A stretch of DNA of 64,000 bases. Source: Bacteroidales bacterium. GTDB taxonomy: Bacteria > Bacteroidota > Bacteroidia > Bacteroidales > UBA932. Location: the NCBI GenBank assembly GCA_017471965.1, contig JAFURF010000006.1:1-64000 (forward strand), in the 5' to 3' direction. Positions 1-64,000 of this stretch are shown here, piece after piece (positions within the stretch are counted from its first letter, which is position 1; each line of letters starts with the position of its first letter). The notes below the pieces were generated by a model, which saw only the letters and a program-made list of their open reading frames with translations, was not told the origin of the DNA and did not search any database. The position numbers were made by a program, and so were the translations under genes.

Positions 1-1
1 G

Positions 2-295
2 AGGCATAGCGGATTCGACGTCAACGTCCTGAAGATGGAACTGGACGGAAAGAAGATCGATCTCTGCGACGGGATGGAACTCGCTCCCGGACGACATGAA
101 GTCAAGATCATTCTCGACACTTCCCATGACCTGCTCATGTCTCCTTCCCTTTTCAAGGGATGCTCAAAACATGACGACCTCAGCATCAATGACATTCCGG
201 CTGAAAGGTTCATCAATCCGCCAGAAGAAATCAAGAAGGCTATAAAAAGACAGGAAAAAACCAGATTGAATAAAAATAAAGGACTGAAAAGGTAA
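2..295 (+). CDS. 3' end of an unknown gene (truncated by the window edge)
   Basis: The frame is open from base 2 to a TAA at 293-295, so the 97 visible codons are the C-terminal part of a longer protein. An internal ATG at 35 is unlikely to be the true start because the frame stays open upstream without a ribosome site. The visible part has a beta-rich stretch containing ELAPGRHEVKIILDTSHD and a very basic lysine/arginine-rich tail. I recognise no family. It converges on the DUF3868 gene and is separated from it by a strong hairpin. Proximity to the TraO-like gene could mean a transfer or surface operon, but that is inference. Confidence 0.6.
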   Translation, partial: RHSGFDVNVLKMELDGKKIDLCDGMELAPGRHEVKIILDTSHDLLMSPSLFKGCSKHDDLSINDIPAERFINPPEEIKKAIKRQEKTRLNKNKGLKR

Positions 296-300
296 CTCAA

Positions 301-343
301 AAGTCAGCCAAAATCTTGCAAAAGCATCGATTTTGGCTGACTT
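301..343. terminator. Bidirectional terminator hairpin between convergent genes
   Basis: A perfect 15-bp inverted repeat (AAGTCAGCCAAAATC at 301-315 and its complement at 329-343) with a 13-base loop lies between two converging genes. It is flanked by A-rich sequence on the left and a T-containing stretch on the right, as expected for a shared factor-independent terminator. Confidence 0.75.
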
Positions 344-357
344 TCTCAATTACGCCA

Positions 358-1812
358 TCAGAGAATCTGTCCCATGCGATATACCTGCACATCCCAAGGG
401 ACAGGCGACTCATCCCATCTGAACCGCTCTTCGACAGACTGACGTGCAGTCCTGAACTCCTGTCTGGAGTCCGGAAGATTCTTCACCATCTCCTGCGCCG
501 CAGCCACATTCCCCAGTTCAGCCATCTGGACCGCCCTCAGATATCTGGCATCATCGGTATCACCACATCTACGGAGATAGATTCCCGCCTCATGAATCCT
601 TCCCATATCCAGCAGCATGGCTGCTGCATTATGATTAGAATGCTCCGACCGAGGCCATGTCTCGGCACACCTTATCAGAACCTCGTTCCACCCGTACGAA
701 TACGGTTCGAAGGCCGCCAGCAGCCTGTAGAAGTCCCTTGGCTCAAGAAATCCGGGTTCAGTCCTGTACGCATCAAGTACATCCTTCAGTTCCGGCAGAT
801 CAATCACACTGTACCTGATGACACATTCCATCCTCTCCATGTCAGGAAACAGGGTGGAACGCATCCCTTCCCACGCCTCAGGATATTCCTCCTTCAGACG
901 GGATTCCCGCCTGTCCTGCGGCTCCTGGCCGAAGAGGATGCCCCTCAGTTTCTGATCGTCACTCCAGAAGGATCTTCCAAACCATTCCTGCACTCCGGCC
1001 CAATCCTCACCAACGGAACCGGTCACGATCTTCCGCTTGCCGAAGACCTTCTGCCGTGTCAGGCATGTAATCACCTCCTTGAGCCTGGCGGAAGCGATCC
1101 TGCGGTTCACGCTTTCGGTGCCGGAAAGAGCCGTATAAGACGACATCGTCATCGAGGATACCTTCGTCCTTTCATCAAGGACAATGCGCGAACACGACGC
1201 CAGAAAAGCGTCAAATGCGGCAAAGTTCCCGGCATCGTCAAGGTCAAGTTCATAGTCCTCGTCAGATGAATACTTCAGACGAAGAGGAATCACGGCAGTA
1301 CGCTCCTCGGACTGAAGCCTTGCAGGTTCGACAAGATAGGTATTCAGATCCAGTTCTGGTCTAGGCTTCCTGCTGAAGACGGCCACCTGCCTGCGCTCTC
1401 CTCTGTATTCCTTGCCTCCCCGGAACTCGGACAGGCTTACGGTAATGCTGAAATTGTTCATGGAGATGTCATACGGCACCCTTGAACGGATTTCCATCTT
1501 CCTGCCCGGCCTGCCCGTCATGGTCGCCATGCCGGACTCGGGACCTGTCTTCATGTCAGGGCTGCACACCGAAAGGGGAGTAAGTGCATATTCCCTGTCT
1601 ATCCACTTAAGTACAGGCTTTAGAGATACGTACGATCCACGTTCTACGCTGTCATCTATCAGGATGACGGTCATGACTACGTCCACGCTGTCACCTGATA
1701 CGGAAGCGGAAACCCTGTCGACGTCCCATACCAGCGAAGACTTCACCCTGCTCTGAGCCGATGCCGTCACCAACAGCAACAGCAACAGCACGCTTGCACC
1801 GAACCTCTTCAT
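358..1812 (-). CDS. DUF3868 domain-containing secreted protein
   Basis: The 484-residue protein starts MKRFGASVLLLLLLVTASAQ, a clear signal peptide, so this start is preferred over one 25 codons upstream that would overlap the preceding gene. The N-terminal half is beta-rich. The C-terminal half has the segment LFPDMERMECVIRYSV, then FEPYSYGWNEVL and SNHNAAAMLLDMGRI, which match my memory of the DUF3868 family in Bacteroidales fimbrial and conjugative loci; the end is TPR-like. It lies four bases after the TraO-like gene and is probably co-transcribed from the promoter at 2431-2460. The role is probably in envelope or pilus assembly by context; biochemical function is unknown. Confidence 0.7.
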   Translation of the reverse strand: MKRFGASVLLLLLLVTASAQSRVKSSLVWDVDRVSASVSGDSVDVVMTVILIDDSVERGSYVSLKPVLKWIDREYALTPLSVCSPDMKTGPESGMATMTGRPGRKMEIRSRVPYDISMNNFSITVSLSEFRGGKEYRGERRQVAVFSRKPRPELDLNTYLVEPARLQSEERTAVIPLRLKYSSDEDYELDLDDAGNFAAFDAFLASCSRIVLDERTKVSSMTMSSYTALSGTESVNRRIASARLKEVITCLTRQKVFGKRKIVTGSVGEDWAGVQEWFGRSFWSDDQKLRGILFGQEPQDRRESRLKEEYPEAWEGMRSTLFPDMERMECVIRYSVIDLPELKDVLDAYRTEPGFLEPRDFYRLLAAFEPYSYGWNEVLIRCAETWPRSEHSNHNAAAMLLDMGRIHEAGIYLRRCGDTDDARYLRAVQMAELGNVAAAQEMVKNLPDSRQEFRTARQSVEERFRWDESPVPWDVQVYRMGQIL

Positions 1813-1816
1813 ACTG

Positions 1817-2401
1817 CTATAGGATATAGAACGAACATCCGATACCGAATTCGGGATAGAAGACCCTTTCGAAGACCTTGTGGCCATACAACTGGAATCT
1901 CGGCCTGAAGTGCAGGTTCAGGGCTATGTTCGTGTCGGGAAAATACTCCATCTGAATGACCGGGCTGACTCCATATATGAACTTCGCCTTCGGCACTCCT
2001 GCGCTTCCCTCCGGAACCACATGCACCCTGGCGCCAAGATCGACCGTACCTCCAAGGAGCAGGTTCAGGGAACGGCTCCGGTTGCCGACAACGCGGAACA
2101 GGTATCCTCCGGACGCGAACCAGTCACGGCTGAGGACATCATACGTCGCCTCTTCGGCAGTCTTGGTGGCCGGCACCGTATACGATTCCGAAGGACCGGT
2201 AAGAAAAGACACGCCGAAAAGACTGCGGCCATACAGGCCGTACTTGCCCCATGATATCCCTCCGCCATACTGCTTCCATGCGAAAGCATCGACGGATACG
2301 ACATGCTGACCGGAAATATGCCTCTGGGCATGTGATTCAGATCCGGAAAGACAGAACAGGATCAGGGCAGACATCGCCACAATAAAAACTCTTCTTTTCA
2401 T
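1817..2401 (-). CDS. TraO-like conjugal transfer / outer-membrane protein
   Basis: This 194-residue protein begins with a signal peptide (MKRRVFIVAMSALILFCLSG, cleavage probably near SHA-QR). The mature part alternates short beta strands rich in G, F and Y (GGISWGKYGLYGRS, GGYLFRVVG) and ends in an aromatic strand, FGIGCSFYIL, like a small outer-membrane beta-barrel. Early QRHISGQ, the central GGYLF segment and overall length resemble TraO of Bacteroides conjugative elements. It is the first gene of a two-gene minus-strand unit with the DUF3868 gene. A DUF3575-type barrel is the main alternative. No other tra genes of a full operon are in the window. Confidence 0.55.
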   Translation of the reverse strand: MKRRVFIVAMSALILFCLSGSESHAQRHISGQHVVSVDAFAWKQYGGGISWGKYGLYGRSLFGVSFLTGPSESYTVPATKTAEEATYDVLSRDWFASGGYLFRVVGNRSRSLNLLLGGTVDLGARVHVVPEGSAGVPKAKFIYGVSPVIQMEYFPDTNIALNLHFRPRFQLYGHKVFERVFYPEFGIGCSFYIL

Positions 2402-2430
2402 ATGCCAAATATCATAAATTCATCATGGGA

Positions 2431-2460
2431 CAAAATTAGAACAAATAAACCGCCAAACAA
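2431..2460 (-). promoter_or_regulatory. Bacteroidetes-type promoter for the TraO-like/DUF3868 unit
   Basis: On the minus strand a TTG (2460-2458) is followed after exactly 19 bases by TAATTTTG (2438-2431), matching the Bacteroidetes sigma-ABfr consensus TTG-N19-TAnnTTTG. It lies 30 bases before the TraO-like start codon. Confidence 0.7.
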
Positions 2461-2502
2461 AGAAAAGATATTAAATCACGCCAAAATACAATAAAAAGTT
2501 AT

Positions 2503-2534
2503 TAAATTTGCCTAAAATCAGCAAAAAGGTTATT
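2503..2534 (+). promoter_or_regulatory. Promoter -7 box and AAAAAGGTTATT motif before the 2540 gene
   Basis: TAAATTTG at 2503-2510 fits the TAnnTTTG -7 box, although no good -33 TTG is seen. AAAAAGGTTATT at 2523-2534 ends just before the start codon. The same 12-mer, preceded by a related gcctaaaa..atca context, recurs directly before the UvrD-like gene, and also at 11694-11705 upstream of rep. Confidence 0.45.
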
Positions 2535-2539
2535 TTTAT

Positions 2540-3130
2540 ATGAGACGCATATTTCTAATGACGGCCCTCTTCGTCTACTCTTTTATGGGCCCGTTACTCT
2601 CTGCACAGGAACAGGACATTCACCTTATGTTCAAACAGACCGAAATCAAAGGCACCCGCCACGAATTTCTCGCCGAAATGAAATCCAAAGGATTCGTTCC
2701 CCTCAATAACGAAAGCGCTGAAATGTCGGGTCAGTTCGCAGGATATGCAGTGGCTGTCACGACCGATGTCACACCCCTGACCGAAACGGTATATCAGGTA
2801 TGCGCAAGACTGGAACCGAAGTCTTCATGGAAAGAAGCGGAAGATGACTATGCCGTCTTCAAGACGAACCTGACAAGAAAATACGGAGAGCCGGCCATCG
2901 CAAAGGAACAGTTCCATTCCCCATACAGAAAAGGAGACGGATACGAACTCAAGGCAGCAGCGAACGGCAAGGTGGAATACATCTCATGCTGGATACTTCC
3001 TGCAGGGGAGATCACCATACAGGTCGTCTCAGGCGGAAGGGACTTCCGTCTGCTGATAAGATACGCCGATGCCGCAGGCAGAGAACTTCAGGAAGCGGAA
3101 AAGACTGAAATCTTCCTCCGCGACCTTTAA
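2540..3130 (+). CDS. Secreted Bacteroidales hypothetical protein
   Basis: The 196-residue product starts with a signal peptide (MRRIFLMTALFVYSFMGPLLSA, then QEQD). The mature domain contains MKSKGFVPLN, AVYQVCARL-like and LTRKYGEP segments typical of a small secreted family common in Bacteroidales, where these segments follow a pattern of target short helix, mixed strands and a KKYG motif. No catalytic motif is visible. The next gene, an SF2 helicase, starts 12 bases after the stop, so the two are probably co-transcribed. Function unknown; export to the periplasm or envelope is inferred from the signal peptide. Confidence 0.65.
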   Translation: MRRIFLMTALFVYSFMGPLLSAQEQDIHLMFKQTEIKGTRHEFLAEMKSKGFVPLNNESAEMSGQFAGYAVAVTTDVTPLTETVYQVCARLEPKSSWKEAEDDYAVFKTNLTRKYGEPAIAKEQFHSPYRKGDGYELKAAANGKVEYISCWILPAGEITIQVVSGGRDFRLLIRYADAAGRELQEAEKTEIFLRDL

Positions 3131-3142
3131 AAAAAAGATGTC

Positions 3143-4747
3143 ATGATCACACTAAGACCATATCAACAGGAGCCTGTAAGAAAGGCTATACAATACTTCG
3201 GGAGCGACAGCGCCGAACCGTCACTGATAGTCCTTCCGACAGCCTGGGGCAAGTCCATCCTGACCGCCTTCGTGGCTGCAAGCATCCCGCAGTATGAGAA
3301 ACTGCTGGTGGTACAGCCCTCCAAGGAACTGCTTGAACAGAACTATGCCAAGTACATGGCGCTCTGCGGTGAGCACGCCACGGCAGGAATCTACTCGGCG
3401 TCGTTCCGAAGAAAGGAATTCGAAAGGATCACATACGCCACGATCGGCTCCATCAAGGACATCGGGGCGACATTCCGTGAAATGGGATTCACGAAGATGC
3501 TGATCGACGAGGCGCATCTGTATCCCAGAAAAGAGGAGTCCATGCTCGGAAAGTTCCTGAAGGACGCAGGCATAAGCCAGGTGCTCGGAATAACCGCCAC
3601 CCCTCTCAAACTGGAACAGTTCGGCCAGAAGAACGGCGAAAGATTCGACAAGTGGTCGGAACTGCTGATGCTCACGGCTCCGTCCCCTACGGGAACCTTC
3701 TTCAAGAACATCCTCCATGTCGGCCAGATCCAGGAGATGACGTCAATGGGATTCTGGAGCCCCCTTGTATACGAACAGATACCGTTCGACACAAAGATGC
3801 TCAGGCTGAACACCAGCGGCAGCGAATACTCGGTCAATTCGATAGAGGAAGCATACAAACTGAACAACGTGCGCGCCAACATCTACGGTGCCCTCGATTA
3901 CCATCAGAGCAGGCGGCACTGCCTGGTGTTCGTCCCTTCGGTCGACGAAGCGAAGATCCTGGCCGACGGATATCCCGATTCCGCATACATCAGCGGGGAC
4001 ATGAACAAGAAGGACAGGGAAGCCGTGGTCAGCGGCTTCAGGGAAGGAAGGCTCCGTGTGGTCTTCAACGTCGGAGTACTGTCGACAGGATTCGACTATC
4101 CTCTGATCGATACGATAATCCTCGCATTCTCCACGTTCTCCGTATCCAAATACTACCAGATCCTCGGCAGGGGAGTAAGGATACATCCTGACAAGAAGGA
4201 CTGCCTCGTGATAGACATGGGAGCCAACGTGCTGCGCTTTGGCCACGTGGAGGAGATCCGGTTCGAAGACATCGGAAGATGGAGGATGTATGGAAGCGGC
4301 AACATGCTGATCACCGGAATCCCCGTGAACTGCATAGGAAGAATCACAAGAGAAGACATAACGAGGATATATTCTTATGCCCCATGGAAGTTCATATGGC
4401 AGAGCGGCAAATACAAAGGAAAGGACATCCGTGACACCCCGGTGTCATATCTGACATGGATGCTTACCAACCCTTCCATGAATCTTGCACAGCATGTGTC
4501 AGATGCCATCATCAAGACACTCGAGAATCATGTCAGGGATACACGTAACGAGCCCCCTGAAATACTTATGCCGGACGGCAAATATGCAGGAACCATGATC
4601 TGCGACGTGCCGAAGAACTATCTTGCCTGGTACTACAACTCGAAGGAATGGAACGAATGCAACGACTCCCTGAAAAGGGGACTTGAACTTGCCTATGGAG
4701 GCATTCCACCATACTTCAGTCCGAAGAAACGGGCAAAAGCAGGATAA
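3143..4747 (+). CDS. SF2 DEAD/DEAH-box helicase with C-terminal DUF3820-like repeats
   Basis: This 534-residue ATPase has the superfamily 2 motifs in order: an N-terminal RPYQQE Q-motif, Walker A PTAWGKS near residue 32, DEAH in LIDEAHLY, ITATP as motif III, and the arginine-finger motif QILGRGVRIH near residue 350. It resembles UvsW/SSL2-type helicases that remodel branched DNA. Two copies of a GKYxGxxxxDxPxxYLxW module follow (about residues 420-442 and 477-500), a DUF3820 / exonuclease-X C-terminal-like motif. A role in plasmid recombination or replication restart is inferred. A terminator hairpin follows at 4862. Confidence 0.85.
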   Translation: MITLRPYQQEPVRKAIQYFGSDSAEPSLIVLPTAWGKSILTAFVAASIPQYEKLLVVQPSKELLEQNYAKYMALCGEHATAGIYSASFRRKEFERITYATIGSIKDIGATFREMGFTKMLIDEAHLYPRKEESMLGKFLKDAGISQVLGITATPLKLEQFGQKNGERFDKWSELLMLTAPSPTGTFFKNILHVGQIQEMTSMGFWSPLVYEQIPFDTKMLRLNTSGSEYSVNSIEEAYKLNNVRANIYGALDYHQSRRHCLVFVPSVDEAKILADGYPDSAYISGDMNKKDREAVVSGFREGRLRVVFNVGVLSTGFDYPLIDTIILAFSTFSVSKYYQILGRGVRIHPDKKDCLVIDMGANVLRFGHVEEIRFEDIGRWRMYGSGNMLITGIPVNCIGRITREDITRIYSYAPWKFIWQSGKYKGKDIRDTPVSYLTWMLTNPSMNLAQHVSDAIIKTLENHVRDTRNEPPEILMPDGKYAGTMICDVPKNYLAWYYNSKEWNECNDSLKRGLELAYGGIPPYFSPKKRAKAG

Positions 4748-4861
4748 TCTTTTTCTTGATATTCTCAAGCGGTGACGGACAGGCCTTGCTACACACAAAC
4801 TCCAAACACAATTCTTACCTTATGCGCCTTCGGCGTATCTGCCCGTCTGGCGGGGACTGCG

Positions 4862-4884
4862 AAAGCGGTTCCCGCTTTTCTTTT
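4862..4884 (+). terminator. Terminator after the SF2 helicase gene
   Basis: AAAGCGG and CCGCTTT pair around a short TTC loop and are followed by TCTTTTG, a factor-independent terminator for the plus-strand unit. It backs onto the end of the tracrRNA on the other strand. Confidence 0.6.
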
Positions 4885-4910
4885 GACGTCTGCCTCAGAA
4901 GACATATGCA

Positions 4911-5003
4911 ACAAAAATGCCCCCACTGACGCGGGGGCTCAGGCTTCCTCGGTAATCCCGAGACCTACGGCATATAGCCTTATTGTATCAAGATGTATTT
5001 GTA
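4911..5003 (-). ncRNA. tracrRNA for the neighbouring Cas9
   Basis: Read on the minus strand, bases 5000-4982 (AAATACATCTTGATACAAT) pair with the 5' part of the CRISPR repeat: 16 positions pair, including one G-U, interrupted only by a UU/UU internal loop. Next comes AAGGCTATATGCC, the short stem typical of type II-C tracrRNA, then a CTCGG/CCGAG hairpin, and finally GCCCCC/GGGGGC followed by ATTTTTG, a terminator. A promoter fits 5-8 bases upstream. This gives a transcript of about 90 nt lying after the array, in the same orientation as cas9 and the array. Function: guide-RNA maturation and Cas9 loading. Confidence 0.9.
4913..4938 (-). terminator. Terminator of the tracrRNA
   Basis: On the minus strand GCCCCC (4938-4933), an eight-base loop and GGGGGC (4924-4919) are followed by ATTTTTG. 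It defines the 3' end of the tracrRNA. Confidence 0.85.
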
Positions 5004-5007
5004 CCAG

Positions 5008-5038
5008 CAAAAATAGGTATATTCTACCTCTTTGTCAA
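5008..5038 (-). promoter_or_regulatory. Promoter of the tracrRNA
   Basis: On the minus strand TTG (5038-5036) is followed after 20 bases by TATTTTTG (5015-5008), a TAnnTTTG -7 box. Initiation about 5-7 bases downstream would put the first nucleotide right before the anti-repeat. Confidence 0.7.
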
Positions 5039-5045
5039 GTGAATT

Positions 5046-5510
5046 TTCAAAAAATACTTTGTTTCTACATCAAGATACAACGCTGCACAAAGTTGGACTG
5101 TTAAGACCCCTTGTATATCACTCAAAAAAAATTACATCAAGATACAACAAAAAATCTCAAATCCATATATATTGAATGTTGTATATCACTCTAAAAATAC
5201 ATCAAGATACAACGGCTAGAAGGAAGTCTATAAAGCGACTCCAGTTGTATGTTACTTTAAAATTACACAAGATACAACCAATCCCAGTACTATAGACAAG
5301 ATAATCTCGTTGTATTTCACTCTAAAATCACATCAAGATAAAACCTTTATGTTCCAAACTATTCTTAACAATGGTTGTATGTCACTCTCAAATTACATCA
5401 AGATACAACAATAATGAAATCATATTCAAAATATCGTGGTTCTCTCCCGCCTAAAGGCAGGGAGAGAATCACATACTATTCTTACCTTCAAAATTGCATC
5501 AAGGTACAAC
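5046..5510 (-). CRISPR. Short type II-C-like CRISPR array, five regular spacers
   Basis: Repeats of about 36 bp (minus-strand form begins GTTGTATCTTGATGTAAT and ends ACATACAAC) lie at 5374-5409, 5309-5344, 5244-5278, 5178-5213 and 5110-5148, with spacers of 28-30 nt. A last repeat at 5046-5081 keeps only its tracr-pairing half. A degenerate repeat at 5475-5510 begins the array next to cas9 and is followed by a 65-nt interval containing a strong hairpin (5440-5469) instead of a normal spacer. Repeats have drifted at several positions, suggesting no recent spacer acquisition. No adaptation genes are nearby. I saw no exact match of a spacer elsewhere in the window by eye. Confidence 0.93.
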
Positions 5511-5534
5511 TATCTAGAGATGACACAGATATCA

Positions 5535-8500
5535 CTAATCACGCTCGATGAATTGAATCCTACCAAGAGGGGAGATTATGAAATCATAACCTTCCACCAA
5601 AGCCTTTATCTGCGTGTGCAGCATCTTTAGCAATCCCTTGTAGCATCCGTCATTCTTCCACGCTCCGGAAGCCGTCGTCAACTCAGAAGTGTTCCTTGAT
5701 TCCGCATGATGTCTAAAGGAGAGTGCACCATAATGATAAACTTTTCCATTGTTTCTGACATCCGACCTTGAAAGGCCGATCACCCTGTAAAGCCTTCCGG
5801 ACAGTTCCTCGTAAGAACAGTTTCTGACCTCCTCTGGACTGTCCTCATAGAAAAGCACCATGGTCCCCTGCTTCAAGACATACTTCAGAGACATCCCGTC
5901 CTTTTCAGGTTCCATCAACATGCGTCTGCCCGATCTGCCGACATAATGCATGGAGGCGTCGAAGTTGGTTATCAGTTCGAACGACCTCTCCTCCTTTCCG
6001 TTCTTACCGGCTCCGGAATAGATGGCGACGGCATAGTTGCCGTCATTAACGACATGCACATGCCTCTTATGGCCGGAAACAGAAACATCACGGTGCGGCT
6101 TCAGGTCGATTGCAGTACGGATGTCAGTATAAAGCCTCACCTTCCTGATCGGGATCCCCAGTTCCTCATTCATCATTATCCCTTCTGCAACCGCAGCCTT
6201 CAGTCCCTTTTCGGCAACAGCCTTCTCCACCTTGCCCCGTACGGCATCGTCGACTATCCTGCCGACCTCCTTCTCATTTATCTTGTCAAGTCCCTTCCTG
6301 ATGACGTAGTACCGCACTCCGTCCCTCACGATCGAACCGTATAAGGTCTCTTCGTGCAGCCTGCACCTTGCGGTATGGCCCTGCGCATACATCACTTCAC
6401 CCCTGCTGTTCTTCTGCACTACCCCGCGCTTCCTGACCTTCTTTCTGGAATTCTTGCCGATAAACGACTGAGCACGATAAGGTATGAGCAGGGCCTGCAC
6501 TTCCGAACGGACATCCGACACGAAGCCCCGCCAAGGCGTCTCGACGAGAGCGTCGGGAGCCTTATGATACTTATGCTCGTCAGTATCTCGGAGGAACCTC
6601 GCAAGCAGGTCATAATCCTTCTTACCGACACAGGCCAACGTGATGGCGTTCACCGCATGGCAGGCGTAACTCGATCCCTTCAGTTCACAATATAACTTCT
6701 CCACACCCCACATGCTGCGGAACGCGGCAGTAGTCAGGTCCTTCATCGGATAGACCTTCGTGAACAGGGACTTCAGATATTCATATGCAAACCTCCTCAC
6801 GACAGAGGTGTTCCCTCCTTCCATGCCATACCTGATCCTCGACGGCTCCCTCGTCTCGAAACACCTTATCTTGTTCTCCAGATAGGCCAGCCGCAGTTCC
6901 TTCTTCCTTCTCGCCACCATCATCCTGTCCCTGGCCTCCTTCTCCATGTATCCATGGTTCCTGGTCTTCTCGATGTCCCTTCTCAGACGGTCCGCCTCCT
7001 CATTCCATCCGAACCCCTTCACCGCGTCCAGGATTGCGGCATGTTCCGGCATCTCCGAAGGCAGTCTCATGTGCTTCCTCTCCCTGTTGTACTTCATGTC
7101 ACAGAGCACCATGTTCGTCTGCGACTTCTCGCCGCCGCGTGACAGCGGCAGGATATAATCCAGTTCACAGTCAGGATTCATGCCCAGGAAATCGTCAATT
7201 TCGATCTGACGCAGTGTATAAGGACACGTATGGTTCTGCTCCTCCCACAGACGGTACTTAAGTATATCATCCTCGGTAGGGACGAATCCGTCTCCCGCAT
7301 ACTTGCGAATCTCCGCTGCGAATCTCCTGTTTTCCTCTTCCCGATTCCTCTGATACTCCGCTATCGCCTTGCGGGAGTTCCGGTCATTCAGTTCCCTGGA
7401 CAGTTCGATGTTCACCTTCGTGTTCTCATCGATCTTACGTTCTGCAAGCAGTCCGTTCAAGAGCGTCCTGAGCATGAACAGCGTCCTCATTGCCATAGGG
7501 TTCTTCAGTCCCGGCACCCTCGGAGAGTCCAACTGCCTCACCCCGGCCTTTCTTCCTGTCGCTGGACGGTAGGCGCTCTCCCTGCCGTCATGCATCCACT
7601 CTATCCTGCCGAACCTCACGCCCGGACAGTCCTTCAGGAAGTCCTTCACGGAATTCCTTACGGTCTTCCTGCGGTTGCCGAAGACGTCGTATTCTCCGTC
7701 ACGCACGATCTTCGACACCTCCTCCTCGACGTAATGCAGATAATCCGTGTCACTCCTGTCCCTCATCAAAGCGCGCAGTCCGGAGAGCATGACTGCCTCG
7801 TCATACCGGCAGCCCCTCCTCAGGAACGGCAGCATCTTCCTGATCGTCCTCAGGCTTACAGATCCATATCCGTCCGGCATCTCGATCGAAACGAACCTGG
7901 CAGCATCACCGGCATCCAGTCCGAGCCTCTCCCTGGCCCACTGCTCCAGCCTGTCGTCGTCATTGAAATCCGACAGAGCATGCCATACGTCATTGACGAT
8001 CTCATCCTTCGTCTTGCCGTCTCCGAGCGTGTATGCCCTGCAGAGCGCGTCCTCCCAGTCCTCGCCGAACACCGACATGAGTCCCGCCATAACCTGGCAG
8101 GTGCCGAACGTCTGATACATCCTGTAGTTGAAGACATACGGCTTGTCCATGCCGTCGCCTGCGCTGCAGTAGTTGCCCTTGCCCGCAATCTTCTTCGCAA
8201 TATCCTCAAATTTGAATGACGACTTGCTCTTCCTGTAGAAGAGGACAGCGGCCTTCTGTCTCTCGACTGCATCCAACGGTCTGAAATCTTCGTCGGATGC
8301 GGTCTTCACACGTATGTTGTTCAGATCCTGAAGCATCCTGAACTCCTCATATGCCGGGTGCGACTTCTGGCACCGTCTGCGCGAAGGATCCACGCTGCAT
8401 CTTCCGACCGCCCCCTTCTGCGACTTCGGACTCCTCTTGTGGAAAATGACTTCGTGCAACGCATCCCTGATGTCCGCGTCTACCCGCTGCCTGTCGCAGA

Positions 8501-9173
8501 TGGCGTCAAACTCCTTCTCGTAATGCGCCTCACGCGCCGTGTAGAGCCCGCGCACCTTCCTTCCCTGCCTGTGCATCTTGTAGAGGTATTCCCCGAGATA
8601 GGCGCACCCGGCATTCCTCATGTCGGAATCAAGAGCCGCAATGCCCGTAAGGACCGCTCCGTCATCCTTCCCCTTCCCTGACTTCCTGTTGCTCAGAAAG
8701 CCTCTGCGCTGCGCCATATGATACATGGCCCTTCCGAACGCATGGCGGTCAGCCTCAATGCCGAAATCCAGCCTCTCCGTCAGGCAGCGGTACCTGTCGT
8801 GATAAGGGTTCCTGTCCGCTTCTGCGTCAACCTTCTGCCACTCGAAGAACTCCTGCCTGTAAGGATACACCTTCTTCTCCTTCCACGCCGCAAGTTCGTC
8901 GTCGCTCACGTAAGGGCACATGCCGTTCCTTACAAGCACCTTCAGCAGTTCGATCTTGCGGAGCCTCCTCCGGAAGTAGTTCCTGCGCTGCGACCGTGCC
9001 AAGGTCCTTGCCTGTGTCATCGGCTCCTCACCGTTCTGAGTGTGCATGACACCATCCTTGAACCTGAACACGCCACTGTCCACCAATGCCGCATCCAGAT
9101 TCTCATCTCTTGATACAATGGCCCAGCCTATCGCGCTGGTGCCCAGATGAAGCCCTAATGTCTTTGTCTTCAT
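5535..9173 (-). CDS. cas9: Cas9, type II-C-like, with substituted RuvC and HNH catalytic residues (predicted nuclease-dead)
   Basis: The 1212-residue protein has the full Cas9 plan. RuvC-I reads TLGLHLGTSAIGWAIV, with His9 (codon CAT) where Asp is normally catalytic. The arginine-rich bridge helix (RSQRRNYFRRRLRKIELLK) is intact. RuvC-II VNIELSRE keeps Glu590. The HNH core reads CELDYILPLSRGG, with Tyr673 (TAT) replacing the catalytic His; the later NRERK Asn is kept. RuvC-III reads ACHAVNAITLAC, keeping His839 but with Asn842 (AAC) replacing Asp. The C-terminal region looks like an ordinary Bacteroidetes Cas9, ending EGYDFIISPLGRIQF. There is no frameshift. Start chosen at MKTKTLGL; ATG at 9179 is two codons upstream. 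It very likely binds guide RNA and DNA without cutting. Confidence 0.95.
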   Translation of the reverse strand: MKTKTLGLHLGTSAIGWAIVSRDENLDAALVDSGVFRFKDGVMHTQNGEEPMTQARTLARSQRRNYFRRRLRKIELLKVLVRNGMCPYVSDDELAAWKEKKVYPYRQEFFEWQKVDAEADRNPYHDRYRCLTERLDFGIEADRHAFGRAMYHMAQRRGFLSNRKSGKGKDDGAVLTGIAALDSDMRNAGCAYLGEYLYKMHRQGRKVRGLYTAREAHYEKEFDAICDRQRVDADIRDALHEVIFHKRSPKSQKGAVGRCSVDPSRRRCQKSHPAYEEFRMLQDLNNIRVKTASDEDFRPLDAVERQKAAVLFYRKSKSSFKFEDIAKKIAGKGNYCSAGDGMDKPYVFNYRMYQTFGTCQVMAGLMSVFGEDWEDALCRAYTLGDGKTKDEIVNDVWHALSDFNDDDRLEQWARERLGLDAGDAARFVSIEMPDGYGSVSLRTIRKMLPFLRRGCRYDEAVMLSGLRALMRDRSDTDYLHYVEEEVSKIVRDGEYDVFGNRRKTVRNSVKDFLKDCPGVRFGRIEWMHDGRESAYRPATGRKAGVRQLDSPRVPGLKNPMAMRTLFMLRTLLNGLLAERKIDENTKVNIELSRELNDRNSRKAIAEYQRNREEENRRFAAEIRKYAGDGFVPTEDDILKYRLWEEQNHTCPYTLRQIEIDDFLGMNPDCELDYILPLSRGGEKSQTNMVLCDMKYNRERKHMRLPSEMPEHAAILDAVKGFGWNEEADRLRRDIEKTRNHGYMEKEARDRMMVARRKKELRLAYLENKIRCFETREPSRIRYGMEGGNTSVVRRFAYEYLKSLFTKVYPMKDLTTAAFRSMWGVEKLYCELKGSSYACHAVNAITLACVGKKDYDLLARFLRDTDEHKYHKAPDALVETPWRGFVSDVRSEVQALLIPYRAQSFIGKNSRKKVRKRGVVQKNSRGEVMYAQGHTARCRLHEETLYGSIVRDGVRYYVIRKGLDKINEKEVGRIVDDAVRGKVEKAVAEKGLKAAVAEGIMMNEELGIPIRKVRLYTDIRTAIDLKPHRDVSVSGHKRHVHVVNDGNYAVAIYSGAGKNGKEERSFELITNFDASMHYVGRSGRRMLMEPEKDGMSLKYVLKQGTMVLFYEDSPEEVRNCSYEELSGRLYRVIGLSRSDVRNNGKVYHYGALSFRHHAESRNTSELTTASGAWKNDGCYKGLLKMLHTQIKALVEGYDFIISPLGRIQFIERD

Positions 9174-9201
9174 AATCATTTTTTTTGTTAAAGAATATAT
9201 A

Positions 9202-9215
9202 CTTGTTGCAACAAG
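9202..9215. promoter_or_regulatory. 14-bp perfect palindrome before cas9
   Basis: CTTGTTGCAACAAG is a perfect palindrome centred 35 bases upstream of the cas9 start, between tnpB and cas9. It could be an operator for cas9 or part of the right end of the tnpB element; sequence alone cannot decide. Confidence 0.4.
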
Positions 9216-9240
9216 ATCCATCTTGCCGCCAACATTGTCT

Positions 9241-10380
9241 CTATTGGCATGTCGCCGCTTTCTGACCGATGCCTGTGGATAAGCCCAGAGCCTTGATGTT
9301 CCTTGCTGCGTTCACATCCCTGTCGTGATGTCCGCCGCATTCAGGACATGTCCATTCTCTGTCCTTCAAGGTCAATTCCTTGTTGACATATCCGCAAACG
9401 GAACACTTCCTGCTGCTCGGTTCGAACCTGCCGATCATCACCACGTTCTTGCCATGCCATTCCGACTTGTATTTCAACTGTCTGACAAACTCATTCCAGG
9501 CGACGGAACTGATCGCCATTGCAAGGCAATGATTCTGCAACATGCCTTCGATGTTCAAGTCCTCAAGACAGACCGTATCATACTTCCGCACAATGTCTGT
9601 GGTCAGTTTATGTAAATAATCAACTCGCTTGTCTCTGATCCTTCTATGCAGTTTCGCTATTTTCAGTTTTGCCTTCTCGCGGCGCCTGCTGCCTTTCTGT
9701 GTCTTGGCGAAACGCTGCTGCAATACTGCAAGATGGTTTTGTTCCCTTTCAAGGAACTTGGGGTTGTGGTACTTTGTCCCATCAGACAGAATGGCATAAT
9801 CCTTTATACCCAGATCGATCCCGACAGCCGTCTCCTCACATATCTTGGCTTTCGATACCTGAGGCTTGCTGTCGTCGACTACTATGGTACACCAGTAATC
9901 GCCGCACTTGTCTCTTGACACTGTCAAAGTACCTAACTTCACTTCGTTCACATCAAACGTCTGATGTTCGAAGAACTTCACTTTCCCTACACGTGGAACG
10001 GATACCCTCCTTTTTTCAAAATCAAAGTGGACCGAACCGATGAATTTCACTGAATCGCGGGAGAATTTCTTCGACTTGAACTTAGGGAAACCTTTCTTCT
10101 CCTTAAAGAACCTTTTATAAGCACTGTCAAGGTTTCTCAATGATTGCTGAAGACATACGTTTGCACAGTCCTTCAACCAATCATGTTCGCCGTCCTGCTT
10201 CAATAGAGTAAGTTCTTTACATAACTGCAGAAAAGTCACATTCTTCTTGTCCTTCTCCCAACTTTCCTTCTTCCTGTTCAGCCCCCAATTGTATATGAAA
10301 CGAGCATTACCAAACGCCTGAGACAACATCTTGCGTTGCTTCATCGTAGGATTCAGTTTATATTTATATGCTCGTATCAT
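9241..10380 (-). CDS. tnpB: TnpB, IS605-family RNA-guided nuclease (OrfB)
   Basis: The 379-residue protein starts MIRAYKYKLNPT, the usual TnpB beginning, so this ATG is preferred to one six codons upstream. It has the N-terminal helix-turn-helix/wedge segment, RuvC-I GIDLGIKDYA with Asp, RuvC-II VCLEDLNIEGM with Glu, a zinc finger CSVCG...CPECG and RuvC-III HDRDVNAARNI with Asp near residue 355. All catalytic residues are present, unlike the Cas9 downstream. No tnpA transposase is nearby, so it is an IS1341-type, non-autonomous arrangement. Its guide RNA would be expected around the 3' end (9180-9300). The cas9 start is only 67 bases downstream. Confidence 0.92.
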   Translation of the reverse strand: MIRAYKYKLNPTMKQRKMLSQAFGNARFIYNWGLNRKKESWEKDKKNVTFLQLCKELTLLKQDGEHDWLKDCANVCLQQSLRNLDSAYKRFFKEKKGFPKFKSKKFSRDSVKFIGSVHFDFEKRRVSVPRVGKVKFFEHQTFDVNEVKLGTLTVSRDKCGDYWCTIVVDDSKPQVSKAKICEETAVGIDLGIKDYAILSDGTKYHNPKFLEREQNHLAVLQQRFAKTQKGSRRREKAKLKIAKLHRRIRDKRVDYLHKLTTDIVRKYDTVCLEDLNIEGMLQNHCLAMAISSVAWNEFVRQLKYKSEWHGKNVVMIGRFEPSSRKCSVCGYVNKELTLKDREWTCPECGGHHDRDVNAARNIKALGLSTGIGQKAATCQ

Positions 10381-10406
10381 ACAAGGTGTCAGTTGCATTT
10401 TTTTAA

Positions 10407-10491
10407 TTTTAAATGGAATTACAACAGAGCCTGTTGCACAATCTGAAAAGCGCTGAGTGTTAGTTACCCATTTTTTAAATGGAATTACAAC
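10407..10491 (-). repeat. Pair of direct repeats, 66-bp period (possible relic CRISPR unit or element end)
   Basis: A 19-bp sequence, on the minus strand GTTGTAATTCCATTTAAAA, occurs at 10425-10407 and 10491-10473, a 66-bp period equal to that of the cas9 array (36 plus 30). The following bases (AATGGGTAACTAACAC in one, AATGCAACTGACACC in the other) are also alike, so each unit is about 36 bp. The repeat begins GTTGTA like the cas9 array but is otherwise different. It lies directly before tnpB, whose start region overlaps the second degenerate copy. Confidence 0.5.
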
Positions 10492-10574
10492 CTTCTCGTA
10501 CTAATCAATTGATTTTCCGAGCATTAACCCGCACACCAACGGGTAAAAAATCTTATATTACAGTAAATACATAA

Positions 10575-11618
10575 TCATTTTCTCTTATTTTTTTTGTTGA
10601 TATTAAGAACCTCCTCCATAGAGATCCCGTCATGTATAAGAAGATCCTCTATCAGATCAACCTGTGTCCCTGATTCTATAAGGCGTCTGTAAGTCTCTAT
10701 CTTCCTCTGCCTGTCGTCCTCCTCCTTGAGGAAACCCGCCTTCCGGAAACATTCCGTAAGATAGGCTCCCGGATGACTTACTCGTGTACCGTTATTGACC
10801 GCCTGTATGGCGAAGTCCATTATCTTCCGCACATCACTCATCGTGCATCCCTCCGCATGCAGCCTCTCCACCATCTCCTCGGAAATCCCGCGGCTTACCA
10901 GTTCCTTCTTCATCATGAGAAGTTCAATGTCACTGCTGTAATCCAGAACGTCATTGCAACGCTTCCCCTTCCTAACAGCAAACTTGACATGAGTCACGCG
11001 TTTCCCGGTCTTTATCCATTCCGCTCCGACGTTTATCTCCGTGTTCTCGTTGATGTCCGCAACGGCACGAGTGACGAGACGCTTAAAGCCGCCTATACCG
11101 TCCGACTTATCCTTTCTCTCGTACTGAAGGATGGTCATCAACTTGTCCACCTCATACACGTATCCCCCCAGCCTCTTCCATCTGGCAAGGGAGAGGTACA
11201 GCCTCTTCGAATACTTGCCGTTCAGACGGAAACCGCTGGCCAACTGCAATGAGGTGTACTCGCTCTTCAGGTCGCAGAGTATCGGTATCAGATCCTGATT
11301 TATCGTCACTGTCATGAGGCCGTCACGCATCCTGAGGCTGACGAACAGAAAGAACGTGTCCCAGTTGTTCTCGCTCCTGATATCCTCATACGGCCTCTTA
11401 CCCAGACTCACTATGCTCTCTCTGAAGCGTGTATTGTTTATCTCCCTCCCGCTAACAGCCTCGATGTCCGATACCTTGAACGTGTATTCCAGCCGGTCAT
11501 TCCTGATGATGGACATCAGAAAGAACAGGATGTCCATCTCTTCCTGAGTGTACTTGAACACCAGGTCAGTGAAATGATTGGCGACACGAATAATCTTATT
11601 GCTTGAAGCGTTACCCAT
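10575..11618 (-). CDS. Plasmid replication initiator, Rep_3 / RepB family
   Basis: The 347-residue protein starts MGNASSNKIIRVANHF; a longer frame adds 31 phenylalanine-rich residues that look non-coding. Two winged-helix domains are suggested: an N-terminal part (EEMDILFFLMSII, VSDIEAVSG) and the typical NGKYSKRLYLSLARWK helix followed by DKLMTILQYE. The C-terminal extension is helical. Proteins of this family bind iterons and open the origin; the matching iterons start 144 bases upstream. A weak promoter may be TTTTTG-N20-TAATTTTTTTG on the minus strand near 11663-11696, so autoregulation by iteron binding is plausible. Confidence 0.88.
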   Translation of the reverse strand: MGNASSNKIIRVANHFTDLVFKYTQEEMDILFFLMSIIRNDRLEYTFKVSDIEAVSGREINNTRFRESIVSLGKRPYEDIRSENNWDTFFLFVSLRMRDGLMTVTINQDLIPILCDLKSEYTSLQLASGFRLNGKYSKRLYLSLARWKRLGGYVYEVDKLMTILQYERKDKSDGIGGFKRLVTRAVADINENTEINVGAEWIKTGKRVTHVKFAVRKGKRCNDVLDYSSDIELLMMKKELVSRGISEEMVERLHAEGCTMSDVRKIMDFAIQAVNNGTRVSHPGAYLTECFRKAGFLKEEDDRQRKIETYRRLIESGTQVDLIEDLLIHDGISMEEVLNINKKNKRK

Positions 11619-11761
11619 AAAAGCAAAAAACTTAAAATGTTTTTGAAACACCGCAAAAAAAGCAAAAAAATTATTGTTTGTCAAGAAAAATGGCAAAAAG
11701 GTTATTTTCATATATAAAATCAGTCATGTATGACATCGACGCAAGGATGTCATATATGGGT

Positions 11762-12023
11762 GACCAAATGTCATTCTTGACCGACCAAATGTCATTTTTG
11801 ATTCTGTAAGCCGCTAACACCTAAAGAGATATGAAAAGAAATCCGACAAGACCGGCACGGTATTCAAGAAAAATCTCCACAACCGGAATCAGACAGCATC
11901 AAAAACACCATAAATGTCATCGTTCGGATGCATGTCATTTATCGCTGACCAAATGTCATTCTTGACCGACTAAAAGTCATTTTTGACCGACTAAAAGTCA
12001 TTTATCGCTGACCAAAAGTCATT
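11762..12023 (+). repeat. Iteron array of the replication origin
   Basis: Six copies of GACYAAAWGTCATT start at 11762, 11783, 11947, 11968, 11989 and 12010. Within each group the period is 21 bp, two helical turns. Half-copies (atgtcat) also occur at about 11745, 11914 and 11932. The two groups are separated by 150 bp of non-repeated sequence. This is the binding array expected for the divergent Rep_3 initiator. Confidence 0.85.
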
Positions 12024-12099
12024 TATAATTTTATAATGCATTGACAATCAATATATTACAAAGGCCCAAATTTATTAAAATATATTAAAAGTTTCTAAA
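12024..12099. other. AT-rich stretch beside the iterons (probable unwinding region)
   Basis: Bases 12024-12099 are strongly AT-rich (runs such as TTATTAAAATATATTAAAAG) and directly follow the last iteron, the usual place for a DNA unwinding element. I see no clear DnaA box. Confidence 0.5.
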
Positions 12100-12224
12100 G
12101 ATGATCAGAGACGCCTCCGCACTTTGCTGTTTCTAGGGGACGCAAGTCCACTGGAAACGGCAATGGGCGGATGGTCATGTCGTCCATGAAATGCGAAGCG
12201 TTTCATTTCATCCGGCTGATCATC
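12100..12224 (+). ncRNA. Candidate structured RNA or DNA element beside the origin
   Basis: An outer 9-bp stem (GATGATCAG at 12100-12108 with CTGATCATC at 12216-12224) closes the region. Inside, TTGC-T-GTTTC (12124-12133) pairs with GAAAC-G-GCAA (12154-12163), and its tip is GGAC-GCAA-GTCC, a GNRA tetraloop. A second arm, ATGAAA with TTTCAT (12186-12206), has a short GAA-containing loop. Together they form a multi-branch fold. It could be a replication primer or control RNA, a single-strand initiation site, or an unrelated RNA. I cannot assign it to a known class. Confidence 0.45.
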
Positions 12225-12336
12225 CGAAAAAAAGGATTCCCGAAAAAAGCGGGAGGGCCATGCCAGCGCAGCGTCGTCGCAGAATACCCGCGCTTAGAAT
12301 TATTCTAAATTAGATACTTCAAGAAATTCTTAATAA

Positions 12337-12474
12337 AACAATCCTCCGCCATTGCAAGTTTCGTTCGGCGGAAGCCTCTCTCACCCTACGGGCTACGACT
12401 TGCCTTAGGCGGCGGTTGTTTTCTTTCCTTTAACAGATTCGGGAAGATGTTGTCTTCCCTCAAAAAGAAATAAT
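12337..12474 (+). promoter_or_regulatory. UNCG double-hairpin leader element, copy 1 of 10
   Basis: Outer stem AACAA..CCGCC/GGCGG..TTGTT, inner GCAAGT/ACTTGC stem, conserved CTCACCCTACGGG (12380-12392, UACG tetraloop), then T-rich sequence and a second hairpin GGGAAG/CTTCCC (12441-12459). The start codon of the Panacea-domain gene follows at 12475. Confidence 0.8.
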
Positions 12475-13182
12475 ATGTGTTTACATAAATTCAACATGAC
12501 AAAAGAAGAAATCCAGAACATCCTGGACTTCATAAACGACGACACAGGGGAAACCCCGATGCCGTCGTATGATACAATAGGGAACTTCCAGGCCATATAT
12601 TTCTCTCTTCAGAGAAAACTGGCCAAAGAATACGAGACCATGAAAAACAGATGCTTCAAGATGGAAAGACGTCTGGAACGCATCGACCGTAACATGGAAC
12701 TCAAATCGAAAGAGGGTGTCTTCCAGGAAAGCGGCCTGGACAGCCTCGAGGTGGCGGACGTCCTTCTCTACCATCTCCAGCAACTCAAGACCTGGAAGTT
12801 CACCAAGGGAAAGTTCATGAGCATACTGTTCCACATGTACGCCTCATGGCTAGGGTCAAAAAAGGAACGCCTGTTCGCGGAACACCCGGTCGCTACCGAA
12901 TGGGGACCGCAGTTCTGGAGGGTATACAAACGTCTAGACCTGTCGTCACAGGTCCCTTACGACTCGGTCAAGGCACTCCAGGAGAAGCGTGCCGACATAG
13001 CCATGTACGTCCGTAATGCGGCAAACAAATACTACGACTGCAGGGAGAAGGAGTTGTCCGACGCCCACCTGAAATGCATGCCGTACAAGAACGCCCTGCC
13101 GCATAACAACGGCGGCAAATGGAACAAGGAGATATCGGATTCCGACATCTATCTCTGGATGAACAATCCACAGAAGGCCTGA
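12475..13182 (+). CDS. Panacea-domain (SocA/DUF4065-like) protein
   Basis: In this 235-residue protein an N-terminal helical/coiled-coil part (about residues 1-95) precedes a segment reading KFTKGKFMSILFHMYASWLG, then ATEWGPQFWRVYKRL and a C-terminal KEISDSDIYLWM. The lysine-rich first helix, the WGPxxxxxY motif and the final IS-D-I-F/W-M helix are hallmarks of the Panacea fold, found in the antitoxin SocA and many phage or plasmid antitoxins. No obvious toxin is adjacent; the next gene is an unknown 109-residue protein. It is the first gene after leader element 1. A role in toxin neutralisation or chaperoning is inferred from the family. Confidence 0.6.
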   Translation: MCLHKFNMTKEEIQNILDFINDDTGETPMPSYDTIGNFQAIYFSLQRKLAKEYETMKNRCFKMERRLERIDRNMELKSKEGVFQESGLDSLEVADVLLYHLQQLKTWKFTKGKFMSILFHMYASWLGSKKERLFAEHPVATEWGPQFWRVYKRLDLSSQVPYDSVKALQEKRADIAMYVRNAANKYYDCREKELSDAHLKCMPYKNALPHNNGGKWNKEISDSDIYLWMNNPQKA

Positions 13183-13270
13183 CCGCTCATGAACGGTTCA
13201 GAAACAGGCCAAATCCGGGCGAAATCCGGACAGACGACAAATCCATCACAAAAGAATAAAAAACGAAAAT

Positions 13271-13600
13271 ATGGTAGTAACAGAAACAAGACTGGAAAAC
13301 ATAGCAAACGGGTATCTTGACCCGTCCCGACTACAGGAGCCCTTCATAATAACAAGGGTTCACGAAAAGATCAAGACCAGAAAGGAAGGCAACTGGGTAT
13401 ATTCCTTCATATGGGGACACAAGTTCGACAGGGAATACTACACGAAGAACGCAATCGACCTCACCCCCCAGACAGCCAAAAAACTGATCGCACTATACAA
13501 AATGGAAGTGGCAATAAGCACACCTGACGGCCAGGTGTACGAAATGAAGGGGAACCCGTTCAAGAAACAGTACAGAAACAAGAAACAGATGGCATCATGA
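13271..13600 (+). CDS. Hypothetical protein
   Basis: This 109-residue, basic protein has a mixed strand/helix make-up (EGNWVYSFIWGHKFDREYYTKNAI) and a lysine-rich end. No family recognised. Its stop overlaps the RadC start by four bases, so it is translationally coupled to radC. Sitting directly after the Panacea-domain gene, it is a candidate partner of that protein, but nothing in the sequence shows toxicity. Confidence 0.7.
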   Translation: MVVTETRLENIANGYLDPSRLQEPFIITRVHEKIKTRKEGNWVYSFIWGHKFDREYYTKNAIDLTPQTAKKLIALYKMEVAISTPDGQVYEMKGNPFKKQYRNKKQMAS

Positions 13601-14145
13601 GAGAAAGCCTGAAGACACTCGGGATAACCGCACCCGAACTGACTTCGGTCGAAATGCTAAATCCGGAAGGATACATCCCCGGAGATATCGATCCGAAACA
13701 GAAGAAGAAGGTCGATGCCCTGAAAAACATCATCAAGATGTATACGGAATCGAAGCCTGAAGGCAAGACAGTCATCAAGAAACCTCAGGACGTCTACGCA
13801 CTGCTGAAGAACCGCCTCTCCGGACTCAGGCATGAAGAACTCCATGCCGTATTCATGAGAAGGAACAACTCGGTTATCGACACGATGATGATATCCAAGG
13901 GAGGCATAGACTCCACGACCATGGACGTCAAGATCATCGCACGCGAGGCCCTGATGCGCCATGCGGTAAGCGTCGCAATAGCGCACAACCACCCTTCGGG
14001 TGACGTCAAGCCGTCGGAAGCGGACCTGTTATACACAAAGAAACTGAACAGCGCATTGAAGACGATGGAAATAGGACTCCTTGACCATATCATAATCGCC
14101 CAGGGCAGGTACTTTTCCTTCGCACAAGAAAAAACATTCAAATGA
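13597..14145 (+). CDS. radC: RadC-like JAB-domain protein
   Basis: The 182-residue protein carries the RadC MPN/JAB metal site: Glu in HEELHAVF and the motif HNHPSGDVKPSEAD near residues 128-141. The N-terminal helix-hairpin-helix of chromosomal RadC is replaced by a short unique region, as in plasmid and prophage versions. The family is linked to recombination or anti-restriction functions but its reaction remains uncertain. Start overlaps the preceding stop (ATGA) and the next gene begins four bases before this one ends. Confidence 0.88.
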   Translation: MRESLKTLGITAPELTSVEMLNPEGYIPGDIDPKQKKKVDALKNIIKMYTESKPEGKTVIKKPQDVYALLKNRLSGLRHEELHAVFMRRNNSVIDTMMISKGGIDSTTMDVKIIAREALMRHAVSVAIAHNHPSGDVKPSEADLLYTKKLNSALKTMEIGLLDHIIIAQGRYFSFAQEKTFK

Positions 14146-14315
14146 AACCAGGAGACCTAATCAGAATCATCCACCTGTCCGGAGAGGACAGCCGCTACGA
14201 CGGCAGGACGGGCAGGATCACCCACATCGACAGCAAGGGACAACTCCACGGAACGTGGGGAGGCCTTGCAGTAATACCGGAAACAGACAAATTCGAAATA
14301 ATACAAGAACCATGA
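14142..14315 (+). CDS. DUF4314-like small protein
   Basis: This 57-residue protein begins MKPGDLIRIIHLSGED and contains GRTGRITHIDSKGQLHGTWGG and ends in DKFEII. This is the SH3-like pattern of DUF4314: a KPGD-I-RII opening, a G-G-V-T-H-ID turn and a final D-FE-I. It overlaps radC upstream and the next gene downstream by ATGA, so it is part of one coupled operon. Function unknown. Confidence 0.65.
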   Translation: MKPGDLIRIIHLSGEDSRYDGRTGRITHIDSKGQLHGTWGGLAVIPETDKFEIIQEP

Positions 14316-14599
14316 GACTTACAGACAGACACATCTCCATCCTGTGCTGCACGCTCGGACGTACCGTCGACGACGTACCGAAGATCCAGGCAGCAATGAA
14401 CAATGCAAGATACACCGTCCGCCGCACACAGTCGGCCAAAGGAAAGAAGATCACGGCAGAAGAAGCCGCCGAAATGCTTGGGGACGAGGCGTTCCTGTCC
14501 GCACTGGCCGGAACCGTATCCGACGGCACAACGGAAGTCAGGACGCCTGACGGCAGGCACATAGTGAAACTCGATCTGTCAGGAACCGGCAAGAAATAG
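14312..14599 (+). CDS. Hypothetical protein
   Basis: A 95-residue protein with an N-terminal helical half (MRLTDRHISILCCTLGRT..KIQAAM) and a C-terminal half with a TPDGRHIVKLDLSG strand pair. Start chosen at the ATG overlapping the preceding stop (ATGA). No family recognised. Confidence 0.65.
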   Translation: MRLTDRHISILCCTLGRTVDDVPKIQAAMNNARYTVRRTQSAKGKKITAEEAAEMLGDEAFLSALAGTVSDGTTEVRTPDGRHIVKLDLSGTGKK

Positions 14600-14640
14600 C
14601 CGCTGGCACAATATTCATAAGCATTCAAAAAAACGAAGAC

Positions 14641-15048
14641 ATGAAAAAGACAGCAACGCTTCTCATGATGATGCTCATCACGGCCTGCACATGGCTTGAG
14701 ACGGAAACATATTCCGACATCGAGATCACCCCGATACACACCGTCTATCCCGACCTTCCGGGATTCCAGATCCACGTCCCCGCAAATGTACGCTCCCAGA
14801 ACTTCCTCTTCGAGTGGTACATAGACGGAGAAAAGCATTTCTCGGAATGGGTGTACCTGAAGTCAGGGACGACCAGCCCCGTACAGATACTCGTGGATAC
14901 GGGATCGTACGACCTCCGCGTCACGCTGAGCGTCTCGGACCAGGGCGAGATCAGGACGGTATGCGACAGGCTGATGAGGCTGATATACTCAAAGACCGTC
15001 ACCGTGGAGAAATACCCTCACGGGGGAGACGTCACAGCCGACGTCTGA
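14641..15048 (+). CDS. Putative lipoprotein
   Basis: The 135-residue product starts MKKTATLLMMMLITAC, a lipoprotein signal peptide with a clear lipobox ending at Cys16. The mature part is beta-rich (FEWYIDGEKHF, SYDLRVTLSVSDQGE), like a PKD or Ig-type domain used in Bacteroidetes surface lipoproteins. It should be anchored to a membrane. The neighbouring genes are cytoplasmic, so its role is unclear. Confidence 0.7.
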   Translation: MKKTATLLMMMLITACTWLETETYSDIEITPIHTVYPDLPGFQIHVPANVRSQNFLFEWYIDGEKHFSEWVYLKSGTTSPVQILVDTGSYDLRVTLSVSDQGEIRTVCDRLMRLIYSKTVTVEKYPHGGDVTADV

Positions 15049-15051
15049 CGT

Positions 15052-15537
15052 ATGGGCAACCAACGCAACTGGTCTTCCTTCGAAGACTTCAACGGAGAAG
15101 ACCAATGTCTCCGTTACAGATATACCCGTGACCAATGGACGGATCAGTTCCTTGACTGGACGGAAGGAGACGGAGACAGGCAGCAGAAAAGAAGATACCT
15201 CATGTCTCTTGACGACGGAGACCTCATGGAACTGATCGCCGACACGATGAACATCGACATCCGCGAGACCACATGGCTGGAAGCAGGAGAAAGATGCTTC
15301 TGGTCGGAAACCGGAGGGACATACCGCATCAGGGAGATCCGTCTGGACGGAGCACCCCTGCAGAACGATACCTCCATAGTCCTTACGGACTGCTACGGCA
15401 ATGAAGCCGTTGCGCCGTTCTGTGAATGCTACGGATATGCGGACCGGAAATGCCCGCACTGCGGAAACACGCTGCTTCTCAGCGACACCGCAACGTTCAG
15501 GTACGTATGCGAATGCTGCGACACTAACTTTTCATGA
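15052..15537 (+). CDS. Hypothetical protein with C-terminal zinc ribbon
   Basis: This 161-residue protein is acidic and aromatic at the N-terminus and ends in a zinc ribbon, CPHCG followed 21 residues later by CECC. A related ribbon closes the 19336 protein. Two bases separate its start from the lipoprotein stop. No catalytic motif; a nucleic-acid or protein-binding role is only a guess. Confidence 0.65.
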   Translation: MGNQRNWSSFEDFNGEDQCLRYRYTRDQWTDQFLDWTEGDGDRQQKRRYLMSLDDGDLMELIADTMNIDIRETTWLEAGERCFWSETGGTYRIREIRLDGAPLQNDTSIVLTDCYGNEAVAPFCECYGYADRKCPHCGNTLLLSDTATFRYVCECCDTNFS

Positions 15538-15547
15538 AACGAAAGAA

Positions 15548-15889
15548 ATGAGAAAGATACACGCAATCAAGAAATATGACGTCACATACGGTGACACATA
15601 CAACTACAACCCATGCATCGTCTCGATGCTCCTGAAGGACTGCGAGATGCTGGAATGCATGACCTACGGAGACCCGGACATGGATGATGACGGCCTGTAC
15701 GAATTCGACAGGGAAGGATTCAAGGAAGCGGTCAACTGGGCCGCGCAGCAGGACGAACAGTATTTCGAGAAGTTCAGGAACTACGTCTTCGGCGGCATGG
15801 GCACTGCGAAGTCGCAGGTGCTCTACATCATGAAAGGCCTGCTTTCCGCAGGCAGCGAAGAAGACCCTGTAAGACTGGAGGTGTGGTGA
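15548..15889 (+). CDS. Hypothetical protein
   Basis: 113 residues beginning MRKIHAIKKYDVTYGDTYNYN; a longer frame upstream is out-of-frame overlap with the preceding gene and is rejected. Acidic centre (DPDMDDDGLYEFD) followed by helices. Its TGA overlaps the next ATG. No family recognised. Confidence 0.65.
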   Translation: MRKIHAIKKYDVTYGDTYNYNPCIVSMLLKDCEMLECMTYGDPDMDDDGLYEFDREGFKEAVNWAAQQDEQYFEKFRNYVFGGMGTAKSQVLYIMKGLLSAGSEEDPVRLEVW

Positions 15890-16386
15890 TGAAGACGATA
15901 CTGTTCAGAGGCATCAGTGCCAAGACCGGCAGATGGATCGCCGGCTCGCTCTACAGAGGGCTTACCGAAGACGGAACCAGAGAGTATCATGCAATCATGC
16001 CTCCTGTCAAGACCAAGGCCGACGGCTCTCTCGGAAACGAGGAAGTCATATTCGGCCCGCAGGAATTCGTCATTGTGAGATACGACAGCATCGGACAGTA
16101 CCTCATGGATGACAAGAACGACATGCCTATCTATGAAGGCGACATCGTCCGTCAGGAATATGACGTCAGGACAGAGGACAAGACAGCCTCCGGCTTTCAC
16201 ATCGGAGTCGTAAGGCTCACGGCACAGGGTGCCCAGATATGCTCGCTCGTGCACTACGTCGCTGAGGGCATCCCTGCAGACAGCCAGCCGCACAAAAGCC
16301 ACAGGCTACAGTTAAGGTCATACAGGGCCGTCGTCATCGGAAACATACACGAACATCCTCACCTCTTAAAAAGACCTCGAAAATGA
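15889..16386 (+). CDS. YopX-family protein
   Basis: The 165-residue protein has the YopX pattern: an opening FRGISAKTGRWIAGSLY, a central IGQYLMDDKNDMPIYEGDIVR and the closing YRAVVIGNIHEH. The family is common in phages and plasmids of Firmicutes and Bacteroidetes; function unknown. A second member lies at 45733. It is coupled by overlapping start and stop codons on both sides. Confidence 0.75.
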   Translation: MKTILFRGISAKTGRWIAGSLYRGLTEDGTREYHAIMPPVKTKADGSLGNEEVIFGPQEFVIVRYDSIGQYLMDDKNDMPIYEGDIVRQEYDVRTEDKTASGFHIGVVRLTAQGAQICSLVHYVAEGIPADSQPHKSHRLQLRSYRAVVIGNIHEHPHLLKRPRK

Positions 16387-16817
16387 AGACACTGCTGATC
16401 ATACTCGCAATCCTGACGGTTCTGACACTTGCATCAGGCCTGCCTAGAAGAAAAGTCAAGTCACCGGCACTGCCGGAGCCTCTTGACGCAGAAACGGCCT
16501 CCGGCACGATGGAAGAGATGAACTCCATCATCAAGAACTTCGATATAGTCGACCATACCGTCGTGCAGGATGACATGTGTACCGAACCGCAGCACATCGT
16601 CGCATTCCTGGACTTCAGGGAAGTCCGGCAGAACAGACGTAACCTTAACCGGGAAATGGCCTACAAATACGCAGAGGACATCTCCGGCACCTCTGTCACC
16701 AAGAGCGCGGTCTGGGCGATCTGCAACAACGGCAGATACTCCTACATCCAGCCGATCATCATGAGCCACGACATGATGATGTCATTAAAGGAAAAATTCA
16801 TCTACTCAAAACCATAG
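16383..16817 (+). CDS. Hypothetical membrane-anchored protein
   Basis: The 144-residue product starts MKTLLIILAILTVLTLASG, a signal anchor or signal peptide, followed by a soluble, mostly helical domain (RRNLNREMAYKYAEDISG). Its start overlaps the YopX stop (ATGA). No family recognised; probably exported or attached to the inner membrane. Confidence 0.65.
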   Translation: MKTLLIILAILTVLTLASGLPRRKVKSPALPEPLDAETASGTMEEMNSIIKNFDIVDHTVVQDDMCTEPQHIVAFLDFREVRQNRRNLNREMAYKYAEDISGTSVTKSAVWAICNNGRYSYIQPIIMSHDMMMSLKEKFIYSKP

Positions 16818-16822
16818 ACATC

Positions 16823-16957
16823 ATGCTAAGACCACCATCAAGACTCAGTTTCGAATACGAAGAAGACTTCGAGGAAGCAATGCTGGCGTATGAAAACGCA
16901 ATGGACGACTATGAGGAACAATATCTCGAAAAACGTTTCGAAGAAAGATATTCGTGA
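16823..16957 (+). CDS. Small acidic hypothetical protein
   Basis: A 44-residue frame starting five bases after the preceding stop. It is dominated by Glu, Asp and Tyr (FEYEEDFEEAMLAYEN), probably a single helix. It is the last gene before leader element 2. Confidence 0.5.
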   Translation: MLRPPSRLSFEYEEDFEEAMLAYENAMDDYEEQYLEKRFEERYS

Positions 16958-17018
16958 TCCCCTCCCTGCTGAAGCCAGGAAGAATTTCCTCTTACTTTTC
17001 ATAAAAATAAGATTCTAT

Positions 17019-17146
17019 AAAAACCCCCGCCAAAGCAAGTTTCGCTCCGCTCACCCTACGGGACGACTTGCATGAGGCGAGGGTTTTTCTTTTCCTTCCA
17101 CCAGAATCGGGAAGACTGTCGCGCTTCCCTCTAAATTTTAAAAATT
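17019..17146 (+). promoter_or_regulatory. UNCG double-hairpin leader element, copy 2 of 10
   Basis: Outer stem AAAAACCCCCGCC/GGCGAGGGTTTTT, inner GCAAGT/ACTTGC, conserved CTCACCCTACGGG (17050-17062), T-rich stretch, then GGGAAG/CTTCCC (17109-17129) and an A/T-rich spacer to the ATG at 17147. Confidence 0.8.
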
Positions 17147-17503
17147 ATGGAAAAATTCGACTTCATACCGGGAAACAACGTCAGGACAGAGCCTGACATG
17201 GAAATTGTAACCCTCTTCCTCAAGGCCATAATGAAGAAGGGATACTACTATGACTGCATCAGGATGGATCTGACCGACAGGCTCAGCAAGGACGGCACCT
17301 TCATCAGGTGCTCGATATTCAGCAAAGAATACTCCGAAAAAGTCGTGTCCTTCCTCCCGTGTGACATGGAGTACGCCTGGAAAGTTCTCAAGGAAAAGGG
17401 CTACCATCTCAGGATAGACCGTAACGGCTCGTGGAGCACCACCTATGCCGTCGACAGACATATGAACAACGCAGGTAACGGCTGCGGATACTATAAATTC
17501 TGA
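17147..17503 (+). CDS. Hypothetical protein
   Basis: 118 residues, mixed alpha/beta, beginning MEKFDFIPGNNVRTEPDME. The first gene after leader element 2, placed right behind its A/T-rich spacer. No family recognised and no catalytic motif. Confidence 0.7.
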   Translation: MEKFDFIPGNNVRTEPDMEIVTLFLKAIMKKGYYYDCIRMDLTDRLSKDGTFIRCSIFSKEYSEKVVSFLPCDMEYAWKVLKEKGYHLRIDRNGSWSTTYAVDRHMNNAGNGCGYYKF

Positions 17504-17511
17504 TCAAAACC

Positions 17512-17964
17512 ATGTATTATAAATTACCAATCAATTACAGTTCAAGGACTCCTCAAGGCAGGAAGACAGAACTCATACACCTGCTCGAAACGCATTCACT
17601 CCTTACACGTGAAGAAATCGAAAGAGAATTACACCCTCATGAAAGCGAACTGTCCTTGCAGTCGCCACAGGAGGATGCTGCCATACTGTTTCCAGACCTG
17701 ACTCTGTATCCTCGTACGCTCTACATGGTAAAGGAGGAGATGGATACGGGCAAAAGCGACAAGACTGTCGATACATTCCTATTCCGAAGATACGATACGG
17801 CAAAGGCTTTCTTCGAAAAGGAAAAACTGGAACTCAAGAAACTCATGGACGGCCTCTCTGACGAATGGGAGACCGACGATGACACTGAAACCCATTTCAT
17901 AGCGCAGGACAACTGCTATGAAAAGTACGGTGAAATAACACTTGGAAAAAAGCAGGTCTATTGA
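17512..17964 (+). CDS. Hypothetical protein
   Basis: 150 residues, with a helix-turn-helix-like N-terminal stretch (RKTELIHLLETHSLLTREEIEREL) and a charged, helical C-terminal half. The N-terminal pattern could be a winged-helix, but I would not assign a function. Confidence 0.65.
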   Translation: MYYKLPINYSSRTPQGRKTELIHLLETHSLLTREEIERELHPHESELSLQSPQEDAAILFPDLTLYPRTLYMVKEEMDTGKSDKTVDTFLFRRYDTAKAFFEKEKLELKKLMDGLSDEWETDDDTETHFIAQDNCYEKYGEITLGKKQVY

Positions 17965-18007
17965 TTACCAGTAAACTCAATAATTTACAACATAAAAAAA
18001 CAATCTT

Positions 18008-18196
18008 ATGGCAAAATATAAAGTCCACTGCTACTATGAGTATGTAGGAGTTGTAGAGGTTGAAGCCGACTCTCCTGAAGAAGCCTTCGAGAAGGGTTTT
18101 CCTCAATGTGAGGAAATGAAGACCGAAGAACTCTCATACATGGGTTACACTTCTTCTGAAGTGATAGACGAAAAAGGTGAAATCACACAAATGTAA
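18008..18196 (+). CDS. Small hypothetical protein
   Basis: 62 residues starting MAKYKVHCYYEYVGVVEVEADSP, with the strand-then-AxSPEEAFE helix pattern seen in the 18605 and 49734 proteins. All three may be distant relatives (small alpha/beta proteins of the DpnD/PcfM-like kind). Function unknown. Confidence 0.65.
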   Translation: MAKYKVHCYYEYVGVVEVEADSPEEAFEKGFPQCEEMKTEELSYMGYTSSEVIDEKGEITQM

Positions 18197-18202
18197 TACG
18201 CC

Positions 18203-18601
18203 ATGTTCGAACCATTCACTCCAAGACTCCTGAAGAAAGACCAGAAGGTCTTTGTCTTCAACTACTTCGAAAAGGACCTGCACGGATACGGCAGAGTCCT
18301 CAAGACCGTCCGGACCGAATTCGCCGATGACATAGTCCTGGTCGAGGTCAACAACTCGGGAGAAACCGAAGTAACTGCTGACAGGGTCTATCCAATCGCG
18401 CGAAACAGAATATGCAAAAAATGTTCATGCGTCGTCCTCAATGGACCGCATGAAGACGCGTTCCAGCAGCCATGGCCGTACTACTGTCCCGACTGTGACG
18501 GAGAGATGGCCACACAAGAGACCATGAGGGTCACTCCTGAAGAATTCAAGGAGTGCCTCAAGGACTCTACCGGCAGATTTACAAACCCAATAGAAGACTA
18601 A
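18203..18601 (+). CDS. Hypothetical protein with zinc-binding cysteines
   Basis: 132 residues with an N-terminal SH3-like strand region and a CKKC ... CPDCD zinc ribbon in the second half (about residues 73-100). Follows the previous gene by six bases. No enzyme motif. Confidence 0.65.
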   Translation: MFEPFTPRLLKKDQKVFVFNYFEKDLHGYGRVLKTVRTEFADDIVLVEVNNSGETEVTADRVYPIARNRICKKCSCVVLNGPHEDAFQQPWPYYCPDCDGEMATQETMRVTPEEFKECLKDSTGRFTNPIED

Positions 18602-18604
18602 AAG

Positions 18605-18772
18605 ATGAAAAAGAAATTCACTGTTGCCTATTTTGAAAAAATTATCAACGAAATAGTCGTGGAAGCCAATAACGAAGAAGAAGCATATGAAGCCGCAGAA
18701 AAGGAATGGTGCGAAAACTTCGACCACTTCAAAGAAACATCAAGAACAGTAGAAAACGTTGAGATCCTATAG
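18605..18772 (+). CDS. Small hypothetical protein
   Basis: 55 residues, MKKKFTVAYFEKIINEIVVEAN followed by an acidic helix (NEEEAYEAAEKEW). Same strand-helix layout as the 18008 protein three bases further upstream in the unit, suggesting a local duplication that has diverged. Confidence 0.6.
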   Translation: MKKKFTVAYFEKIINEIVVEANNEEEAYEAAEKEWCENFDHFKETSRTVENVEIL

Positions 18773-18798
18773 GTCATAAATTGCTCCTAACAAAAATA

Positions 18799-19161
18799 AT
18801 GAACGAAAGAGAAATCCGGAACCGGATAACAAGGCTCCGATGGGAAGCCGACGCCATGGAGGCACAAATGAAGATCAACAGCCTTGCCAAGATGGGATTC
18901 AGAAGTTGGGACGGTGACAGAAGCGATCTCAAGGACGGCGACTTCATCATCAAGGCCGACAACGACTACAAGTTCGGAGTCATCCCGTCAGTACAGATGA
19001 AGGACTGGACATGGTACAACATGACCATGTGGATTCACCCGAAAGACCTGAAGCCAGGCGACCTCGAACGAATCAAGGCCAAGATGATATATCCTGACCT
19101 GGGATACCTCAAGAAATGGCTCGGAGAGGAATTCGAAGGCGACTGGCGTTATTCGCTGTGA
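18799..19161 (+). CDS. Hypothetical protein
   Basis: 120 residues; start taken at ATG 18799 (MNEREIRNRITRLRWEADAM) instead of an upstream TTG. Helical start, then GDRSDLKDGDFIIKADNDYKFG, a strand-rich part with several tryptophans. No family recognised. Confidence 0.6.
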   Translation: MNEREIRNRITRLRWEADAMEAQMKINSLAKMGFRSWDGDRSDLKDGDFIIKADNDYKFGVIPSVQMKDWTWYNMTMWIHPKDLKPGDLERIKAKMIYPDLGYLKKWLGEEFEGDWRYSL

Positions 19162-19198
19162 CATGTTATCATGACAAATCAATACATTCATAGAAATC

Positions 19199-19336
19199 AT
19201 GACAGAAATTGAAATGCTGAACTGGGCAAGAAGTCTCAAGGAAGCCTACAACGAAGCAGAATGCAATGCGGAAGTCGCACAGGTTGCAGATCAGATGGCA
19301 GACTTCCTGGACCAATTCATAAAACAAAACCAGTAA
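19199..19336 (+). CDS. Small helical hypothetical protein
   Basis: 45 residues, fully helical in appearance (MTEIEMLNWARSLKEAYNEA). Its TAA overlaps the next ATG by one base, showing translational coupling, which supports it being real. Confidence 0.55.
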   Translation: MTEIEMLNWARSLKEAYNEAECNAEVAQVADQMADFLDQFIKQNQ

Positions 19337-20223
19337 TGAAAACATACGTGATATTCATCGATACCAAGACAGGTATCTCAGTACACAAGAGTGCATTCAC
19401 ATCAAAGAACGAAGCGCTTGACAAATGCAGGCAAATGGCCGACGAATTCGTAGCCGCTCTCGCCCGACAGCACATCGATGCAGAAGTTTCCGAATACGAC
19501 AGATTTGTCCGCGTCGCAAGGAACGGAACGACACTCCATACCTACATGGTGGACGAACTGGAACTTAACATTACGGACAATACCCGAGGTCAGGTGGAAG
19601 TGTTACCATGGGAAGAGGAGATAGTCTTCTACGCAACAAAAGGACCGAAGGGAAACTACTTCAAGATCCCGAACCCTAAAGGGAATACCGCAATATGCTA
19701 CATAGATGCGACCGCTTTCAACAATAACAATTACATCTGTTTCACCGAGAAGCAGGACAGTCATGGAGACTTCTTCTTCACCCTGGACATGATACGGAAC
19801 GCAGTGTCTTCGTTCATTCCCGGCAATAATGTCGGACTGATTCATAAAATGGCGCTTCATGTGCTTGAGAAGGCAGAAGGCGAAAGTGTTCAGAGCATTC
19901 TTGAATCTGAGAAGACCGCTCTGGAAGACATGGTTGCGGATGCCTACAGGAACGGAAGCCGGGCTTACCTTCTGCCATACAACAAGGATGATGAACAGCG
20001 TCCCGTGACCGTCATGTCATACGACAACTGTGACGAAATCCTCGTCGTAGATGACAAAGGGGTAGACCAGGAGGTGACCCTCAGTGAAGTGTACCGCCGG
20101 TCCGACAGGAAATGTCCGAAATGCGGACAGCCTCTCTATCATGAGAAATATGCAAACGAAATGGGATACCCGTACGTATGCTTTGAATGTGACGAGAATT
20201 TCTTTGGATTCGAAACAGAATAA
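19336..20223 (+). CDS. Hypothetical protein with C-terminal zinc ribbon
   Basis: This 295-residue protein starts at the ATG that overlaps the preceding stop; the longer frame upstream overlaps that gene and is rejected. The N-terminal 70 residues resemble a small alpha/beta domain, the middle is mixed, and the end is a zinc ribbon (CPKCGQPLYHEK ... CFECDENFFG) close to that of the 15052 protein. No catalytic motif; function unknown. Confidence 0.65.
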   Translation: MKTYVIFIDTKTGISVHKSAFTSKNEALDKCRQMADEFVAALARQHIDAEVSEYDRFVRVARNGTTLHTYMVDELELNITDNTRGQVEVLPWEEEIVFYATKGPKGNYFKIPNPKGNTAICYIDATAFNNNNYICFTEKQDSHGDFFFTLDMIRNAVSSFIPGNNVGLIHKMALHVLEKAEGESVQSILESEKTALEDMVADAYRNGSRAYLLPYNKDDEQRPVTVMSYDNCDEILVVDDKGVDQEVTLSEVYRRSDRKCPKCGQPLYHEKYANEMGYPYVCFECDENFFGFETE

Positions 20224-20233
20224 TCAAAATACC

Positions 20234-20476
20234 ATGCTAAAAATCAGACAGGAATCAAAAACCATCTACATCCCACTGCACGAGATCAAAGAGATCACGA
20301 TGGAAGAAACAAAGGTGACGATAGTCACATCGCTGCGCACCTATGAGACCGATGACGTCGAGTATGTCACTACCTACATCAAGAACCGTCACCAAAGCAT
20401 CATGCCGAACGAGATGGAGTACCTCGCCAAGACAGTCAAAGACATATGGGAACTTCTCAGGGCAAGACTCAGATAG
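20234..20476 (+). CDS. Small hypothetical protein
   Basis: 80 residues starting MLKIRQESKTIYIPLHEIKEI, strand-rich then a C-terminal helix (EMEYLAKTVKDIWELLRARLR). The first half resembles a LytTR-type strand arrangement but is too short to claim it. A weak hairpin (CCCGA/TCGGG, 20485-20513) follows. Confidence 0.6.
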   Translation: MLKIRQESKTIYIPLHEIKEITMEETKVTIVTSLRTYETDDVEYVTTYIKNRHQSIMPNEMEYLAKTVKDIWELLRARLR

Positions 20477-20545
20477 CATATTCTCCCGACTTAAGGCAGG
20501 AAGAATTCTCGGGCGTATCTCTCAAATTAAAATTCCTTTCCTTTT

Positions 20546-20824
20546 ATGAGAAAACAAACAAGAACCATCGACGGACACGAATACAGGCTGTTTGAAATCG
20601 TTGTATTCAAGAACTCAAAAGACGAAAAGACCATTACCGTCGCCGAAGAAGCGCTCAATCAGAAGATTGACGAAATGATTGACAAGGGACGATATGATGA
20701 AGTAAGAGACATAGACGATATGTATCATTACTATGTCCCTCAGGAAATCGCTGACGACGAGACGGAATGGGAAATAGTCGACTCTATAGAGTCTATAATG
20801 ATGGAAGAACTCCAAAACCGATGA
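20546..20824 (+). CDS. Small acidic hypothetical protein
   Basis: 92 residues, acidic, starting MRKQTRTIDGHEYRLFEIVVF and ending in a helix (DSIESIMMEELQNR). It stands alone between a short hairpin and leader element 3. No family recognised. Confidence 0.6.
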   Translation: MRKQTRTIDGHEYRLFEIVVFKNSKDEKTITVAEEALNQKIDEMIDKGRYDEVRDIDDMYHYYVPQEIADDETEWEIVDSIESIMMEELQNR

Positions 20825-20840
20825 ACCCATTAGTCAAAGC

Positions 20841-20968
20841 AATCCCTTTTCCAAGATTCGCATGCTCACCCTTCGGGCAGATGTCTTGGAAAAGGGATTT
20901 TTCTTTGACTGGGATACCATCAAACGGCAGCCTGACCGTCTGCCGTCATTCACTTGCAATCAAAAAAA
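20841..20968 (+). promoter_or_regulatory. UNCG double-hairpin leader element, copy 3 of 10
   Basis: A 16-bp stem AATCCCTTTTCCAAGA with its complement (20884-20899), conserved CTCACCCTTCGGG at the tip (UUCG loop), T-rich tail TTTTTCTTT, then a variant second hairpin ACGGCAG/CTGCCGT (20924-20946). ATG at 20969. Stem sequence differs from copies 1 and 2, yet the tip is kept. Confidence 0.78.
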
Positions 20969-21361
20969 ATGAACCTTACAGAAATCCTAAGGGACCTCGG
21001 ATGTCCCAATGTCAAAAGTAACGGCATCATGCCTGTCAACAAACTCCGCGACAGAGCATGGGTACAGATCCTCCAGGAAAGAGGATATGACCACGGCGAA
21101 GCCGTCTACCCTGACGGTACAGTAACGGAATTCTTCCTGACCCTTCCGGACGGCTGTATCGCTTCCGCTCAGAACTTCATGCTTGGAAACGGATTCCATG
21201 CCATAGCAGAAGAACTGGCCATCGATGCGGACGCCATCCTCGGGCAGGAACCCTACGGAAAAGTCATAACCTCTGAGGACGATGAAGAATGCGCAGTCAT
21301 CATCTGGACGGAAGAGGAATTCATTCAAAAAATAAATCAAATCAAAAACAAAATCTTATGA
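20969..21361 (+). CDS. Hypothetical protein
   Basis: 130 residues beginning MNLTEILRDLGCPNVKSNG; five upstream codons are excluded because the leader spacer ends at this ATG. Mixed alpha/beta, acidic end. Overlaps the next gene by ATGA. Confidence 0.65.
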   Translation: MNLTEILRDLGCPNVKSNGIMPVNKLRDRAWVQILQERGYDHGEAVYPDGTVTEFFLTLPDGCIASAQNFMLGNGFHAIAEELAIDADAILGQEPYGKVITSEDDEECAVIIWTEEEFIQKINQIKNKIL

Positions 21362-21846
21362 ATCTCAAGAAATTCAACATCGTCGACTATCCAAAGTCGA
21401 CGCCCATCGCAAGGCAGGTGGAGAACGCAATGAACAACTGCCGCCCGGCATCCAGAAATCTGGAGGAACTCAAGGGACTGTTCGGATACGAAGACCGTAT
21501 GTTCCTTTTCTTTGCGGCATGCATAGGCTACTGGTCCGAGGCAAAGTCCTACGACGAACGCAACAGATGGACCGTTTTGAGTTGTCGTGAAATAATGAAG
21601 AAATTCCCTAAGTTCCCGGGTGCCACGACACACATCTGCGAGGAACTGCAGAAGGAGGCTTTCGCCTTCACGATGTTCGGACACCGCTATCTGCAGAACG
21701 AACTGTTCAAGGTCATCCTGCTCTACCTGAAGGAATCAGGACATCAGGGAATCCATGTCTGGTATGAGAGTCAGGAATTCGTCTACGACAAGTATGACGA
21801 AGGACTGATCCCATATGCGGAATACAAGAAGAAGTACATGCCATGA
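21358..21846 (+). CDS. Hypothetical helical protein
   Basis: 162 residues, mostly helical (YEDRMFLFFAACIGYWSEAK). Coupled by overlapping codons to both neighbours. No family recognised. Confidence 0.65.
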   Translation: MNLKKFNIVDYPKSTPIARQVENAMNNCRPASRNLEELKGLFGYEDRMFLFFAACIGYWSEAKSYDERNRWTVLSCREIMKKFPKFPGATTHICEELQKEAFAFTMFGHRYLQNELFKVILLYLKESGHQGIHVWYESQEFVYDKYDEGLIPYAEYKKKYMP

Positions 21847-22544
21847 TAGTGGACAGCATGACCCTGACGGAAGTGGCCAAGACCATCCGGCAGGACCTCA
21901 GGACACTCAGCGGCAGGATAGAGAACGTCGCAAGGAAATTCCGTTCGGACATCCTGTCGAAAAAGAACAGGATGTATCCCTTCATGAAGTTCTACGACAT
22001 CAGTTCGGAACAGAAGATCCGCTACTTCGTAGGGATGAAGGCCGAAAAGAGAAGCGACTGGAAGAATCCGTCGATGATGATCTCCGGCACGTACATCCTC
22101 AAGGACGGCCAGTACGGATTCCTCATGTGTCCGTCACAGCATTTCCAGGCTACCAGCGAAACACTGCTCATCATGACGCCGCATTTCCTGACACGGTACC
22201 GCGAAAGACATCATGACAACGTAGGACTGACCACTGACGAAATGATACGCAGGTTCGTCAGGACCAACCATATGTTCTACATGACGGAACTCGACAAGGA
22301 TCACAGCCTCGCCATGGAGAAATACACCAAGGACGGCGTGAACCAACTCGCCGTAGTGACTCCGGAAGGATACTGCATAGCGGAAAAGGAGACATACGAC
22401 TGCATCCGGCTCATGACCTTCCTCAGTCACGAAATGCTTTCAGAAAAACAGAAAACCAGATTCCAGCAGGATAAGGACTACGGCAACAACAGGCTCAAAA
22501 TCCTTGAACTGGCAGGACTCATAGACAACGAGATAAAATTATGA
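21843..22544 (+). CDS. Hypothetical protein
   Basis: 233 residues starting MIVDSMTLTEVAKTIRQDL. The centre contains TPHFLTRYRERHHDN followed by a helix and QLAVVTPEGYCIAEK, which recalls small phage proteins with a conserved RYRER motif, but no catalytic role is evident. Part of a four-gene coupled series (20969-23443). Confidence 0.6.
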   Translation: MIVDSMTLTEVAKTIRQDLRTLSGRIENVARKFRSDILSKKNRMYPFMKFYDISSEQKIRYFVGMKAEKRSDWKNPSMMISGTYILKDGQYGFLMCPSQHFQATSETLLIMTPHFLTRYRERHHDNVGLTTDEMIRRFVRTNHMFYMTELDKDHSLAMEKYTKDGVNQLAVVTPEGYCIAEKETYDCIRLMTFLSHEMLSEKQKTRFQQDKDYGNNRLKILELAGLIDNEIKL

Positions 22545-23443
22545 CATTATTCGACAATGAAACAGATCTTCTTGCCCAGGTCGAGGCAGTGGAGATCGAC
22601 AACACCGAAAGAATCAGCCCTGAAGACAGGGAATACTGCATGCATATACAGAAATGCTGCCATCAGGCTCTTGACCAACTCGAAAGGAACTACAGACGGA
22701 TGATGGAAGATTCCAAGGAATACATCGAGTCCGAAACCGTCAAGATACAATTCAATGACACATATGGTTACGTATTCAGCGAATGGCAGATCAAGGACCC
22801 CGCCACCAAATACAGGCTGAAACATTTTGTCCCATGCATGCAGGAAAAGACAATAAGGAATCTCTTCACTGAAGCATGCCATATGTTCGCCAATGACATC
22901 GTGGACTATTTCAACGACAAGTACGGAATCAATGTCAAGCGTACGGACAGATTCAAGACGGTTCAGGACATAACCAAGTTCGACCCTACGTTCAGACCTC
23001 AATACGAAGACATTGTAGATGATGTCATCGCCCATCTCGGCGGACGGTCATTCGCACAGACCATGGAAGACGAGATATATGCCAATGCATTGAGGTATTA
23101 CCACAAGGACGAGATTGAAATCAAGGGAAGCCGCCTGACAGTCGGCTGTTTCGCGGATGCCTGCTTCTATCGTAACGAACTGTCCTATGAGACTCAATCG
23201 CAACTGGAAAAATTCATCGACGCCCTGCATTACTATCTCACCGGCCACAGATATCCCGGAGGAATCAACGGATACCTGAACACCAACCGCACTCCCGAGG
23301 TCAGCAGGACATACGGCTGCGTCCTTCCGAAAATCGAACACTTCAAATTCTACAAGAACAGAAAGATGGAAGTGAAGTTCAAGTCGGAGTCAGATGCAAA
23401 AGGCTTCTATGAAAGAATCAAGCAGAGTCTTAACAAAAATTAA
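22541..23443 (+). CDS. Hypothetical protein
   Basis: 300 residues beginning MTLFDNETDLLAQVEAV, largely helical, with DYFNDKYGINVKRTDRF and HYYLTGHRYPGGINGYLN segments. I do not recognise it. Start overlaps the preceding stop by four bases. Confidence 0.65.
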   Translation: MTLFDNETDLLAQVEAVEIDNTERISPEDREYCMHIQKCCHQALDQLERNYRRMMEDSKEYIESETVKIQFNDTYGYVFSEWQIKDPATKYRLKHFVPCMQEKTIRNLFTEACHMFANDIVDYFNDKYGINVKRTDRFKTVQDITKFDPTFRPQYEDIVDDVIAHLGGRSFAQTMEDEIYANALRYYHKDEIEIKGSRLTVGCFADACFYRNELSYETQSQLEKFIDALHYYLTGHRYPGGINGYLNTNRTPEVSRTYGCVLPKIEHFKFYKNRKMEVKFKSESDAKGFYERIKQSLNKN

Positions 23444-23447
23444 AACC

Positions 23448-23621
23448 ATGAATCAAAGAAGAATCACAACCGTGTATGGTGATATGATCATAGAAAAGGA
23501 TGTCGCTATATCTGTCGCAGATGATAACTGCTGGTATTCTCTTCCTCATGAAAATATGACCAATGACGAAATAAAGGACTACTTCAGGATACTCTGGGAA
23601 GAATTTGAAGAAAACGAATAG
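23448..23621 (+). CDS. Small hypothetical protein
   Basis: 57 residues (MNQRRITTVYGDMIIEKDVAI), strand-rich N-terminus and acidic C-terminus ending EEFEENE. Lies between the 300-residue unknown and the methyltransferase-helicase gene. Confidence 0.55.
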   Translation: MNQRRITTVYGDMIIEKDVAISVADDNCWYSLPHENMTNDEIKDYFRILWEEFEENE

Positions 23622-23633
23622 AAGAACTCTGAC

Positions 23634-26633
23634 ATGTACAGAATAATACCACAGAACATTCCGCAACATAAAAGGGCAGAAATCAATGAGAAGATACTCT
23701 TCTCCCTCTCCACTTCCAGACCGCTCCCTCCTGAAACCGTATACAACTGCTATACCGGTGACGGAGGCCTGCATGGCCTGAACAGAAACGACTACCAGTC
23801 CTACCATGCTTACGCGGAAGCGAAGAAAGAGATCGAGAACGGCCAGTTCCTTACGCCTCATGCGCTGTGCCGCGACCTGGTCGCCATGCTGGACGTCAAG
23901 GCAGACGAGACGGTCATCGAGATGTGCTGCGGTACCGGAAACTTCATCAACTGGCTGCCAAACCAGAACGCCGTAAGAGCGTTCGACGTGGACGCCAAAG
24001 CCGTCATCGTCGCAAAATACCTGTATCCTGAAGCGGAAATCACACGAGAGGACCTTGCAATCTTCGAGAGCCGTCAGAGGTACGACATAGCCATCGGAAA
24101 CCCTCCGTTCAACCTGACGATTGCAGGAGAACTGTCGCAGATGCTCTGGCTGAACAAGTCGGCGCGATGCCTTGCCCCAGGCGGACTGCTCATGGCGATA
24201 GTCCCGGCCTCGTTCCTTGCAGATGCCTTTCAGGACAAGACGAGGATAGAGGAGGCAGGAAGACATCTTTCCTTCATCGGGCAGGCTCTCCTTCCTGAAG
24301 ACGCCTTCGCCGCTTCAGGTGTCGATTCATTCCAGACGAAGGTCATGGTCTTCCACCGGAAGGCCGACTGTCTGGAAACAGGTTCCTACAGTCCTGAAGA
24401 TGTTATCACCATAGATGTCCTCACTCAGAGGATAAGGGATTACAGGGCACTCAAGACATCCAGACGTCTTGACCTAAGGCGTGAAACCAGAATCATCGAC
24501 GAAGCGGAGTCGGAAGCGTTCGAATACAGGCTGGCCAAATATATGTATGAACTCAGGACTCATGAGGCCCTTCACAAGCATGTGGACAGCGCCATGGCCC
24601 TCGTCGCAAAGTACAGGAACCAGCAACCGCCCGAGAATGCAACGAAAGAACAGTATGAACACTGGGAAAAGACCCGTCTCCGTCCTGCAGGAGTGCTTGC
24701 CGTACTCCGAAGATACATAAGGGAACAGAACCGCAAGACACGCAGGGAAGTATCCCTGGTGAAGACAAACTACTCCTTCAAACTGAAGCAATACAGTCCG
24801 AGGCTTCTCGACAAGACCGAACAGCGGACCATACCGATAAGGGACCTCGTCATATACAGTTCTTCCGCTCTTCCTGTCTCGCTTGACAAGACCACCGCAC
24901 CTCCGGATCAATACAGGGCTGCAATGAGAATGATACGGAAGAAGCGAGAAGAATTCAAAAGGATGACAATCCCACTGGAAGAGCACGTCCCTTCACCGGA
25001 GCATCTGCAGTACGTCGAGGATGCGACATTCATCAACGCCGAAGGCACCGTATGCCGCTTCACCGAACTCCAGAAGAAAGATCTCGCCGTAATACTGGGC
25101 CGTGAACGGTGTCTGCTGAACTGGCAGCAGGGGTCGGGCAAGACCGCCGCCGTGTTCCACAGGGCGAGATACCTCAGTGACAGACATCTTGTGAAGAATA
25201 CGCTGATAGTCGCTCCGCCAATCGCCGTAAGGATGACATGGGAGCCATTCCTCAGACGTAACGGAATCAGGTCCGTCACCCTCAGGAAACACAGTGACCT
25301 TGATTCGGTCGCCGACGGCACATTCATTGTGATTCCGACCACAATGCTCGCCAGATACCGGTATCAGATAAGACGGTTCGTCAAGACGCGCTGCAGAAAA
25401 CTCTGTCTGGTCTTCGACGAGTCGGACGAACTCACCAACCCTTCATCACAGAGAACACGTCTGGTCCTGTCCCTGTTCCGTCGTCTGCGATACAAGGTGC
25501 TGGCAACAGGTACCACCACCAGAAACAACATCGCCGAACTGTACAGCCAGTTGGAACTGCTTTACAACAACTCACCGCTGATGACCTGCTGGTGCTCGAG
25601 GCGCTATGAGACGGACAGCGAAGGAGATCTGATAGCCATTCCTAATGAAATGTACAGAACGCCGTTCCCTCCGCGAGGAGGATACCGGCTCTTCAGGTCA
25701 TGTCACTGTCCTGTCAAGACAACGGTCTTCGGCATAGAGAAGATGAACCAGGATGTCCGGAACGCGGATGCCCTCAGGGAAATCATCGACAGGACTATCA
25801 TAACAAGGAAGTTCAAAGACTTTGCCGGAGACAGGTATACGGTAAGATGCCATGCCGTCACGCCGTCGGAAGCCGAGGCGAAGGTCTACGACAAGGTGAT
25901 AAAGGAATTCCACCAGATATGCCATGTCTACTTTCATGACACGGGAAACTCCAGAAAGGAAGCAGGTCTGATGCTTGCACGGCAGATCCGTCTGCTCATC
26001 CGTGCCTGCTCCACTCCGAACCTGATGGAAGGATACGCAGGGACGTCGCTCCCGGTCAAGACCGGACGCATCGCGTCGATCATCGCCTCCTGCCAGGGAA
26101 AAGTCGCCGTCGGATGCACAAGCCTCGAGGCCGTGCAGATGTACCGGGACTTTCTTGAGAAGGAATTCCCGGCCAGAACGGTACATGTGGTGACAGGCGA
26201 AGTGGACTTCAAGAAACGTTCGGAGATCACCGGCAGGTTCAACGCATCCTCGGATGACATCCTGGTATGCACGCAGCAGAGCCTTTCCAGTTCGGTCAAC
26301 ATCCCTGACTGTGACGATGTCATCATAGAATCACTGCAATGGAACATCCCGCGTATGGAACAGTTCTACTTCAGGTTCATAAGGCTGGATTCAAAGAACA
26401 GGAAGAACATCCATTTCGTCATATACACGGATTCCATCGAACAGAACCTGATGGCCCTGGTGACAACGAAGGAAAGGCTGAACGACTTCATCAGGACAGG
26501 CAGCGTCAAATCCGAGGAAGACATCAATGACGAATTCGGAATAGACGAAGACATGCTCCGCTCGTTCCTAGGAAAGGAGACGGATGAGAAAGGACGCGTG
26601 AGCCTGACCTGGGGGCATCAGAAGGTTTCATGA
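23634..26633 (+). CDS. N6-adenine methyltransferase fused to an SF2 helicase
   Basis: The 999-residue protein has two parts. Residues about 60-280 are a gamma-type adenine methyltransferase: motif I VIEMCCGTGNF and motif IV AIGNPPFNL. Residues about 480-950 are an SNF2-like helicase: Walker A WQQGSGKTAA, DESD in LVFDESDEL, ATGTTTRNN as motif III, and a C-terminal RecA lobe with CTQQSLSSSVNIPDCD; an arginine-rich end replaces the usual QxxGRxxR. No specificity subunit or nuclease domain is seen, so it could be an anti-restriction DarB-like or epigenetic factor. It is the largest gene in its unit. Confidence 0.85.
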   Translation: MYRIIPQNIPQHKRAEINEKILFSLSTSRPLPPETVYNCYTGDGGLHGLNRNDYQSYHAYAEAKKEIENGQFLTPHALCRDLVAMLDVKADETVIEMCCGTGNFINWLPNQNAVRAFDVDAKAVIVAKYLYPEAEITREDLAIFESRQRYDIAIGNPPFNLTIAGELSQMLWLNKSARCLAPGGLLMAIVPASFLADAFQDKTRIEEAGRHLSFIGQALLPEDAFAASGVDSFQTKVMVFHRKADCLETGSYSPEDVITIDVLTQRIRDYRALKTSRRLDLRRETRIIDEAESEAFEYRLAKYMYELRTHEALHKHVDSAMALVAKYRNQQPPENATKEQYEHWEKTRLRPAGVLAVLRRYIREQNRKTRREVSLVKTNYSFKLKQYSPRLLDKTEQRTIPIRDLVIYSSSALPVSLDKTTAPPDQYRAAMRMIRKKREEFKRMTIPLEEHVPSPEHLQYVEDATFINAEGTVCRFTELQKKDLAVILGRERCLLNWQQGSGKTAAVFHRARYLSDRHLVKNTLIVAPPIAVRMTWEPFLRRNGIRSVTLRKHSDLDSVADGTFIVIPTTMLARYRYQIRRFVKTRCRKLCLVFDESDELTNPSSQRTRLVLSLFRRLRYKVLATGTTTRNNIAELYSQLELLYNNSPLMTCWCSRRYETDSEGDLIAIPNEMYRTPFPPRGGYRLFRSCHCPVKTTVFGIEKMNQDVRNADALREIIDRTIITRKFKDFAGDRYTVRCHAVTPSEAEAKVYDKVIKEFHQICHVYFHDTGNSRKEAGLMLARQIRLLIRACSTPNLMEGYAGTSLPVKTGRIASIIASCQGKVAVGCTSLEAVQMYRDFLEKEFPARTVHVVTGEVDFKKRSEITGRFNASSDDILVCTQQSLSSSVNIPDCDDVIIESLQWNIPRMEQFYFRFIRLDSKNRKNIHFVIYTDSIEQNLMALVTTKERLNDFIRTGSVKSEEDINDEFGIDEDMLRSFLGKETDEKGRVSLTWGHQKVS

Positions 26634-26648
26634 ACAAAACTGTCAGAA

Positions 26649-26945
26649 ATGAATTACAAAGAACTCATCAACAAATGGGGCGACTGCCCCGACAGGCAAA
26701 AGATGACTGCCCGACAGGAACGTGAATATGTCGACGACTGGTACCAAACAGGTACCAGCCTGCCGACAAAACCATATTCGCCTCTCTCTTCAGAGGACAA
26801 GGACTATGAAGGACAGGAATTCGAAGTGGTCGGCATACTGACCGAAGAGGAAGCAGACCTGGAATGTCTTCCGATATGGAAGATACGAATGAAGGATGAA
26901 CGCATACTCGAAGCGGTCTGTGACGAAATATTCCAATTTGACTGA
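26649..26945 (+). CDS. Hypothetical protein
   Basis: 98 residues, acidic; YEGQEFEVVGILTEEEADLE and WKIRMKDERILEAVCDEIF suggest a small beta-barrel of the SH3/YopX-like kind. Follows the methyltransferase-helicase by 15 bases. Confidence 0.6.
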   Translation: MNYKELINKWGDCPDRQKMTARQEREYVDDWYQTGTSLPTKPYSPLSSEDKDYEGQEFEVVGILTEEEADLECLPIWKIRMKDERILEAVCDEIFQFD

Positions 26946-26958
26946 AGCAAACAACATC

Positions 26959-27393
26959 ATGGAAAATCTGATCAATGTAGACCTGTCACAAATCGACGGG
27001 ACATATGTCATCACCAACCCGACACTCCGAAACATGCATGCGGAAGCGGATGCGGTGCAGACATTCCTTGAGAGGGAAGTGGACATCAACGACATCGCCA
27101 TGCTCCCGTACCGCCTGAACCAGATGGACGCATACCTGCACAGGCTGTCCGACATGCAGTCAAGGGCGAAAGCCATGAAGGAATACGCCAAGATGACATA
27201 CATGGCGCAGAACGAAAAGGCACTGTCAAAGATGACCGCGACCAATTCCAACCGCATCATCAGTGCGGCCCTCTATGAATTCACCGTCACTGCAGACAGG
27301 ATGGATGCACTCTACACGTCCCTCACTCACGCCTGCAGGAACATAAGCATCCAACTCAGTTGGATCAAGAAGACAATGGAACTGGGCGGTTGA
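26959..27393 (+). CDS. Hypothetical helical protein
   Basis: 144 residues from ATG 26959 (MENLINVDLSQIDGTY). Almost entirely helical, with heptad-like stretches (YRLNQMDAYLHRLSDMQSRAK), so a coiled-coil bundle is likely. Last gene of its unit; a strong terminator follows immediately. Confidence 0.65.
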   Translation: MENLINVDLSQIDGTYVITNPTLRNMHAEADAVQTFLEREVDINDIAMLPYRLNQMDAYLHRLSDMQSRAKAMKEYAKMTYMAQNEKALSKMTATNSNRIISAALYEFTVTADRMDALYTSLTHACRNISIQLSWIKKTMELGG

Positions 27394-27430
27394 AGGCGAC
27401 TAATAATTGATTTAGTCGCCTTCTCATTCT
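27392..27430 (+). terminator. Terminator of the 20969-27393 unit
   Basis: GAAGGCGACTAA (27392-27403) pairs with TTAGTCGCCTTC (27412-27423) and is followed by TCATTCTTTT. The left arm overlaps the stop codon of the preceding gene. Confidence 0.8.
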
Positions 27431-27482
27431 TTTCAAGAAAGTTATTCCGCAACATTTCTCAAATCAAAATCATATATGTAAA

Positions 27483-27602
27483 GCACTCCCTGTGCAACGC
27501 AAGTCTCGCGCTTCGCGCTCACCCTTCGGGCCTGAAAGGACTTGCTGATGCACAGGGAGTGTTTTTTTGTGTCCAACAAATTCGGGAAGTTCATCACTTC
27601 CC
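27483..27602 (+). promoter_or_regulatory. UNCG double-hairpin leader element, copy 4 of 10
   Basis: 13-bp outer stem GCACTCCCTGTGC/GCACAGGGAGTGT, inner GCAAGT/ACTTGC, conserved CTCACCCTTCGGG, tail TTTTTTT, then GGGAAG/CTTCCC (27584-27602). Unlike other copies, no start codon follows directly; a further 100 bases with a CCCGG/CCGGG hairpin (about 27647-27675) come first. Confidence 0.8.
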
Positions 27603-27707
27603 TTACAAAGAAACAAAACAAAAAAATAACGACTAAGCGTGAAAAACCCGGCACGCTATATAAATAAACGAACCGGGCATGTCTAACTTTCTGAAAGGAG
27701 GCAAAAT

Positions 27708-27767
27708 ATGCGATTCAAAGTAATTTTGCGTTTCAGATGGTTCAAAGTCGTTATTTCGAACTACTGA
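27708..27767 (+). CDS. 19-residue basic peptide with a strong Shine-Dalgarno
   Basis: ATG 27708 is preceded at eight bases by GAAAGGAGG, an almost perfect Shine-Dalgarno rarely seen in this window. The peptide reads MRFKVILRFRWFKVVISNY, basic and hydrophobic. A GGGGCG/CGCCCC hairpin follows (27774-27791). It could be a leader peptide for the 27820 gene or a toxin-like peptide; it may also be a chance frame. Confidence 0.35.
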   Translation: MRFKVILRFRWFKVVISNY

Positions 27768-27819
27768 AACCAGGGGCGTTACAGCGCCCCGCTCCTTTTC
27801 ACTGCAAATATAGATAAAA

Positions 27820-28266
27820 ATGAAATATATACAATTCAAATCAAGAACTTTCTATCAGGGCTTCATCTCTCCGGAACCTGAAGTCATCTTCGTCTTCGGA
27901 AGTAATCCAGAAGGACGTCACGGAGCCGGCGCGGCCAAGATAGCAAGACTCCAGTTCGGAGCGGTCTACGGAAACGGTGAAGGACTTCAAGGAAGGGCTT
28001 ATGCACTTCCAACAAAAGACCTAAGGGTCAAAGCCAACAACGGATACAGAAGTATTTCTCCTGAACGGATAATGCAGTCCATCCGGAAACTGTATGCGGT
28101 GGCAAGACAGAATCCGGAATTGAAATTCTGCATCGCGTACACAAACACCGAATCCAGGTCCTTGAATGGATATACAGGCTACGAGATGGCCGGAATGTTC
28201 GCCAAGGCGGAGGATTCAATCCCAGAGAACATAATCTTCAGTGAAAACTGGAAAAACCTATTCTGA
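27820..28266 (+). CDS. Macrodomain-like phage/plasmid protein (GSNxxGRHGAGAA family)
   Basis: 148 residues. Near the start is VIFVFGSNPEGRHGAGAAKIA, then YALPTKDLR and IAYTNTESRSLNGYTGYEMAGMF. This glycine-rich GSN-GRHGAGAA motif with YALPTK marks a family of small phage and plasmid proteins that resemble macrodomains; a nucleotide or ADP-ribose-binding role is suggested for that fold but unproven. It follows the 19-residue peptide by 52 bases, and its 3' neighbour starts two bases downstream. Confidence 0.6.
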   Translation: MKYIQFKSRTFYQGFISPEPEVIFVFGSNPEGRHGAGAAKIARLQFGAVYGNGEGLQGRAYALPTKDLRVKANNGYRSISPERIMQSIRKLYAVARQNPELKFCIAYTNTESRSLNGYTGYEMAGMFAKAEDSIPENIIFSENWKNLF

Positions 28267-28267
28267 T

Positions 28268-28690
28268 ATGAAACAAGAAGCAATCAACAGAATGAATACT
28301 CTCGGACTGTCCCCGACAATCATAGAGGTGTTTCAGAAACATGGAACTGTCGTAGGATCTTCAGATGTGCTTACATACGTCAGGACCGCCGGTTCCCAGA
28401 ATGAAATGATCGAAAAGGCCCTTGAAGAACTCAGAAGCATCGATCCCAATGCCGTAGCATACCATGTGGTGATAGGAGAAATTCCTAATGTCCCGGAGAG
28501 ATACATGGTGTGCAACGTCCTGTTCGTCTCAAGCCACAGGGAAGACTGGCCCTACGAAAGACCGACAGAACTGAGAAAAGGGACATTCTCCGTACAGTGT
28601 CTTGCATACAACTGCACTGTCCCTGAATTCACCGACATAGGAATATGTCAGTTCACTTCAAACAACATCGGACTCAAAAGAATCAGATAG
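28268..28690 (+). CDS. Hypothetical protein
   Basis: 140 residues from ATG 28268 (MKQEAINRMNTLGLSPTIIEVF), helical start, then strands. No motif recognised. Separated by a base or two from both neighbours. Confidence 0.6.
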   Translation: MKQEAINRMNTLGLSPTIIEVFQKHGTVVGSSDVLTYVRTAGSQNEMIEKALEELRSIDPNAVAYHVVIGEIPNVPERYMVCNVLFVSSHREDWPYERPTELRKGTFSVQCLAYNCTVPEFTDIGICQFTSNNIGLKRIR

Positions 28691-28692
28691 CC

Positions 28693-29595
28693 ATGACTGC
28701 AGAGAGACTCATAGAAATAAACAAGGACCGATATCTCCTTGTTCATAAATTAAACGAAGAGGACTACGGCAAGATACAGAATGTCATGGACCTCCTGTCC
28801 TTCCATCACTGCCTGAGCGACAAGCCGAAAGTTGGAGACCTCGTGGAAGGAGCATACTATGACGGAGCATGCCCATACCATTCAGGCAGAATCGAAAAGA
28901 TAGAAGGTGACGAAGTCGTCATCTGCTGTAAACCTTTTATCCCGTTCGTATCCTTTCACGAAGGAAAGATACATCTCTCGATGAGCGGTGGTCCGTTCAT
29001 CACACAGAAGATATCGGAACTGGTTCCCGTCAGAGACGACAAGGCACAGTACAAGTTCTGGGGACATGTCGGAGCATGTGCCAACGGAGCGATTGCGGTA
29101 GAGACACAGGTCAAGAGATGGAAGGTACCTTACGAAAAGATACCCTCATCCTACGTCTCGGAAGTAGATGAAGTAAGTCTTGAACGTAATCCCATACACA
29201 ACTCGAAGGTCATCCTTCATATTGATCATATGTTTTTCTTTGCGAGATACAGAAGCATGAAGCAATTACAGGATCTTGCCGACCTCATGGGATTCACCTT
29301 CACTCTTGACGAGGAATCATCACGTCCGGGATTCAGAATGTACAACATGTCCCATCAAATCGTCACAGGACGCCTATTCTGGAATACGGACGTCCTTCCG
29401 AAAGAAGCAAAACCGTTCATGGGCTTTTCAAACGGAAACTTGTGTACCTGCTATTTCGTCAGGGATGACGATAACAAGGAAATCGTCATCTACGAACCGA
29501 ATCCTAATTCAAAACAAGTATATGATGCAATGGATATCCATTCGCAGATTAACTATGTAAGTGAACACGGCAAAGCCGGCCCTAAATTCTCTTGA
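28693..29595 (+). CDS. DUF4121-like hypothetical protein
   Basis: The 300-residue protein begins MTAERLIEINKDRYLLVHKL and contains YGKIQNVMDLLSFHHCL, VGDLVEGAYYDG, and a long conserved-looking strand region. From memory this layout resembles DUF4121, a Bacteroidales mobile-element family; I am only moderately sure. No catalytic motif is obvious. It lies in a closely spaced run of unknown genes with zinc-binding neighbours. Confidence 0.5.
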   Translation: MTAERLIEINKDRYLLVHKLNEEDYGKIQNVMDLLSFHHCLSDKPKVGDLVEGAYYDGACPYHSGRIEKIEGDEVVICCKPFIPFVSFHEGKIHLSMSGGPFITQKISELVPVRDDKAQYKFWGHVGACANGAIAVETQVKRWKVPYEKIPSSYVSEVDEVSLERNPIHNSKVILHIDHMFFFARYRSMKQLQDLADLMGFTFTLDEESSRPGFRMYNMSHQIVTGRLFWNTDVLPKEAKPFMGFSNGNLCTCYFVRDDDNKEIVIYEPNPNSKQVYDAMDIHSQINYVSEHGKAGPKFS

Positions 29596-29600
29596 CACAA

Positions 29601-29897
29601 ATGTACTTTCAAATCACCTACTGCATGCGGAACGAAGATACAAGAATCTTCTCCCACCTGCCCGTCACCCATATGGTGACAACAGACCGTAAGGAAGCCG
29701 AAAAGTGGTTCGATGCCGCCGTGAAGAAAGCGCAGAGAAGCCACTTCAACAAACTCATCTCGGTAGAAGACAAGAAGCCCAACTGCATGTGCAGCCTCAA
29801 GGAGGCCCAGTTCGAATGCGGCGAACCAGGCTATGTCAAGGGAAGATTCCTGATCAATCTTACCTGCTACTCTCACAATCCCATGTCAGACAACTAA
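29601..29897 (+). CDS. Small hypothetical protein
   Basis: 98 residues from ATG 29601 (MYFQITYCMRNEDTRIF); an upstream TTG is possible but unnecessary. Three cysteines in the second half. No family recognised. Confidence 0.55.
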   Translation: MYFQITYCMRNEDTRIFSHLPVTHMVTTDRKEAEKWFDAAVKKAQRSHFNKLISVEDKKPNCMCSLKEAQFECGEPGYVKGRFLINLTCYSHNPMSDN

Positions 29898-29900
29898 AAA

Positions 29901-30425
29901 ATGAATATGAACAGAATCAAAAGAAGCATCCAACTTTCCAGCATGCTGAGAAAGTTGAGAGAAGACATGGCCGCAGAACTTGCGGCCACTTCACACCGCC
30001 CTCAAGGGTGGCTGCCAAGAACAGTGTTCGTCGAGGAAGATGAATATGAAGCCGGTTTCGTGCCTTACAGGGTGCAGGAAATCCATGAGGACCGCACATT
30101 CACAGGAACTCATCTCCTGACGGGCAAGAAAGTGAAGATGCCTCTCACCGAAATAAACATCGACTGGCTGAACCTCCTCATCGACATCTACGCCTGCGAA
30201 TGCAAGGAACAGAACCTTGAGGAAGAAGAAGTCCGCCGTTGCGACCATTGCGGAAAACCGATGAAGGAAGGCTACTACCTCGGTGGTGAATACGCATGCA
30301 GCGACGAATGCTGTCTGGCACTGTACAACGGTGACGAGGCACAGATGAAGGAAGACCTGAGCCATGCCGACGAAGATGACGGCGAATGCTATTACACAGA
30401 CTGGGAATCATATATCACTGACTGA
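29901..30425 (+). CDS. Hypothetical protein with MYM/FCS-type zinc finger
   Basis: 174 residues. A helical N-terminus, an SH3-like region (VPYRVQEIHEDRTFTG), and a C-terminal zinc finger RRCDHCGKPMKEGYYLGGEYACSDECC near residues 113-140, the pattern of TRASH/MYM-type fingers. The tail is acidic. Probably binds protein or nucleic acid; function unknown. Confidence 0.6.
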   Translation: MNMNRIKRSIQLSSMLRKLREDMAAELAATSHRPQGWLPRTVFVEEDEYEAGFVPYRVQEIHEDRTFTGTHLLTGKKVKMPLTEINIDWLNLLIDIYACECKEQNLEEEEVRRCDHCGKPMKEGYYLGGEYACSDECCLALYNGDEAQMKEDLSHADEDDGECYYTDWESYITD

Positions 30426-30427
30426 CC

Positions 30428-31012
30428 ATGAAAATAATAAGAAAACACTATGGAACGATAGAACTGGGCTCCAGCATAGTGCTGTCAGATCCATGCTACG
30501 AACCAGATACCTGGTGTTCGGCAACACTGCACATCATGCGTCCGGGCATCTACGACTGCTACGCCGACTTCTGCGACCAGTCTGAATGGGGCCTAAGAGT
30601 CGCAAGACTTGTAATAGTCCCTGCAGAAACAAACGAGACCCTTGACTACAGACATGAAATCCAGGCCTGCCTCTGTGTCGATGCGGGTGTATTCGGAGTC
30701 TATGACCGTACCTACTTCCATAGGAAGAAAAGTGAAAATGCCGAAGCCTGGTACGACACGAATGTCCTCTCCTGGAGCATGAAGGAAGAGGCGTTCATCT
30801 GCGAGGACGGCAAGGGCTTCATCACCACCTCCGGATTCGGTGACGGTGTATATGAGGCGTTCTGCTCCCATGACGAGTCAGGACGGATCAATGCCATCAG
30901 TGTCGTGTTCATCCAGCCTGAAGAAGACGACAAGGAAGGCTTCGAGGTCATCAATATGGTCGACAATGAAACCGACCTATCCTGCATCAAGGAAATACTC
31001 AAGAACTCCTGA
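30428..31012 (+). CDS. DUF4241-like protein
   Basis: 194 residues. IVLSDPCYEPDTWC near the start, then CVDAGVFGVYDRTYF, GFGDGVYEAFCSHDESGRINAISVVFI. The SDPCY motif, the VDAG-FG strand and the GDG-Y-V ending are typical of DUF4241 and related immunity-like proteins. Function unknown. A promoter and a histone-like gene follow. Confidence 0.6.
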   Translation: MKIIRKHYGTIELGSSIVLSDPCYEPDTWCSATLHIMRPGIYDCYADFCDQSEWGLRVARLVIVPAETNETLDYRHEIQACLCVDAGVFGVYDRTYFHRKKSENAEAWYDTNVLSWSMKEEAFICEDGKGFITTSGFGDGVYEAFCSHDESGRINAISVVFIQPEEDDKEGFEVINMVDNETDLSCIKEILKNS

Positions 31013-31021
31013 AAAGGATTC

Positions 31022-31051
31022 TTGATACATAAAAATTAATAATTAACTTTG
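31022..31051 (+). promoter_or_regulatory. Bacteroidetes promoter of the histone H1-like gene
   Basis: TTG at 31022-31024, then exactly 19 bases, then TAACTTTG at 31044-31051, a full match to TTG-N19-TAnnTTTG, 17 bases before the start codon at 31069. Confidence 0.85.
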
Positions 31052-31068
31052 TATAAAACAGTTTCATC

Positions 31069-31242
31069 ATGAAAGAACTCGTTGAAAAGATCAAGACAAA
31101 CTTCGAGGCCTTCGCTCAGAATGCGGACGCCCAGGTTGAAAAACAGAACAAGGCTGCCGGCACACGTGCCCGCAAGGCAGCCCTCGAACTCATGAAGGAC
31201 CTGAAGGAATTCAGGAAACAGTCGGTTGACGCTTCCAAGTAA
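31069..31242 (+). CDS. Histone H1-like (Hc1-type) DNA-binding protein
   Basis: The 57-residue protein begins MKELVEKIKTNFEAFAQ and carries KQNKAAGTRARKAALELMKDLKEFRK, matching the small histone H1-like protein conserved in Bacteroidetes chromosomes. It is helical, lysine-rich and should bind and compact DNA. It has its own consensus promoter and terminator, so it is a monocistronic, probably well-expressed gene. A plasmid-borne copy suggests the element manages its own nucleoid or masks its effect on the host (H-NS-like stealth role, inferred). Confidence 0.9.
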   Translation: MKELVEKIKTNFEAFAQNADAQVEKQNKAAGTRARKAALELMKDLKEFRKQSVDASK

Positions 31243-31259
31243 GGCCCTTATCCTTTACT

Positions 31260-31293
31260 GACACTCCCGCCTTAAGACGGGAGTGTCTTGTTT
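31260..31293 (+). terminator. Terminator of the histone H1-like gene
   Basis: GACACTCCCG (31260-31269) pairs with CGGGAGTGTC (31278-31287), followed by TTGTTT. Confidence 0.88.
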
Positions 31294-31326
31294 CATACTA
31301 TCAAACTATCATCTCCAAAACAAATC

Positions 31327-31842
31327 ATGTCACACAATAATATAGGTTCTGATTACATTCAATATGCAAAAGACATAGCAAAAGCAGAAAAAGAACTTAT
31401 GATTGTACCTAGAATCAGAATCAACCTATGCTATAGGAATAATGACAAACTTGAAATACTATATACATATGACATAAAAAGAAAAGACAGGGAACGTTGG
31501 GCATGGGTCATAAACTGGAGACGTGCAAAACTGATATGCGAAAACCCACGCCGACACATAATTACAACAGAAAGTCATTATGATAAAAACAGCGGATTAG
31601 ACTACGGCTTTAATTCCTGCCTATATCGTCTGATCAGCCTAAAAGGACAGATTGCTAAACAGGAAAAGAATATTCAGGAATATATAAAAGCAAATGCAGA
31701 TAATATGTTCTTTGACGAAAAGAATGATCCAAAACTATTAAAAATTCAAGCAAAACTAGAACAAAAGAAAGCGAATGTTTCTATTGCTGAAAACATCTTA
31801 AAAGAAAAAGTCATAGAATATCAAAAACAAAAAAATCAATAA
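31327..31842 (+). CDS. Hypothetical coiled-coil protein
   Basis: 171 residues from ATG 31327 (MSHNNIGSDYIQYAKD). The C-terminal 70 residues are lysine/glutamate heptads (LLKIQAKLEQKKANVSIAEN), a coiled coil. The gene is noticeably more AT-rich than its neighbours, which suggests later arrival. Five bases separate it from ssb. Confidence 0.6.
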   Translation: MSHNNIGSDYIQYAKDIAKAEKELMIVPRIRINLCYRNNDKLEILYTYDIKRKDRERWAWVINWRRAKLICENPRRHIITTESHYDKNSGLDYGFNSCLYRLISLKGQIAKQEKNIQEYIKANADNMFFDEKNDPKLLKIQAKLEQKKANVSIAENILKEKVIEYQKQKNQ

Positions 31843-31847
31843 ATCCT

Positions 31848-32177
31848 ATGCAACACCAAGACATCAACAGGATAGAAATCTGCGGAAAGGTCGGCACAGT
31901 CCGCCTAAACGAAGTGCAAGGCCTCAAGGTCGCCAACTTCTCCGTCGCTACTGAATGCGTGTTCGTCAAGAACGACGGCTTCATAGTATCCGAAACCACC
32001 TGGCATAACGTCACATCATGGCAGAAGGAAGACGGCCCTTCTCTTGATGACCTCCAGAAAGGATGCAGAGTCCACCTTACAGGAAGACTCAGAACGCAAA
32101 GGTATACCGCCGCAGATGGTACCGAGAGAAATTACAATGAAATAATCACTGATAATCTGAAGATTGTCAAAGAATAA
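31848..32177 (+). CDS. ssb: Single-stranded DNA-binding protein (OB fold), first of two
   Basis: 109 residues with the SSB OB-fold pattern: INRIEICGKVGTVRLNEVQGLKVANFSVATE, then TTWHNVTSW, CRVHLTGRLRTQRYT and a final ITDNLKIVK. It lacks the acidic C-terminal tip of chromosomal SSB and is close to the minimal domain, as in many Bacteroides plasmids and conjugative elements. A second, more divergent SSB is at 53198. Confidence 0.85.
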   Translation: MQHQDINRIEICGKVGTVRLNEVQGLKVANFSVATECVFVKNDGFIVSETTWHNVTSWQKEDGPSLDDLQKGCRVHLTGRLRTQRYTAADGTERNYNEIITDNLKIVKE

Positions 32178-32220
32178 TTATTTCCGCATACCAGATGGAA
32201 AATTACTCCCCAAAAATATA

Positions 32221-32254
32221 AGCAGGAGCGGCAAGCCGTTCCTGCTTTTTTTTG
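32221..32254 (+). terminator. Terminator after ssb
   Basis: AGCAGGA..GGC..GCC..TCCTGCT hairpin followed by eight T residues, 44 bases after the ssb stop. Confidence 0.9.
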
Positions 32255-32460
32255 AACATGTCACTCATCCCACATTATGGAACAAGGCATCATGCATCTC
32301 CCTTTTTTTACTGGTCAAGTAAAAAAAGAGGATCCAAGATGCGCCGGCAACTCCGTTGCAGTCGCGCTACGCGCCTTTGGTACGTCATACGCACACAATG
32401 AAGCATCCCTCCGCTTCGTTCCATTTACAAAAATTCTATATACTCAAAAAACATTGATTC
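32255..32460 (+). other. Intergenic stretch without a credible gene
   Basis: About 200 bases between the ssb terminator and leader element 5. It contains a CCCTTTTTTTAC..GTAAAAAAAGAGG inverted repeat (about 32299-32333), which could act as a second terminator, and no frame with coding character. Confidence 0.4.
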
Positions 32461-32609
32461 AAAAAATCCTTCCGCCATTGCAAGTTTCGTTCGGCAGACG
32501 CCTCTCTCACCCTTCGGGCCATGACTTGCCTTAGGCGCGAAGGATTTTTCTTTGACCCGTATAACCGGGAAGTAACCTTCCCTATCTTTCATTCATAAAA
32601 ATTAAAAAA
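32461..32609 (+). promoter_or_regulatory. UNCG double-hairpin leader element, copy 5 of 10
   Basis: Outer stem AAAAAATCCTTCCGCC with GGCGcgAAGGATTTTT, inner GCAAGT/ACTTGC, conserved CTCACCCTTCGGG, then GGGAAG/CTTCCC (32567-32582) and an A-rich spacer to ATG 32610. Close in sequence to copy 1 (shared ccattGCAAGTttcgttcgg). Confidence 0.8.
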
Positions 32610-33524
32610 ATGAACACAACAACACGCACGTCCGCTTCCACATCGACAAAGAAGCAACCGATGGACGTATACAAGGAGGTGACGAAAAGAATCGTCATGC
32701 GTCTTGCAGAAGGCGATATCCCATGGAGAAAGCCATGGAATGCTCCATACAAAGAGGATGTCATAAACTATAAGAGCCGTAAACCATATAACGGCATCAA
32801 TAGGTTCATCCTCATGCAGCCGGGAGAATACATGACCTTCAACCAATGCCGTGAAGCGGGAGGACACGTACTCAAAGGGGCAAAGGGACACCTGATAGTA
32901 AAGTACGGATTCTTCGTACCGAAGGAAAACAAGGCCAAGGCGGAACAACTCAAGAGCGAAGGAAAGGACATCTCCCATCTTGAAGTCCCTTACCTGAAGC
33001 ATGACTGGGTATATCATATATCCCAGACAGAAGGCGTTAAGACGCTGTGTGAGAAGACCGACACTAAGCCGGCCCAGAATCCCGTCGATTACGCGGAATT
33101 CATCATAGAGAACACCTGCAGGGAAAAAGGACTGATCCTCAATGTGTCCGGAGTGGACTGCTGCGGATACGACAATGCAAACCGCACGATCACCGTTCCG
33201 AACAAGGACCAGTTCCGTACAGAAGAGGAATTTTACAATGCCGTCTTCGTCCAGATCGTCAGCGCCACGGTTGACGACGCTTCGCAGAAGTCCCGCAGCA
33301 AGGCGGACGAGATAAAGGAAGCCCTTGTCATCGAGATCGGAGCCTCGATGCTGCTTAACGCAGTAGGGCTTGAAAGAACAGAAGCCTCGGAGAATACACA
33401 GGCAAAGTGTCAGGAATGGATAGCCCAGATGAACAGGGACGTCCGGCTCGTCATCAGCGCTTCGTCCCAGGCTGAGAAGATCGCCAGGGAAATCGTCTCT
33501 CCTCTTTTCGGAGAATCAGAGTAA
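32610..33524 (+). CDS. ArdC-like protein with a lost zinc-peptidase site
   Basis: The 304-residue protein has an N-terminal ArdC ssDNA-binding domain: VYKEVTKRIVMRLAEGDIPWRKPW, YNGINRFIL, ECMTFNQ-like and GHLIVKYGFF. The C-terminal half aligns with the ArdC metallopeptidase, but where HELxHST is expected it reads VFVQIVSATVD, so both His ligands and the catalytic Glu are gone; the later EALVIEIGASMLL helix remains. ArdC proteins protect incoming plasmid DNA from restriction. This one probably acts through DNA binding only. It is a single gene after leader element 5. Confidence 0.8.
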   Translation: MNTTTRTSASTSTKKQPMDVYKEVTKRIVMRLAEGDIPWRKPWNAPYKEDVINYKSRKPYNGINRFILMQPGEYMTFNQCREAGGHVLKGAKGHLIVKYGFFVPKENKAKAEQLKSEGKDISHLEVPYLKHDWVYHISQTEGVKTLCEKTDTKPAQNPVDYAEFIIENTCREKGLILNVSGVDCCGYDNANRTITVPNKDQFRTEEEFYNAVFVQIVSATVDDASQKSRSKADEIKEALVIEIGASMLLNAVGLERTEASENTQAKCQEWIAQMNRDVRLVISASSQAEKIAREIVSPLFGESE

Positions 33525-33527
33525 ATA

Positions 33528-33557
33528 TTGCTCTGAAAATAAAAAACATTATCTTTG
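33528..33557 (+). promoter_or_regulatory. Bacteroidetes promoter of the UvrD-like gene
   Basis: TTG (33528-33530), 19 bases, TATCTTTG (33550-33557), a full consensus match. Downstream an AGGC(C)TGTTTT/AAAACAGCCT inverted repeat (about 33572-33610) and AAAAAGGTTATT (33617-33628) precede the ATG at 33631. Confidence 0.8.
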
Positions 33558-33630
33558 AAAAAATATTAAAAAGGCCTGTTTTTACAATGAATGGTTATTA
33601 AAACAGCCTAAAAATCATAAAAAGGTTATT

Positions 33631-35676
33631 ATGCAACTCAGTCCGCGCCTGATAGAAATACTGGACCGTCTCAATCCTCCTCAGAAGGAGGCCGTGATGA
33701 ACATAAACGGTCCCGAACTGGTCATCGCCGGTGCCGGATCAGGCAAGACCAGCGTGCTCACCGCCAGAATCGCACTCCTGATGGAACTGGGAGTTCCACC
33801 GGAAAGGATACTGGCCCTGACCTTCACCAAGAAGGCCGCTGAAGAGATGAAGTCCAGGATCGTCGACATGGAAGGTGATTCGGCAAAAAGACTCAGGATG
33901 GGTACGTTCCATTCCGTCTTCATCACGTTCCTACGTCCCTATGCACATTACCTGGGTTTCAGAAGCAGTTTCACAATATTAGACGAAGATGATTCCCTGT
34001 CGTGTCTGAAACGCTGCATCAAGGCCGTCGTCTTCGCCGACAAGCCGGAAGACGACAAGATGACCGAGGAACAGGCCAAATACTACAAGGCCCTCGAAAA
34101 GAAATACGATGCCAGAAGTATCCGCAACATCATATCTTCGGCCAAGAACCACCTCGTCACCGCCGACATGTACGCTCAGGACATGAACCGCAGACAAAGG
34201 GACATGGCATGCGGACGTCCGCTCGTATACAGGATATTTCTGGAATATAGGAACGCCTGCTTCAGAAGCCAGACGATGGACTTCGACGACATCCTGCTGC
34301 ACACGGACATCCTCATGGCCATGAACCCTTCGGTCAGTTACGAGATTGCGTCGATGTTCGACTACATCCTTGTCGACGAGTATCAGGATACAAATACAGC
34401 ACAGTACTCAATCCTCTCGCGTCTGACAGTCAACAACAAGAACATCTGCGTCGTAGGAGACGACTCACAGTCCATATATGCCTTCAGAGGTGCCGTGATA
34501 GAGAACATTTTCCGCTTCAAGGACGAGTACAAAGGGGCTAAGGTCATCCGTCTGGAACAGAACTACAGGTCGACTCAGAACATCGTGAATGCCGCCAACC
34601 GTCTGATAGCCTTCAACGAGAACAGGATACCGAAGACATGCTTCAGCAGTGCTGAACGCGGATCCGCAATAAAGGTGAACGCGTGCCGTAACGAGAAGCA
34701 CGAGGCCGACTTCATATCGACCGTCATCCTGAACAAGATGAAGTACGAGAAAATGGACTACAAGGACTTCGCTATCCTGTACAGGACGAACTCGCAGTCG
34801 CGAGCCCTTGAAGACAGCCTGATCCGCAAGAGGATTCCGTACGTCATCTATTCCGGAGTCTCGTTCTTCGAGAGGATGGAAGTGAAAGACCTTCTAGCCT
34901 ACTTCCGCCTTTCAGTGAACCCTGACGATGACGAATCATTTATCAGAGTCATAAACAAGCCTGTTCGAGGAATCGGTGCTGCTGCAGTAAAGAAGATCGC
35001 AGAACTGGCAACATGGCAGAATGTATCCATGTGGAAGGCAATCAACATGCCTGAGATATATTCAGCAGGTCTGTCAAAAAAAGCATATTTAGGACTGGAG
35101 GAATTCAAGCGCCTAATAGCCGAATTCAACGATCTCGCCCTGAACGAAACCGCATACAAGACCGCATATGCCATATCATCGGCTGTAGACTTCTACAACG
35201 AATACAAGAACAGCGCTTCAGACGAGTCAAAGCAGAGAGCGGAAAACATCCGTGAACTTGTGGACTCCGTCAAAGCCTACGAGGAGGACATAAACGGCCA
35301 GAACAAGGATATGGACGAACGCTTCCAGGCCAGCAGCACGATGGAAGGATATCTCCAGAACGTGATGCTCCTGAGCAATGCCGACACAGACAGCGATGAC
35401 TCCAACAAGGTCTCCCTGATGACCGTACACTGCTCGAAGGGTCTGGAATTCGGCTGCGTATTCATTGCCGGAATGGAACAGGGACTGTTCCCGATCGAGA
35501 TAGACGGTGACATGAAAGAGGAAGAAGAAGAACGACGACTGTTCTATGTCGCCGTGACCAGAGCCAAGAAGCATCTCTTCATCACCAGCGCCGATGAAAG
35601 ACTCCGCTTCGGCAAGAGGACGCAGAGCAAGCCTTCCGCCTTCATCAACGAACTCATCGAACCTCCAAAAGAATAG
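33631..35676 (+). CDS. UvrD/PcrA-like superfamily 1 helicase
   Basis: 681 residues with all SF1A motifs: AGAGSGKTS at 33-40, Ia LTFTKKAAEEM, II ILVDEYQDTN, III GDDSQSIYAFRG, IV LEQNYRST, V MTVHCSKGLEF and VI LFYVAVTRAKKHL. It is a 3'-5' DNA helicase of the PcrA/UvrD/Rep group, which support rolling-circle or theta replication, repair and removal of RecA or stalled RNA polymerase. It has its own consensus promoter and heads a series of seven small genes. Slightly shorter than chromosomal PcrA (about 720-750). Confidence 0.93.
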   Translation: MQLSPRLIEILDRLNPPQKEAVMNINGPELVIAGAGSGKTSVLTARIALLMELGVPPERILALTFTKKAAEEMKSRIVDMEGDSAKRLRMGTFHSVFITFLRPYAHYLGFRSSFTILDEDDSLSCLKRCIKAVVFADKPEDDKMTEEQAKYYKALEKKYDARSIRNIISSAKNHLVTADMYAQDMNRRQRDMACGRPLVYRIFLEYRNACFRSQTMDFDDILLHTDILMAMNPSVSYEIASMFDYILVDEYQDTNTAQYSILSRLTVNNKNICVVGDDSQSIYAFRGAVIENIFRFKDEYKGAKVIRLEQNYRSTQNIVNAANRLIAFNENRIPKTCFSSAERGSAIKVNACRNEKHEADFISTVILNKMKYEKMDYKDFAILYRTNSQSRALEDSLIRKRIPYVIYSGVSFFERMEVKDLLAYFRLSVNPDDDESFIRVINKPVRGIGAAAVKKIAELATWQNVSMWKAINMPEIYSAGLSKKAYLGLEEFKRLIAEFNDLALNETAYKTAYAISSAVDFYNEYKNSASDESKQRAENIRELVDSVKAYEEDINGQNKDMDERFQASSTMEGYLQNVMLLSNADTDSDDSNKVSLMTVHCSKGLEFGCVFIAGMEQGLFPIEIDGDMKEEEEERRLFYVAVTRAKKHLFITSADERLRFGKRTQSKPSAFINELIEPPKE

Positions 35677-35682
35677 ACCACC

Positions 35683-35928
35683 ATGCCAAAAAGACGATAC
35701 AAAGCCTATAAGATCAAGGTTGTCCTCACAAAGACAATGTGGGTATACGAGGACGAATTTGAAAAAGAATGCCGCGAGGATGGAATCCCGCAGGAATTCA
35801 ACGTAACGGCGGCAACAAATTACGTAAAGGGCGCTCTGATAGAAGAGATAGGCGACAGACCATGGAAAGGGTCGTCAACCGTTCTTGACGCAATCACTTA
35901 CACACTAAAAAACGAAAAAGATGCCTAA
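35683..35928 (+). CDS. Small hypothetical protein
   Basis: 81 residues, MPKRRYKAYKIKVVLTKTMW followed by an acidic helix. Begins six bases after the helicase and overlaps the next gene by eight bases. No family recognised. Confidence 0.6.
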   Translation: MPKRRYKAYKIKVVLTKTMWVYEDEFEKECREDGIPQEFNVTAATNYVKGALIEEIGDRPWKGSSTVLDAITYTLKNEKDA

Positions 35929-36700
35929 AGTCGGAACAATCAAGATTTCTGCCAAGGACATTGACAGGAACTACATATCGGTAAATGTTGATGTGAATGT
36001 ATCCAAGGCAGGGATATTCACAGCCAAGATTTCCAAAGATGAAGCGGAGAAACTGAGAAAATATCTCCCGGACATGCCTTCGGAGTCAGCCCTGTCCGGC
36101 TTTGCCGCGGACAGATACGACGACCTTGAAAGGAAACTCAGGAAATTCCTGGAGGATACCGTGTCATGTGAACTGACTGAAGAAAAGGAGGTAATAAGAT
36201 ATGCCATCAAGACCGCATGCAGTTACTGTGAAGGAGACAAGGACGACAACTACGAGGTGTATCCAAACGGCAACTGGCTTCCCGACCACCTCAGGAAAAA
36301 CTGGGACAAGGACAACAGATGGCGCAACGGTACCCATCACCTTTCGGATATCTATCCGGAGCCGTTCTCGGTCCAGGTCTACTGTCAGGTCTTCAAGAAG
36401 AAGACATACACCTACAGAAACGGAAAGGAAACAATCCTATATGAACTCTGTTCTTGCTTCGACAGGGATCTTGACAAGGGATACGTATCATGGCTCAAGT
36501 GCCTCAATAAGATGGGACACGAACAGTACGAGAAAATCAAGGAAGTCGACGCAACCGAAGAAAACGCCTACCTGTTCGTGCAACTTGTAAAGTTCATCTG
36601 CAAAGCCAACAGGATGATAGGCCAGTTGAACGACCCTGAACTGCTTCTGCAGTTCGTCAGCCAGAACATCAACGACAATGCCTTGGAATTCAAACTATGA
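35921..36700 (+). CDS. Hypothetical protein
   Basis: 259 residues starting MPKVGTIKISAKDIDRNYISV. N-terminal strands, a central CSYCEGDKDDNYEVYPNG segment, then helices ending LQFVSQNINDNALEFKL. No family recognised. Overlaps both neighbours by a few bases. Confidence 0.62.
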   Translation: MPKVGTIKISAKDIDRNYISVNVDVNVSKAGIFTAKISKDEAEKLRKYLPDMPSESALSGFAADRYDDLERKLRKFLEDTVSCELTEEKEVIRYAIKTACSYCEGDKDDNYEVYPNGNWLPDHLRKNWDKDNRWRNGTHHLSDIYPEPFSVQVYCQVFKKKTYTYRNGKETILYELCSCFDRDLDKGYVSWLKCLNKMGHEQYEKIKEVDATEENAYLFVQLVKFICKANRMIGQLNDPELLLQFVSQNINDNALEFKL

Positions 36701-36927
36701 GTAAACCTAAAGGACATGGAATCGTCGAGATAATCGACGAAAAATCAAATGAAAAAGGATTCTTCTGTATAAAACTCGTCCAATTCATTAATCAAGAAAC
36801 AGAACCTGGAACAAAAGAATATGCAACACTCTGGGCACAACGATTTGACGAGGCAAAGACAGGACGGTGTAAGTACAAGAATCGTTGCCCTATATACAAA
36901 AAAACTATAGAGAAATCTAAACAATAA
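36697..36927 (+). CDS. Small hypothetical protein with CX5C
   Basis: 76 residues ending CKYKNRCPIYKKTIEKSKQ; lysine-rich. The next two genes are also short cysteine-containing proteins, so this may be a cluster of small metal- or nucleic-acid-binding proteins. Confidence 0.55.
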   Translation: MSKPKGHGIVEIIDEKSNEKGFFCIKLVQFINQETEPGTKEYATLWAQRFDEAKTGRCKYKNRCPIYKKTIEKSKQ

Positions 36928-36932
36928 AAACG

Positions 36933-37139
36933 ATGGACTTTCTTAAATGCCTGTATAAGGACTGCCCGCATCTGTACAGACGAAAAATCAAGAGGAATGT
37001 CGATTACATGTGCTGTGCACGAAAAGGACGCAAGACGTCAAGATACGACCTGGGATCAGGACGCCTTATCAATATACTCAGGCTCAGGCAATGTCCTCTC
37101 GAAGAAAAACAAAGAGACTATGGCAAAGATGATATGTAG
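36933..37139 (+). CDS. Small cysteine-containing protein
   Basis: 68 residues, MDFLKCLYKDCPHLYRRKIKRN then MCCARKG and RLRQCPLEEK. Spaced cysteines (C6, C11, C27-28, C54) hint at a metal site. Its end overlaps the next gene by 20 bases in another frame. Confidence 0.55.
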   Translation: MDFLKCLYKDCPHLYRRKIKRNVDYMCCARKGRKTSRYDLGSGRLINILRLRQCPLEEKQRDYGKDDM

Positions 37140-37320
37140 AGAATGCTCACTGCGCGGCTGCATGATGGCACCTGACATGGTAAGGCGAAGCACCTGCAGG
37201 GTAACCGGCAAGTTCCTTTTCCAGATGACGAAGGAAGAATGCCCGGGCAGGAAACCGTTCTCGAAACGATCGAGACAAAGAAGAAACAGAAGGCTGCGCA
37301 AGGCCGCAAACAATGAATAG
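37120..37320 (+). CDS. Small cysteine- and arginine-rich protein
   Basis: 66 residues (MAKMICRECSLRGCMMAPD ... EECPGRKPF) with a highly basic tail RSRQRRNRRLRKAANN. ATG 37129 is an alternative start. Layout resembles the preceding protein (two cysteine pairs and CP near the end). Confidence 0.5.
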   Translation: MAKMICRECSLRGCMMAPDMVRRSTCRVTGKFLFQMTKEECPGRKPFSKRSRQRRNRRLRKAANNE

Positions 37321-37322
37321 AT

Positions 37323-37601
37323 ATGAAACCAGAAAAAAAGACAAAAAGAATTGACATCAGAGTAAAGGTGACCTATGAAGCATGCATGGAATGCAACGTC
37401 AGTACCGATATTGCAGAAGCACTTGAGCATGTTCAGGATAACTTCCCTTGTGAAATCACTACGTACAACACCTGTAATGATGACAAGGCGGCAAAGGCAT
37501 TGGAATGGATAGCAGACAATATCAAAGAAAAAGACTCCTGCGATTGGGAAGCAGAAATCGAAGATCTTTCGATAATGGAAACAAGTACGCCATCTGAATA
37601 A
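37323..37601 (+). CDS. Small hypothetical protein
   Basis: 92 residues, MKPEKKTKRIDIRVKVTYEACMECNV; strand-helix layout, acidic end. Last of the short genes before the C5 methyltransferase. Confidence 0.58.
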   Translation: MKPEKKTKRIDIRVKVTYEACMECNVSTDIAEALEHVQDNFPCEITTYNTCNDDKAAKALEWIADNIKEKDSCDWEAEIEDLSIMETSTPSE

Positions 37602-37630
37602 TAAAAACAAGTTATAAGATAAAGATTTTA

Positions 37631-39262
37631 ATGGATAACATCAGATTACTATATGTAGACCTCTTCTGCGGTGCAGGCGGAACCAGCACCGGCGTCGAGA
37701 TGGCCTCGCTGAACAACTCCAAGTGTGCGAAGGTGATAGCCTGCGTCAATCACGACAAGAATGCAATCGCCTCCCATCTGGCAAACCATCCGGATGCGCT
37801 GCATTTCACGGAAGACATCCGGACGCTGGACCTTACAGGCCTTGCCGCACATGTAAGGAAGCAAAGAAAAATGCATCCTGACGCCAAGGTCGTCCTCTGG
37901 GCCTCACTGGAATGCACCAACTTCTCCAAGGCAAAGGGAGGCCTGCCGCGTGACGCGGACAGCAGGACCCTCGCCGAACATCTTTTCCGATACATAGACG
38001 AACTGAAACCTGAATACATCCAGATCGAGAATGTCGAAGAATTCATGAGTTGGGGAGACCTGGACGAAAACGGAAAGCCGGTCAGCAAGGATGCGGGGCG
38101 GCTCTACATGCTCTGGGTGAACAAGGTCTGCAGAAGGGGCTATTCCTTTGACTACAGGATACTCAATGCCGCCAACTATGGAGCCTATACCTCAAGGAAG
38201 CGTTTCTTCGGCATCTTCGCACAGAAAGGCCTTCCGGTAGCATTCCCTGAAGCGACTCATGAAAAGACTCCCAAAGACGGCATCTTCGGCACCCTCGAAC
38301 CATGGAAAGCCGTCAAGGACGTGCTGGACCTCGAGAAAGAAGGCAAGTCCATCTTCGACAGAAAGAAACCTCTGGTAGACGCCACGCTCAAGAGAATATA
38401 CGCCGGACTTGTCAAGTTCGTGGCTGGAGGAAAGGATGCATTCCTTATGAAGTGGAATTCTATGAAAAGAAATGGAATTTACCACGCACCGAGCATAGAC
38501 GAGCCATGTCCTGTAGTGACGACACAGAACAGGCTTGGAGTGGCAAAAGCAATGTTTCTGTCTAAACAGTTCTCCGGAGATCCGGCAGGAAAGAACATCT
38601 CTCTTGAAGGCCCTGCAGGAGCCATAACCTGCAGAGACCATCATGCGCTGATCATGACCTACTACAGTAACGGAGGGTGTCAGGATATCATGCGTCCTGC
38701 ACCGACGCTTACGACAAAGGACAAACTTGCGTTCGTCGACATGCAGTACGGACACGGAACTCCGGCGTCAATCGATGTGCCGTGCATGACGATCACACAG
38801 AATCCTAAACAGAAGATCATACAGTGTCACCAGCCAAAGGTTCCGGAAAGAAGATTCCTCATGAACCCGCAGTTCGGATGTGAAGGCGCCTCAATAAACA
38901 AGCCATGCTTCACCCTCATCGCCAAGATGGACAAGAAGCCGCCTTATCTGATAGACACGGCGTCGTCCGGAACACTTCCTTCCTTCATCCGGACCGACGG
39001 TGACAGGATGATATATGAAATCTATCCTGAAGACAGCGAGACAATCGTAAAGATAAAGGAATTCATGGCCATGTACGGCATCGTCGACATCACGATGAGG
39101 ATGCTTGACGAAACGGAACTGAAGATGATCATGGGATTCCCGAGGGACTACATCCTTGTCGGAACACAGGCCGAAAGAAAGAAATACATCGGCAATGCCG
39201 TAGTCACCATCATTCCGAAAGTATGGGCCGAAACACTGGCACAGAAACTTATGAGTGCCTGA
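37631..39262 (+). CDS. DNA (cytosine-5) methyltransferase
   Basis: 543 residues with C5-methyltransferase motifs: I LYVDLFCGAGGTSTG, IV with catalytic Cys in ASLECTNFSKAKGG, VI IENVEEF, VIII RKRFFGIFA, and IX-X RMLDETELKMIMGFPRDY...KKYIGNAVV. The Pro of the usual PC motif is Glu here (LECTN), a variant I recall from phage and Bacteroides orphan enzymes. The long middle (about 250-450) would be target recognition, with three PCxxxT-type repeats (EPCPVVTTQ, VPCMTITQ, KPCFTLIAK). No partner nuclease: an orphan that probably protects the element from restriction. Confidence 0.9.
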   Translation: MDNIRLLYVDLFCGAGGTSTGVEMASLNNSKCAKVIACVNHDKNAIASHLANHPDALHFTEDIRTLDLTGLAAHVRKQRKMHPDAKVVLWASLECTNFSKAKGGLPRDADSRTLAEHLFRYIDELKPEYIQIENVEEFMSWGDLDENGKPVSKDAGRLYMLWVNKVCRRGYSFDYRILNAANYGAYTSRKRFFGIFAQKGLPVAFPEATHEKTPKDGIFGTLEPWKAVKDVLDLEKEGKSIFDRKKPLVDATLKRIYAGLVKFVAGGKDAFLMKWNSMKRNGIYHAPSIDEPCPVVTTQNRLGVAKAMFLSKQFSGDPAGKNISLEGPAGAITCRDHHALIMTYYSNGGCQDIMRPAPTLTTKDKLAFVDMQYGHGTPASIDVPCMTITQNPKQKIIQCHQPKVPERRFLMNPQFGCEGASINKPCFTLIAKMDKKPPYLIDTASSGTLPSFIRTDGDRMIYEIYPEDSETIVKIKEFMAMYGIVDITMRMLDETELKMIMGFPRDYILVGTQAERKKYIGNAVVTIIPKVWAETLAQKLMSA

Positions 39263-39310
39263 TACGTTCGCCATCAAAATAAGAAAACCTTACACTATAA
39301 ACACAAAATT

Positions 39311-39838
39311 ATGATATACAGGATAAGGACAAACAGCGGAGTAAAACATTTCGCCGTAAACGACGGAAAAGTCCTTTCCAACGATCTTCGTGAACCGGAG
39401 AAGTGGGTCAAGGAGATGGGCGGACTCGACATCGTACTGGCAAAATCAGAACCGACGGAATTCGCATCCCTGAAGGAAGCAGGGGAGAGCCGCCGCAAGG
39501 AACTGAAACAATAATACAGACTGCAACAGGATGCGGCAGCGAAGAAGAACAAGGAAAAGGAACTGGCCTACAGAAAACTCATCGGAGAAAACAGAACGAT
39601 ACAGTTGACTCCTGAAAACATCCGAATCGTTCTCGCATACCTGAACACCGTCAACTGGGGAACATGGGACCTTCCGAAGACCGACCGTCCGGCAACATTC
39701 CAACAATATGTCTACGACGGTCACATCGTGACGACACTGTCTCTTGAAACCCCTGTAGAATACAGGGGCATGTCTGTAATGCACTTCAAGCATGGGACAT
39801 GTCCAAGAGGCCATCTGACAAAATACACTTCAATCTGA
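39311..39838 (+). pseudogene. Hypothetical gene split by one in-frame TAA
   Basis: A 67-codon frame (MIYRIRTNSGVKHFAV ... RRKELKQ) stops at TAA 39512-39514 and the same frame continues open to 39838 as a further 107 codons. The continuation has no ATG start but keeps coding character. The residues either side of the stop (ESRRKELKQ, then YRLQQDAAAKKNKEKELAYRK) form one continuous charged coiled coil. The simplest reading is a nonsense mutation in a gene of about 175 codons. A separate start at TTG 39605 for the second part is an alternative. Confidence 0.6.
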
Positions 39839-39850
39839 CATCTGCAAGAC

Positions 39851-40738
39851 ATGACAACCAGAACCAAAGAATTCTCAGGAAAGGCAATCTACCGCCCGAA
39901 GGGTAAGGCGGGAGAATATGCAAGATGGGCTGCGAACCTTTATGTAGGATGCTCCAACGGCTGTACCTACTGCTACTGCAAGAAGGGGATCCTGGAACAT
40001 GCAATGGGAGGAGACAGACCGGAACTCAAGAAGTGCTTCAAGGACGAGCATCATGCCATCTGGACCTTCAGATATGAACTAATAAAGAACAGGTCGGATA
40101 TAATTCGTGACGGAGGCATCTTCCTGTCATTCACAACCGACCCGTGCCTGCTTTCCACATGGAATGTCCACTACGACTGCGTACTGTTCGCCCTGGCTGC
40201 AGGAGTACCGGTAACCATCCTGACCAAATGTGTCGGATGGCTTAATGAACCGTACACCGCTGCCTTATGGAACTGCAAGGAATTCCGCGAAAGACTCTGC
40301 GTAGGATTCACACTCACAGGAATGGACGAGATGGAACCAAATGCTGCGTCCAATGACGAAAGGATAGAGGCGATGCAGATACTGAGCGACAAAGGCATCC
40401 GGACATTCGCATCCATAGAGCCGGTCATTGATATCCAGAAAAGCCTGGAGATGATCATACGCACAAAAGAAATCTGCGACATGTACAAGATCGGCCTTCT
40501 GACCGGCGGCCAGAGAAATTACAGTCAGAATGATGTCCGCGACTTCATATTAGACGTACTTTACATGTCTACATGGCCGATTCCTGTACGTAAGGTCTAC
40601 CTCAAGAACAGCGTGCTGGATGCGGCAAGACTGACACGAGAGGAACTATACGAGCAAGCAGAAACGTACGGAACCGCAGATGCACTTGCAGACTCCGATT
40701 ACGATATATTCAAAACGATGACTCATGAACAACACTGA
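39851..40738 (+). CDS. Radical SAM protein (SPL / Rv2578c-like)
   Basis: 295 residues with CSNGCTYCYCKK near residue 36, the CX3CX2C site that binds the 4Fe-4S cluster of radical SAM enzymes. LSFTTDPCLL and SIEPVIDIQKSLEM segments match the spore-photoproduct-lyase-like/Rv2578c group often seen on phages and plasmids. Reaction unknown; possibly DNA or tRNA related. Overlaps the next gene by 14 bases. Confidence 0.75.
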   Translation: MTTRTKEFSGKAIYRPKGKAGEYARWAANLYVGCSNGCTYCYCKKGILEHAMGGDRPELKKCFKDEHHAIWTFRYELIKNRSDIIRDGGIFLSFTTDPCLLSTWNVHYDCVLFALAAGVPVTILTKCVGWLNEPYTAALWNCKEFRERLCVGFTLTGMDEMEPNAASNDERIEAMQILSDKGIRTFASIEPVIDIQKSLEMIIRTKEICDMYKIGLLTGGQRNYSQNDVRDFILDVLYMSTWPIPVRKVYLKNSVLDAARLTREELYEQAETYGTADALADSDYDIFKTMTHEQH

Positions 40739-41132
40739 CCTTTACCCGCAGGAAGCGGCCTGTAACTTTGATCTGAAAATCATCGAAGCCGACATGATGA
40801 TGAGGCGTTATTGTCATCTGTCAGGTGACATATCGTTCTTTCTCGACGAATGTCCCGGATGCGAATGCACCATGCCTTTCGAATTCGATGACGGAGTCTG
40901 CATGAAATGCGGGTGTGATGCCACTGCGGGCATCGTGTATGACATGAATGAAGAGGAATTCGATACACTTGTTAGAAACAATACTTACAGAATCAGCATC
41001 CCCTTCCTTCAGAGACGGCCTTTCGAGACCCTGCCTGACCTTATCAGGAGGCAGGCTGAATTCCGCCTAAAAGAAGCAACAAAACTAATAAAAACAAAAA
41101 ATGAAACAGTACAGACACATCAAAAGATGTAA
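40725..41132 (+). CDS. Hypothetical protein with zinc-binding cysteines
   Basis: 135 residues. ECPGCECTMPFEFDDGVCMKCGCD (residues about 44-67) looks like a zinc ribbon; the C-terminus is a lysine-rich helix. Its end overlaps the next gene by 32 bases in another frame, an unusually large overlap here. Confidence 0.6.
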   Translation: MNNTDLYPQEAACNFDLKIIEADMMMRRYCHLSGDISFFLDECPGCECTMPFEFDDGVCMKCGCDATAGIVYDMNEEEFDTLVRNNTYRISIPFLQRRPFETLPDLIRRQAEFRLKEATKLIKTKNETVQTHQKM

Positions 41133-41934
41133 TCCAATCGATGCAAGATACATCGACAATGACGAGACAGCAAGAAAAGTTGCTGCTAAAATCGTTTTCC
41201 ATATCTCTCCAAAATACCAATCTTACGATGATTTTGAAGTAAAAAACAAATACGAGATAGATTTTATTGCCTTGGCAATACTAATGTTCAAAAAAATAGG
41301 AAACACCAAATACTGCACGATTCCGCATCTCAGGGAATTCTTCAAGCAGAACCCTGATGAGGTTCTTGAAGTCCTGCATAAGAACACAACAGGAGAAAAT
41401 AACTTCCTACAGAGACTTCAAATTGAAAATGAGACAGTTAAAAAGTATCTGTGCGAATTTATCGAAAGTATAGGAATATTGCTGACCAGAAGAATCTCAA
41501 TAGTCAATGACTGGATGCTCACAGGTGACGACTTTGACAAGGCAGAAATACCCTATTATCCACCGACAGGATCTACCAGCGAAAGAATCATCGAAGACCT
41601 GTACTCCGACAGGGAGTACTCACCGTTCATCATGCTTGACGACATCTCACAGATGCATCTCAAAACTGGTCAGAATATCATTGAAAAAGTATGCACTCTG
41701 AACATCCAGTGGGACGTACAGGAACTTCTCGGGAAAAAAGTCGAACGTACATCCGACTTGGACAAGATGTTCCCCAAAACAAGAAGCACCCTGGTCGGCA
41801 TCGTCGGAGCCGATTCCCGTCAAAAACCCGAATTCGAAACCAAGTATTGGGAAGAACTCAAGCACAAGGCCACAATAGAATTCACTGCCGCCCTGATTAC
41901 CACGAACGGAATCAAGAACGGCGACCTGGAATGA
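41101..41934 (+). CDS. TraG-derived protein lacking the ATPase core, probably truncated by a TGA
   Basis: 277 residues. RCNPIDARYIDND, then TKYCTIPHLREFFKQNPDEVLEVL and ISIVNDWMLTGDDFDKAEIP correspond to the part of Bacteroidales TraG between the two Walker regions (NPL.., KYCTLPH, SGNDFTLDINNP); neither a P-loop nor the later DExE box is present. The frame stays coding-like beyond the TGA at 41932-41934 for another 25 codons (FRECITNAGGIAHAMIEKM) to a TGA at 42007, suggesting a recent TGG to TGA change. A paralogue lies at 43941. Function unknown; might bind coupling-protein partners. Confidence 0.55.
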   Translation: MKQYRHIKRCNPIDARYIDNDETARKVAAKIVFHISPKYQSYDDFEVKNKYEIDFIALAILMFKKIGNTKYCTIPHLREFFKQNPDEVLEVLHKNTTGENNFLQRLQIENETVKKYLCEFIESIGILLTRRISIVNDWMLTGDDFDKAEIPYYPPTGSTSERIIEDLYSDREYSPFIMLDDISQMHLKTGQNIIEKVCTLNIQWDVQELLGKKVERTSDLDKMFPKTRSTLVGIVGADSRQKPEFETKYWEELKHKATIEFTAALITTNGIKNGDLE

Positions 41935-42051
41935 TTCCGCGAATGTATTACCAACGCAGGAGGAATCGCACATGCCATGATAGAAAAGATGAAAGAAGAA
42001 TCAAATTGAATCCACCATACATCATGAACCGCCTCATAAGACACTCTCAAT

Positions 42052-42182
42052 AAAACAAAGCCCTGCAAAGGCAAGTTTCGCTCCGCTCACCCTGCGGGAG
42101 GACTTGCCCAAGCAGGGCTTTTGTTTTTATTTCTCCCACAAAATCGGGAAGACTACCGTACTTCCCTCTAACTTTTAAAAAT
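42052..42182 (+). promoter_or_regulatory. UNCG double-hairpin leader element, copy 6 of 10
   Basis: Stem AAAACAAAGCCCTGC with GCAGGGCTTTTGTTTT, inner GCAAGT/ACTTGC, conserved CTCACCCTGCGGG (UGCG loop), then GGGAAG/CTTCCC (42146-42166) and CTCTAACTTTTAAAAAT to ATG 42183. Almost identical to copy 7 over about 130 bases. Confidence 0.82.
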
Positions 42183-42638
42183 ATGAAAAAAGGGTATACA
42201 TACGAATATGAAAGGCCGATGATAACTGCTGATATGGTTGTATTTAGATTATCAAAAACAATCGCAGAAATTCTCCTCATCAAAAGGAAGAATGAACCGT
42301 TCAAAGGTTCATGGGCCCTTCCTGGCGGATACATGGACATGGGGGAAACAACAGAATCATGTGCTGTCAGAGAACTCGAGGAAGAGACCAGTATCAACAA
42401 GACCATGATCTCAAAACCCCTATTCTGCGGATACCTTGACCAGCCGGAAAGAGACCCGCGAGGAAGAACCGTGTCGTTTGTCTTCACGGCACATACCTGG
42501 GATGATATACAGGCAAAGGCATCTGACGACGCTGCCGAAATAATGTGGTTCCCAACAGACGCGCTGCCGCAACTTGCTTTCGACCACGAGAAAGCCATAA
42601 AAATGGCAAAAGAACATACGGAATTCATCTTTAAATGA
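42183..42638 (+). CDS. Nudix hydrolase
   Basis: 151 residues. The Nudix box GGYMDMGETTESCAVRELEEET (about residues 48-69) has all consensus residues of GX5EX7REUXEEXGU except the last positions. A WALPGG segment precedes it and a D-P-R-GRTVS motif follows, as in ADP-ribose or NAD-related Nudix enzymes. It hydrolyses a nucleoside diphosphate derivative; the substrate is not evident. First gene after leader element 6. Confidence 0.9.
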   Translation: MKKGYTYEYERPMITADMVVFRLSKTIAEILLIKRKNEPFKGSWALPGGYMDMGETTESCAVRELEEETSINKTMISKPLFCGYLDQPERDPRGRTVSFVFTAHTWDDIQAKASDDAAEIMWFPTDALPQLAFDHEKAIKMAKEHTEFIFK

Positions 42639-42644
42639 TAAAAA

Positions 42645-43088
42645 ATGTTTATACACCTCTTCACAAAAAACGATTTTGACGCAAGAAAAAATCGAAAACT
42701 CAAGACAAAGAAGAAAATTGCAGGAGACTATCTATATGTCGCTTGTAAACTTACAGCCTGGTTCAGATACAAGAGATATGTAATCAGACTCAACTTTGCT
42801 TACTATCTGTTAGGTCTAAACAATGGAGAATACTCCCTAGAAACTAATTTTTCAAAACTATTCGACGGAAAGATATTCAAGGACATATCGACACTCGACA
42901 TCCTTGCAGACCAAATTATCAGAAAATACGGCGAAGGCTTCGACTTCGGCGCAGAACTGATAAGAATTCAAGAAAAATATAAAAACAAGGAAGAAATTCT
43001 GGAATACGGAATGAGAATGAATATTCCATTCGAGCAATTAAAGAAAACGGATGAGAAAGAAATCTATCAAGCACTATATGGAAAATAA
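42645..43088 (+). CDS. Hypothetical protein
   Basis: 147 residues, basic N-terminus (KNDFDARKNRKLKTKKK), helical remainder with NFAYYLLGLNNGEYSL. AT-rich. No family recognised. Confidence 0.58.
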   Translation: MFIHLFTKNDFDARKNRKLKTKKKIAGDYLYVACKLTAWFRYKRYVIRLNFAYYLLGLNNGEYSLETNFSKLFDGKIFKDISTLDILADQIIRKYGEGFDFGAELIRIQEKYKNKEEILEYGMRMNIPFEQLKKTDEKEIYQALYGK

Positions 43089-43092
43089 AGAA

Positions 43093-43602
43093 ATGAGAAA
43101 ATTCAACTTCAAGAGCCAGAACAGAACAAACGAAGAACAATCCCAAAGGCTGCTCGCTCTCGGCCTTAAAAAAGAAACTGCGGATTTTGTAGCAGTCTAC
43201 AGCCTGACTCCTACAGATGTTTATTCATGGTCATTCCATCGTCTTGCGGAACTGCTCCCTGAAGAAGATCGCGGAACGGTCGTACAGAATATTCTTGAAG
43301 AATATCCTTTCGAAAAGCATTATGACGAAATCATAAATGCCATAGAGTATTACATCAGAGAATGCATGATAGATCAAAATTTTCTGAATCTTCCGGAACC
43401 GGAAACAGACAACATTCCCAAATGCAAGGCATGTGGTGGAAAACTTTCACTTGTATCAAGAACCTTCAATTTCAATCCGGATCCGGAGCCGTTTGAATCC
43501 GGACGAGAAGAAGATATCGAACTGAAATACTACACGGCAGAACTTACCGCAATGGTTTGTGTCAACTGCGGCAAAATGACTGAAATAAACCATGAAAAAT
43601 AA
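43093..43602 (+). CDS. Hypothetical protein with zinc ribbon
   Basis: 169 residues from ATG 43093 (MRKFNFKSQNRTNEEQSQ); ATG 43078 would overlap the preceding gene. Helical N-terminal half, then a ribbon CKACGG ... CVNCGK near the C-terminus. Overlaps the next gene by 11 bases. Confidence 0.58.
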   Translation: MRKFNFKSQNRTNEEQSQRLLALGLKKETADFVAVYSLTPTDVYSWSFHRLAELLPEEDRGTVVQNILEEYPFEKHYDEIINAIEYYIRECMIDQNFLNLPEPETDNIPKCKACGGKLSLVSRTFNFNPDPEPFESGREEDIELKYYTAELTAMVCVNCGKMTEINHEK

Positions 43603-43939
43603 CATAGAGGAAAAAATAAAAGAACTCTCAAGAAAACATGACTTGAGATACGAAAAAAAAGAAGAAAGACACGTCTTCTCCATCAATTTCCTTCCGAACG
43701 GCGACTTGATGTGGCATGAAGCAAAACTCATTGTCTGGTACAAGGAAACGCCTGAAGGAAAATACAACTGGTGGAAGGACAATACCTTCGACGACAAACA
43801 TCAGATATCAGGTCCAGGATACCCAGCATATACTCTCTGTCCGCAGACACCTATAGATTCTGAAAGAATCCTAAACATGATTGATAAGAACCTTGCAACA
43901 CTCGAAGAATATAGACGCTATGCAAAAAAATGGTACTAA
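43592..43939 (+). CDS. Hypothetical protein
   Basis: 115 residues, MKNNIEEKIKELSRKHDLRYE, then strands with several Trp (IVWYKETPEGKYNWWKDN). No family recognised. Ends one base before the next ATG. Confidence 0.58.
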   Translation: MKNNIEEKIKELSRKHDLRYEKKEERHVFSINFLPNGDLMWHEAKLIVWYKETPEGKYNWWKDNTFDDKHQISGPGYPAYTLCPQTPIDSERILNMIDKNLATLEEYRRYAKKWY

Positions 43940-43940
43940 T

Positions 43941-44603
43941 ATGAAAAACAATATTGACATCCTTAGATGCAACCCGATCCAAAAGGATAAGCCGTCATTG
44001 GAATATGCCGTAGAAATTGCAGAAAGAATAATGAAAACATTAATATACGATGGTCCAAGAGATGGGACTCAGGAATTCCAACTGGCATACATGGCCGGTT
44101 GCCTGCAATTTCTTGAGCAATACAATCAAGGGAAATTCTTTTCCATTCCGCATCTGATAAGACTGTTGAACCACAACTGGAAAGAAGTCATAGCGGTTAG
44201 CAAGACATATAATTGTCCTGCAATGCCATACGTTGCAATCGAATACAATGGCGAATACTGTGTAAATCTGGCAATAGCAGTCCTAATAACCAATATGATA
44301 AAATATTTCGGAGCATACGAATACTGGCTGTTATCCGGAGACGACACGAAGTTTCCTAAAATCTTCGGGAAATCATGTCCAAAAATCCCAAAGCCAAGTC
44401 CATGGGTAAAAATACCGATACTTGAACTGATCAAGAACATCTATCGGTTCCGAAAAATAAAGTTTCGCGAAATCAAACTAAGAAGAGACCTGACAACAAT
44501 TGAAAGCAAGAAACTAGTAGAAAATTTTCAAAAGATAGACGCCGACATTTCAGAAATCTTCAAACAGAAAGACCATGAGCAGATCACGACATCAGAGACA
44601 TAG
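43941..44603 (+). CDS. TraG-derived protein lacking the ATPase core (second copy)
   Basis: 220 residues. ILRCNPIQKDKPS near the start, KFFSIPHLIRLLNHNWKEVIAV, and YEYWLLSGDDTKFPKI repeat the order of conserved segments of the 41101 protein and of Bacteroidales TraG, with identity concentrated in RCNPI, IPHL and W-L-(T/S)GDD. No Walker A or B motif. The C-terminal 60 residues are basic and unlike the first copy. Likely paralogues derived from a coupling protein. Overlaps the next gene by 29 bases. Confidence 0.5.
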   Translation: MKNNIDILRCNPIQKDKPSLEYAVEIAERIMKTLIYDGPRDGTQEFQLAYMAGCLQFLEQYNQGKFFSIPHLIRLLNHNWKEVIAVSKTYNCPAMPYVAIEYNGEYCVNLAIAVLITNMIKYFGAYEYWLLSGDDTKFPKIFGKSCPKIPKPSPWVKIPILELIKNIYRFRKIKFREIKLRRDLTTIESKKLVENFQKIDADISEIFKQKDHEQITTSET

Positions 44604-44856
44604 CACAGGCGACCTGATGGACTATTCGCAAACCTACTACAAACTTACAGAAAAAGGGCTGCCATGCCCTTTCCATCTCAAGTTCAAGTGGCGACACCGA
44701 AAGTTACGCCCCTACGGATTGAAACCCTTTACCGGATACGGAGGAGAAACATACTCGAGAAAATTCAGGATGGAATATCTGGAACCGGTAATCGACAAAA
44801 GTTCAGAAAGACGCCGAATAAAAATGAAACTCAAAAAATTCCAACATGAAGAATAA
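44575..44856 (+). CDS. Small basic hypothetical protein
   Basis: 93 residues, very rich in Arg, Lys and Tyr (KFKWRHRKLRPYGLKPF). Perhaps nucleic-acid binding. Overlaps both neighbours. Confidence 0.55.
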   Translation: MSRSRHQRHSTGDLMDYSQTYYKLTEKGLPCPFHLKFKWRHRKLRPYGLKPFTGYGGETYSRKFRMEYLEPVIDKSSERRRIKMKLKKFQHEE

Positions 44857-45139
44857 ACTGACATTCTACCTGATCACTCTTGTGATATACCTTGCATGGA
44901 TGGCCGGTATTATCATCGCTCAGCAAAAAGGATTGCAAGAGATGATGCTCACCATCCTTTTCCTGGTAATCTATCTGCATATCGGAATAAATGTATTCGA
45001 CAGACTTCATTTCAGATATTACGAAGGCCTACACAAGGACTCGGTCTCAGATTCCTGGTTCAACATACTGATGTGCTGGCTCGCTTGGCCAGCGGCCATC
45101 ATCAACTTCATAATGTACAAAAAGAAAAAAGACAAATAG
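44846..45139 (+). CDS. Small membrane protein
   Basis: 97 residues with three hydrophobic segments (about 6-25, 34-50 and 72-90) and a KKKKDK tail, so an inner-membrane protein. No family recognised; two bases before the next ATG. Confidence 0.65.
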   Translation: MKNKLTFYLITLVIYLAWMAGIIIAQQKGLQEMMLTILFLVIYLHIGINVFDRLHFRYYEGLHKDSVSDSWFNILMCWLAWPAAIINFIMYKKKKDK

Positions 45140-45141
45140 CC

Positions 45142-45408
45142 ATGCCGACAACAAAGGAAAGCATCAGAAAGAAGGTCATCGAAATGCTTGATGACAACAG
45201 AAAGACCATGGAGAAGAAACTGGATGCGCTTCTCGAAAGCGGTCACATAGACTTCGAAAACACTGAAGATAACTACCGCCTTCCGAAAATGATCGTCTGC
45301 GCCCTCGCAAGGGAAACAGAATACCAGTTCACCCCTCCGGGAAAGACAAGAGCCGATGACAGAGCCATCGACATGCTGCACATAAGAATGAACATCCCTC
45401 AGTTCTGA
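45142..45408 (+). CDS. Small hypothetical protein
   Basis: 88 residues from ATG 45142 (MPTTKESIRKKVIEMLDDNRKTMEKKLDALL trimmed here to its helical opening). Helical N-terminus and strand-rich end. The longer frame upstream overlaps the membrane protein and is rejected. Confidence 0.6.
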   Translation: MPTTKESIRKKVIEMLDDNRKTMEKKLDALLESGHIDFENTEDNYRLPKMIVCALARETEYQFTPPGKTRADDRAIDMLHIRMNIPQF

Positions 45409-45428
45409 AACTTTGAAACGTAGCACAA

Positions 45429-45725
45429 ATGCTTCAGGAGAAATACACTGACACGATATCCGATACCGAAATAGGAGTACGTATGAACGGAGCGGATCAT
45501 GAAAAGGTCCGCGAGTGCTGGGTGACATCCCTGCCGTATGACATGAACGGAAAAGACCTTAAGGCAATCTGCAAGAGATACTGTGCTTCAAGGAAGATGA
45601 AGTTCATCTCAGGAAGGATGTCACAGCCTTACGAGATGCATGGCTGGCAGCACAGTCCCATGTATGTCTTCAAGGCCGAATGCACAAAGAAGACAAGTCG
45701 ACTGATATATGAATTCGGTAACTGA
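45429..45725 (+). CDS. Small hypothetical protein
   Basis: 98 residues, MLQEKYTDTISDTEIGVRMNG, mixed alpha/beta with a basic middle. No family recognised. Confidence 0.58.
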   Translation: MLQEKYTDTISDTEIGVRMNGADHEKVRECWVTSLPYDMNGKDLKAICKRYCASRKMKFISGRMSQPYEMHGWQHSPMYVFKAECTKKTSRLIYEFGN

Positions 45726-45732
45726 ACAATAT

Positions 45733-46197
45733 ATGAACAAAACCAAAACAGAACAGTTCCTTTTCAGAGGAAAAGAATTTGAAACGGGCGCCTGGATATA
45801 TGGAAGCCTGTTCGACCACAAGGGGCATTACCCTGAAATCATATCCATGTATCTCGACAAGGACGGCAAGGTCGCATACAGGCGGACATGCGTTCAGCCG
45901 GAAACTGTAAGCATCTGGACAGGACTTACCGACTGCAAAGGCGTAAAGGTCTTTTCCGGAGATATCCTGACGGTCAGGATATGTCGATACAGGAACCCTG
46001 ACGGCGAAGAGGGATGGGAAACCGAATACGAAACCAAGGTCGGCGACCTGTCATCAGCCTTCACCGTCAGTCTTCCCGAAGACTGCGGCTATGAATTCGA
46101 CGCCACATCCGTAGTCTGGCTGGAAGAACATGCCTATGCCGAATTCGAGATAGAAGTCACGGGCAACATATACGACAACCCCGAAATGAAAGACTGA
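45733..46197 (+). CDS. YopX-family protein (second copy)
   Basis: 154 residues. Opening FLFRGKEFETGAWIYGSLFD, QPETVSIWTGLTDCKGVKVFSGDIL and closing EFEIEVTGNIYDNPEM fit the YopX layout better than the first copy at 15889. ATG 45733 lies after the preceding stop; an earlier start would overlap it. Function unknown. Confidence 0.78.
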   Translation: MNKTKTEQFLFRGKEFETGAWIYGSLFDHKGHYPEIISMYLDKDGKVAYRRTCVQPETVSIWTGLTDCKGVKVFSGDILTVRICRYRNPDGEEGWETEYETKVGDLSSAFTVSLPEDCGYEFDATSVVWLEEHAYAEFEIEVTGNIYDNPEMKD

Positions 46198-46508
46198 TGA
46201 CCAGAAAGGAATACATCGCAGCCCTCAAGAACCTCAGGGCGGAAGAAAAAAGACTCAAACAGGAATACATCCGTACGAATGCCCCGTTCCCGCCAGGAAC
46301 AAAGGTCAAGATCATCCGACCTTCATATGTGAACAAGCAGACAGGGGAGCACATTCCCGAAAGACATATAACGGCATACGTCAAGGACTATACCGTCGAC
46401 TTCCTTACACATAAGATTACCCCGAATCTTCTGCAAGAATACAACGGACGTCCAAGCGGATTCAAGGAAAGGACATACACATACAACAAAATCGTGATCT
46501 ATGAATAA
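46197..46508 (+). CDS. Small hypothetical protein
   Basis: 103 residues, helical basic start (MTRKEYIAALKNLRAEEKRLKQ) then an SH3-like part (PPGTKVKIIRPSYV). Its ATG overlaps the YopX stop. Last gene before leader element 7. Confidence 0.6.
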   Translation: MTRKEYIAALKNLRAEEKRLKQEYIRTNAPFPPGTKVKIIRPSYVNKQTGEHIPERHITAYVKDYTVDFLTHKITPNLLQEYNGRPSGFKERTYTYNKIVIYE

Positions 46509-46528
46509 TCTCAAAAAGCATTTCCAGT

Positions 46529-46659
46529 AAAACAAAGCCCTGCAAAGGCAAGTTTCGCTCCGCTCACCCTGCGGGAGGACTTGCCCAAGCAGGGCTTTTG
46601 TTTTTACCTCTCACTCAGAATCGGGAAGACTTCCGTACTTCCCTCTAACTTTTAAAAAT
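46529..46659 (+). promoter_or_regulatory. UNCG double-hairpin leader element, copy 7 of 10
   Basis: Nearly the same sequence as copy 6 (AAAACAAAGCCCTGC stem, CTCACCCTGCGGG tip, GGGAAG/CTTCCC at 46623-46643, CTCTAACTTTTAAAAAT spacer), leading to ATG 46660. Indicates recent duplication or gene conversion of a leader. Confidence 0.82.
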
Positions 46660-47037
46660 ATGAAAAATAAGATTTTATATCATAGAACAAAATGGGATAA
46701 CGCCCAACAGATTCTTTCAGAAGGCTTTCGAGTTAAAACAGAAGGCCACAGAATAGAATCTGGAGCAGGGGTTTATTGTGTGACCTCATTAGAGGATGCC
46801 AATAGGCCATATAATAAGAAACACTATGGCAACACTATTATTGCCATAGAGGTTTCAAATGACCTGCTTTGGGAATATGGCTCCAAAGTAGAGTTTATGA
46901 ACCGTTCCAAAAAAGGAGATAAACATGGAAACCGAATTTATCCGTCCGTAACAACGGGAACGGTAGCGGTTCTCTATAACATAGAGGCCATACTCTCAAT
47001 CAAGATTTCTCGAGATAATGGGAAAACTTGGTTATAG
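46660..47037 (+). CDS. Hypothetical protein, possibly ADP-ribosyltransferase-like
   Basis: 125 residues. LYHRTKWDNAQQILSEGFRV followed by SGAGVYCVTSLEDA recalls the H-T..A..I...GF / GVY opening of ART-fold and DUF3990-like proteins, but a catalytic Glu motif is not clear. Codon use is more AT-rich than neighbours. Placed right after leader element 7. Confidence 0.5.
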   Translation: MKNKILYHRTKWDNAQQILSEGFRVKTEGHRIESGAGVYCVTSLEDANRPYNKKHYGNTIIAIEVSNDLLWEYGSKVEFMNRSKKGDKHGNRIYPSVTTGTVAVLYNIEAILSIKISRDNGKTWL

Positions 47038-47104
47038 GACGCTATTCCTTTGACTTCAGGGTAGAAGTCCCAGTAAAATCTTAAACATTCTAACAAGCAA
47101 AAAT

Positions 47105-47764
47105 ATGAAAAATATAAACCCAACCACCCGCGCGGCTCTGAAGATTCTCGACGCTGCAATAGAGATGATGAAAGAAGCATCATCACCTCAGGACACAAAA
47201 GTCCTCGAAATCCTCCGCAATGCAAAGACCAATGCGGAAACTGTCTGCAGAGAAAATATTCCTACCAAACGTGCACAAGAAAAGATCTACACCGACGGGG
47301 CATGTTCGGGAAACCCTGGCCCGGGTGGATGGGGTCTTGTCCGTATCATGAACGGTAACGAAGACGATATCCAGAAACAAAGTTCAGGATACCGTCTTAC
47401 AACAAACAACAGAATGGAGGTCATGGCTGCCATCGACGCAGTTAACCTGTACCGTTCACAACCTACGGACATAGAAATAATCAGTGACTCGAAATACGTC
47501 ACTGACGCCATCAACAAGGGATGGCTTACATCATGGAACGCCAAAGGCTTTGCCAAGACAGCCAACCCTGACCTATGGGAAAAACTGACGGAAGCCATAA
47601 GCAAGGCAAAAATGAGCGGCCATACAGTAAAATTCACCTGGATAAAGGGTCATGCAGGCAATCAATACAACGAGATGGCCGACAGCCTTGCAGTAAAGGC
47701 CTCCATGGACACAGAAAACCAACTAATAGATAAGATATACGAAGTTCAAGAATCATATCGATGA
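47105..47764 (+). CDS. rnhA: Ribonuclease HI with N-terminal extension
   Basis: 219 residues. Residues about 60-205 form RNase HI: TDGACSGNPGPGGWG (Asp), NRMEVMAAI (Glu), SDSKYVTDAI (Asp) and KGHAGNQYNEMAD (His and Asp), so all catalytic residues are there. About 55 helical residues precede the domain in place of the usual hybrid-binding module. It removes RNA from RNA-DNA hybrids, for example primers at the plasmid origin. Overlaps the next gene by four bases. Confidence 0.93.
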   Translation: MKNINPTTRAALKILDAAIEMMKEASSPQDTKVLEILRNAKTNAETVCRENIPTKRAQEKIYTDGACSGNPGPGGWGLVRIMNGNEDDIQKQSSGYRLTTNNRMEVMAAIDAVNLYRSQPTDIEIISDSKYVTDAINKGWLTSWNAKGFAKTANPDLWEKLTEAISKAKMSGHTVKFTWIKGHAGNQYNEMADSLAVKASMDTENQLIDKIYEVQESYR

Positions 47765-48198
47765 GACACAGATATATAACCAATGGAACAGCCCAAGGTT
47801 CCAAACAGATAAACTGTTACCGACTAATATCCAAAAACAAGTATTCAAATAGTTTCATCCGTGTCAACATACCGGATGACCTTGTCCTGAATACGTGTAA
47901 AGGAGACGGTTATAATACCACAGAAGATACAAGAACTCTTGAAGAACTTGGATATGACTGTTTCATCCTCGTAAACGGAAAATGGCGAAAAGCGAATTTC
48001 CTCAAAAAACATCAGCCACATGAATGGTACAGAGTACTTGAGAAGTATGGCCTTCGCAGCACTCTTAATGGGTACCTTTCTAAAGAAAGATACCAAACCT
48101 ACGACTGGTCAGAAAAACAGGCACCGTTACCATCATTCTCAAAGGACCTCATCGGTCCTGAACTGGTCATCATCTCAGGAAAAATACAGAATGTCTAA
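47761..48198 (+). CDS. Hypothetical protein
   Basis: 145 residues, MRHRYITNGTAQGSKQINCYR. No motif recognised; coupled to rnhA by ATGA. Confidence 0.58.
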   Translation: MRHRYITNGTAQGSKQINCYRLISKNKYSNSFIRVNIPDDLVLNTCKGDGYNTTEDTRTLEELGYDCFILVNGKWRKANFLKKHQPHEWYRVLEKYGLRSTLNGYLSKERYQTYDWSEKQAPLPSFSKDLIGPELVIISGKIQNV

Positions 48199-48207
48199 AA
48201 CATACTT

Positions 48208-48633
48208 ATGGAAACAATAAAAGAAATCGACAGACTCACCACCATCCTCACCAACGAACTCAGGGCAGTCTGTTACAAGGGACCTTCAGGTATCCGCTGG
48301 CACGACATCGGTCTGAAGGATAAGTTCAAGACAGCAATGAATTATGTCCTGATGCACTATACGAATGTAGAACTTCGTGAAGTGTCCTCAATGCTCAGTT
48401 CCCATGGCACGTCCGGTAATGTCGCCAATACTAACGAGAACTGGGCGATCAAGGCGACAATACGCGACAAGGAATGCATGTTCAAAGGGAACTGGAGTCA
48501 ACTCGGCGGAGCCAGCGTGACCATTAACGAAACACAGTTCCTGTCGTACAAAGACAACTACGGCATCCAGCAACTTGTTGTCTATGCTGAAGGATTGACA
48601 GAATTAAACATATTGTTAAATGAAACCAAATGA
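48208..48633 (+). CDS. Hypothetical protein
   Basis: 141 residues, helical start (IKEIDRLTTILTNELRAVC) and strand-rich end. Overlaps the next gene by 14 bases. No family recognised. Confidence 0.58.
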   Translation: METIKEIDRLTTILTNELRAVCYKGPSGIRWHDIGLKDKFKTAMNYVLMHYTNVELREVSSMLSSHGTSGNVANTNENWAIKATIRDKECMFKGNWSQLGGASVTINETQFLSYKDNYGIQQLVVYAEGLTELNILLNETK

Positions 48634-49501
48634 AACAGTCATCTATGCATTCCCGATAGACATGCATAGAAACATCAGCGACAATGAACTTGTCGCCGCT
48701 TATGAAAACAACGTAACAGTCGGCGGTCTTCCCATCCTCAGGATGACTCCGGAGGAATTTGCGGAGAAGATCAATGACGATATGTTCAACGACCAGGAGT
48801 ACTATGTCAGAGCCATAACTGCTCCAGAAGAGCCGTTCTGCATGCAGGAAAACCGTCTCAGGCAAGACATAATCTCAGAGATAATCAGGACACTGAAGAA
48901 AGAGAACATGGAATCCATGACCTTCAGCAGGAATTCGGAAGACTTCACGGAAATAGTCTGGTTCGACAGGCATGACTTCGCGAACAATTCAAGGATTGAC
49001 CGGATAAAGATATGCGGAACGGAACTGGAGATCGTCACGGATGAAGGCGTCAGCCTCTTTACACACAACGACTACGGTGCCTACAACATCAGTACCCTGA
49101 ACGGCATCCTTGACAATGTCGTCTCCGTTATAAAAGACCATTTCACGGCGAAGGCTATATCGGCTGTAGGCGCCTTCCTTCACGAAAGGGGAGTCAAAAC
49201 GGTCCACTTCGAAAAAGGCAGTTACGATCTTGACACCTCCATGCCGCACCTCTTCATTGAAGGGGAGCGCCAGAAACTGAAATGGATCCGCATAGACAAG
49301 GAAGGTGCGGTCATAGAGGTCGGAACAGAAACAGCCGACCATCAGTTCGACATCCGCGAAGAAAAAGATGCCTCACTTGCCTTCGTCGAAAATTCGCTCC
49401 GTGAAATGGGACTGGAAGATGTCCTTGAAGAGGCTTACAGCATCGTCCAGGACCATAAGGACGAACCGTTTGACTATTTTCTACAAAAACAAATAAAATA
49501 A
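48620..49501 (+). CDS. Hypothetical protein
   Basis: 293 residues beginning MKPNETVIYAFPIDMHRNISDN. The first 75 residues look like a separate small domain; the rest is alpha/beta with acidic ends. No family recognised. Confidence 0.6.
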   Translation: MKPNETVIYAFPIDMHRNISDNELVAAYENNVTVGGLPILRMTPEEFAEKINDDMFNDQEYYVRAITAPEEPFCMQENRLRQDIISEIIRTLKKENMESMTFSRNSEDFTEIVWFDRHDFANNSRIDRIKICGTELEIVTDEGVSLFTHNDYGAYNISTLNGILDNVVSVIKDHFTAKAISAVGAFLHERGVKTVHFEKGSYDLDTSMPHLFIEGERQKLKWIRIDKEGAVIEVGTETADHQFDIREEKDASLAFVENSLREMGLEDVLEEAYSIVQDHKDEPFDYFLQKQIK

Positions 49502-49508
49502 AAGCATC

Positions 49509-49730
49509 ATGTACTGGACACTTGAAATGGCAAGCCATCTGGACGACGCTCCGTGGCCTGCGACCAAACAGGAACTGATCGACTATGCAAAGCGCACATG
49601 CGCTCCGATGTCGGTAGTCGAGAACCTTGAAGAAATCGAAGATGATGAAGAGGTCTTCGAATGTATGGAAGACATATGGCCGGACTATCCAACGGCAGAC
49701 GACTTCATGTGGAACGAAGAAGAATACTAG
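49509..49730 (+). CDS. DUF2795-family protein
   Basis: 73 residues, MYWTLEMASHLDDAPWPATK then ELIDYAKRTCAPMSVVENL and DIWPDYPTADDFMWNEEEY. This matches the DUF2795 family in length and in the APWPATK-ELIDYA and IWPDYP-DDF motifs. The family is a small helical protein widespread in bacteria, without a known function. Confidence 0.85.
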   Translation: MYWTLEMASHLDDAPWPATKQELIDYAKRTCAPMSVVENLEEIEDDEEVFECMEDIWPDYPTADDFMWNEEEY

Positions 49731-49733
49731 GAT

Positions 49734-49907
49734 ATGGCACAGAAGAAATACATGGTGCATGTCGAAGATGACCACATCTGCACCCAATTTGAAATCAAGG
49801 CGTCATCTGCCGCTGAAGCCAGACTGAAGGCCAGAGAAAAATTCATCCTTGCATTCTACAACATCAGAAAGGTGAAGGCAACAGTCACAAATACAGAAAA
49901 CTGTTAA
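49734..49907 (+). CDS. Small hypothetical protein
   Basis: 57 residues, MAQKKYMVHVEDDHICTQFEI followed by a helix (SAAEARLKAREKFI): the same strand-helix layout as the 18008 and 18605 proteins. Three bases after the DUF2795 gene. Confidence 0.58.
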   Translation: MAQKKYMVHVEDDHICTQFEIKASSAAEARLKAREKFILAFYNIRKVKATVTNTENC

Positions 49908-49911
49908 TCAC

Positions 49912-49995
49912 ATGTTCAACTACATCAGAAAACTCTTCAGAAGAAGGATGCTGAAAAAGATCATCAAGAATGACTTCCTTCCTTTTCTGAGATAA
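49912..49995 (+). CDS. Very small cationic peptide
   Basis: 27 residues (MFNYIRKLFRRRMLKKIIKN..), amphipathic and strongly basic, starting four bases after the preceding stop and ending eleven before the next start. Position and spacing favour a real gene; similar basic peptides can be membrane active. Confidence 0.4.
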   Translation: MFNYIRKLFRRRMLKKIIKNDFLPFLR

Positions 49996-50006
49996 CATCT
50001 ACAATC

Positions 50007-50654
50007 ATGCATAACAATCCAACCAAGGCAGTCGCCAGTTTCTTCTTCTACATGTGGAACGGCTGGTGCGAAGATGAGTGCAGAACGATATTCGGAAACA
50101 TGCACGAGCATTTCTGGTCAAAATGGACATCCCTTGCACGCAAGGACATCCGAGGAGCCGTAGAGAGATTCTACGCGGAACTGTCCGACAACAACAGGGA
50201 GAAACTCATCAGCAGGGCCACGACCCTGTATGACGGAAACGCAAAAAGAGAAATTCCGGAATCCACTCGTACTGAAAAGACAACAGAACTCAAGGACGAC
50301 ATCGCCCCATACTGGAGCGAGCAGCATAATGGTGTAGTCATCCCTTTGCTGAACAAGGTTCTTGACGCGAAGAATCTTTCAAAAAAACCTCAGAACTGGT
50401 TGAAAAACAAGGAACTGGCAGAGCAGGCCGGCAAAGAATGGATGACAAGAGAAGACTTTCATATCCTTTACTGGCAAAGAAACGAAATAAATGCAATCCT
50501 TGCCGAACACGAAGGAGACCTTCTCGAAGGTTGGTTTGCTTCTTCATCGGAGTGTAGTAACTACCACCATTGGATCGTCGATTTCGGCTCCGGCAATTGT
50601 TATAGCACGGGCAAGGGATACTCAGACGTGGCGCGTGGCCTGGTGGTATTATAA
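50007..50654 (+). CDS. Protein with a C-terminal DUF1566/Fib_succ_major-like segment
   Basis: 215 residues. The first 170 are helical with a lysine-rich centre. The end, GWFASSSECSNYHHWIVDFG then GNCYSTGKGYSDVARGLVVL, follows the W-SSSE-S-Y-W-V-FGSG-...-K-VR-V pattern of DUF1566/Fibrobacter-type domains found in Bacteroidetes surface and diversity-generating targets. There is no signal peptide and no reverse transcriptase in the window. Function unknown. Confidence 0.55.
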   Translation: MHNNPTKAVASFFFYMWNGWCEDECRTIFGNMHEHFWSKWTSLARKDIRGAVERFYAELSDNNREKLISRATTLYDGNAKREIPESTRTEKTTELKDDIAPYWSEQHNGVVIPLLNKVLDAKNLSKKPQNWLKNKELAEQAGKEWMTREDFHILYWQRNEINAILAEHEGDLLEGWFASSSECSNYHHWIVDFGSGNCYSTGKGYSDVARGLVVL

Positions 50655-50705
50655 TTACTCATTTCCGGCAGTGGCTTTTGTCCGCTGCCTCAATACATCT
50701 GAACC

Positions 50706-51827
50706 ATGATAAAGATTGACAGAAACACTCTCATAAAACGGATACAGCCTCTCCTGAGAGTCGCGACAATAAAAGGGCTGCCCGTCTATGAATGCGTCCT
50801 GATGGAGGCAAGAAAATACGAAGATACCATCAGGCTGTCCTGCACCAACGGTGACATAGCAGTCACCTGTACTATGTCTCTGCCTGAAAAGTCACCGGAA
50901 CACTTCCTCACCTGCGTCCCTGCACGGCTGCTGGCAGACATGTTCAAGCAACTGCCGGAAGGCGAAGTGACGCTCGAACACACGGAGCAGGGACTGGCCG
51001 TAATCTGGAATGCAGGCCGGTCGAGCCTGTATACGGTGGACTGGCTTGACTTCCCTTCATCACAGAAGATAGAAGAGAAGACGAAAGGAACCCTACGGAA
51101 CGAAACGCTTTCAGGGGCCTTAAAGAGCGTCATAGGATCGACGGCAGACGACAGTTACGGCAGACCGGCACTATCCTCCATCAACTTCGACTGTCTCGGA
51201 GGAATCCTGAACATAGTGGCCTCGGACTCGCACCAACTGATGTGCGTGACCATGAATGCGGAAGTCCCTGACGGTTCGTTCCTGCTGCCGGAGGCTGCCG
51301 CACAAGTGCTGAAAGGCATTCTGGCAGAAAGCCAGGAAGAAACAACCGAACTGTCCTGCGATGACGTTCACGTGCTGTTCAGGTCAGGAGAATACTCAAT
51401 GACCTCGAACCTCGTGAATGCAAAGTTCCCGAAATACAGGGGAATAATCCCGACTACTCCGGAAGGCATCCTGACGATAGACAAGGCGCTTCTGACTGGA
51501 ACAATAAAGCGGTCCCTTGTGTTTGCCAACAAGGAGCACAGCAACATCATAATGACCTTCTCGGAAGGGAAGGTGACATTCGAGGCGAAAGACCTCATGT
51601 ACGGGATGCAGTGTACCGATGTCATCGGCTGCGATTATTCCGGTCCGAAAATCTCGGTGAACATCAAGGGGCATACGTTGTTGGGCATCATCGCCAGCAT
51701 GCAGGGTGAAAGAGTGGAACTGGGAGTCACCGAAGGTATAAATCCTCTACGAATCAGACCGGCAGAACAGGAGTCCGAAAACGAATCACAGGTCGCTGTC
51801 CTGATGCCACTGATAATTAAAAAATGA
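50706..51827 (+). CDS. dnaN: DNA polymerase III beta subunit (sliding clamp)
   Basis: 373 residues with three clamp domains: an N-terminal IKIDRNTLIKRIQPLLRV, a central domain with ALSSINFDCLGGILNIVASDSHQLM, and the C-terminal GILTIDKALLTGTIKRSLVFANKEHS. Chromosomal DnaN normally ends in a short PMR(L) motif; here the end reads VAVLMPLIIKK, a close variant. The clamp tethers DNA polymerase to its template. Plasmid-borne clamps are rare. It lies in one unit with rnhA, and two SSBs and UvrD are elsewhere on the element. Confidence 0.9.
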   Translation: MIKIDRNTLIKRIQPLLRVATIKGLPVYECVLMEARKYEDTIRLSCTNGDIAVTCTMSLPEKSPEHFLTCVPARLLADMFKQLPEGEVTLEHTEQGLAVIWNAGRSSLYTVDWLDFPSSQKIEEKTKGTLRNETLSGALKSVIGSTADDSYGRPALSSINFDCLGGILNIVASDSHQLMCVTMNAEVPDGSFLLPEAAAQVLKGILAESQEETTELSCDDVHVLFRSGEYSMTSNLVNAKFPKYRGIIPTTPEGILTIDKALLTGTIKRSLVFANKEHSNIIMTFSEGKVTFEAKDLMYGMQCTDVIGCDYSGPKISVNIKGHTLLGIIASMQGERVELGVTEGINPLRIRPAEQESENESQVAVLMPLIIKK

Positions 51828-51834
51828 AGCAGAC

Positions 51835-52620
51835 ATGAAGAAAATCATACTTCCATCGCAAAAGGTAGGAATCACCGAAGCCGGTGATCCCGTCTTCAAC
51901 CTCGATATCTTCGACAACCTGTACAGGGCGAACATCATAATCACAAAGAACCTCACTGACTCCATGATCGAGAGGCTTGTCAAGAACAGCAGGTCGGTCA
52001 TCCTTCACATGACCTGCACCGGCCATGGAGGCACGATGCTCGAACCGAATGTCCCCGCTCCGGAGGTCACAAGGATGCAGATGCAGAAACTGCTTGACGC
52101 AGGCTTCCCAGCCTCTCATGTGGTGCTTAGGATAGACCCAATCCTTCCGACAGTCTCAGGAAGAAAGACGGCATACTATGTCGCAGCCCTGTTCGCAGGA
52201 CTCGGAATCACCCGTCTCAGGTACTCCATCCTCGACATGTATCCTCACGTGAAGGCCAGATTGTCAAAACAGGACATGCCTGTCCCTTATACCACCTTCC
52301 ATGCCTCCTACGCGGCAAGAAAGGCGACATGGGAAGGCATTGCGGCGGTGGGAGCGCGCTACGGCTACACGGTGGAAGCCTGCGGCGAGCCCGACCTCCC
52401 TCCGACTCCGTGCCTCTCGCAGAAGGACATAGACATCCTCGGACTTCGGGACAAGATATTCCTGGAATCGTCAGCCGGGCAGAGGAAGACCTGCGGGTGT
52501 CCCGCAAACAAATCCGAACTGATAAGGAAAGGAAGGCCACACCGCTGCGAACACAAATGCGTCTACTGCTTCTGGAAAGACAAGGAAGAGACGGAAGCGG
52601 CTCCAAGCAACGGGATGTAA
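51835..52620 (+). CDS. DUF1848-family Fe-S protein
   Basis: 261 residues. The end carries RKTCGCPANKSELIRKGRPH then CEHKCVYCFWKDKEE, the CGC...H.C.H.C.YCY pattern of DUF1848, a radical-SAM-related family. Earlier segments VILHMTCTGHGGTMLEP and LRIDPILPTVSGRK also suit the family. Probably a 4Fe-4S protein with an unknown substrate. Last gene of the unit that starts at leader element 7. Confidence 0.78.
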   Translation: MKKIILPSQKVGITEAGDPVFNLDIFDNLYRANIIITKNLTDSMIERLVKNSRSVILHMTCTGHGGTMLEPNVPAPEVTRMQMQKLLDAGFPASHVVLRIDPILPTVSGRKTAYYVAALFAGLGITRLRYSILDMYPHVKARLSKQDMPVPYTTFHASYAARKATWEGIAAVGARYGYTVEACGEPDLPPTPCLSQKDIDILGLRDKIFLESSAGQRKTCGCPANKSELIRKGRPHRCEHKCVYCFWKDKEETEAAPSNGM

Positions 52621-53197
52621 GAAAATCTCACACCTCAGACATACGTGCTCCGCAACTGAAGAATAGGCTTTCTCCCAAGAATCACCGGCCACAGTCACTT
52701 CCTTCCGAGCCGCCCGTCTCCATGCCCGCCTGCGACCTCCGTCGTCCGGAACCTGCGATGCCCTCGCGCTGTCTGTCCGTCACTACGGCGGAAGATACGG
52801 GTGCCACGGGGAACAGCCGTCGTCCTGCCGACATGCCGTCAAAGGCGAACGATAAAGTCAGAGAGCATATCTGCCCATAGAGGAGGAAGACACGCTCCAT
52901 CCGTCATGACCATGCATCCGCAGACGCCCCGGATGACGTGTAGATTCCTGTGAACATCCGGGGTCACTTCCATTTCACCGTGCTAAAGTAGTTCATGTCC
53001 GCTGCCCTGACAAGGATCATTCGCTGACGCTCTGCCGAAGCCGCCATGAAACAATGCTGAAGCCCTCCGGGTGCCTTTTTCATCCTCGCACGCTGCGGTA
53101 AAAAGACACATTCTTTCACTGCGGTCCTTGTCATGGCGCAGCCATTTCTCTGTCCTGCACTCAGAAATTTAAGTTTAACCCCTAAAATATTCACACA
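52621..53197. other. 577-base GC-rich intergenic region without a recognisable gene
   Basis: Frames here lack coding character. A CCCCGGATG/CATCCGGGG inverted repeat (about 52928-52963, 19-base loop) is the clearest structure. Two overlapping stretches, about 52660-52880 and 52980-53130, are GC-rich and could fold. Directly before the ssb start, TTTAAGTTTAAC (about 53169-53180) weakly resembles a -7 box. Confidence 0.4.
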
Positions 53198-53542
53198 ATG
53201 AAATCTACAAACAACATCATCCTCTCAGGTCGTCTCACAGCAGACGCACAGCCAATGGCAAACGAATCAGGAGTAAGATTCTCCATCGCTCACAACATGG
53301 GCAAGGACAAGCCGGCCCTCTTCGTAGAATTCACCTACTTCGCCAAGAACGGCAAGTTCACCAACAAGATCGACACCGACCTCCTCAAGAAGGGCACACC
53401 TGTACTTGTACACGCCTTCATGAGACCGGACAACTACACTAATGCCGAGGGCAAGACCATCAGCAAGGTCCAGTACATCGTGAAGAAGGTCGAGGCCATC
53501 ACGGCAGAAGAGGCCGAGCAGGCTGACGAGCAGGCAGAGTAA
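53198..53542 (+). CDS. ssb: Single-stranded DNA-binding protein, second copy
   Basis: 114 residues: NNIILSGRLTADAQPMANE, VRFSIAHNMG, VEFTYFAKNG, LLKKGTPVLVHAFMRPDNY and VQYIVKKVEAI follow the five-strand SSB OB-fold. The tail is acidic (EEAEQADEQAE), as in SSBs that recruit partners. More divergent than the copy at 31848. It is a single gene between the 52621-53197 gap and the alpha-CTD-like gene. Confidence 0.82.
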   Translation: MKSTNNIILSGRLTADAQPMANESGVRFSIAHNMGKDKPALFVEFTYFAKNGKFTNKIDTDLLKKGTPVLVHAFMRPDNYTNAEGKTISKVQYIVKKVEAITAEEAEQADEQAE

Positions 53543-53611
53543 GTCCTGTCTCCCACGATATCAGGGAGGAGAAATCCTCCCTTTCTTCATGAACGCACAG
53601 TAAACTACAAT

Positions 53612-54229
53612 ATGAAAGAAATCAAGATAAGAACAGGAATATCCGCCACTGACGCTCTACAGACGCTCGACGACGACTGCTACAAAGCGGCGGCAGAAAT
53701 GATGAAGGACTGCGGAATCGATACAATAGAGATCACAAACGAAAACCCTCTTTCCGTCTTCGTCTTCATCAATGACGAGAAACGGCTCGCTGCTAAGATT
53801 GCAGTAGACAAAATCATTCTTTCTGAAGATGGAGTCAAACTTTTCTGTGAAAGGGACGCTGACAATGACATACCGATACAAAGGTCAATGTGCATGCCCG
53901 GGACTGGCGTGCCAGTGTTGCAGACAGTCAAAAGATTCATCTATGCGCCTATCATAAAGTTACTTCAGACGGACATCGACAGTCTCAATATAATGAACAG
54001 GACAAAGACTGCTCTGAAGAACGCCGGGATAGACACGATGGCAGACCTCGCCATGTGTTCCTGGCGAATGATGAAAAGGATGCCGGGCATCAGTATGAAG
54101 ACTGCCAACAGTCTAGGCAAGATGCTCCGCAGTCATGGACTGGACTTCATGACAGACCTTTCAGAATATGGCTTCCGACCTAAGGATATCGCCTATCACA
54201 GGTACATGACGTCCGACCTGTCAGACTAG
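53612..54229 (+). CDS. Protein with a C-terminal RNA polymerase alpha-CTD-like domain
   Basis: 205 residues. The last 70 read IDSLNIMNRTKTALKNAGID then TMADLAMCSWRMMKRMPGIS and KTANSLGKMLRSHGLDF, the order and spacing of the alpha-CTD (V-EL-LS-R..N.L..AGI.T..DL....E.ELL...N.G.KS..EI...L...GL). The N-terminal 120 residues are unknown. The domain could contact DNA upstream of promoters, sigma factors or the host polymerase, or be a generic HhH DNA-binding unit. It precedes a strong inverted repeat and leader element 8. Confidence 0.6.
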   Translation: MKEIKIRTGISATDALQTLDDDCYKAAAEMMKDCGIDTIEITNENPLSVFVFINDEKRLAAKIAVDKIILSEDGVKLFCERDADNDIPIQRSMCMPGTGVPVLQTVKRFIYAPIIKLLQTDIDSLNIMNRTKTALKNAGIDTMADLAMCSWRMMKRMPGISMKTANSLGKMLRSHGLDFMTDLSEYGFRPKDIAYHRYMTSDLSD

Positions 54230-54268
54230 ACATTCCGGCATTTTTGCGAGAAAAAGAATAAAAAAACA

Positions 54269-54347
54269 AATCAGTCCGGCATCAGCACATGTTTTTAATG
54301 TATATTTCATAGTTTTGGTTCTGGTTGATGCCGATGCCGGACTGATT
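54269..54347 (+). terminator. Long inverted repeat after the alpha-CTD-like gene
   Basis: AATCAGTCCGGCATC near 54268-54283 pairs with GATGCCGGACTGATT near 54332-54347 across about 50 bases, which include the T-rich GTTTTTAATG. The right arm duplicates GATGCC. It may end the upstream unit; the loop is long for an ordinary terminator. Confidence 0.5.
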
Positions 54348-54376
54348 CTATTCCAAAACTCGCAATAATATCCTCT

Positions 54377-54509
54377 AACTAAACTCAGCCCCTTTCCAAG
54401 ATTCGTTGCCCTCACCCTACGGGCCTTGACGGTCTTGGAAAGGGGCTTTAAGTTTAGTTTGTTATCTGGAAACGGCAGACTGATGAGGTCTGCCTAACAA
54501 GAAAAGATT
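54377..54509 (+). promoter_or_regulatory. UNCG double-hairpin leader element, copy 8 of 10
   Basis: Outer AACTAAACT/AGTTTAGTT and inner GCCCCTTTCCAAGA stems, conserved CTCACCCTACGGG, then a variant second hairpin GGCAGAC/GTCTGCC (54474-54494) and ATG at 54510. The CCTTTCCAAGA arm is shared with copy 3, the GGCCTTGACGGTCTTG part with copy 10. Confidence 0.8.
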
Positions 54510-54896
54510 ATGAAAAATGAAAACAACCTGACCGGCAGGGAAGAGGCTGCCGTAAGAAGACATTACGGAGACTCACTCCTTCTGGTCGAATCATGGAACG
54601 AGACTGACGAAGTCACAGGAGAAAGATGCAGATGTCTAGGCATCCTGTTCTCGAACGAAAAGAAGACCGACAAATACGCTTTACCCAAGCCGTACATCAC
54701 GCATACTCAGAAATACGCACAAATCGGTGAGCAGTCCGAATTTCGGTCCACCGATGCGAACGGAGACATGGTGTGCCGTGAACTCATCACCGGCTCGGTG
54801 GGGCAACTACTTCCCGACCATATGAAGGAAATCCTTCAGGAATTTTCTCCGAAACCAGAAATCATCATATTAACGCAAAGAATATGCTGTCAATAG
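54510..54896 (+). CDS. Hypothetical protein
   Basis: 128 residues, MKNENNLTGREEAAVRRHYG, with a cysteine pair near the centre. Overlaps the methyltransferase-like gene by 13 bases, so the two are translationally coupled. No family recognised. Confidence 0.6.
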   Translation: MKNENNLTGREEAAVRRHYGDSLLLVESWNETDEVTGERCRCLGILFSNEKKTDKYALPKPYITHTQKYAQIGEQSEFRSTDANGDMVCRELITGSVGQLLPDHMKEILQEFSPKPEIIILTQRICCQ

Positions 54897-55777
54897 TATC
54901 ATATCCCGACCGCGGGGAATACGGAAAGAACTCCTATCGCGGCAACTGCTCAGGCAGACTCATCGAGGACATCATCGAACAATACAGGCTGAAAGGCCTT
55001 TCCGACTTCATGGTGGGCTCAGGCACAACAGAAGACGTAGTGAAGAAACTCGGTCTCAGAGGCACCTTCGCTGACCTAAACAGAGGATACGACATGCTAA
55101 ACATGGACGTACCCGAAAGAGCGGAGAACATCTTCTGGCATCCTCCGTATCACGATATGATAGTGTACAGCGGAGAACAGTACTCCGACAAGGCCGTCAT
55201 CGACAGATACGGATTCGACCCGAAGGCCGTAGATCTCTCCAGGTGCGCGAACTGGGATGAGTTCGTCGCAAAGATGAACCACTGCATGATGAAGCAGTTC
55301 TCCGCACTCGAGAAGGGAGGCCGCATGTTCACCCTCGTCGGGGACATGAAACGAAAAGGCGTCCTGTACTCGATGCTGTGCGACATCATCAAGCCAGGCA
55401 CACTGGAACAGATCATCATCAAGACGCAGCACAACTGCGTGTCCGACAGGAAGACCTACTCGAACAGAAACTTCGTGCCTATTGTCCACGAATATCTCCT
55501 CGTGACCAAGAAGGACGACGCCCTCATCATCCCCGTCAGCGTCAGCATCAGGCAGAAGGCGGACATCAGGAACCTCCAGTCTCCTTCGTGGAGAGATACG
55601 CTCATCGCGGTACTCAAGGAAAACGGAGAGATGTCCCTGGCCGAACTCTATGATGCAATAAAGGACTCCCGCAAAGCGTCCGTCAACCCTAACTGGCAGG
55701 CAAAGATCCGTCAGACCGTGCAGGACGGAAGATACTTCAAAAGAACATCAAGAGGAGTATATCAAACGGCATCATGA
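54884..55777 (+). CDS. DNA amino-methyltransferase-like protein with C-terminal winged helix
   Basis: 297 residues. FMVGSGTTEDVVKKLGLRGTFADL near residues 46-70 is a class beta-type motif I (GSGTT), and IFWHPPYHDMIVYSG is motif IV with His in place of the usual Asp/Asn of DPPY. The last 60 residues (WRDTLIAVLKENGEMSLAEL..YDAIKD) are a HARE-HTH/winged-helix-like DNA-binding part. It may be a functional variant methyltransferase or an inactive DNA-binding derivative. Orphan, with no restriction partner. Confidence 0.75.
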   Translation: MLSIVSYPDRGEYGKNSYRGNCSGRLIEDIIEQYRLKGLSDFMVGSGTTEDVVKKLGLRGTFADLNRGYDMLNMDVPERAENIFWHPPYHDMIVYSGEQYSDKAVIDRYGFDPKAVDLSRCANWDEFVAKMNHCMMKQFSALEKGGRMFTLVGDMKRKGVLYSMLCDIIKPGTLEQIIIKTQHNCVSDRKTYSNRNFVPIVHEYLLVTKKDDALIIPVSVSIRQKADIRNLQSPSWRDTLIAVLKENGEMSLAELYDAIKDSRKASVNPNWQAKIRQTVQDGRYFKRTSRGVYQTAS

Positions 55778-55780
55778 TTC

Positions 55781-55812
55781 TTTTGTAAAATCAAAAATAA
55801 TATATAGATTTG
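55781..55812 (+). promoter_or_regulatory. Consensus promoter of the 55.8-kb structured transcript
   Basis: TTTTG (55781-55785), 19 bases, TAGATTTG (55805-55812), a full TTG-N19-TAnnTTTG match. Confidence 0.82.
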
Positions 55813-55819
55813 CAACATC

Positions 55820-56000
55820 TAATAAAGGAAAGCCGAAAAGGCGATTGTATAGAATAAGTCAAGGTATTCAGATCCCTACTGAATACCTTTTCTTTTTTAA
55901 AAGCACCCGAAAAAAATAAACCGAGGGACGTACGCTAACAAGAGTCACAGTTTGTTTTACATCTATACAATCAAGGCTTTATTGCCAGAATTCCTTTATT
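55820..56000 (+). ncRNA. Structured leader RNA or independent small RNA
   Basis: The transcript would start just after the promoter. AAAGCC (55831-55836) pairs with GGCTTT (55975-55980) and GATTGTATAG (55842-55851) with CTATACAATC (55962-55971), a long-distance two-part stem. Inside it AAGGTATTCAG/CTGAATACCTT is followed by TTCTTTTTT (about 55861-55899), a good terminator. So either a short 75-nt RNA ends there, or transcription runs on into the 56-residue gene at 56001 and the long stem forms, which resembles an attenuator or riboswitch. It matches no class I recognise. Confidence 0.6.
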
Positions 56001-56171
56001 ATGAAAACAAAACTGTCACTCAAGGTGAGGCTTCGAGTCGAAGTTGATACTATGAACAAAGCCGAATCAAAGATACGAAAGTGTCTTATAGTCGGCAAGG
56101 TTGTGAAAGTTCTGTTTCGTTTGGCAGAAACAATAGGGAGACTCTGCCACGTCATAGGACTTAACCGTTAA
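56001..56171 (+). CDS. Small basic protein downstream of the structured leader
   Basis: 56 residues, MKTKLSLKVRLRVEVDTMNK then a hydrophobic/basic helix (LIVGKVVKVLFRLAETIGR). Strongly basic. Its stop lies in a 14-bp perfect palindrome AACCGTTAACGGTT (56163-56176), and a terminator follows. The protein resembles nothing I know; its regulated position suggests a specific role. Confidence 0.6.
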   Translation: MKTKLSLKVRLRVEVDTMNKAESKIRKCLIVGKVVKVLFRLAETIGRLCHVIGLNR

Positions 56172-56201
56172 CGGTTGTCTGCTTCCTCCCTCGGTATCCA
56201 T

Positions 56202-56236
56202 GCAGAGATGGTGCTTTGGCATCGTCTCTGCTTTTT
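56202..56236 (+). terminator. Terminator after the 56-residue gene
   Basis: GCAGAGA/TCTCTGC with a TGC/GCA inner pair, followed by TTTTT. Confidence 0.82.
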
Positions 56237-56250
56237 CATTTATCATCGTC

Positions 56251-56778
56251 ATGAAAAACCAATATAGTAACGGTAAGACAGAAACAAAAGCCCTGATATA
56301 TCATAACGTCAGCGTCCACCACGTGAAAGTCATCGCAGAACTCAATCCTGGAACGGGAATCCATATCAGCGGGCTTCAGGAACAGCAGGCCAAGGAACTG
56401 ATTCTGAAAGTATGTGCTGCACTTCAGTCCATCGGCAGCGACATGCCACGCAGAAAGGTGACGGTCACGATTGGCGGAGCCTGGACAGACGGGATGGACT
56501 CAGACCAACTCGTCCTGCCCGTTGCCATCGCAATATACGCCCGTCACAAGGAAGTGATGCTGGACCATGATGCATACTTTCTTACAGGTGACCTCACTCT
56601 GAACGGCTCGCTGAAAGTAGTGCCTCATTCGACGGAACTGACAGACATGGCCCAAAGGTACACCAAAAAGATATTCCTTCCGAAACAGCAGTATCTTCAG
56701 CATCTTTCAAGACATCAGGCCAACGCAATCCCGGTAGACGGCCTCAAGGATATAATCGATTACATGGACAAGTTCTGA
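56251..56778 (+). CDS. ChlI/ComM N-terminal (S5-like) domain protein
   Basis: 175 residues from ATG 56251. VHHVKVIAELNPGTGIHISGL, RRKVTVTIGGAW, VLPVAIAIYARHKEV and GDLTLNGSLKVVPHS follow the ChlI-type domain (VHISGLP...R..VNLAPA...G...DLP.A..LL...G......L.ELSLDG.L..V). In ComM and the Mg-chelatase ChlI-like family this Lon/S5-fold domain precedes an AAA+ ATPase, but the ATPase part is absent here. A stand-alone S5-type domain; function unknown. CobS- and CobT-like genes lie 3 kb downstream. Confidence 0.72.
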   Translation: MKNQYSNGKTETKALIYHNVSVHHVKVIAELNPGTGIHISGLQEQQAKELILKVCAALQSIGSDMPRRKVTVTIGGAWTDGMDSDQLVLPVAIAIYARHKEVMLDHDAYFLTGDLTLNGSLKVVPHSTELTDMAQRYTKKIFLPKQQYLQHLSRHQANAIPVDGLKDIIDYMDKF

Positions 56779-56801
56779 TTCCTCAAAAAGCAATCCTTCA
56801 A

Positions 56802-56950
56802 AAAACAATCTCCTGCCAAAGCAAGTTTCGCACATTTGACGCTGTGCTCACCCTACTGGCTACGACTTGCACAAGGCAGGGGATTGTTTTATTTCTCGGT
56901 CAAACACCGACCCCAATGGCCGGTTCTCATAACAAATAATAAAAAAATAT
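56802..56950 (+). promoter_or_regulatory. UNCG double-hairpin leader element, copy 9 of 10
   Basis: Outer AAAACAATC/GATTGTTTT stem, inner CCTGCC and GCAAGT/ACTTGC stems, and a diverged tip CTCACCCTACTGG, where the last G of UNCG is U, so the loop should be weaker. Second hairpin TCGGT/ACCGA (56896-56910). ATG at 56951. Confidence 0.75.
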
Positions 56951-57049
56951 ATGAGCAACACTGATTATTTCATGGGACTTGAGGATACTCAAGACCATGA
57001 GTTTGACTGGGAAAAAGATTCAATGTACGATAATTACGGACTAGAATAA
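56951..57049 (+). CDS. Very small acidic protein
   Basis: 32 residues (MSNTDYFMGLEDTQDHEFDW..), directly after leader element 9 and immediately followed by the next ATG (57050) with no gap. Its position at the first-gene slot supports it. Confidence 0.5.
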   Translation: MSNTDYFMGLEDTQDHEFDWEKDSMYDNYGLE

Positions 57050-57304
57050 ATGAAAAAACTCATCGACATCATCCTGAGGCTCGGAGAGTCTGCAGGACCA
57101 CAGCAGAAGACGACGCTCAACCTCCCGACAGACGAGGTCATGTCAAGAATCTTCAACACGCCTTTCCAGGCGGAAGACTCCATTTCGGTCGAGACAGACG
57201 GATATACGATCGCAGTCAACCTCATCGGCAACGGCTTCTCGATGCAGGAAGACCTGGACGCCGGAATCGCGGCATCACTCGCCAGACAATTATCAGTAAA
57301 TTAA
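57050..57304 (+). CDS. Small hypothetical protein
   Basis: 84 residues, MKKLIDIILRLGESAGPQQK, short helices then strands. No family recognised. Confidence 0.58.
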   Translation: MKKLIDIILRLGESAGPQQKTTLNLPTDEVMSRIFNTPFQAEDSISVETDGYTIAVNLIGNGFSMQEDLDAGIAASLARQLSVN

Positions 57305-57329
57305 CACTAACATCTAAAGACAATACATC

Positions 57330-57578
57330 ATGAAGACATTCAAAACAATAATTTTCATCCTATCGGTGATTCTGTATATCATATCCTTCAGAACCCTCAA
57401 GACCAGAATACTGAGACAGAGGGACGCCCAGATCATCAAGGAACGCTGGGAAGGGAAGCGTCAAAAGGAAATCCAGAAACTTCTGGATGCAGAGCATGCA
57501 AGAGGCTACGGCAAGATGGTCGTAGACGGAAGAATGAAGGAATACGAACCGTATACTTCCATGTCAATAAGAAAGTGA
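57330..57578 (+). CDS. Small membrane-anchored protein
   Basis: 82 residues: one N-terminal membrane segment (IIFILSVILYIISF) and a basic helical tail facing the cytoplasm. No family recognised. Confidence 0.62.
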   Translation: MKTFKTIIFILSVILYIISFRTLKTRILRQRDAQIIKERWEGKRQKEIQKLLDAEHARGYGKMVVDGRMKEYEPYTSMSIRK

Positions 57579-57582
57579 TGCC

Positions 57583-57909
57583 ATGGACAAGATAAGGAAG
57601 TTCGTATCCTGGGATGTTCAACCGCTTGATAATCTCAGGGAATGTACCGTATACAAGGTGTACGAAAAAGTCGCAAAGGGCGAGAAACTCACCCGTGACG
57701 AAAAGAACTACATCACCTCAAAGGTAAACACAAATTGCCACTTCCGAGACGGCATCGCGCTCCTTGGGTGGCGTTTCCCGTTCTCCAAGGTGCTGCATAC
57801 GTTCATCGTAAAGCAATACGGGACATGGCAGGAATACCAGGCCGTGGACAAGACCTCGTTAAGAGCGCATATCTACGGCAGAATAGAAAAGATAGTAAAA
57901 CTGAGTTAA
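57583..57909 (+). CDS. Small hypothetical protein
   Basis: 108 residues starting MDKIRKFVSWDVQPLDNLRE, with GEKLTRDEKNYITSKVNT; basic, mixed alpha/beta. No family recognised; one base before the next gene. Confidence 0.6.
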   Translation: MDKIRKFVSWDVQPLDNLRECTVYKVYEKVAKGEKLTRDEKNYITSKVNTNCHFRDGIALLGWRFPFSKVLHTFIVKQYGTWQEYQAVDKTSLRAHIYGRIEKIVKLS

Positions 57910-57910
57910 A

Positions 57911-58843
57911 ATGCAACACCTCAAAACCAAGGCAAAATCCGTCGCCTCCCTCCTTCATCTGAGGGAAATCACCGACGCCGTCCTGAACGAGAACAGCACT
58001 CTGGACAGCATACTCGCTGAAAAGGGCAACTTCGTCAGGAAGGGCGAGCACTGGGTGATGCGCAGCCACAACAACAAGGCCGACGTCCTGATATGGGTCA
58101 ACAAGGACAACCTCTGCATCAAGGGAACGGTGATTCCCAATCTGGAAGACGACCTTCCATCAAGCGAAGACCTCCGCAGCCTGTCGTTAAAGGCCAAAAG
58201 CATAGCCGCAGAGATCGAAGACCTTGCAAGATACGCATCCTCCGAACTGGGCCTGCTCGACAAAGCCACAGACCTGATGAAGGAGTTCTCGAAGATCATG
58301 GATGCCGCAGCAAGGCAAAGCAGGGTGTTCTCCTGCAGAGGAGTGACTCTGACCAGGAAGGAACTGAATGACGAACTGGATCTTTCCCGCATCACTGACG
58401 ATGACCTGCAGCGGACCGCTGAAGAGGTCTTCAGAAGACTTACGGAAGACTACGGGTACTCCCCGGACGAGGTAAGGGAGTACGGAAGACATGAATATAC
58501 AAGTACCGACGAGGCGCTCACGACACTTGCCGAGACCCTAATAAGGGATATCCTCGTGACAGACCACGGAGCGTCGTACAAGAAAACGGGAGACGCCCAG
58601 ACCGACACGTGGTACCTGTATGACGACCAGGCCCTCGACAAGCGGTGGGAGTACCTTGTGGTATGCACCCAGAAGGAAGGCGAATGTCTCCGGGACCTCT
58701 GCCGGGGACGCTTCAACGGCTGCATCCTCTGCCCGGGAAGGTTCGTCCATGACCCCGCAGAAACCTGGCAGGACCCGTATGCGGCGATGCCGATGATATC
58801 CTTCAATGAATTCATAAAGAAACAGCCATGGCAAGAAAGGTAA
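57911..58843 (+). CDS. Hypothetical protein
   Basis: 310 residues. Helical centre (about 85-150) and a C-terminal part with CRGRFNGCILCPGRFVHDPAE, a cysteine cluster that could bind metal. No family recognised. Overlaps the next gene by 16 bases. Confidence 0.6.
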   Translation: MQHLKTKAKSVASLLHLREITDAVLNENSTLDSILAEKGNFVRKGEHWVMRSHNNKADVLIWVNKDNLCIKGTVIPNLEDDLPSSEDLRSLSLKAKSIAAEIEDLARYASSELGLLDKATDLMKEFSKIMDAAARQSRVFSCRGVTLTRKELNDELDLSRITDDDLQRTAEEVFRRLTEDYGYSPDEVREYGRHEYTSTDEALTTLAETLIRDILVTDHGASYKKTGDAQTDTWYLYDDQALDKRWEYLVVCTQKEGECLRDLCRGRFNGCILCPGRFVHDPAETWQDPYAAMPMISFNEFIKKQPWQER

Positions 58844-59223
58844 CTGGCAGAATCCATTATCCGAAGACCTACGAAGAATGCTTTGAAGTCATCTATGGAA
58901 AAGTGTCGCCCTATTCACGGATTGTAGCAGTCAGGAACGACGGCTTCAAAGGAGAACTTATGACGGATCTTCAAAGGCTGCTGTTCTGCAGGGCTGCCTA
59001 CTGGAAGATCGCAGGAAAGCAGATGGGTCTGGACGGACCTTGGGAACCGGACTGGACCGATCTGAATCAAGACAAGTTCGTGCTGGTCTTCGAGGGGAAC
59101 TCCCCAATAAAATACAGATATACAATCCAGCATAAGATTCTTGCCTTCCCTACACAAGAGATGCTGGATGCATTCTGCACCTGGTTCGCCGACCTGATAG
59201 AGTCGTGCAAGGAATGCCTGTGA
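58828..59223 (+). CDS. Hypothetical protein
   Basis: 131 residues, MARKVTGRIHYPKTYEECFE, ending FCTWFADLIESCKECL. No motif recognised. Last gene before leader element 10. Confidence 0.6.
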   Translation: MARKVTGRIHYPKTYEECFEVIYGKVSPYSRIVAVRNDGFKGELMTDLQRLLFCRAAYWKIAGKQMGLDGPWEPDWTDLNQDKFVLVFEGNSPIKYRYTIQHKILAFPTQEMLDAFCTWFADLIESCKECL

Positions 59224-59327
59224 TGGCAAAGATTTGCACAAAAAGGAAACAAATACAAAATTCAAGGCGGTCTGCACTACTCGTGCAGGCCGCTTTCTTT
59301 ATGTCCCTAAAAAACAAACGCTTCCTA

Positions 59328-59490
59328 ACATATTCCGCCGTGCGGGCAAGATTCGCCTCACATCCGTTCGCTCACCCTGCGGGCCTTGACGGTCTTGCAC
59401 GCTTACCGGAATATGTGTCAGTGCATGCAGAATCAGACAGCCATCGCCTGTCTGATTCTCTCTTATAAAAACCTTTAAAAAAACATTATA
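59328..59490 (+). promoter_or_regulatory. UNCG double-hairpin leader element, copy 10 of 10
   Basis: ACATATTCCG..GGCAAGA and TCTTGC..CCGGAATATGT form a long stem with the conserved CTCACCCTGCGGG tip; then AATCAGACAG/CTGTCTGATT (about 59431-59457) as second hairpin, and a 35-base A/T-rich spacer to ATG 59491. Confidence 0.78.
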
Positions 59491-61437
59491 ATGAAGTACT
59501 TTTTCTTCCAGACCTCCGAGCAACTCAGAGGAGGCGACATGAAGCCGACGCTCAGAGCCCTTGCCGGCCAGACATTCGAAGACGGCACAGCAGTAGATGT
59601 CAGCCTGAACGTCCAGGCCCCTAAGACGCAAGGCGAATCCATCAACGGAAACAGGATGGACTATCCTCTAGGAACGTTCTTCTGTTCAATGAACCTCCGT
59701 AAGGTTAAGACGTCTAACGGAGTGGAATACTACTCAGTCTATGATGAAAAGGGAACCAAGGATCCGGACTTCCACCCCGTAAGTTCAGATCCGAACTTCC
59801 AGTATGCCGCTCCTGAACACAGAAGCGACCATATGAACGCCGCATTCGCTCTCTTCGAGGCAGGCATAGACCCGACACCTGAAGAAAAGCCCAAGCCTTC
59901 GGCAAAGACAAAGAAGGCTTCCGCTCCTGTCAGGCTGTCACCGGCAGACAAGAACGGCATGGCACGAGAAGAGGACCCGAACTGGGAGGAGAAATACCAG
60001 GGGCAACTCGAGGACGAACTGACGCTCTTCGGCAACTGGATAAGGAAGATATTCGCAGAAAAGAAGGTGAACCTTCCTAACAGGATCGTCATGGGTGCCG
60101 TCCAGGGGACGTTCGACGCCCTTCACAGGATGGGCGAGACGCTGGACACCATGATGTCCAGGGAAAGGTTCGAGACTTTCCTCAAGAGCGAGAGGCTCAC
60201 ATACGATGACTTCGCAGCCCTTGTCGGAACCGGTCCGCACAAGAAATACCTTGCATGGATGTATGATGAACATCAGCAGAAGAAGGTCTGCACTGCAGTG
60301 GAAAGGAATCCCGACAAGAAGAACGAACTTCTTGACGCATCGATGACCCTCTGCCAGAGCCACAACATCATATCCGGCGGGATGTCGGCATCAGACGGGA
60401 AGGACACTCTTTCCAACCTGAAGGCAGCCATGAAGGCCGGCTGGACGCTTGACCAGATGCTAGACCCGGAAACGATGAAAATGGGCGACTCATATCCTGA
60501 GTACGTCAAGAAACTCGCGGACGGCACAATCCCTCTGCCTGAAGAGGCTGTCGATCCGGGAGCATCCTTCATCGATACGCTCATGGCGGACAAGAAAAAC
60601 TCAAGACCGAAGGACAAGGATGGATTCCACGTAGAGGAAAACACATGGAAGATCCTCCTACGTAACCTCAAGAGGGGAGTGTCCACCATGCTCATCGGCC
60701 CTTCCGGCTGCGGAAAGACCGAAGTCATCCTCGAACTGTGCAAGAAGACCGGAACGCCATGGACGATAGTCCAGATGGGAACGATCACCGACCCGACGGA
60801 ACAACTGGTAGGCCAGCAGCGCCTCAGGGTCAATGACCAGGGACACGACGAGATCTACTTCGACTGGTCGGAATTCGCTCTCGCCATCCAGAGACCGGGA
60901 GTCATCATCCTGGACGAGATAAACCGAATCCCAAAGAACGGAGAAAACATGCTCTTCAGTTGTCTGGACGGCACACGCGAACTGTCCGCCTTCGGAGCCG
61001 GCAGCGACCAGAACAGGACCATCAAGGTGCATCCGGAATGCGTGTTCTTCGCTACGGCAAACATCGGCAGCATCTTCACCGCCACCAAGCAGATCGACGC
61101 TGCCATGATGAACAGGTTCTTCGCCGTAGAGGTCGGCTACATGCCGATGGCGGTAGAGAGCAAGATGCTCGTGTACAGGACGAAGATCGAGGAGGAAGAT
61201 GCAAAGAACATCTCGTTCGTGGCGACACAGATCAGGGACATGTACCGCAAGGATTCCATCGACAACGTCATCTCCACACGAGAGACGCTCCGCTGCGCCT
61301 CGCTTGTCAAGGACGGCTTCCCTTGCCTTGAGGCAATGGAGATGTGCTTCCTTCCTGTCTTCGAGGACGGAGACGGCGAATCCGACAGGGCTAAAGTCAA
61401 GAAAGTCATAATGCAAAGATTTAATACACATGCATAA
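59491..61437 (+). CDS. CobS/MoxR-like AAA+ ATPase
   Basis: 648 residues. The N-terminal 380 are a unique region: a strand-rich domain (about 1-115), a Lys/Pro linker and a helical domain. The C-terminal part is a MoxR-type AAA+ module: Walker A IGPSGCGKTEV near residue 402, Walker B VIILDEINRIP, sensor FFATANIGS and the arginine-containing MMNRFFAVEVGYMP. This is the CobS/CbbQ/MoxR group, which works with a VWA partner to remodel another protein or insert metal. The next gene, overlapping by eight bases, encodes such a partner. CobS/CobT-like pairs occur in large phages and plasmids; their target is not known. Confidence 0.85.
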   Translation: MKYFFFQTSEQLRGGDMKPTLRALAGQTFEDGTAVDVSLNVQAPKTQGESINGNRMDYPLGTFFCSMNLRKVKTSNGVEYYSVYDEKGTKDPDFHPVSSDPNFQYAAPEHRSDHMNAAFALFEAGIDPTPEEKPKPSAKTKKASAPVRLSPADKNGMAREEDPNWEEKYQGQLEDELTLFGNWIRKIFAEKKVNLPNRIVMGAVQGTFDALHRMGETLDTMMSRERFETFLKSERLTYDDFAALVGTGPHKKYLAWMYDEHQQKKVCTAVERNPDKKNELLDASMTLCQSHNIISGGMSASDGKDTLSNLKAAMKAGWTLDQMLDPETMKMGDSYPEYVKKLADGTIPLPEEAVDPGASFIDTLMADKKNSRPKDKDGFHVEENTWKILLRNLKRGVSTMLIGPSGCGKTEVILELCKKTGTPWTIVQMGTITDPTEQLVGQQRLRVNDQGHDEIYFDWSEFALAIQRPGVIILDEINRIPKNGENMLFSCLDGTRELSAFGAGSDQNRTIKVHPECVFFATANIGSIFTATKQIDAAMMNRFFAVEVGYMPMAVESKMLVYRTKIEEEDAKNISFVATQIRDMYRKDSIDNVISTRETLRCASLVKDGFPCLEAMEMCFLPVFEDGDGESDRAKVKKVIMQRFNTHA

Positions 61438-63304
61438 ACAAAAACCGACCGCCGGCCAGATCGAACTGCTCATGTCCGACTGGCTGGCCAACCTGCGCGA
61501 ACAAGGGTCCTTCGTCCATAAAAACGACAAGGGCGCCATAAGGCGCAAAAAGACCGACAACTACTCAGACTACTTCACCAAAGGAATGAGTCTGACATCC
61601 ATGCTTGACGTCCTCAGGAACGCACGTGAGATAGCACAGGGTACCGTAGACTCCATGACCTCGGTTCCCGTACGTGTCGTACTAGGCGGTGACGGATCGG
61701 CGACGGACGGCAAGACCATAGTCATCGCTACAGACTACTTCGACAGAGAAGACCTGTCGATAGGTGACAAAATAGATATACTCACGGGATACTCCGTCCA
61801 TGAGGCAGCGCACATCAACCTTACCGACATGGAAAGCACTCCGGAGTTCATCGGATCTTTCCCTCCGGCAGAAAGGGAGACGGCGATGGCCGTACTGAAC
61901 ATCCTCGAGGACGAAAGGATAGAATACCTTACGGGAGAGGAACGCCCCGGACTGATGGACTTCGTCGCAACCGTCAAGGACTTCCTCTGGCGCAGATACG
62001 AACAGGCCGGGTCCGTAAACGAGAAGGTGACCGAACCCCTGCCACGCTTCATCAATACTCTCCTTTCGGCGGTAAGGTTCCCTTCAATGCTCACAGAAGA
62101 GATGGTGACCGAGAACTTCCAGGAACTCATGGCAATCAGAAAAGTACTGATGCCGTATCCTCTCAGTGTCGAAGGAGTCAGGATTGCCACAAAAAAGATC
62201 ATGGAAATCATGAAGGACATGGTCCGCAAAGACCTGGAGGAAAAGCAACAGCAGCAGAACAGCCAGTCACAGGACGGACAGCAAGGTCAGCCAGGCCAGG
62301 GCCAGGGCTCGCCGAACGGAAGTCCACAGAAAAAGCCTACCGCAAAAGAAGTCAACGAGGCTATGAAAAGCGCCCTGTCCTCGAAGCAGATGCAGGAGAC
62401 ACTCAAGGCCGTAAATGCCGCTGCGCCCGAACAGGCCCAGGGAACAAAAGACAAGGCCGAATGCCTGAGGACGAACAACGACGGCGACAAGAAATACGTC
62501 GACGGTGATGCGGAAAAGATAACCGCAACCGGAGCCGGGACAGGAAGCATATCCTACATGATAAGGCCCAAAGGGAACCAGACGAAGTACTCGAGGTCCT
62601 ATGCCAGAATCAAATCCCATGTCGCCGCCATACGAAAGGCACTCATCTGCCATTCGCAGACAAGGGAATATGAACTAAGAGGCGAAAGGAACGGACGTCT
62701 GGACACCAACAAACTGACCTCGCTCCGTCAGGGAAACCGCAACATATTCACCCGCCAGGGAGAAGTCACCTGCGAAAAGGCCAGCATATGCATCCTCATA
62801 GACGAATCCGGTTCCATGAGGGGATCAAGGATCGAAGCGGCACGAGAGACGGCTATCCTGATCCGCGAAGCCGTGAAGACCATCGAGAGCCTCGACCTCT
62901 TCATCTACGGATTCGGAGGAAACGAGATGCACCTGTATCAGGAAGGCCGAAAGGCGGACCGCTATGCCCTGGGCTCCCTCGTCGCCGACGGCGGCACCCC
63001 TACCGGGGAGGCGATGCAGATTGCATACCGCAAGATGGCGCGCCATTCATACCCGGCGTCGCTGATGCTGGTCATCACTGACGGTGATCCAGACCGTAAC
63101 AGCGCGGTCATTGAAGCGGACGCCATGCTGAGGAAGAAAGGCGTCATCCCGGTGGGCATCGGAATAGCAGGATGCAGGGCCGTCACAAGAATCTTCAAGG
63201 AGAACGTCGTGATAGACGACCTCTCGCAACTGGCTCCGCAACTTGGAAAAATCACCAAGAAACGCCTGACAAAGATGATGGAACGACATGACAGTCTGGC
63301 CTGA
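61430..63304 (+). CDS. CobT-like VWA protein with HExxH motif
   Basis: 624 residues. SVHEAAHINLTD near residue 125 is a zinc-peptidase-like HExxH. A glutamine-rich, low-complexity linker (about 265-300) leads to a C-terminal von Willebrand factor A domain: CILIDESGSMRGSR (MIDAS DxSxS), DGGTPTGEAM and VITDGDPDRN. This is the CobT/phage CobT layout. With the AAA+ protein it should form a MoxR-VWA chaperone pair. Start overlaps the previous gene by eight bases. No chelatase large subunit (CobN/ChlH) is present. Confidence 0.85.
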   Translation: MHKQKPTAGQIELLMSDWLANLREQGSFVHKNDKGAIRRKKTDNYSDYFTKGMSLTSMLDVLRNAREIAQGTVDSMTSVPVRVVLGGDGSATDGKTIVIATDYFDREDLSIGDKIDILTGYSVHEAAHINLTDMESTPEFIGSFPPAERETAMAVLNILEDERIEYLTGEERPGLMDFVATVKDFLWRRYEQAGSVNEKVTEPLPRFINTLLSAVRFPSMLTEEMVTENFQELMAIRKVLMPYPLSVEGVRIATKKIMEIMKDMVRKDLEEKQQQQNSQSQDGQQGQPGQGQGSPNGSPQKKPTAKEVNEAMKSALSSKQMQETLKAVNAAAPEQAQGTKDKAECLRTNNDGDKKYVDGDAEKITATGAGTGSISYMIRPKGNQTKYSRSYARIKSHVAAIRKALICHSQTREYELRGERNGRLDTNKLTSLRQGNRNIFTRQGEVTCEKASICILIDESGSMRGSRIEAARETAILIREAVKTIESLDLFIYGFGGNEMHLYQEGRKADRYALGSLVADGGTPTGEAMQIAYRKMARHSYPASLMLVITDGDPDRNSAVIEADAMLRKKGVIPVGIGIAGCRAVTRIFKENVVIDDLSQLAPQLGKITKKRLTKMMERHDSLA

Positions 63305-63394
63305 AAAGACCGGACTGTAAAAATAACCGAATTGTCAAAAACGCAATAAAAAATAATATTTATTGCAAAAACACGGCAATTCAACAACATTTCA

Positions 63395-63402
63395 TATCTT
63401 TG
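63395..63402 (+). promoter_or_regulatory. Promoter -7 box for the anaerobic reductase gene
   Basis: TATCTTTG matches TAnnTTTG, 18 bases before the start codon. No -33 TTG at the usual distance; the nearest is 29 bases upstream. AGAAGGAGT just before the ATG is a good Shine-Dalgarno. Confidence 0.6.
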
Positions 63403-63420
63403 TCGAAAACAGAAGGAGTC

Positions 63421-64000
63421 ATGAAAGTAATAAAGAGAAACAATTCCCAGGTCGAATTCGACATCACCAAGATCCATGACGCAGTGAACGCGGCATTCCT
63501 TGACACGACTGGAGCACCTGCACCGCAGAGCCTCCTGATGTTCATTACCGAGACATTCTCCGAAATGGAAGAAAACAGGGTGATCCACATAGAGCAAATC
63601 CAGAACACGATTGAGATGATCCTCATGGACAGAGGCTATCATGACGTGGCCAAGGACTACATCCTCTACAGGGAAGAACATAAGGACAACAGGCTCATCC
63701 GCGAAAGGATCGAATACATGGACGGCTACGGACGTGACGGAGTCAATGCCGCCACCGCCTCGGAGACAGACGCGAACGCGAATGTCACGACCAAGAACGT
63801 GGCCAACCTTAACGGCGAGGTCTACAAGTCGTTCAACCGCAAGGTGCAGCGCTACAGGATGCGGAAGAAACTTGGAGTGATGTTCCCCGAATGTGAACGC
63901 CAGTATGAGGAGGATCTTGAACGTCACATCATCTACACTCATGACGAGAGTTCGACTCCAGTCGTCGAGAACTACTGCGAAGCCGTGACCATGTATCCGT
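63421..64000 (+). CDS. nrdD: Anaerobic (class III) ribonucleotide reductase, NrdD (5' part, truncated by window edge)
   Basis: 193 codons are visible and run off the window. MKVIKRNNSQVEFDITKIHDAVNAA is an ATP-cone regulatory domain (about residues 1-95). SETDANANVTTKNVANLNGEVYKS and HIIYTHDESSTPVVENYCEA then open the class III catalytic domain, with the DANA and NYCEA segments typical of NrdD. It makes deoxyribonucleotides under anaerobiosis, with a NrdG activase that would be expected beyond the window. It suits a strict anaerobe and supplies dNTPs for the element's own replication. Confidence 0.9.
   Translation, partial: MKVIKRNNSQVEFDITKIHDAVNAAFLDTTGAPAPQSLLMFITETFSEMEENRVIHIEQIQNTIEMILMDRGYHDVAKDYILYREEHKDNRLIRERIEYMDGYGRDGVNAATASETDANANVTTKNVANLNGEVYKSFNRKVQRYRMRKKLGVMFPECERQYEEDLERHIIYTHDESSTPVVENYCEAVTMYP

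Follow-up and report, generated by a model that had tools for sequence, protein, structure and literature searches.

The dead Cas9 gene and its surroundings

The window analysed here, a stretch of 64,000 nucleotides from a 130-kb Bacteroidales contig (C29), contains a cas9-like gene on the minus strand (5535..9173; TIGR01865, 362.5 bits). Its product of 1212 residues is a type II-C Cas9 by sequence and fold, in which three catalytic residues are replaced. As an earlier note on this DNA had claimed, the reading frame has no breaks, and the codons specify His9 (9147..9149), Tyr673 (7155..7157) and Asn842 (6648..6650) in place of the RuvC-I Asp, the HNH His and the RuvC-III Asp, respectively, with the RuvC-II Glu retained as Glu590 (7404..7406; all on the minus strand). 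Alignment with other Cas9 proteins, proposed there as a check, confirmed the three catalytic columns. Among the 120 nearest proteins listed, 114 carry D at column 9, with H in 5 others and a gap in the last; at column 673, 116 carry H, 3 carry Y and 1 carries F; at column 842, 116 carry D and 4 carry N; and at column 590 all 120 carry E. ThermoCas9, for which a structure has been solved, has D, H and D at columns 9, 673 and 842. By these alignments neither the RuvC nor the HNH active site of the window Cas9 is intact. The same replaced residues occur in a 98% identical protein from other data (P0001), which makes an error of assembly unlikely.

The genomic context is plasmid-like. A Rep_3 replication initiator (PF01051, 73.7 bits) is encoded at 10575..11711 on the minus strand, and the contig also carries ParA-like, TraM and DUF4138 genes. 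A RadD-like helicase gene is adjacent to cas9, and an SNF2 plus methylase gene is located 14 kb away (23634-26633). No Cas1 was found in the genome's own assembly, which is 64% complete.

A clade of dead relatives

The window Cas9 and seven further proteins form one clade, with identities of 47-52% and one of 98%; all members are full length save one partial sequence. In a tree made by a quick method without bootstrap, the eight share one branch with an SH-aLRT value of 100, which stayed at 100 without the five catalytic columns and was 99 without the active-site neighbourhoods. By this tree, the dead Cas9 is a deep single clade and not one broken gene. Further dead members may exist, because the protein searches (120 best proteins listed per search) scored only candidates sharing most words. 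The nearest active relatives are type II-C proteins of Bacteroidales with 43-48% identity to the window Cas9.

Within the clade, the RuvC-I residue is His in all seven readable members. The HNH His has been replaced by Tyr or Phe in seven of the eight, the exception being P0002, and D842 is likewise gone in seven of the eight, P0016 alone retaining the RuvC-III Asp. An altered rather than dead enzyme might be considered here, with the clade nicking via HNH, as P0002 could with its H673, or employing an unusual His-containing RuvC site. His9 is indeed invariant rather than drifting, and N696 and E590 are kept in all six full-length dead rows compared. Nevertheless, such activity is very unlikely given the near-complete loss of the HNH His and of D842 across the clade, and the loss of R784 in all six of the rows compared.

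The tree paths from the window Cas9 to P0002, P0003, P0121, P0004 or P0124 amount to ~1.5-1.8 changes per site. As a stand-in for dN/dS, six dead rows were compared with 127 active rows at 373 conserved sites, defined as those where 97% or more of the active rows agree. All six dead rows were unchanged at 226 of these sites and changed at 28. The fraction of cells retaining the active residue was 0.90 in the bridge helix, 0.88 in REC and 0.84 in the C-terminal part, as opposed to 0.58 for RuvC-III and 0.72 for the HNH core. By this comparison the guide- and DNA-binding parts are kept in the dead clade and the active-site neighbourhoods are altered, and the preservation of bridge helix and C-terminal region put forward earlier is borne out. 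At 13 sites the six dead rows have one new residue in common, a pattern suggestive of re-specialisation and not of decay.

A profile of the dead proteins was used to score 400 genus and 398 family genomes (overlapping sets). The own genome alone reached at least 2200 bits, the next value being 1692, and all 16 other loci fetched from these genomes read D-E-H-H-D. Among the readable sequences from 52 loci in the genome_contigs set, D was present at column 9 in 50/50, H at column 673 in 46/46 and D at column 842 in 44/44. The viral_contigs set held no confirmed relative of the dead Cas9; 51 plasmid records match Cas9, none of them with 80% coverage, and the single matching phage record is also below 80%.

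Array and tracrRNA cassettes

The mini-array described in the earlier note was recovered by repeat analysis at 5066..5510 on the minus strand, and consists of seven repeats with a period of ~65 nt and spacers of 28-30 nt. The outermost two repeats retain their 5' half only, whereas the middle ones are 35-39 nt long and degenerate; Tandem Repeats Finder missed this degenerate array, and scanning the window for Rfam families and tRNAs gave no hits. A GC-rich hairpin between repeats 1 and 2 (5440..5474, minus strand) is a possible cas9 terminator. The tracrRNA is found on the same strand at 4912..5005 (ends approximate). An anti-repeat (4982-4997), a nexus-like hairpin and, as originally proposed, a terminator (a hairpin with a T run) were all identified. 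The proposed promoter corresponds to TTG-N20-TAnnTTTG (5008..5038, minus strand), upstream of the tracrRNA, which we take to be a promoter-like element. Alone the pattern is weak, because the contig has 21 occurrences of this pattern type over its two strands, yet it stands in the same place in both cassettes described below.

Array 1 and its tracrRNA constitute one cassette. A second array plus tracrRNA cassette is present on the same contig ~90 kb away (C29:94968-95335), beside parA, and both cassettes lie near plasmid maintenance genes (rep, parA). The promoter-tracrRNA block is nearly unchanged between the two, which have otherwise diverged. The single cassette, its second copy and the dead relatives are observations beyond those of the earlier note.

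Pairing of crRNA and tracrRNA

The tracrRNA is predicted to pair with the array repeats of the window system, and three adjacent crRNA:tracrRNA base pairs are changed on both sides when compared to the form in 25 active relatives. In the active loci, repeat positions 6-8 are GGT (23), GGC (1) or GAT (1), the opposing anti-repeat is ACC (15) or ATC (10), and all three positions are paired in 24 of 25. In the dead system, repeat ATC is paired with anti-repeat GAT. The predicted duplex energies are -15.8 kcal/mol for the dead system's own pair, -17.9 for the active pair and -10.2 and -8.0 for the crossed pairs; for the whole fold, the dead tracrRNA gives -47.5 kcal/mol with active repeats versus -53.0 with its own. 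Of the seven repeats in array 1, three pair worse with the tracrRNA (-9.2, -9.6 and -11.5 versus -15.8 kcal/mol), including those that come after spacers C and D. The predicted pairing of the dead system is compensated and partly orthogonal to the active form.

For II-C2, a phage-encoded RuvC-dead Cas9, the available parts of two reports propose a role as crRNA sponge and describe one case in which the tracrRNA matches host repeats perfectly (Altae-Tran 2023, PMC10910872; Makarova 2025, PMC12669027). The window system might similarly be an anti-CRISPR in which dead Cas9 and tracrRNA sequester crRNAs that belong to an active Cas9 of the host. II-C2 is the closest published RuvC-dead Cas9, the location on a mobile element would fit, and the dead tracrRNA can by prediction still pair with active repeats, albeit more weakly. 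A sponge is argued against because the tracrRNA pairs with its own repeats: the anti-repeat differs at three positions from all 25 active loci, all of them of relatives, and the own repeats compensate, the opposite of the perfect II-C2 anti-repeat. The contig also has two arrays of its own, and the clade has largely lost the HNH His as well as RuvC, so that we regard this role as unlikely.

The same pairing bears on whether the locus is a relic, i.e. the decaying remains of a plasmid type II-C system after loss of cutting. The missing Cas1 (in a 64%-complete assembly), the degenerate repeats and the scarcity of spacer targets are compatible with decay. However, long frames have been kept over ~1.5-1.8 changes per site, the guide-binding regions are retained with compensated RNA pairing, and the promoter-tracrRNA block has hardly changed across two diverged cassettes, all of which makes a relic highly improbable.

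Spacer targets

Spacer D (5279..5308, minus strand) is identical over 30/30 bases to part of an AbiH phage-defence gene on a chromosome-like contig of a same-genus genome (G227). Its crRNA is predicted to pair with the coding strand of the gene, and the repeat that follows the spacer (5244-5278) is one base short in its pairing part. Spacer B (5410..5439, minus strand) matches the same gene at 21/30 bases within ~20 bp of the spacer D site, and spacer C (5345..5373, minus strand) matches the AbiH gene of G227 at 20/29 bases; both matches are weak. An exact target was found for 1 of 11 guide-length stretches and in 1 of the 310 genomes searched with spacers C-F. The genus-wide searches took in these four of the array-1 spacers and the guides of array 2 after the first; the whole of array 1 was compared with the own genome and G227, and array 2 with the own genome and 393 order genomes. 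No long match to either array was found in the host's own assembly (64% complete), and the spacers do not match the AbiH gene of the host itself. There was no convincing match in phage and plasmid records, and exact 20-24-nt pieces at or near the 3' ends of six spacers matched viral_contigs in 0/6 cases. Spacer D may date from past immunity against an abiH-carrying element.

For spacer 2 of array 2, an exact match of 21 nt occurs in 15 of the 380 genomes searched within the genus, but not in the own assembly; of these 15 matches, the four examined all fall within a frame that was judged rpsS-like by eye. This target was counted as weak, since there are mismatches at the 5' end and at one or two of the 3' bases (23-25/29 overall). 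In the 393 order genomes, matches to array 2 outside the tracrRNA region were weak, and end matches of spacer F were dropped as A+T-rich.

For spacer E (5214..5243, minus strand), a 3'-anchored match of 13 nt (C29:118030-118042) falls at the start codon of a DUF3853 gene, which belongs to the tra region of the same contig, between the TraM and DUF4138 genes. This match, and the position of both cassettes near rep and parA, might indicate that the plasmid itself is what the guides regulate, for example by damping of transfer genes or tuning of copy number. On the other side, about 0.04 matches of the spacer E type are expected by chance, no other guide matches the contig with 11 or more seed bases beyond the arrays, and nothing points to the rep region. 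Regulation of the own element is rather unlikely in our estimate. Of the functions suggested earlier, repression of host or rival genes has gained one exact spacer target, AbiH, and plasmid copy control has gained no support.

A putative repressor without cutting

The reading we favour, with a probability of roughly 0.7, is that of a plasmid-borne dead Cas9 with its own re-paired guides, probably acting as an RNA-guided DNA-binding repressor without cutting. Three replaced residues and matched own guide RNAs point to likely gene blocking by binding. The protein would still bind guide and target, would no longer cut, and would lower the transcription of bound genes. The plasmid might benefit from the silencing of host or rival genes, perhaps defence genes, a last step for which there is one exact target; absence of cutting would spare the host, because this target sits on a same-genus chromosome-like contig. 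The deep clade, the kept binding regions and the compensated pairing support the selection for guided binding without cutting that the earlier note had suggested.

More tentatively, and at somewhat less than even odds, we propose that a Cas9 lineage lost cutting once, re-paired its RNAs against cross-talk with the host's active Cas9, shed adaptation, and spread in the form of portable array plus tracrRNA cassettes by which conjugative plasmids can silence host defence genes such as AbiH. It would be a natural, Cas9-based CRISPRi counter-defence.

Engineered dCas9 is a central research tool. In open-licence PMC articles, preprints excluded, no report of a naturally dead Cas9 by that name was found; the nearest published report met, going by the parts available, is II-C2, RuvC-dead with HNH kept. 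If our reading is true, plasmids would have one more route to nuclease-free CRISPR in addition to those of types IV and V-M. What dead Cas9 systems silence would become directly testable, and the dead clade would offer evolved dCas9 scaffolds.

Comparison with known systems

The window system has the same repeat frame and the same nexus-like tracrRNA hairpin as active Bacteroidales type II-C systems, but the active sites, intact in the latter, are replaced. In the active loci examined, the tracrRNA lies upstream of cas9 on the opposite strand with the array elsewhere, whereas the window has one cassette. Unlike in the active systems, no Cas1 was found with it (64%-complete assembly).

The II-C2 Cas9 of phages has, in the portions of the reports available, a dead RuvC, an active HNH and no CRISPR array (PMC10910872, PMC12669027). 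Like it, the window system has a type II-C Cas9 with dead RuvC, which a mobile element carries together with a nearby tracrRNA. It differs in the loss of the HNH His (Tyr673 in the window Cas9; 7/8 members), in its two own arrays with a tracrRNA re-paired to their repeats, and in a plasmid-like rather than phage element. An SNF2 helicase partner also belongs to the II-C2 description; in the window, the SNF2 plus methylase gene is 14 kb from cas9, and the helicase next to cas9 is RadD-like.

Type IV-A (PMC11551745) and V-M/Cas12m (PMC11656645) are plasmid-borne CRISPR effectors described, in the excerpts available, as repressing without cutting, with a natural chromosomal target for IV-A1 (PMC11551745). 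By those descriptions the window effector is unlike both, being a Cas9 with tracrRNA. It is like TldR, on the partial account available, in that an inactivated RNA-guided nuclease has been retained, in the window case as a putative gene regulator. To our knowledge, TldR is without CRISPR array or tracrRNA. In the portion of the source available, TldRs are nuclease-dead TnpB repressors (PMC13418256), and in contrast to these TnpB-derived proteins the window effector is a Cas9.

Clade of putatively dead Cas9 proteins

The dead Cas9 of the window (5535-9173, minus strand, 1212 aa) is a member of a clade, not a single broken gene. Among the matches listed by two protein searches, a reading of the catalytic triad identified at least seven proteins that share its residue pattern. 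P0001 is 98% identical to it, and P0002, P0003, P0121, P0004, P0124 (without its N-terminus) and P0016 have identities of 47-52%. With the window protein counted, column 9 (RuvC-I Asp) is His in all seven readable members, column 673 (HNH His) is Tyr or Phe in 7/8, the exception being His in P0002, and column 842 (RuvC-III Asp) is Asn in 7/8, the exception being Asp in P0016. P0002, in which RuvC is dead and the HNH His and Asn are retained, might be a natural nickase.

The eight dead rows form a single branch in a 60-row tree (SH-aLRT 100). This branch persists in 30-row trees, built by a quick method with no bootstrap, when the five catalytic columns (SH-aLRT 100) or the active-site neighbourhoods (SH-aLRT 99) are omitted. 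Tree paths from the window protein to P0002, P0003, P0121, P0004 and P0124 are approximately 1.5-1.8 changes per site, and despite these long paths the frames of the clade, P0124 excepted, are full length. Among the whole genomes searched, only the window's own bears a clade member; the other 16 loci fetched from the genus and family genome searches are active, judged by residues.

When six full-length dead rows were compared with 127 active rows, 226 of 373 highly conserved sites were unaltered in every dead row. RuvC-III (0.58) and the HNH core (0.72) show the least retention; RuvC-I (0.81), RuvC-II (0.83), the C-terminal part (0.84), the REC lobe (0.88) and the bridge helix (0.90) show more. 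One new residue is common to the six dead rows at each of 13 sites; among these is Arg784 to Met, a change at what may be the arginine beside the RuvC site (R976 in SpyCas9).

Array, tracrRNA and guide pairing

Array 1 (5066-5510, minus strand) leads directly into a tracrRNA gene (about 5005-4912, minus strand) that has its own terminator and a promoter-like element at 5008-5038 (minus strand). In the active loci examined, by contrast, the tracrRNA gene sits immediately upstream of cas9, in the opposite orientation, with the array elsewhere (e.g., L041). A RadD-like helicase gene (3143-4747, plus strand) adjoins the tracrRNA gene and reads towards it. A GC-rich hairpin-type sequence at 5440-5474 has similar copies on the window's full contig, C29, near 94,860 and at 106,087-106,109, and is perhaps a shared terminator.

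In 25 active loci having both repeat and tracrRNA, repeat positions 6-8 read GGT (23), GGC (1) or GAT (1), opposite ACC (15) or ATC (10) in the anti-repeat; all three positions are paired in 24 of these loci, in some through a middle G-U. The dead system has ATC in the repeat and GAT in the anti-repeat; thus, three adjacent pairs differ in both partners. Its own pair has a predicted duplex energy of -15.8 kcal/mol, against -17.9 for the active pair and -10.2 and -8.0 for the crossed pairs. Predicted pairing therefore provides good evidence that the crRNA:tracrRNA pair is maintained and partly orthogonal, although changes that weaken pairing in three array-1 repeats out of seven (-9.2, -9.6 and -11.5), including the repeats that follow spacers C and D, count against this.

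Plasmid-like element and second cassette

Contig C29 (129,989 bp) carries two cassettes. Cassette 2 (C29:94968-95335, minus strand), downstream of a parA-like gene, comprises a four-repeat array with its own tracrRNA. The two cassettes have almost the same promoter, last half-repeat and tracrRNA save for a 9-nt gap, and their spacers are unrelated. C29 also encodes a Rep_3 initiator, TraM, DUF4138 and an ArdC-type anti-restriction gene, and is, by gene content, a conjugative plasmid-like element. Cas1 was not found in its own assembly, which is 64% complete.

Between the dead cas9 and the rep gene, approximately 70 bp upstream of cas9, lies a TnpB gene (9241-10398, minus strand) that retains its three RuvC motifs (GIDLG, CLEDL, DRDVNA). 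The window further encodes a 999-aa fusion of DNA methylase and SNF2-like helicase (23634-26633), and, unexpectedly for a plasmid, a DNA polymerase sliding clamp (50706-51827) and an AAA plus VWA (CobS/CobT-like) pair (59491-63304).

Spacer targets and proposed function

Of 310 genomes searched, one, G227 of the same genus, has an AbiH gene with a stretch identical to spacer D (5279-5308, minus strand) over 30/30 bases (single-genome E 8.3e-9). The crRNA has the template-strand sequence and so would base-pair with the coding strand; repression by dCas9 is favoured in this orientation. PADLOC gives the G227 AbiH protein no name. The G227 contig, at 187 kb, is long and resembles a chromosome; near the AbiH gene lie an Eco57I-type methylase gene and further genes that could be part of a defence region. 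The AbiH gene of the host itself does not match.

The best matches of spacers B (5410-5439, minus strand; 21/30) and C (5345-5373, minus strand; 20/29) in the G227 contig stretch fall in the same gene and strand, and other 1.4-kb windows reach at most 18. These matches are only suggestive, since the shuffles reaching their scores (3/200 and 2/200) are uncorrected for the ten other guides tested and the 3' end of spacer B is mismatched. For spacer E (5214-5243, minus strand), a seed-type match of 13 nt occurs at a start codon within the tra region of the element itself (approximately 0.04 expected by chance). Spacer 2 of cassette 2 has a weak match, with 21 exact bases, in an rpsS-like gene (locus L121, 1371-1652, and three similar loci); the match occurs in 15/380 same-genus genomes, four of which were examined.

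We suggest that the protein would load its own crRNA:tracrRNA, bind matching DNA and block transcription without cutting; the absence of cutting would matter if targets sit on the host chromosome. A counter-defence purpose is the least secure step, as it rests on one exact target, and spacer D might possibly be an old memory of a rival element carrying abiH. The ArdC-type gene (32610-33524) is consistent with counter-defence.

Comparison with known systems

No paper was found under phrases naming natural dCas9 in the open-licence literature, preprints excluded. II-C2 is described as a phage-encoded II-C Cas9 with a dead RuvC, an apparently active HNH and no array, a tracrRNA perfect to host repeats in one case, an SNF2 helicase reported at its loci, and a proposed role as an anti-CRISPR (PMC10910872, PMC12669027). 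Set against this description, the window system departs in HNH, array and phage location; its tracrRNA, judged by active loci of relatives, may also differ from a perfect host anti-repeat. P0002, with RuvC dead and the HNH His kept, could link the clade to II-C2. Types IV-A (PMC11551745) and V-M (PMC11656645) and TldR (PMC13418256) do similar jobs with other proteins.
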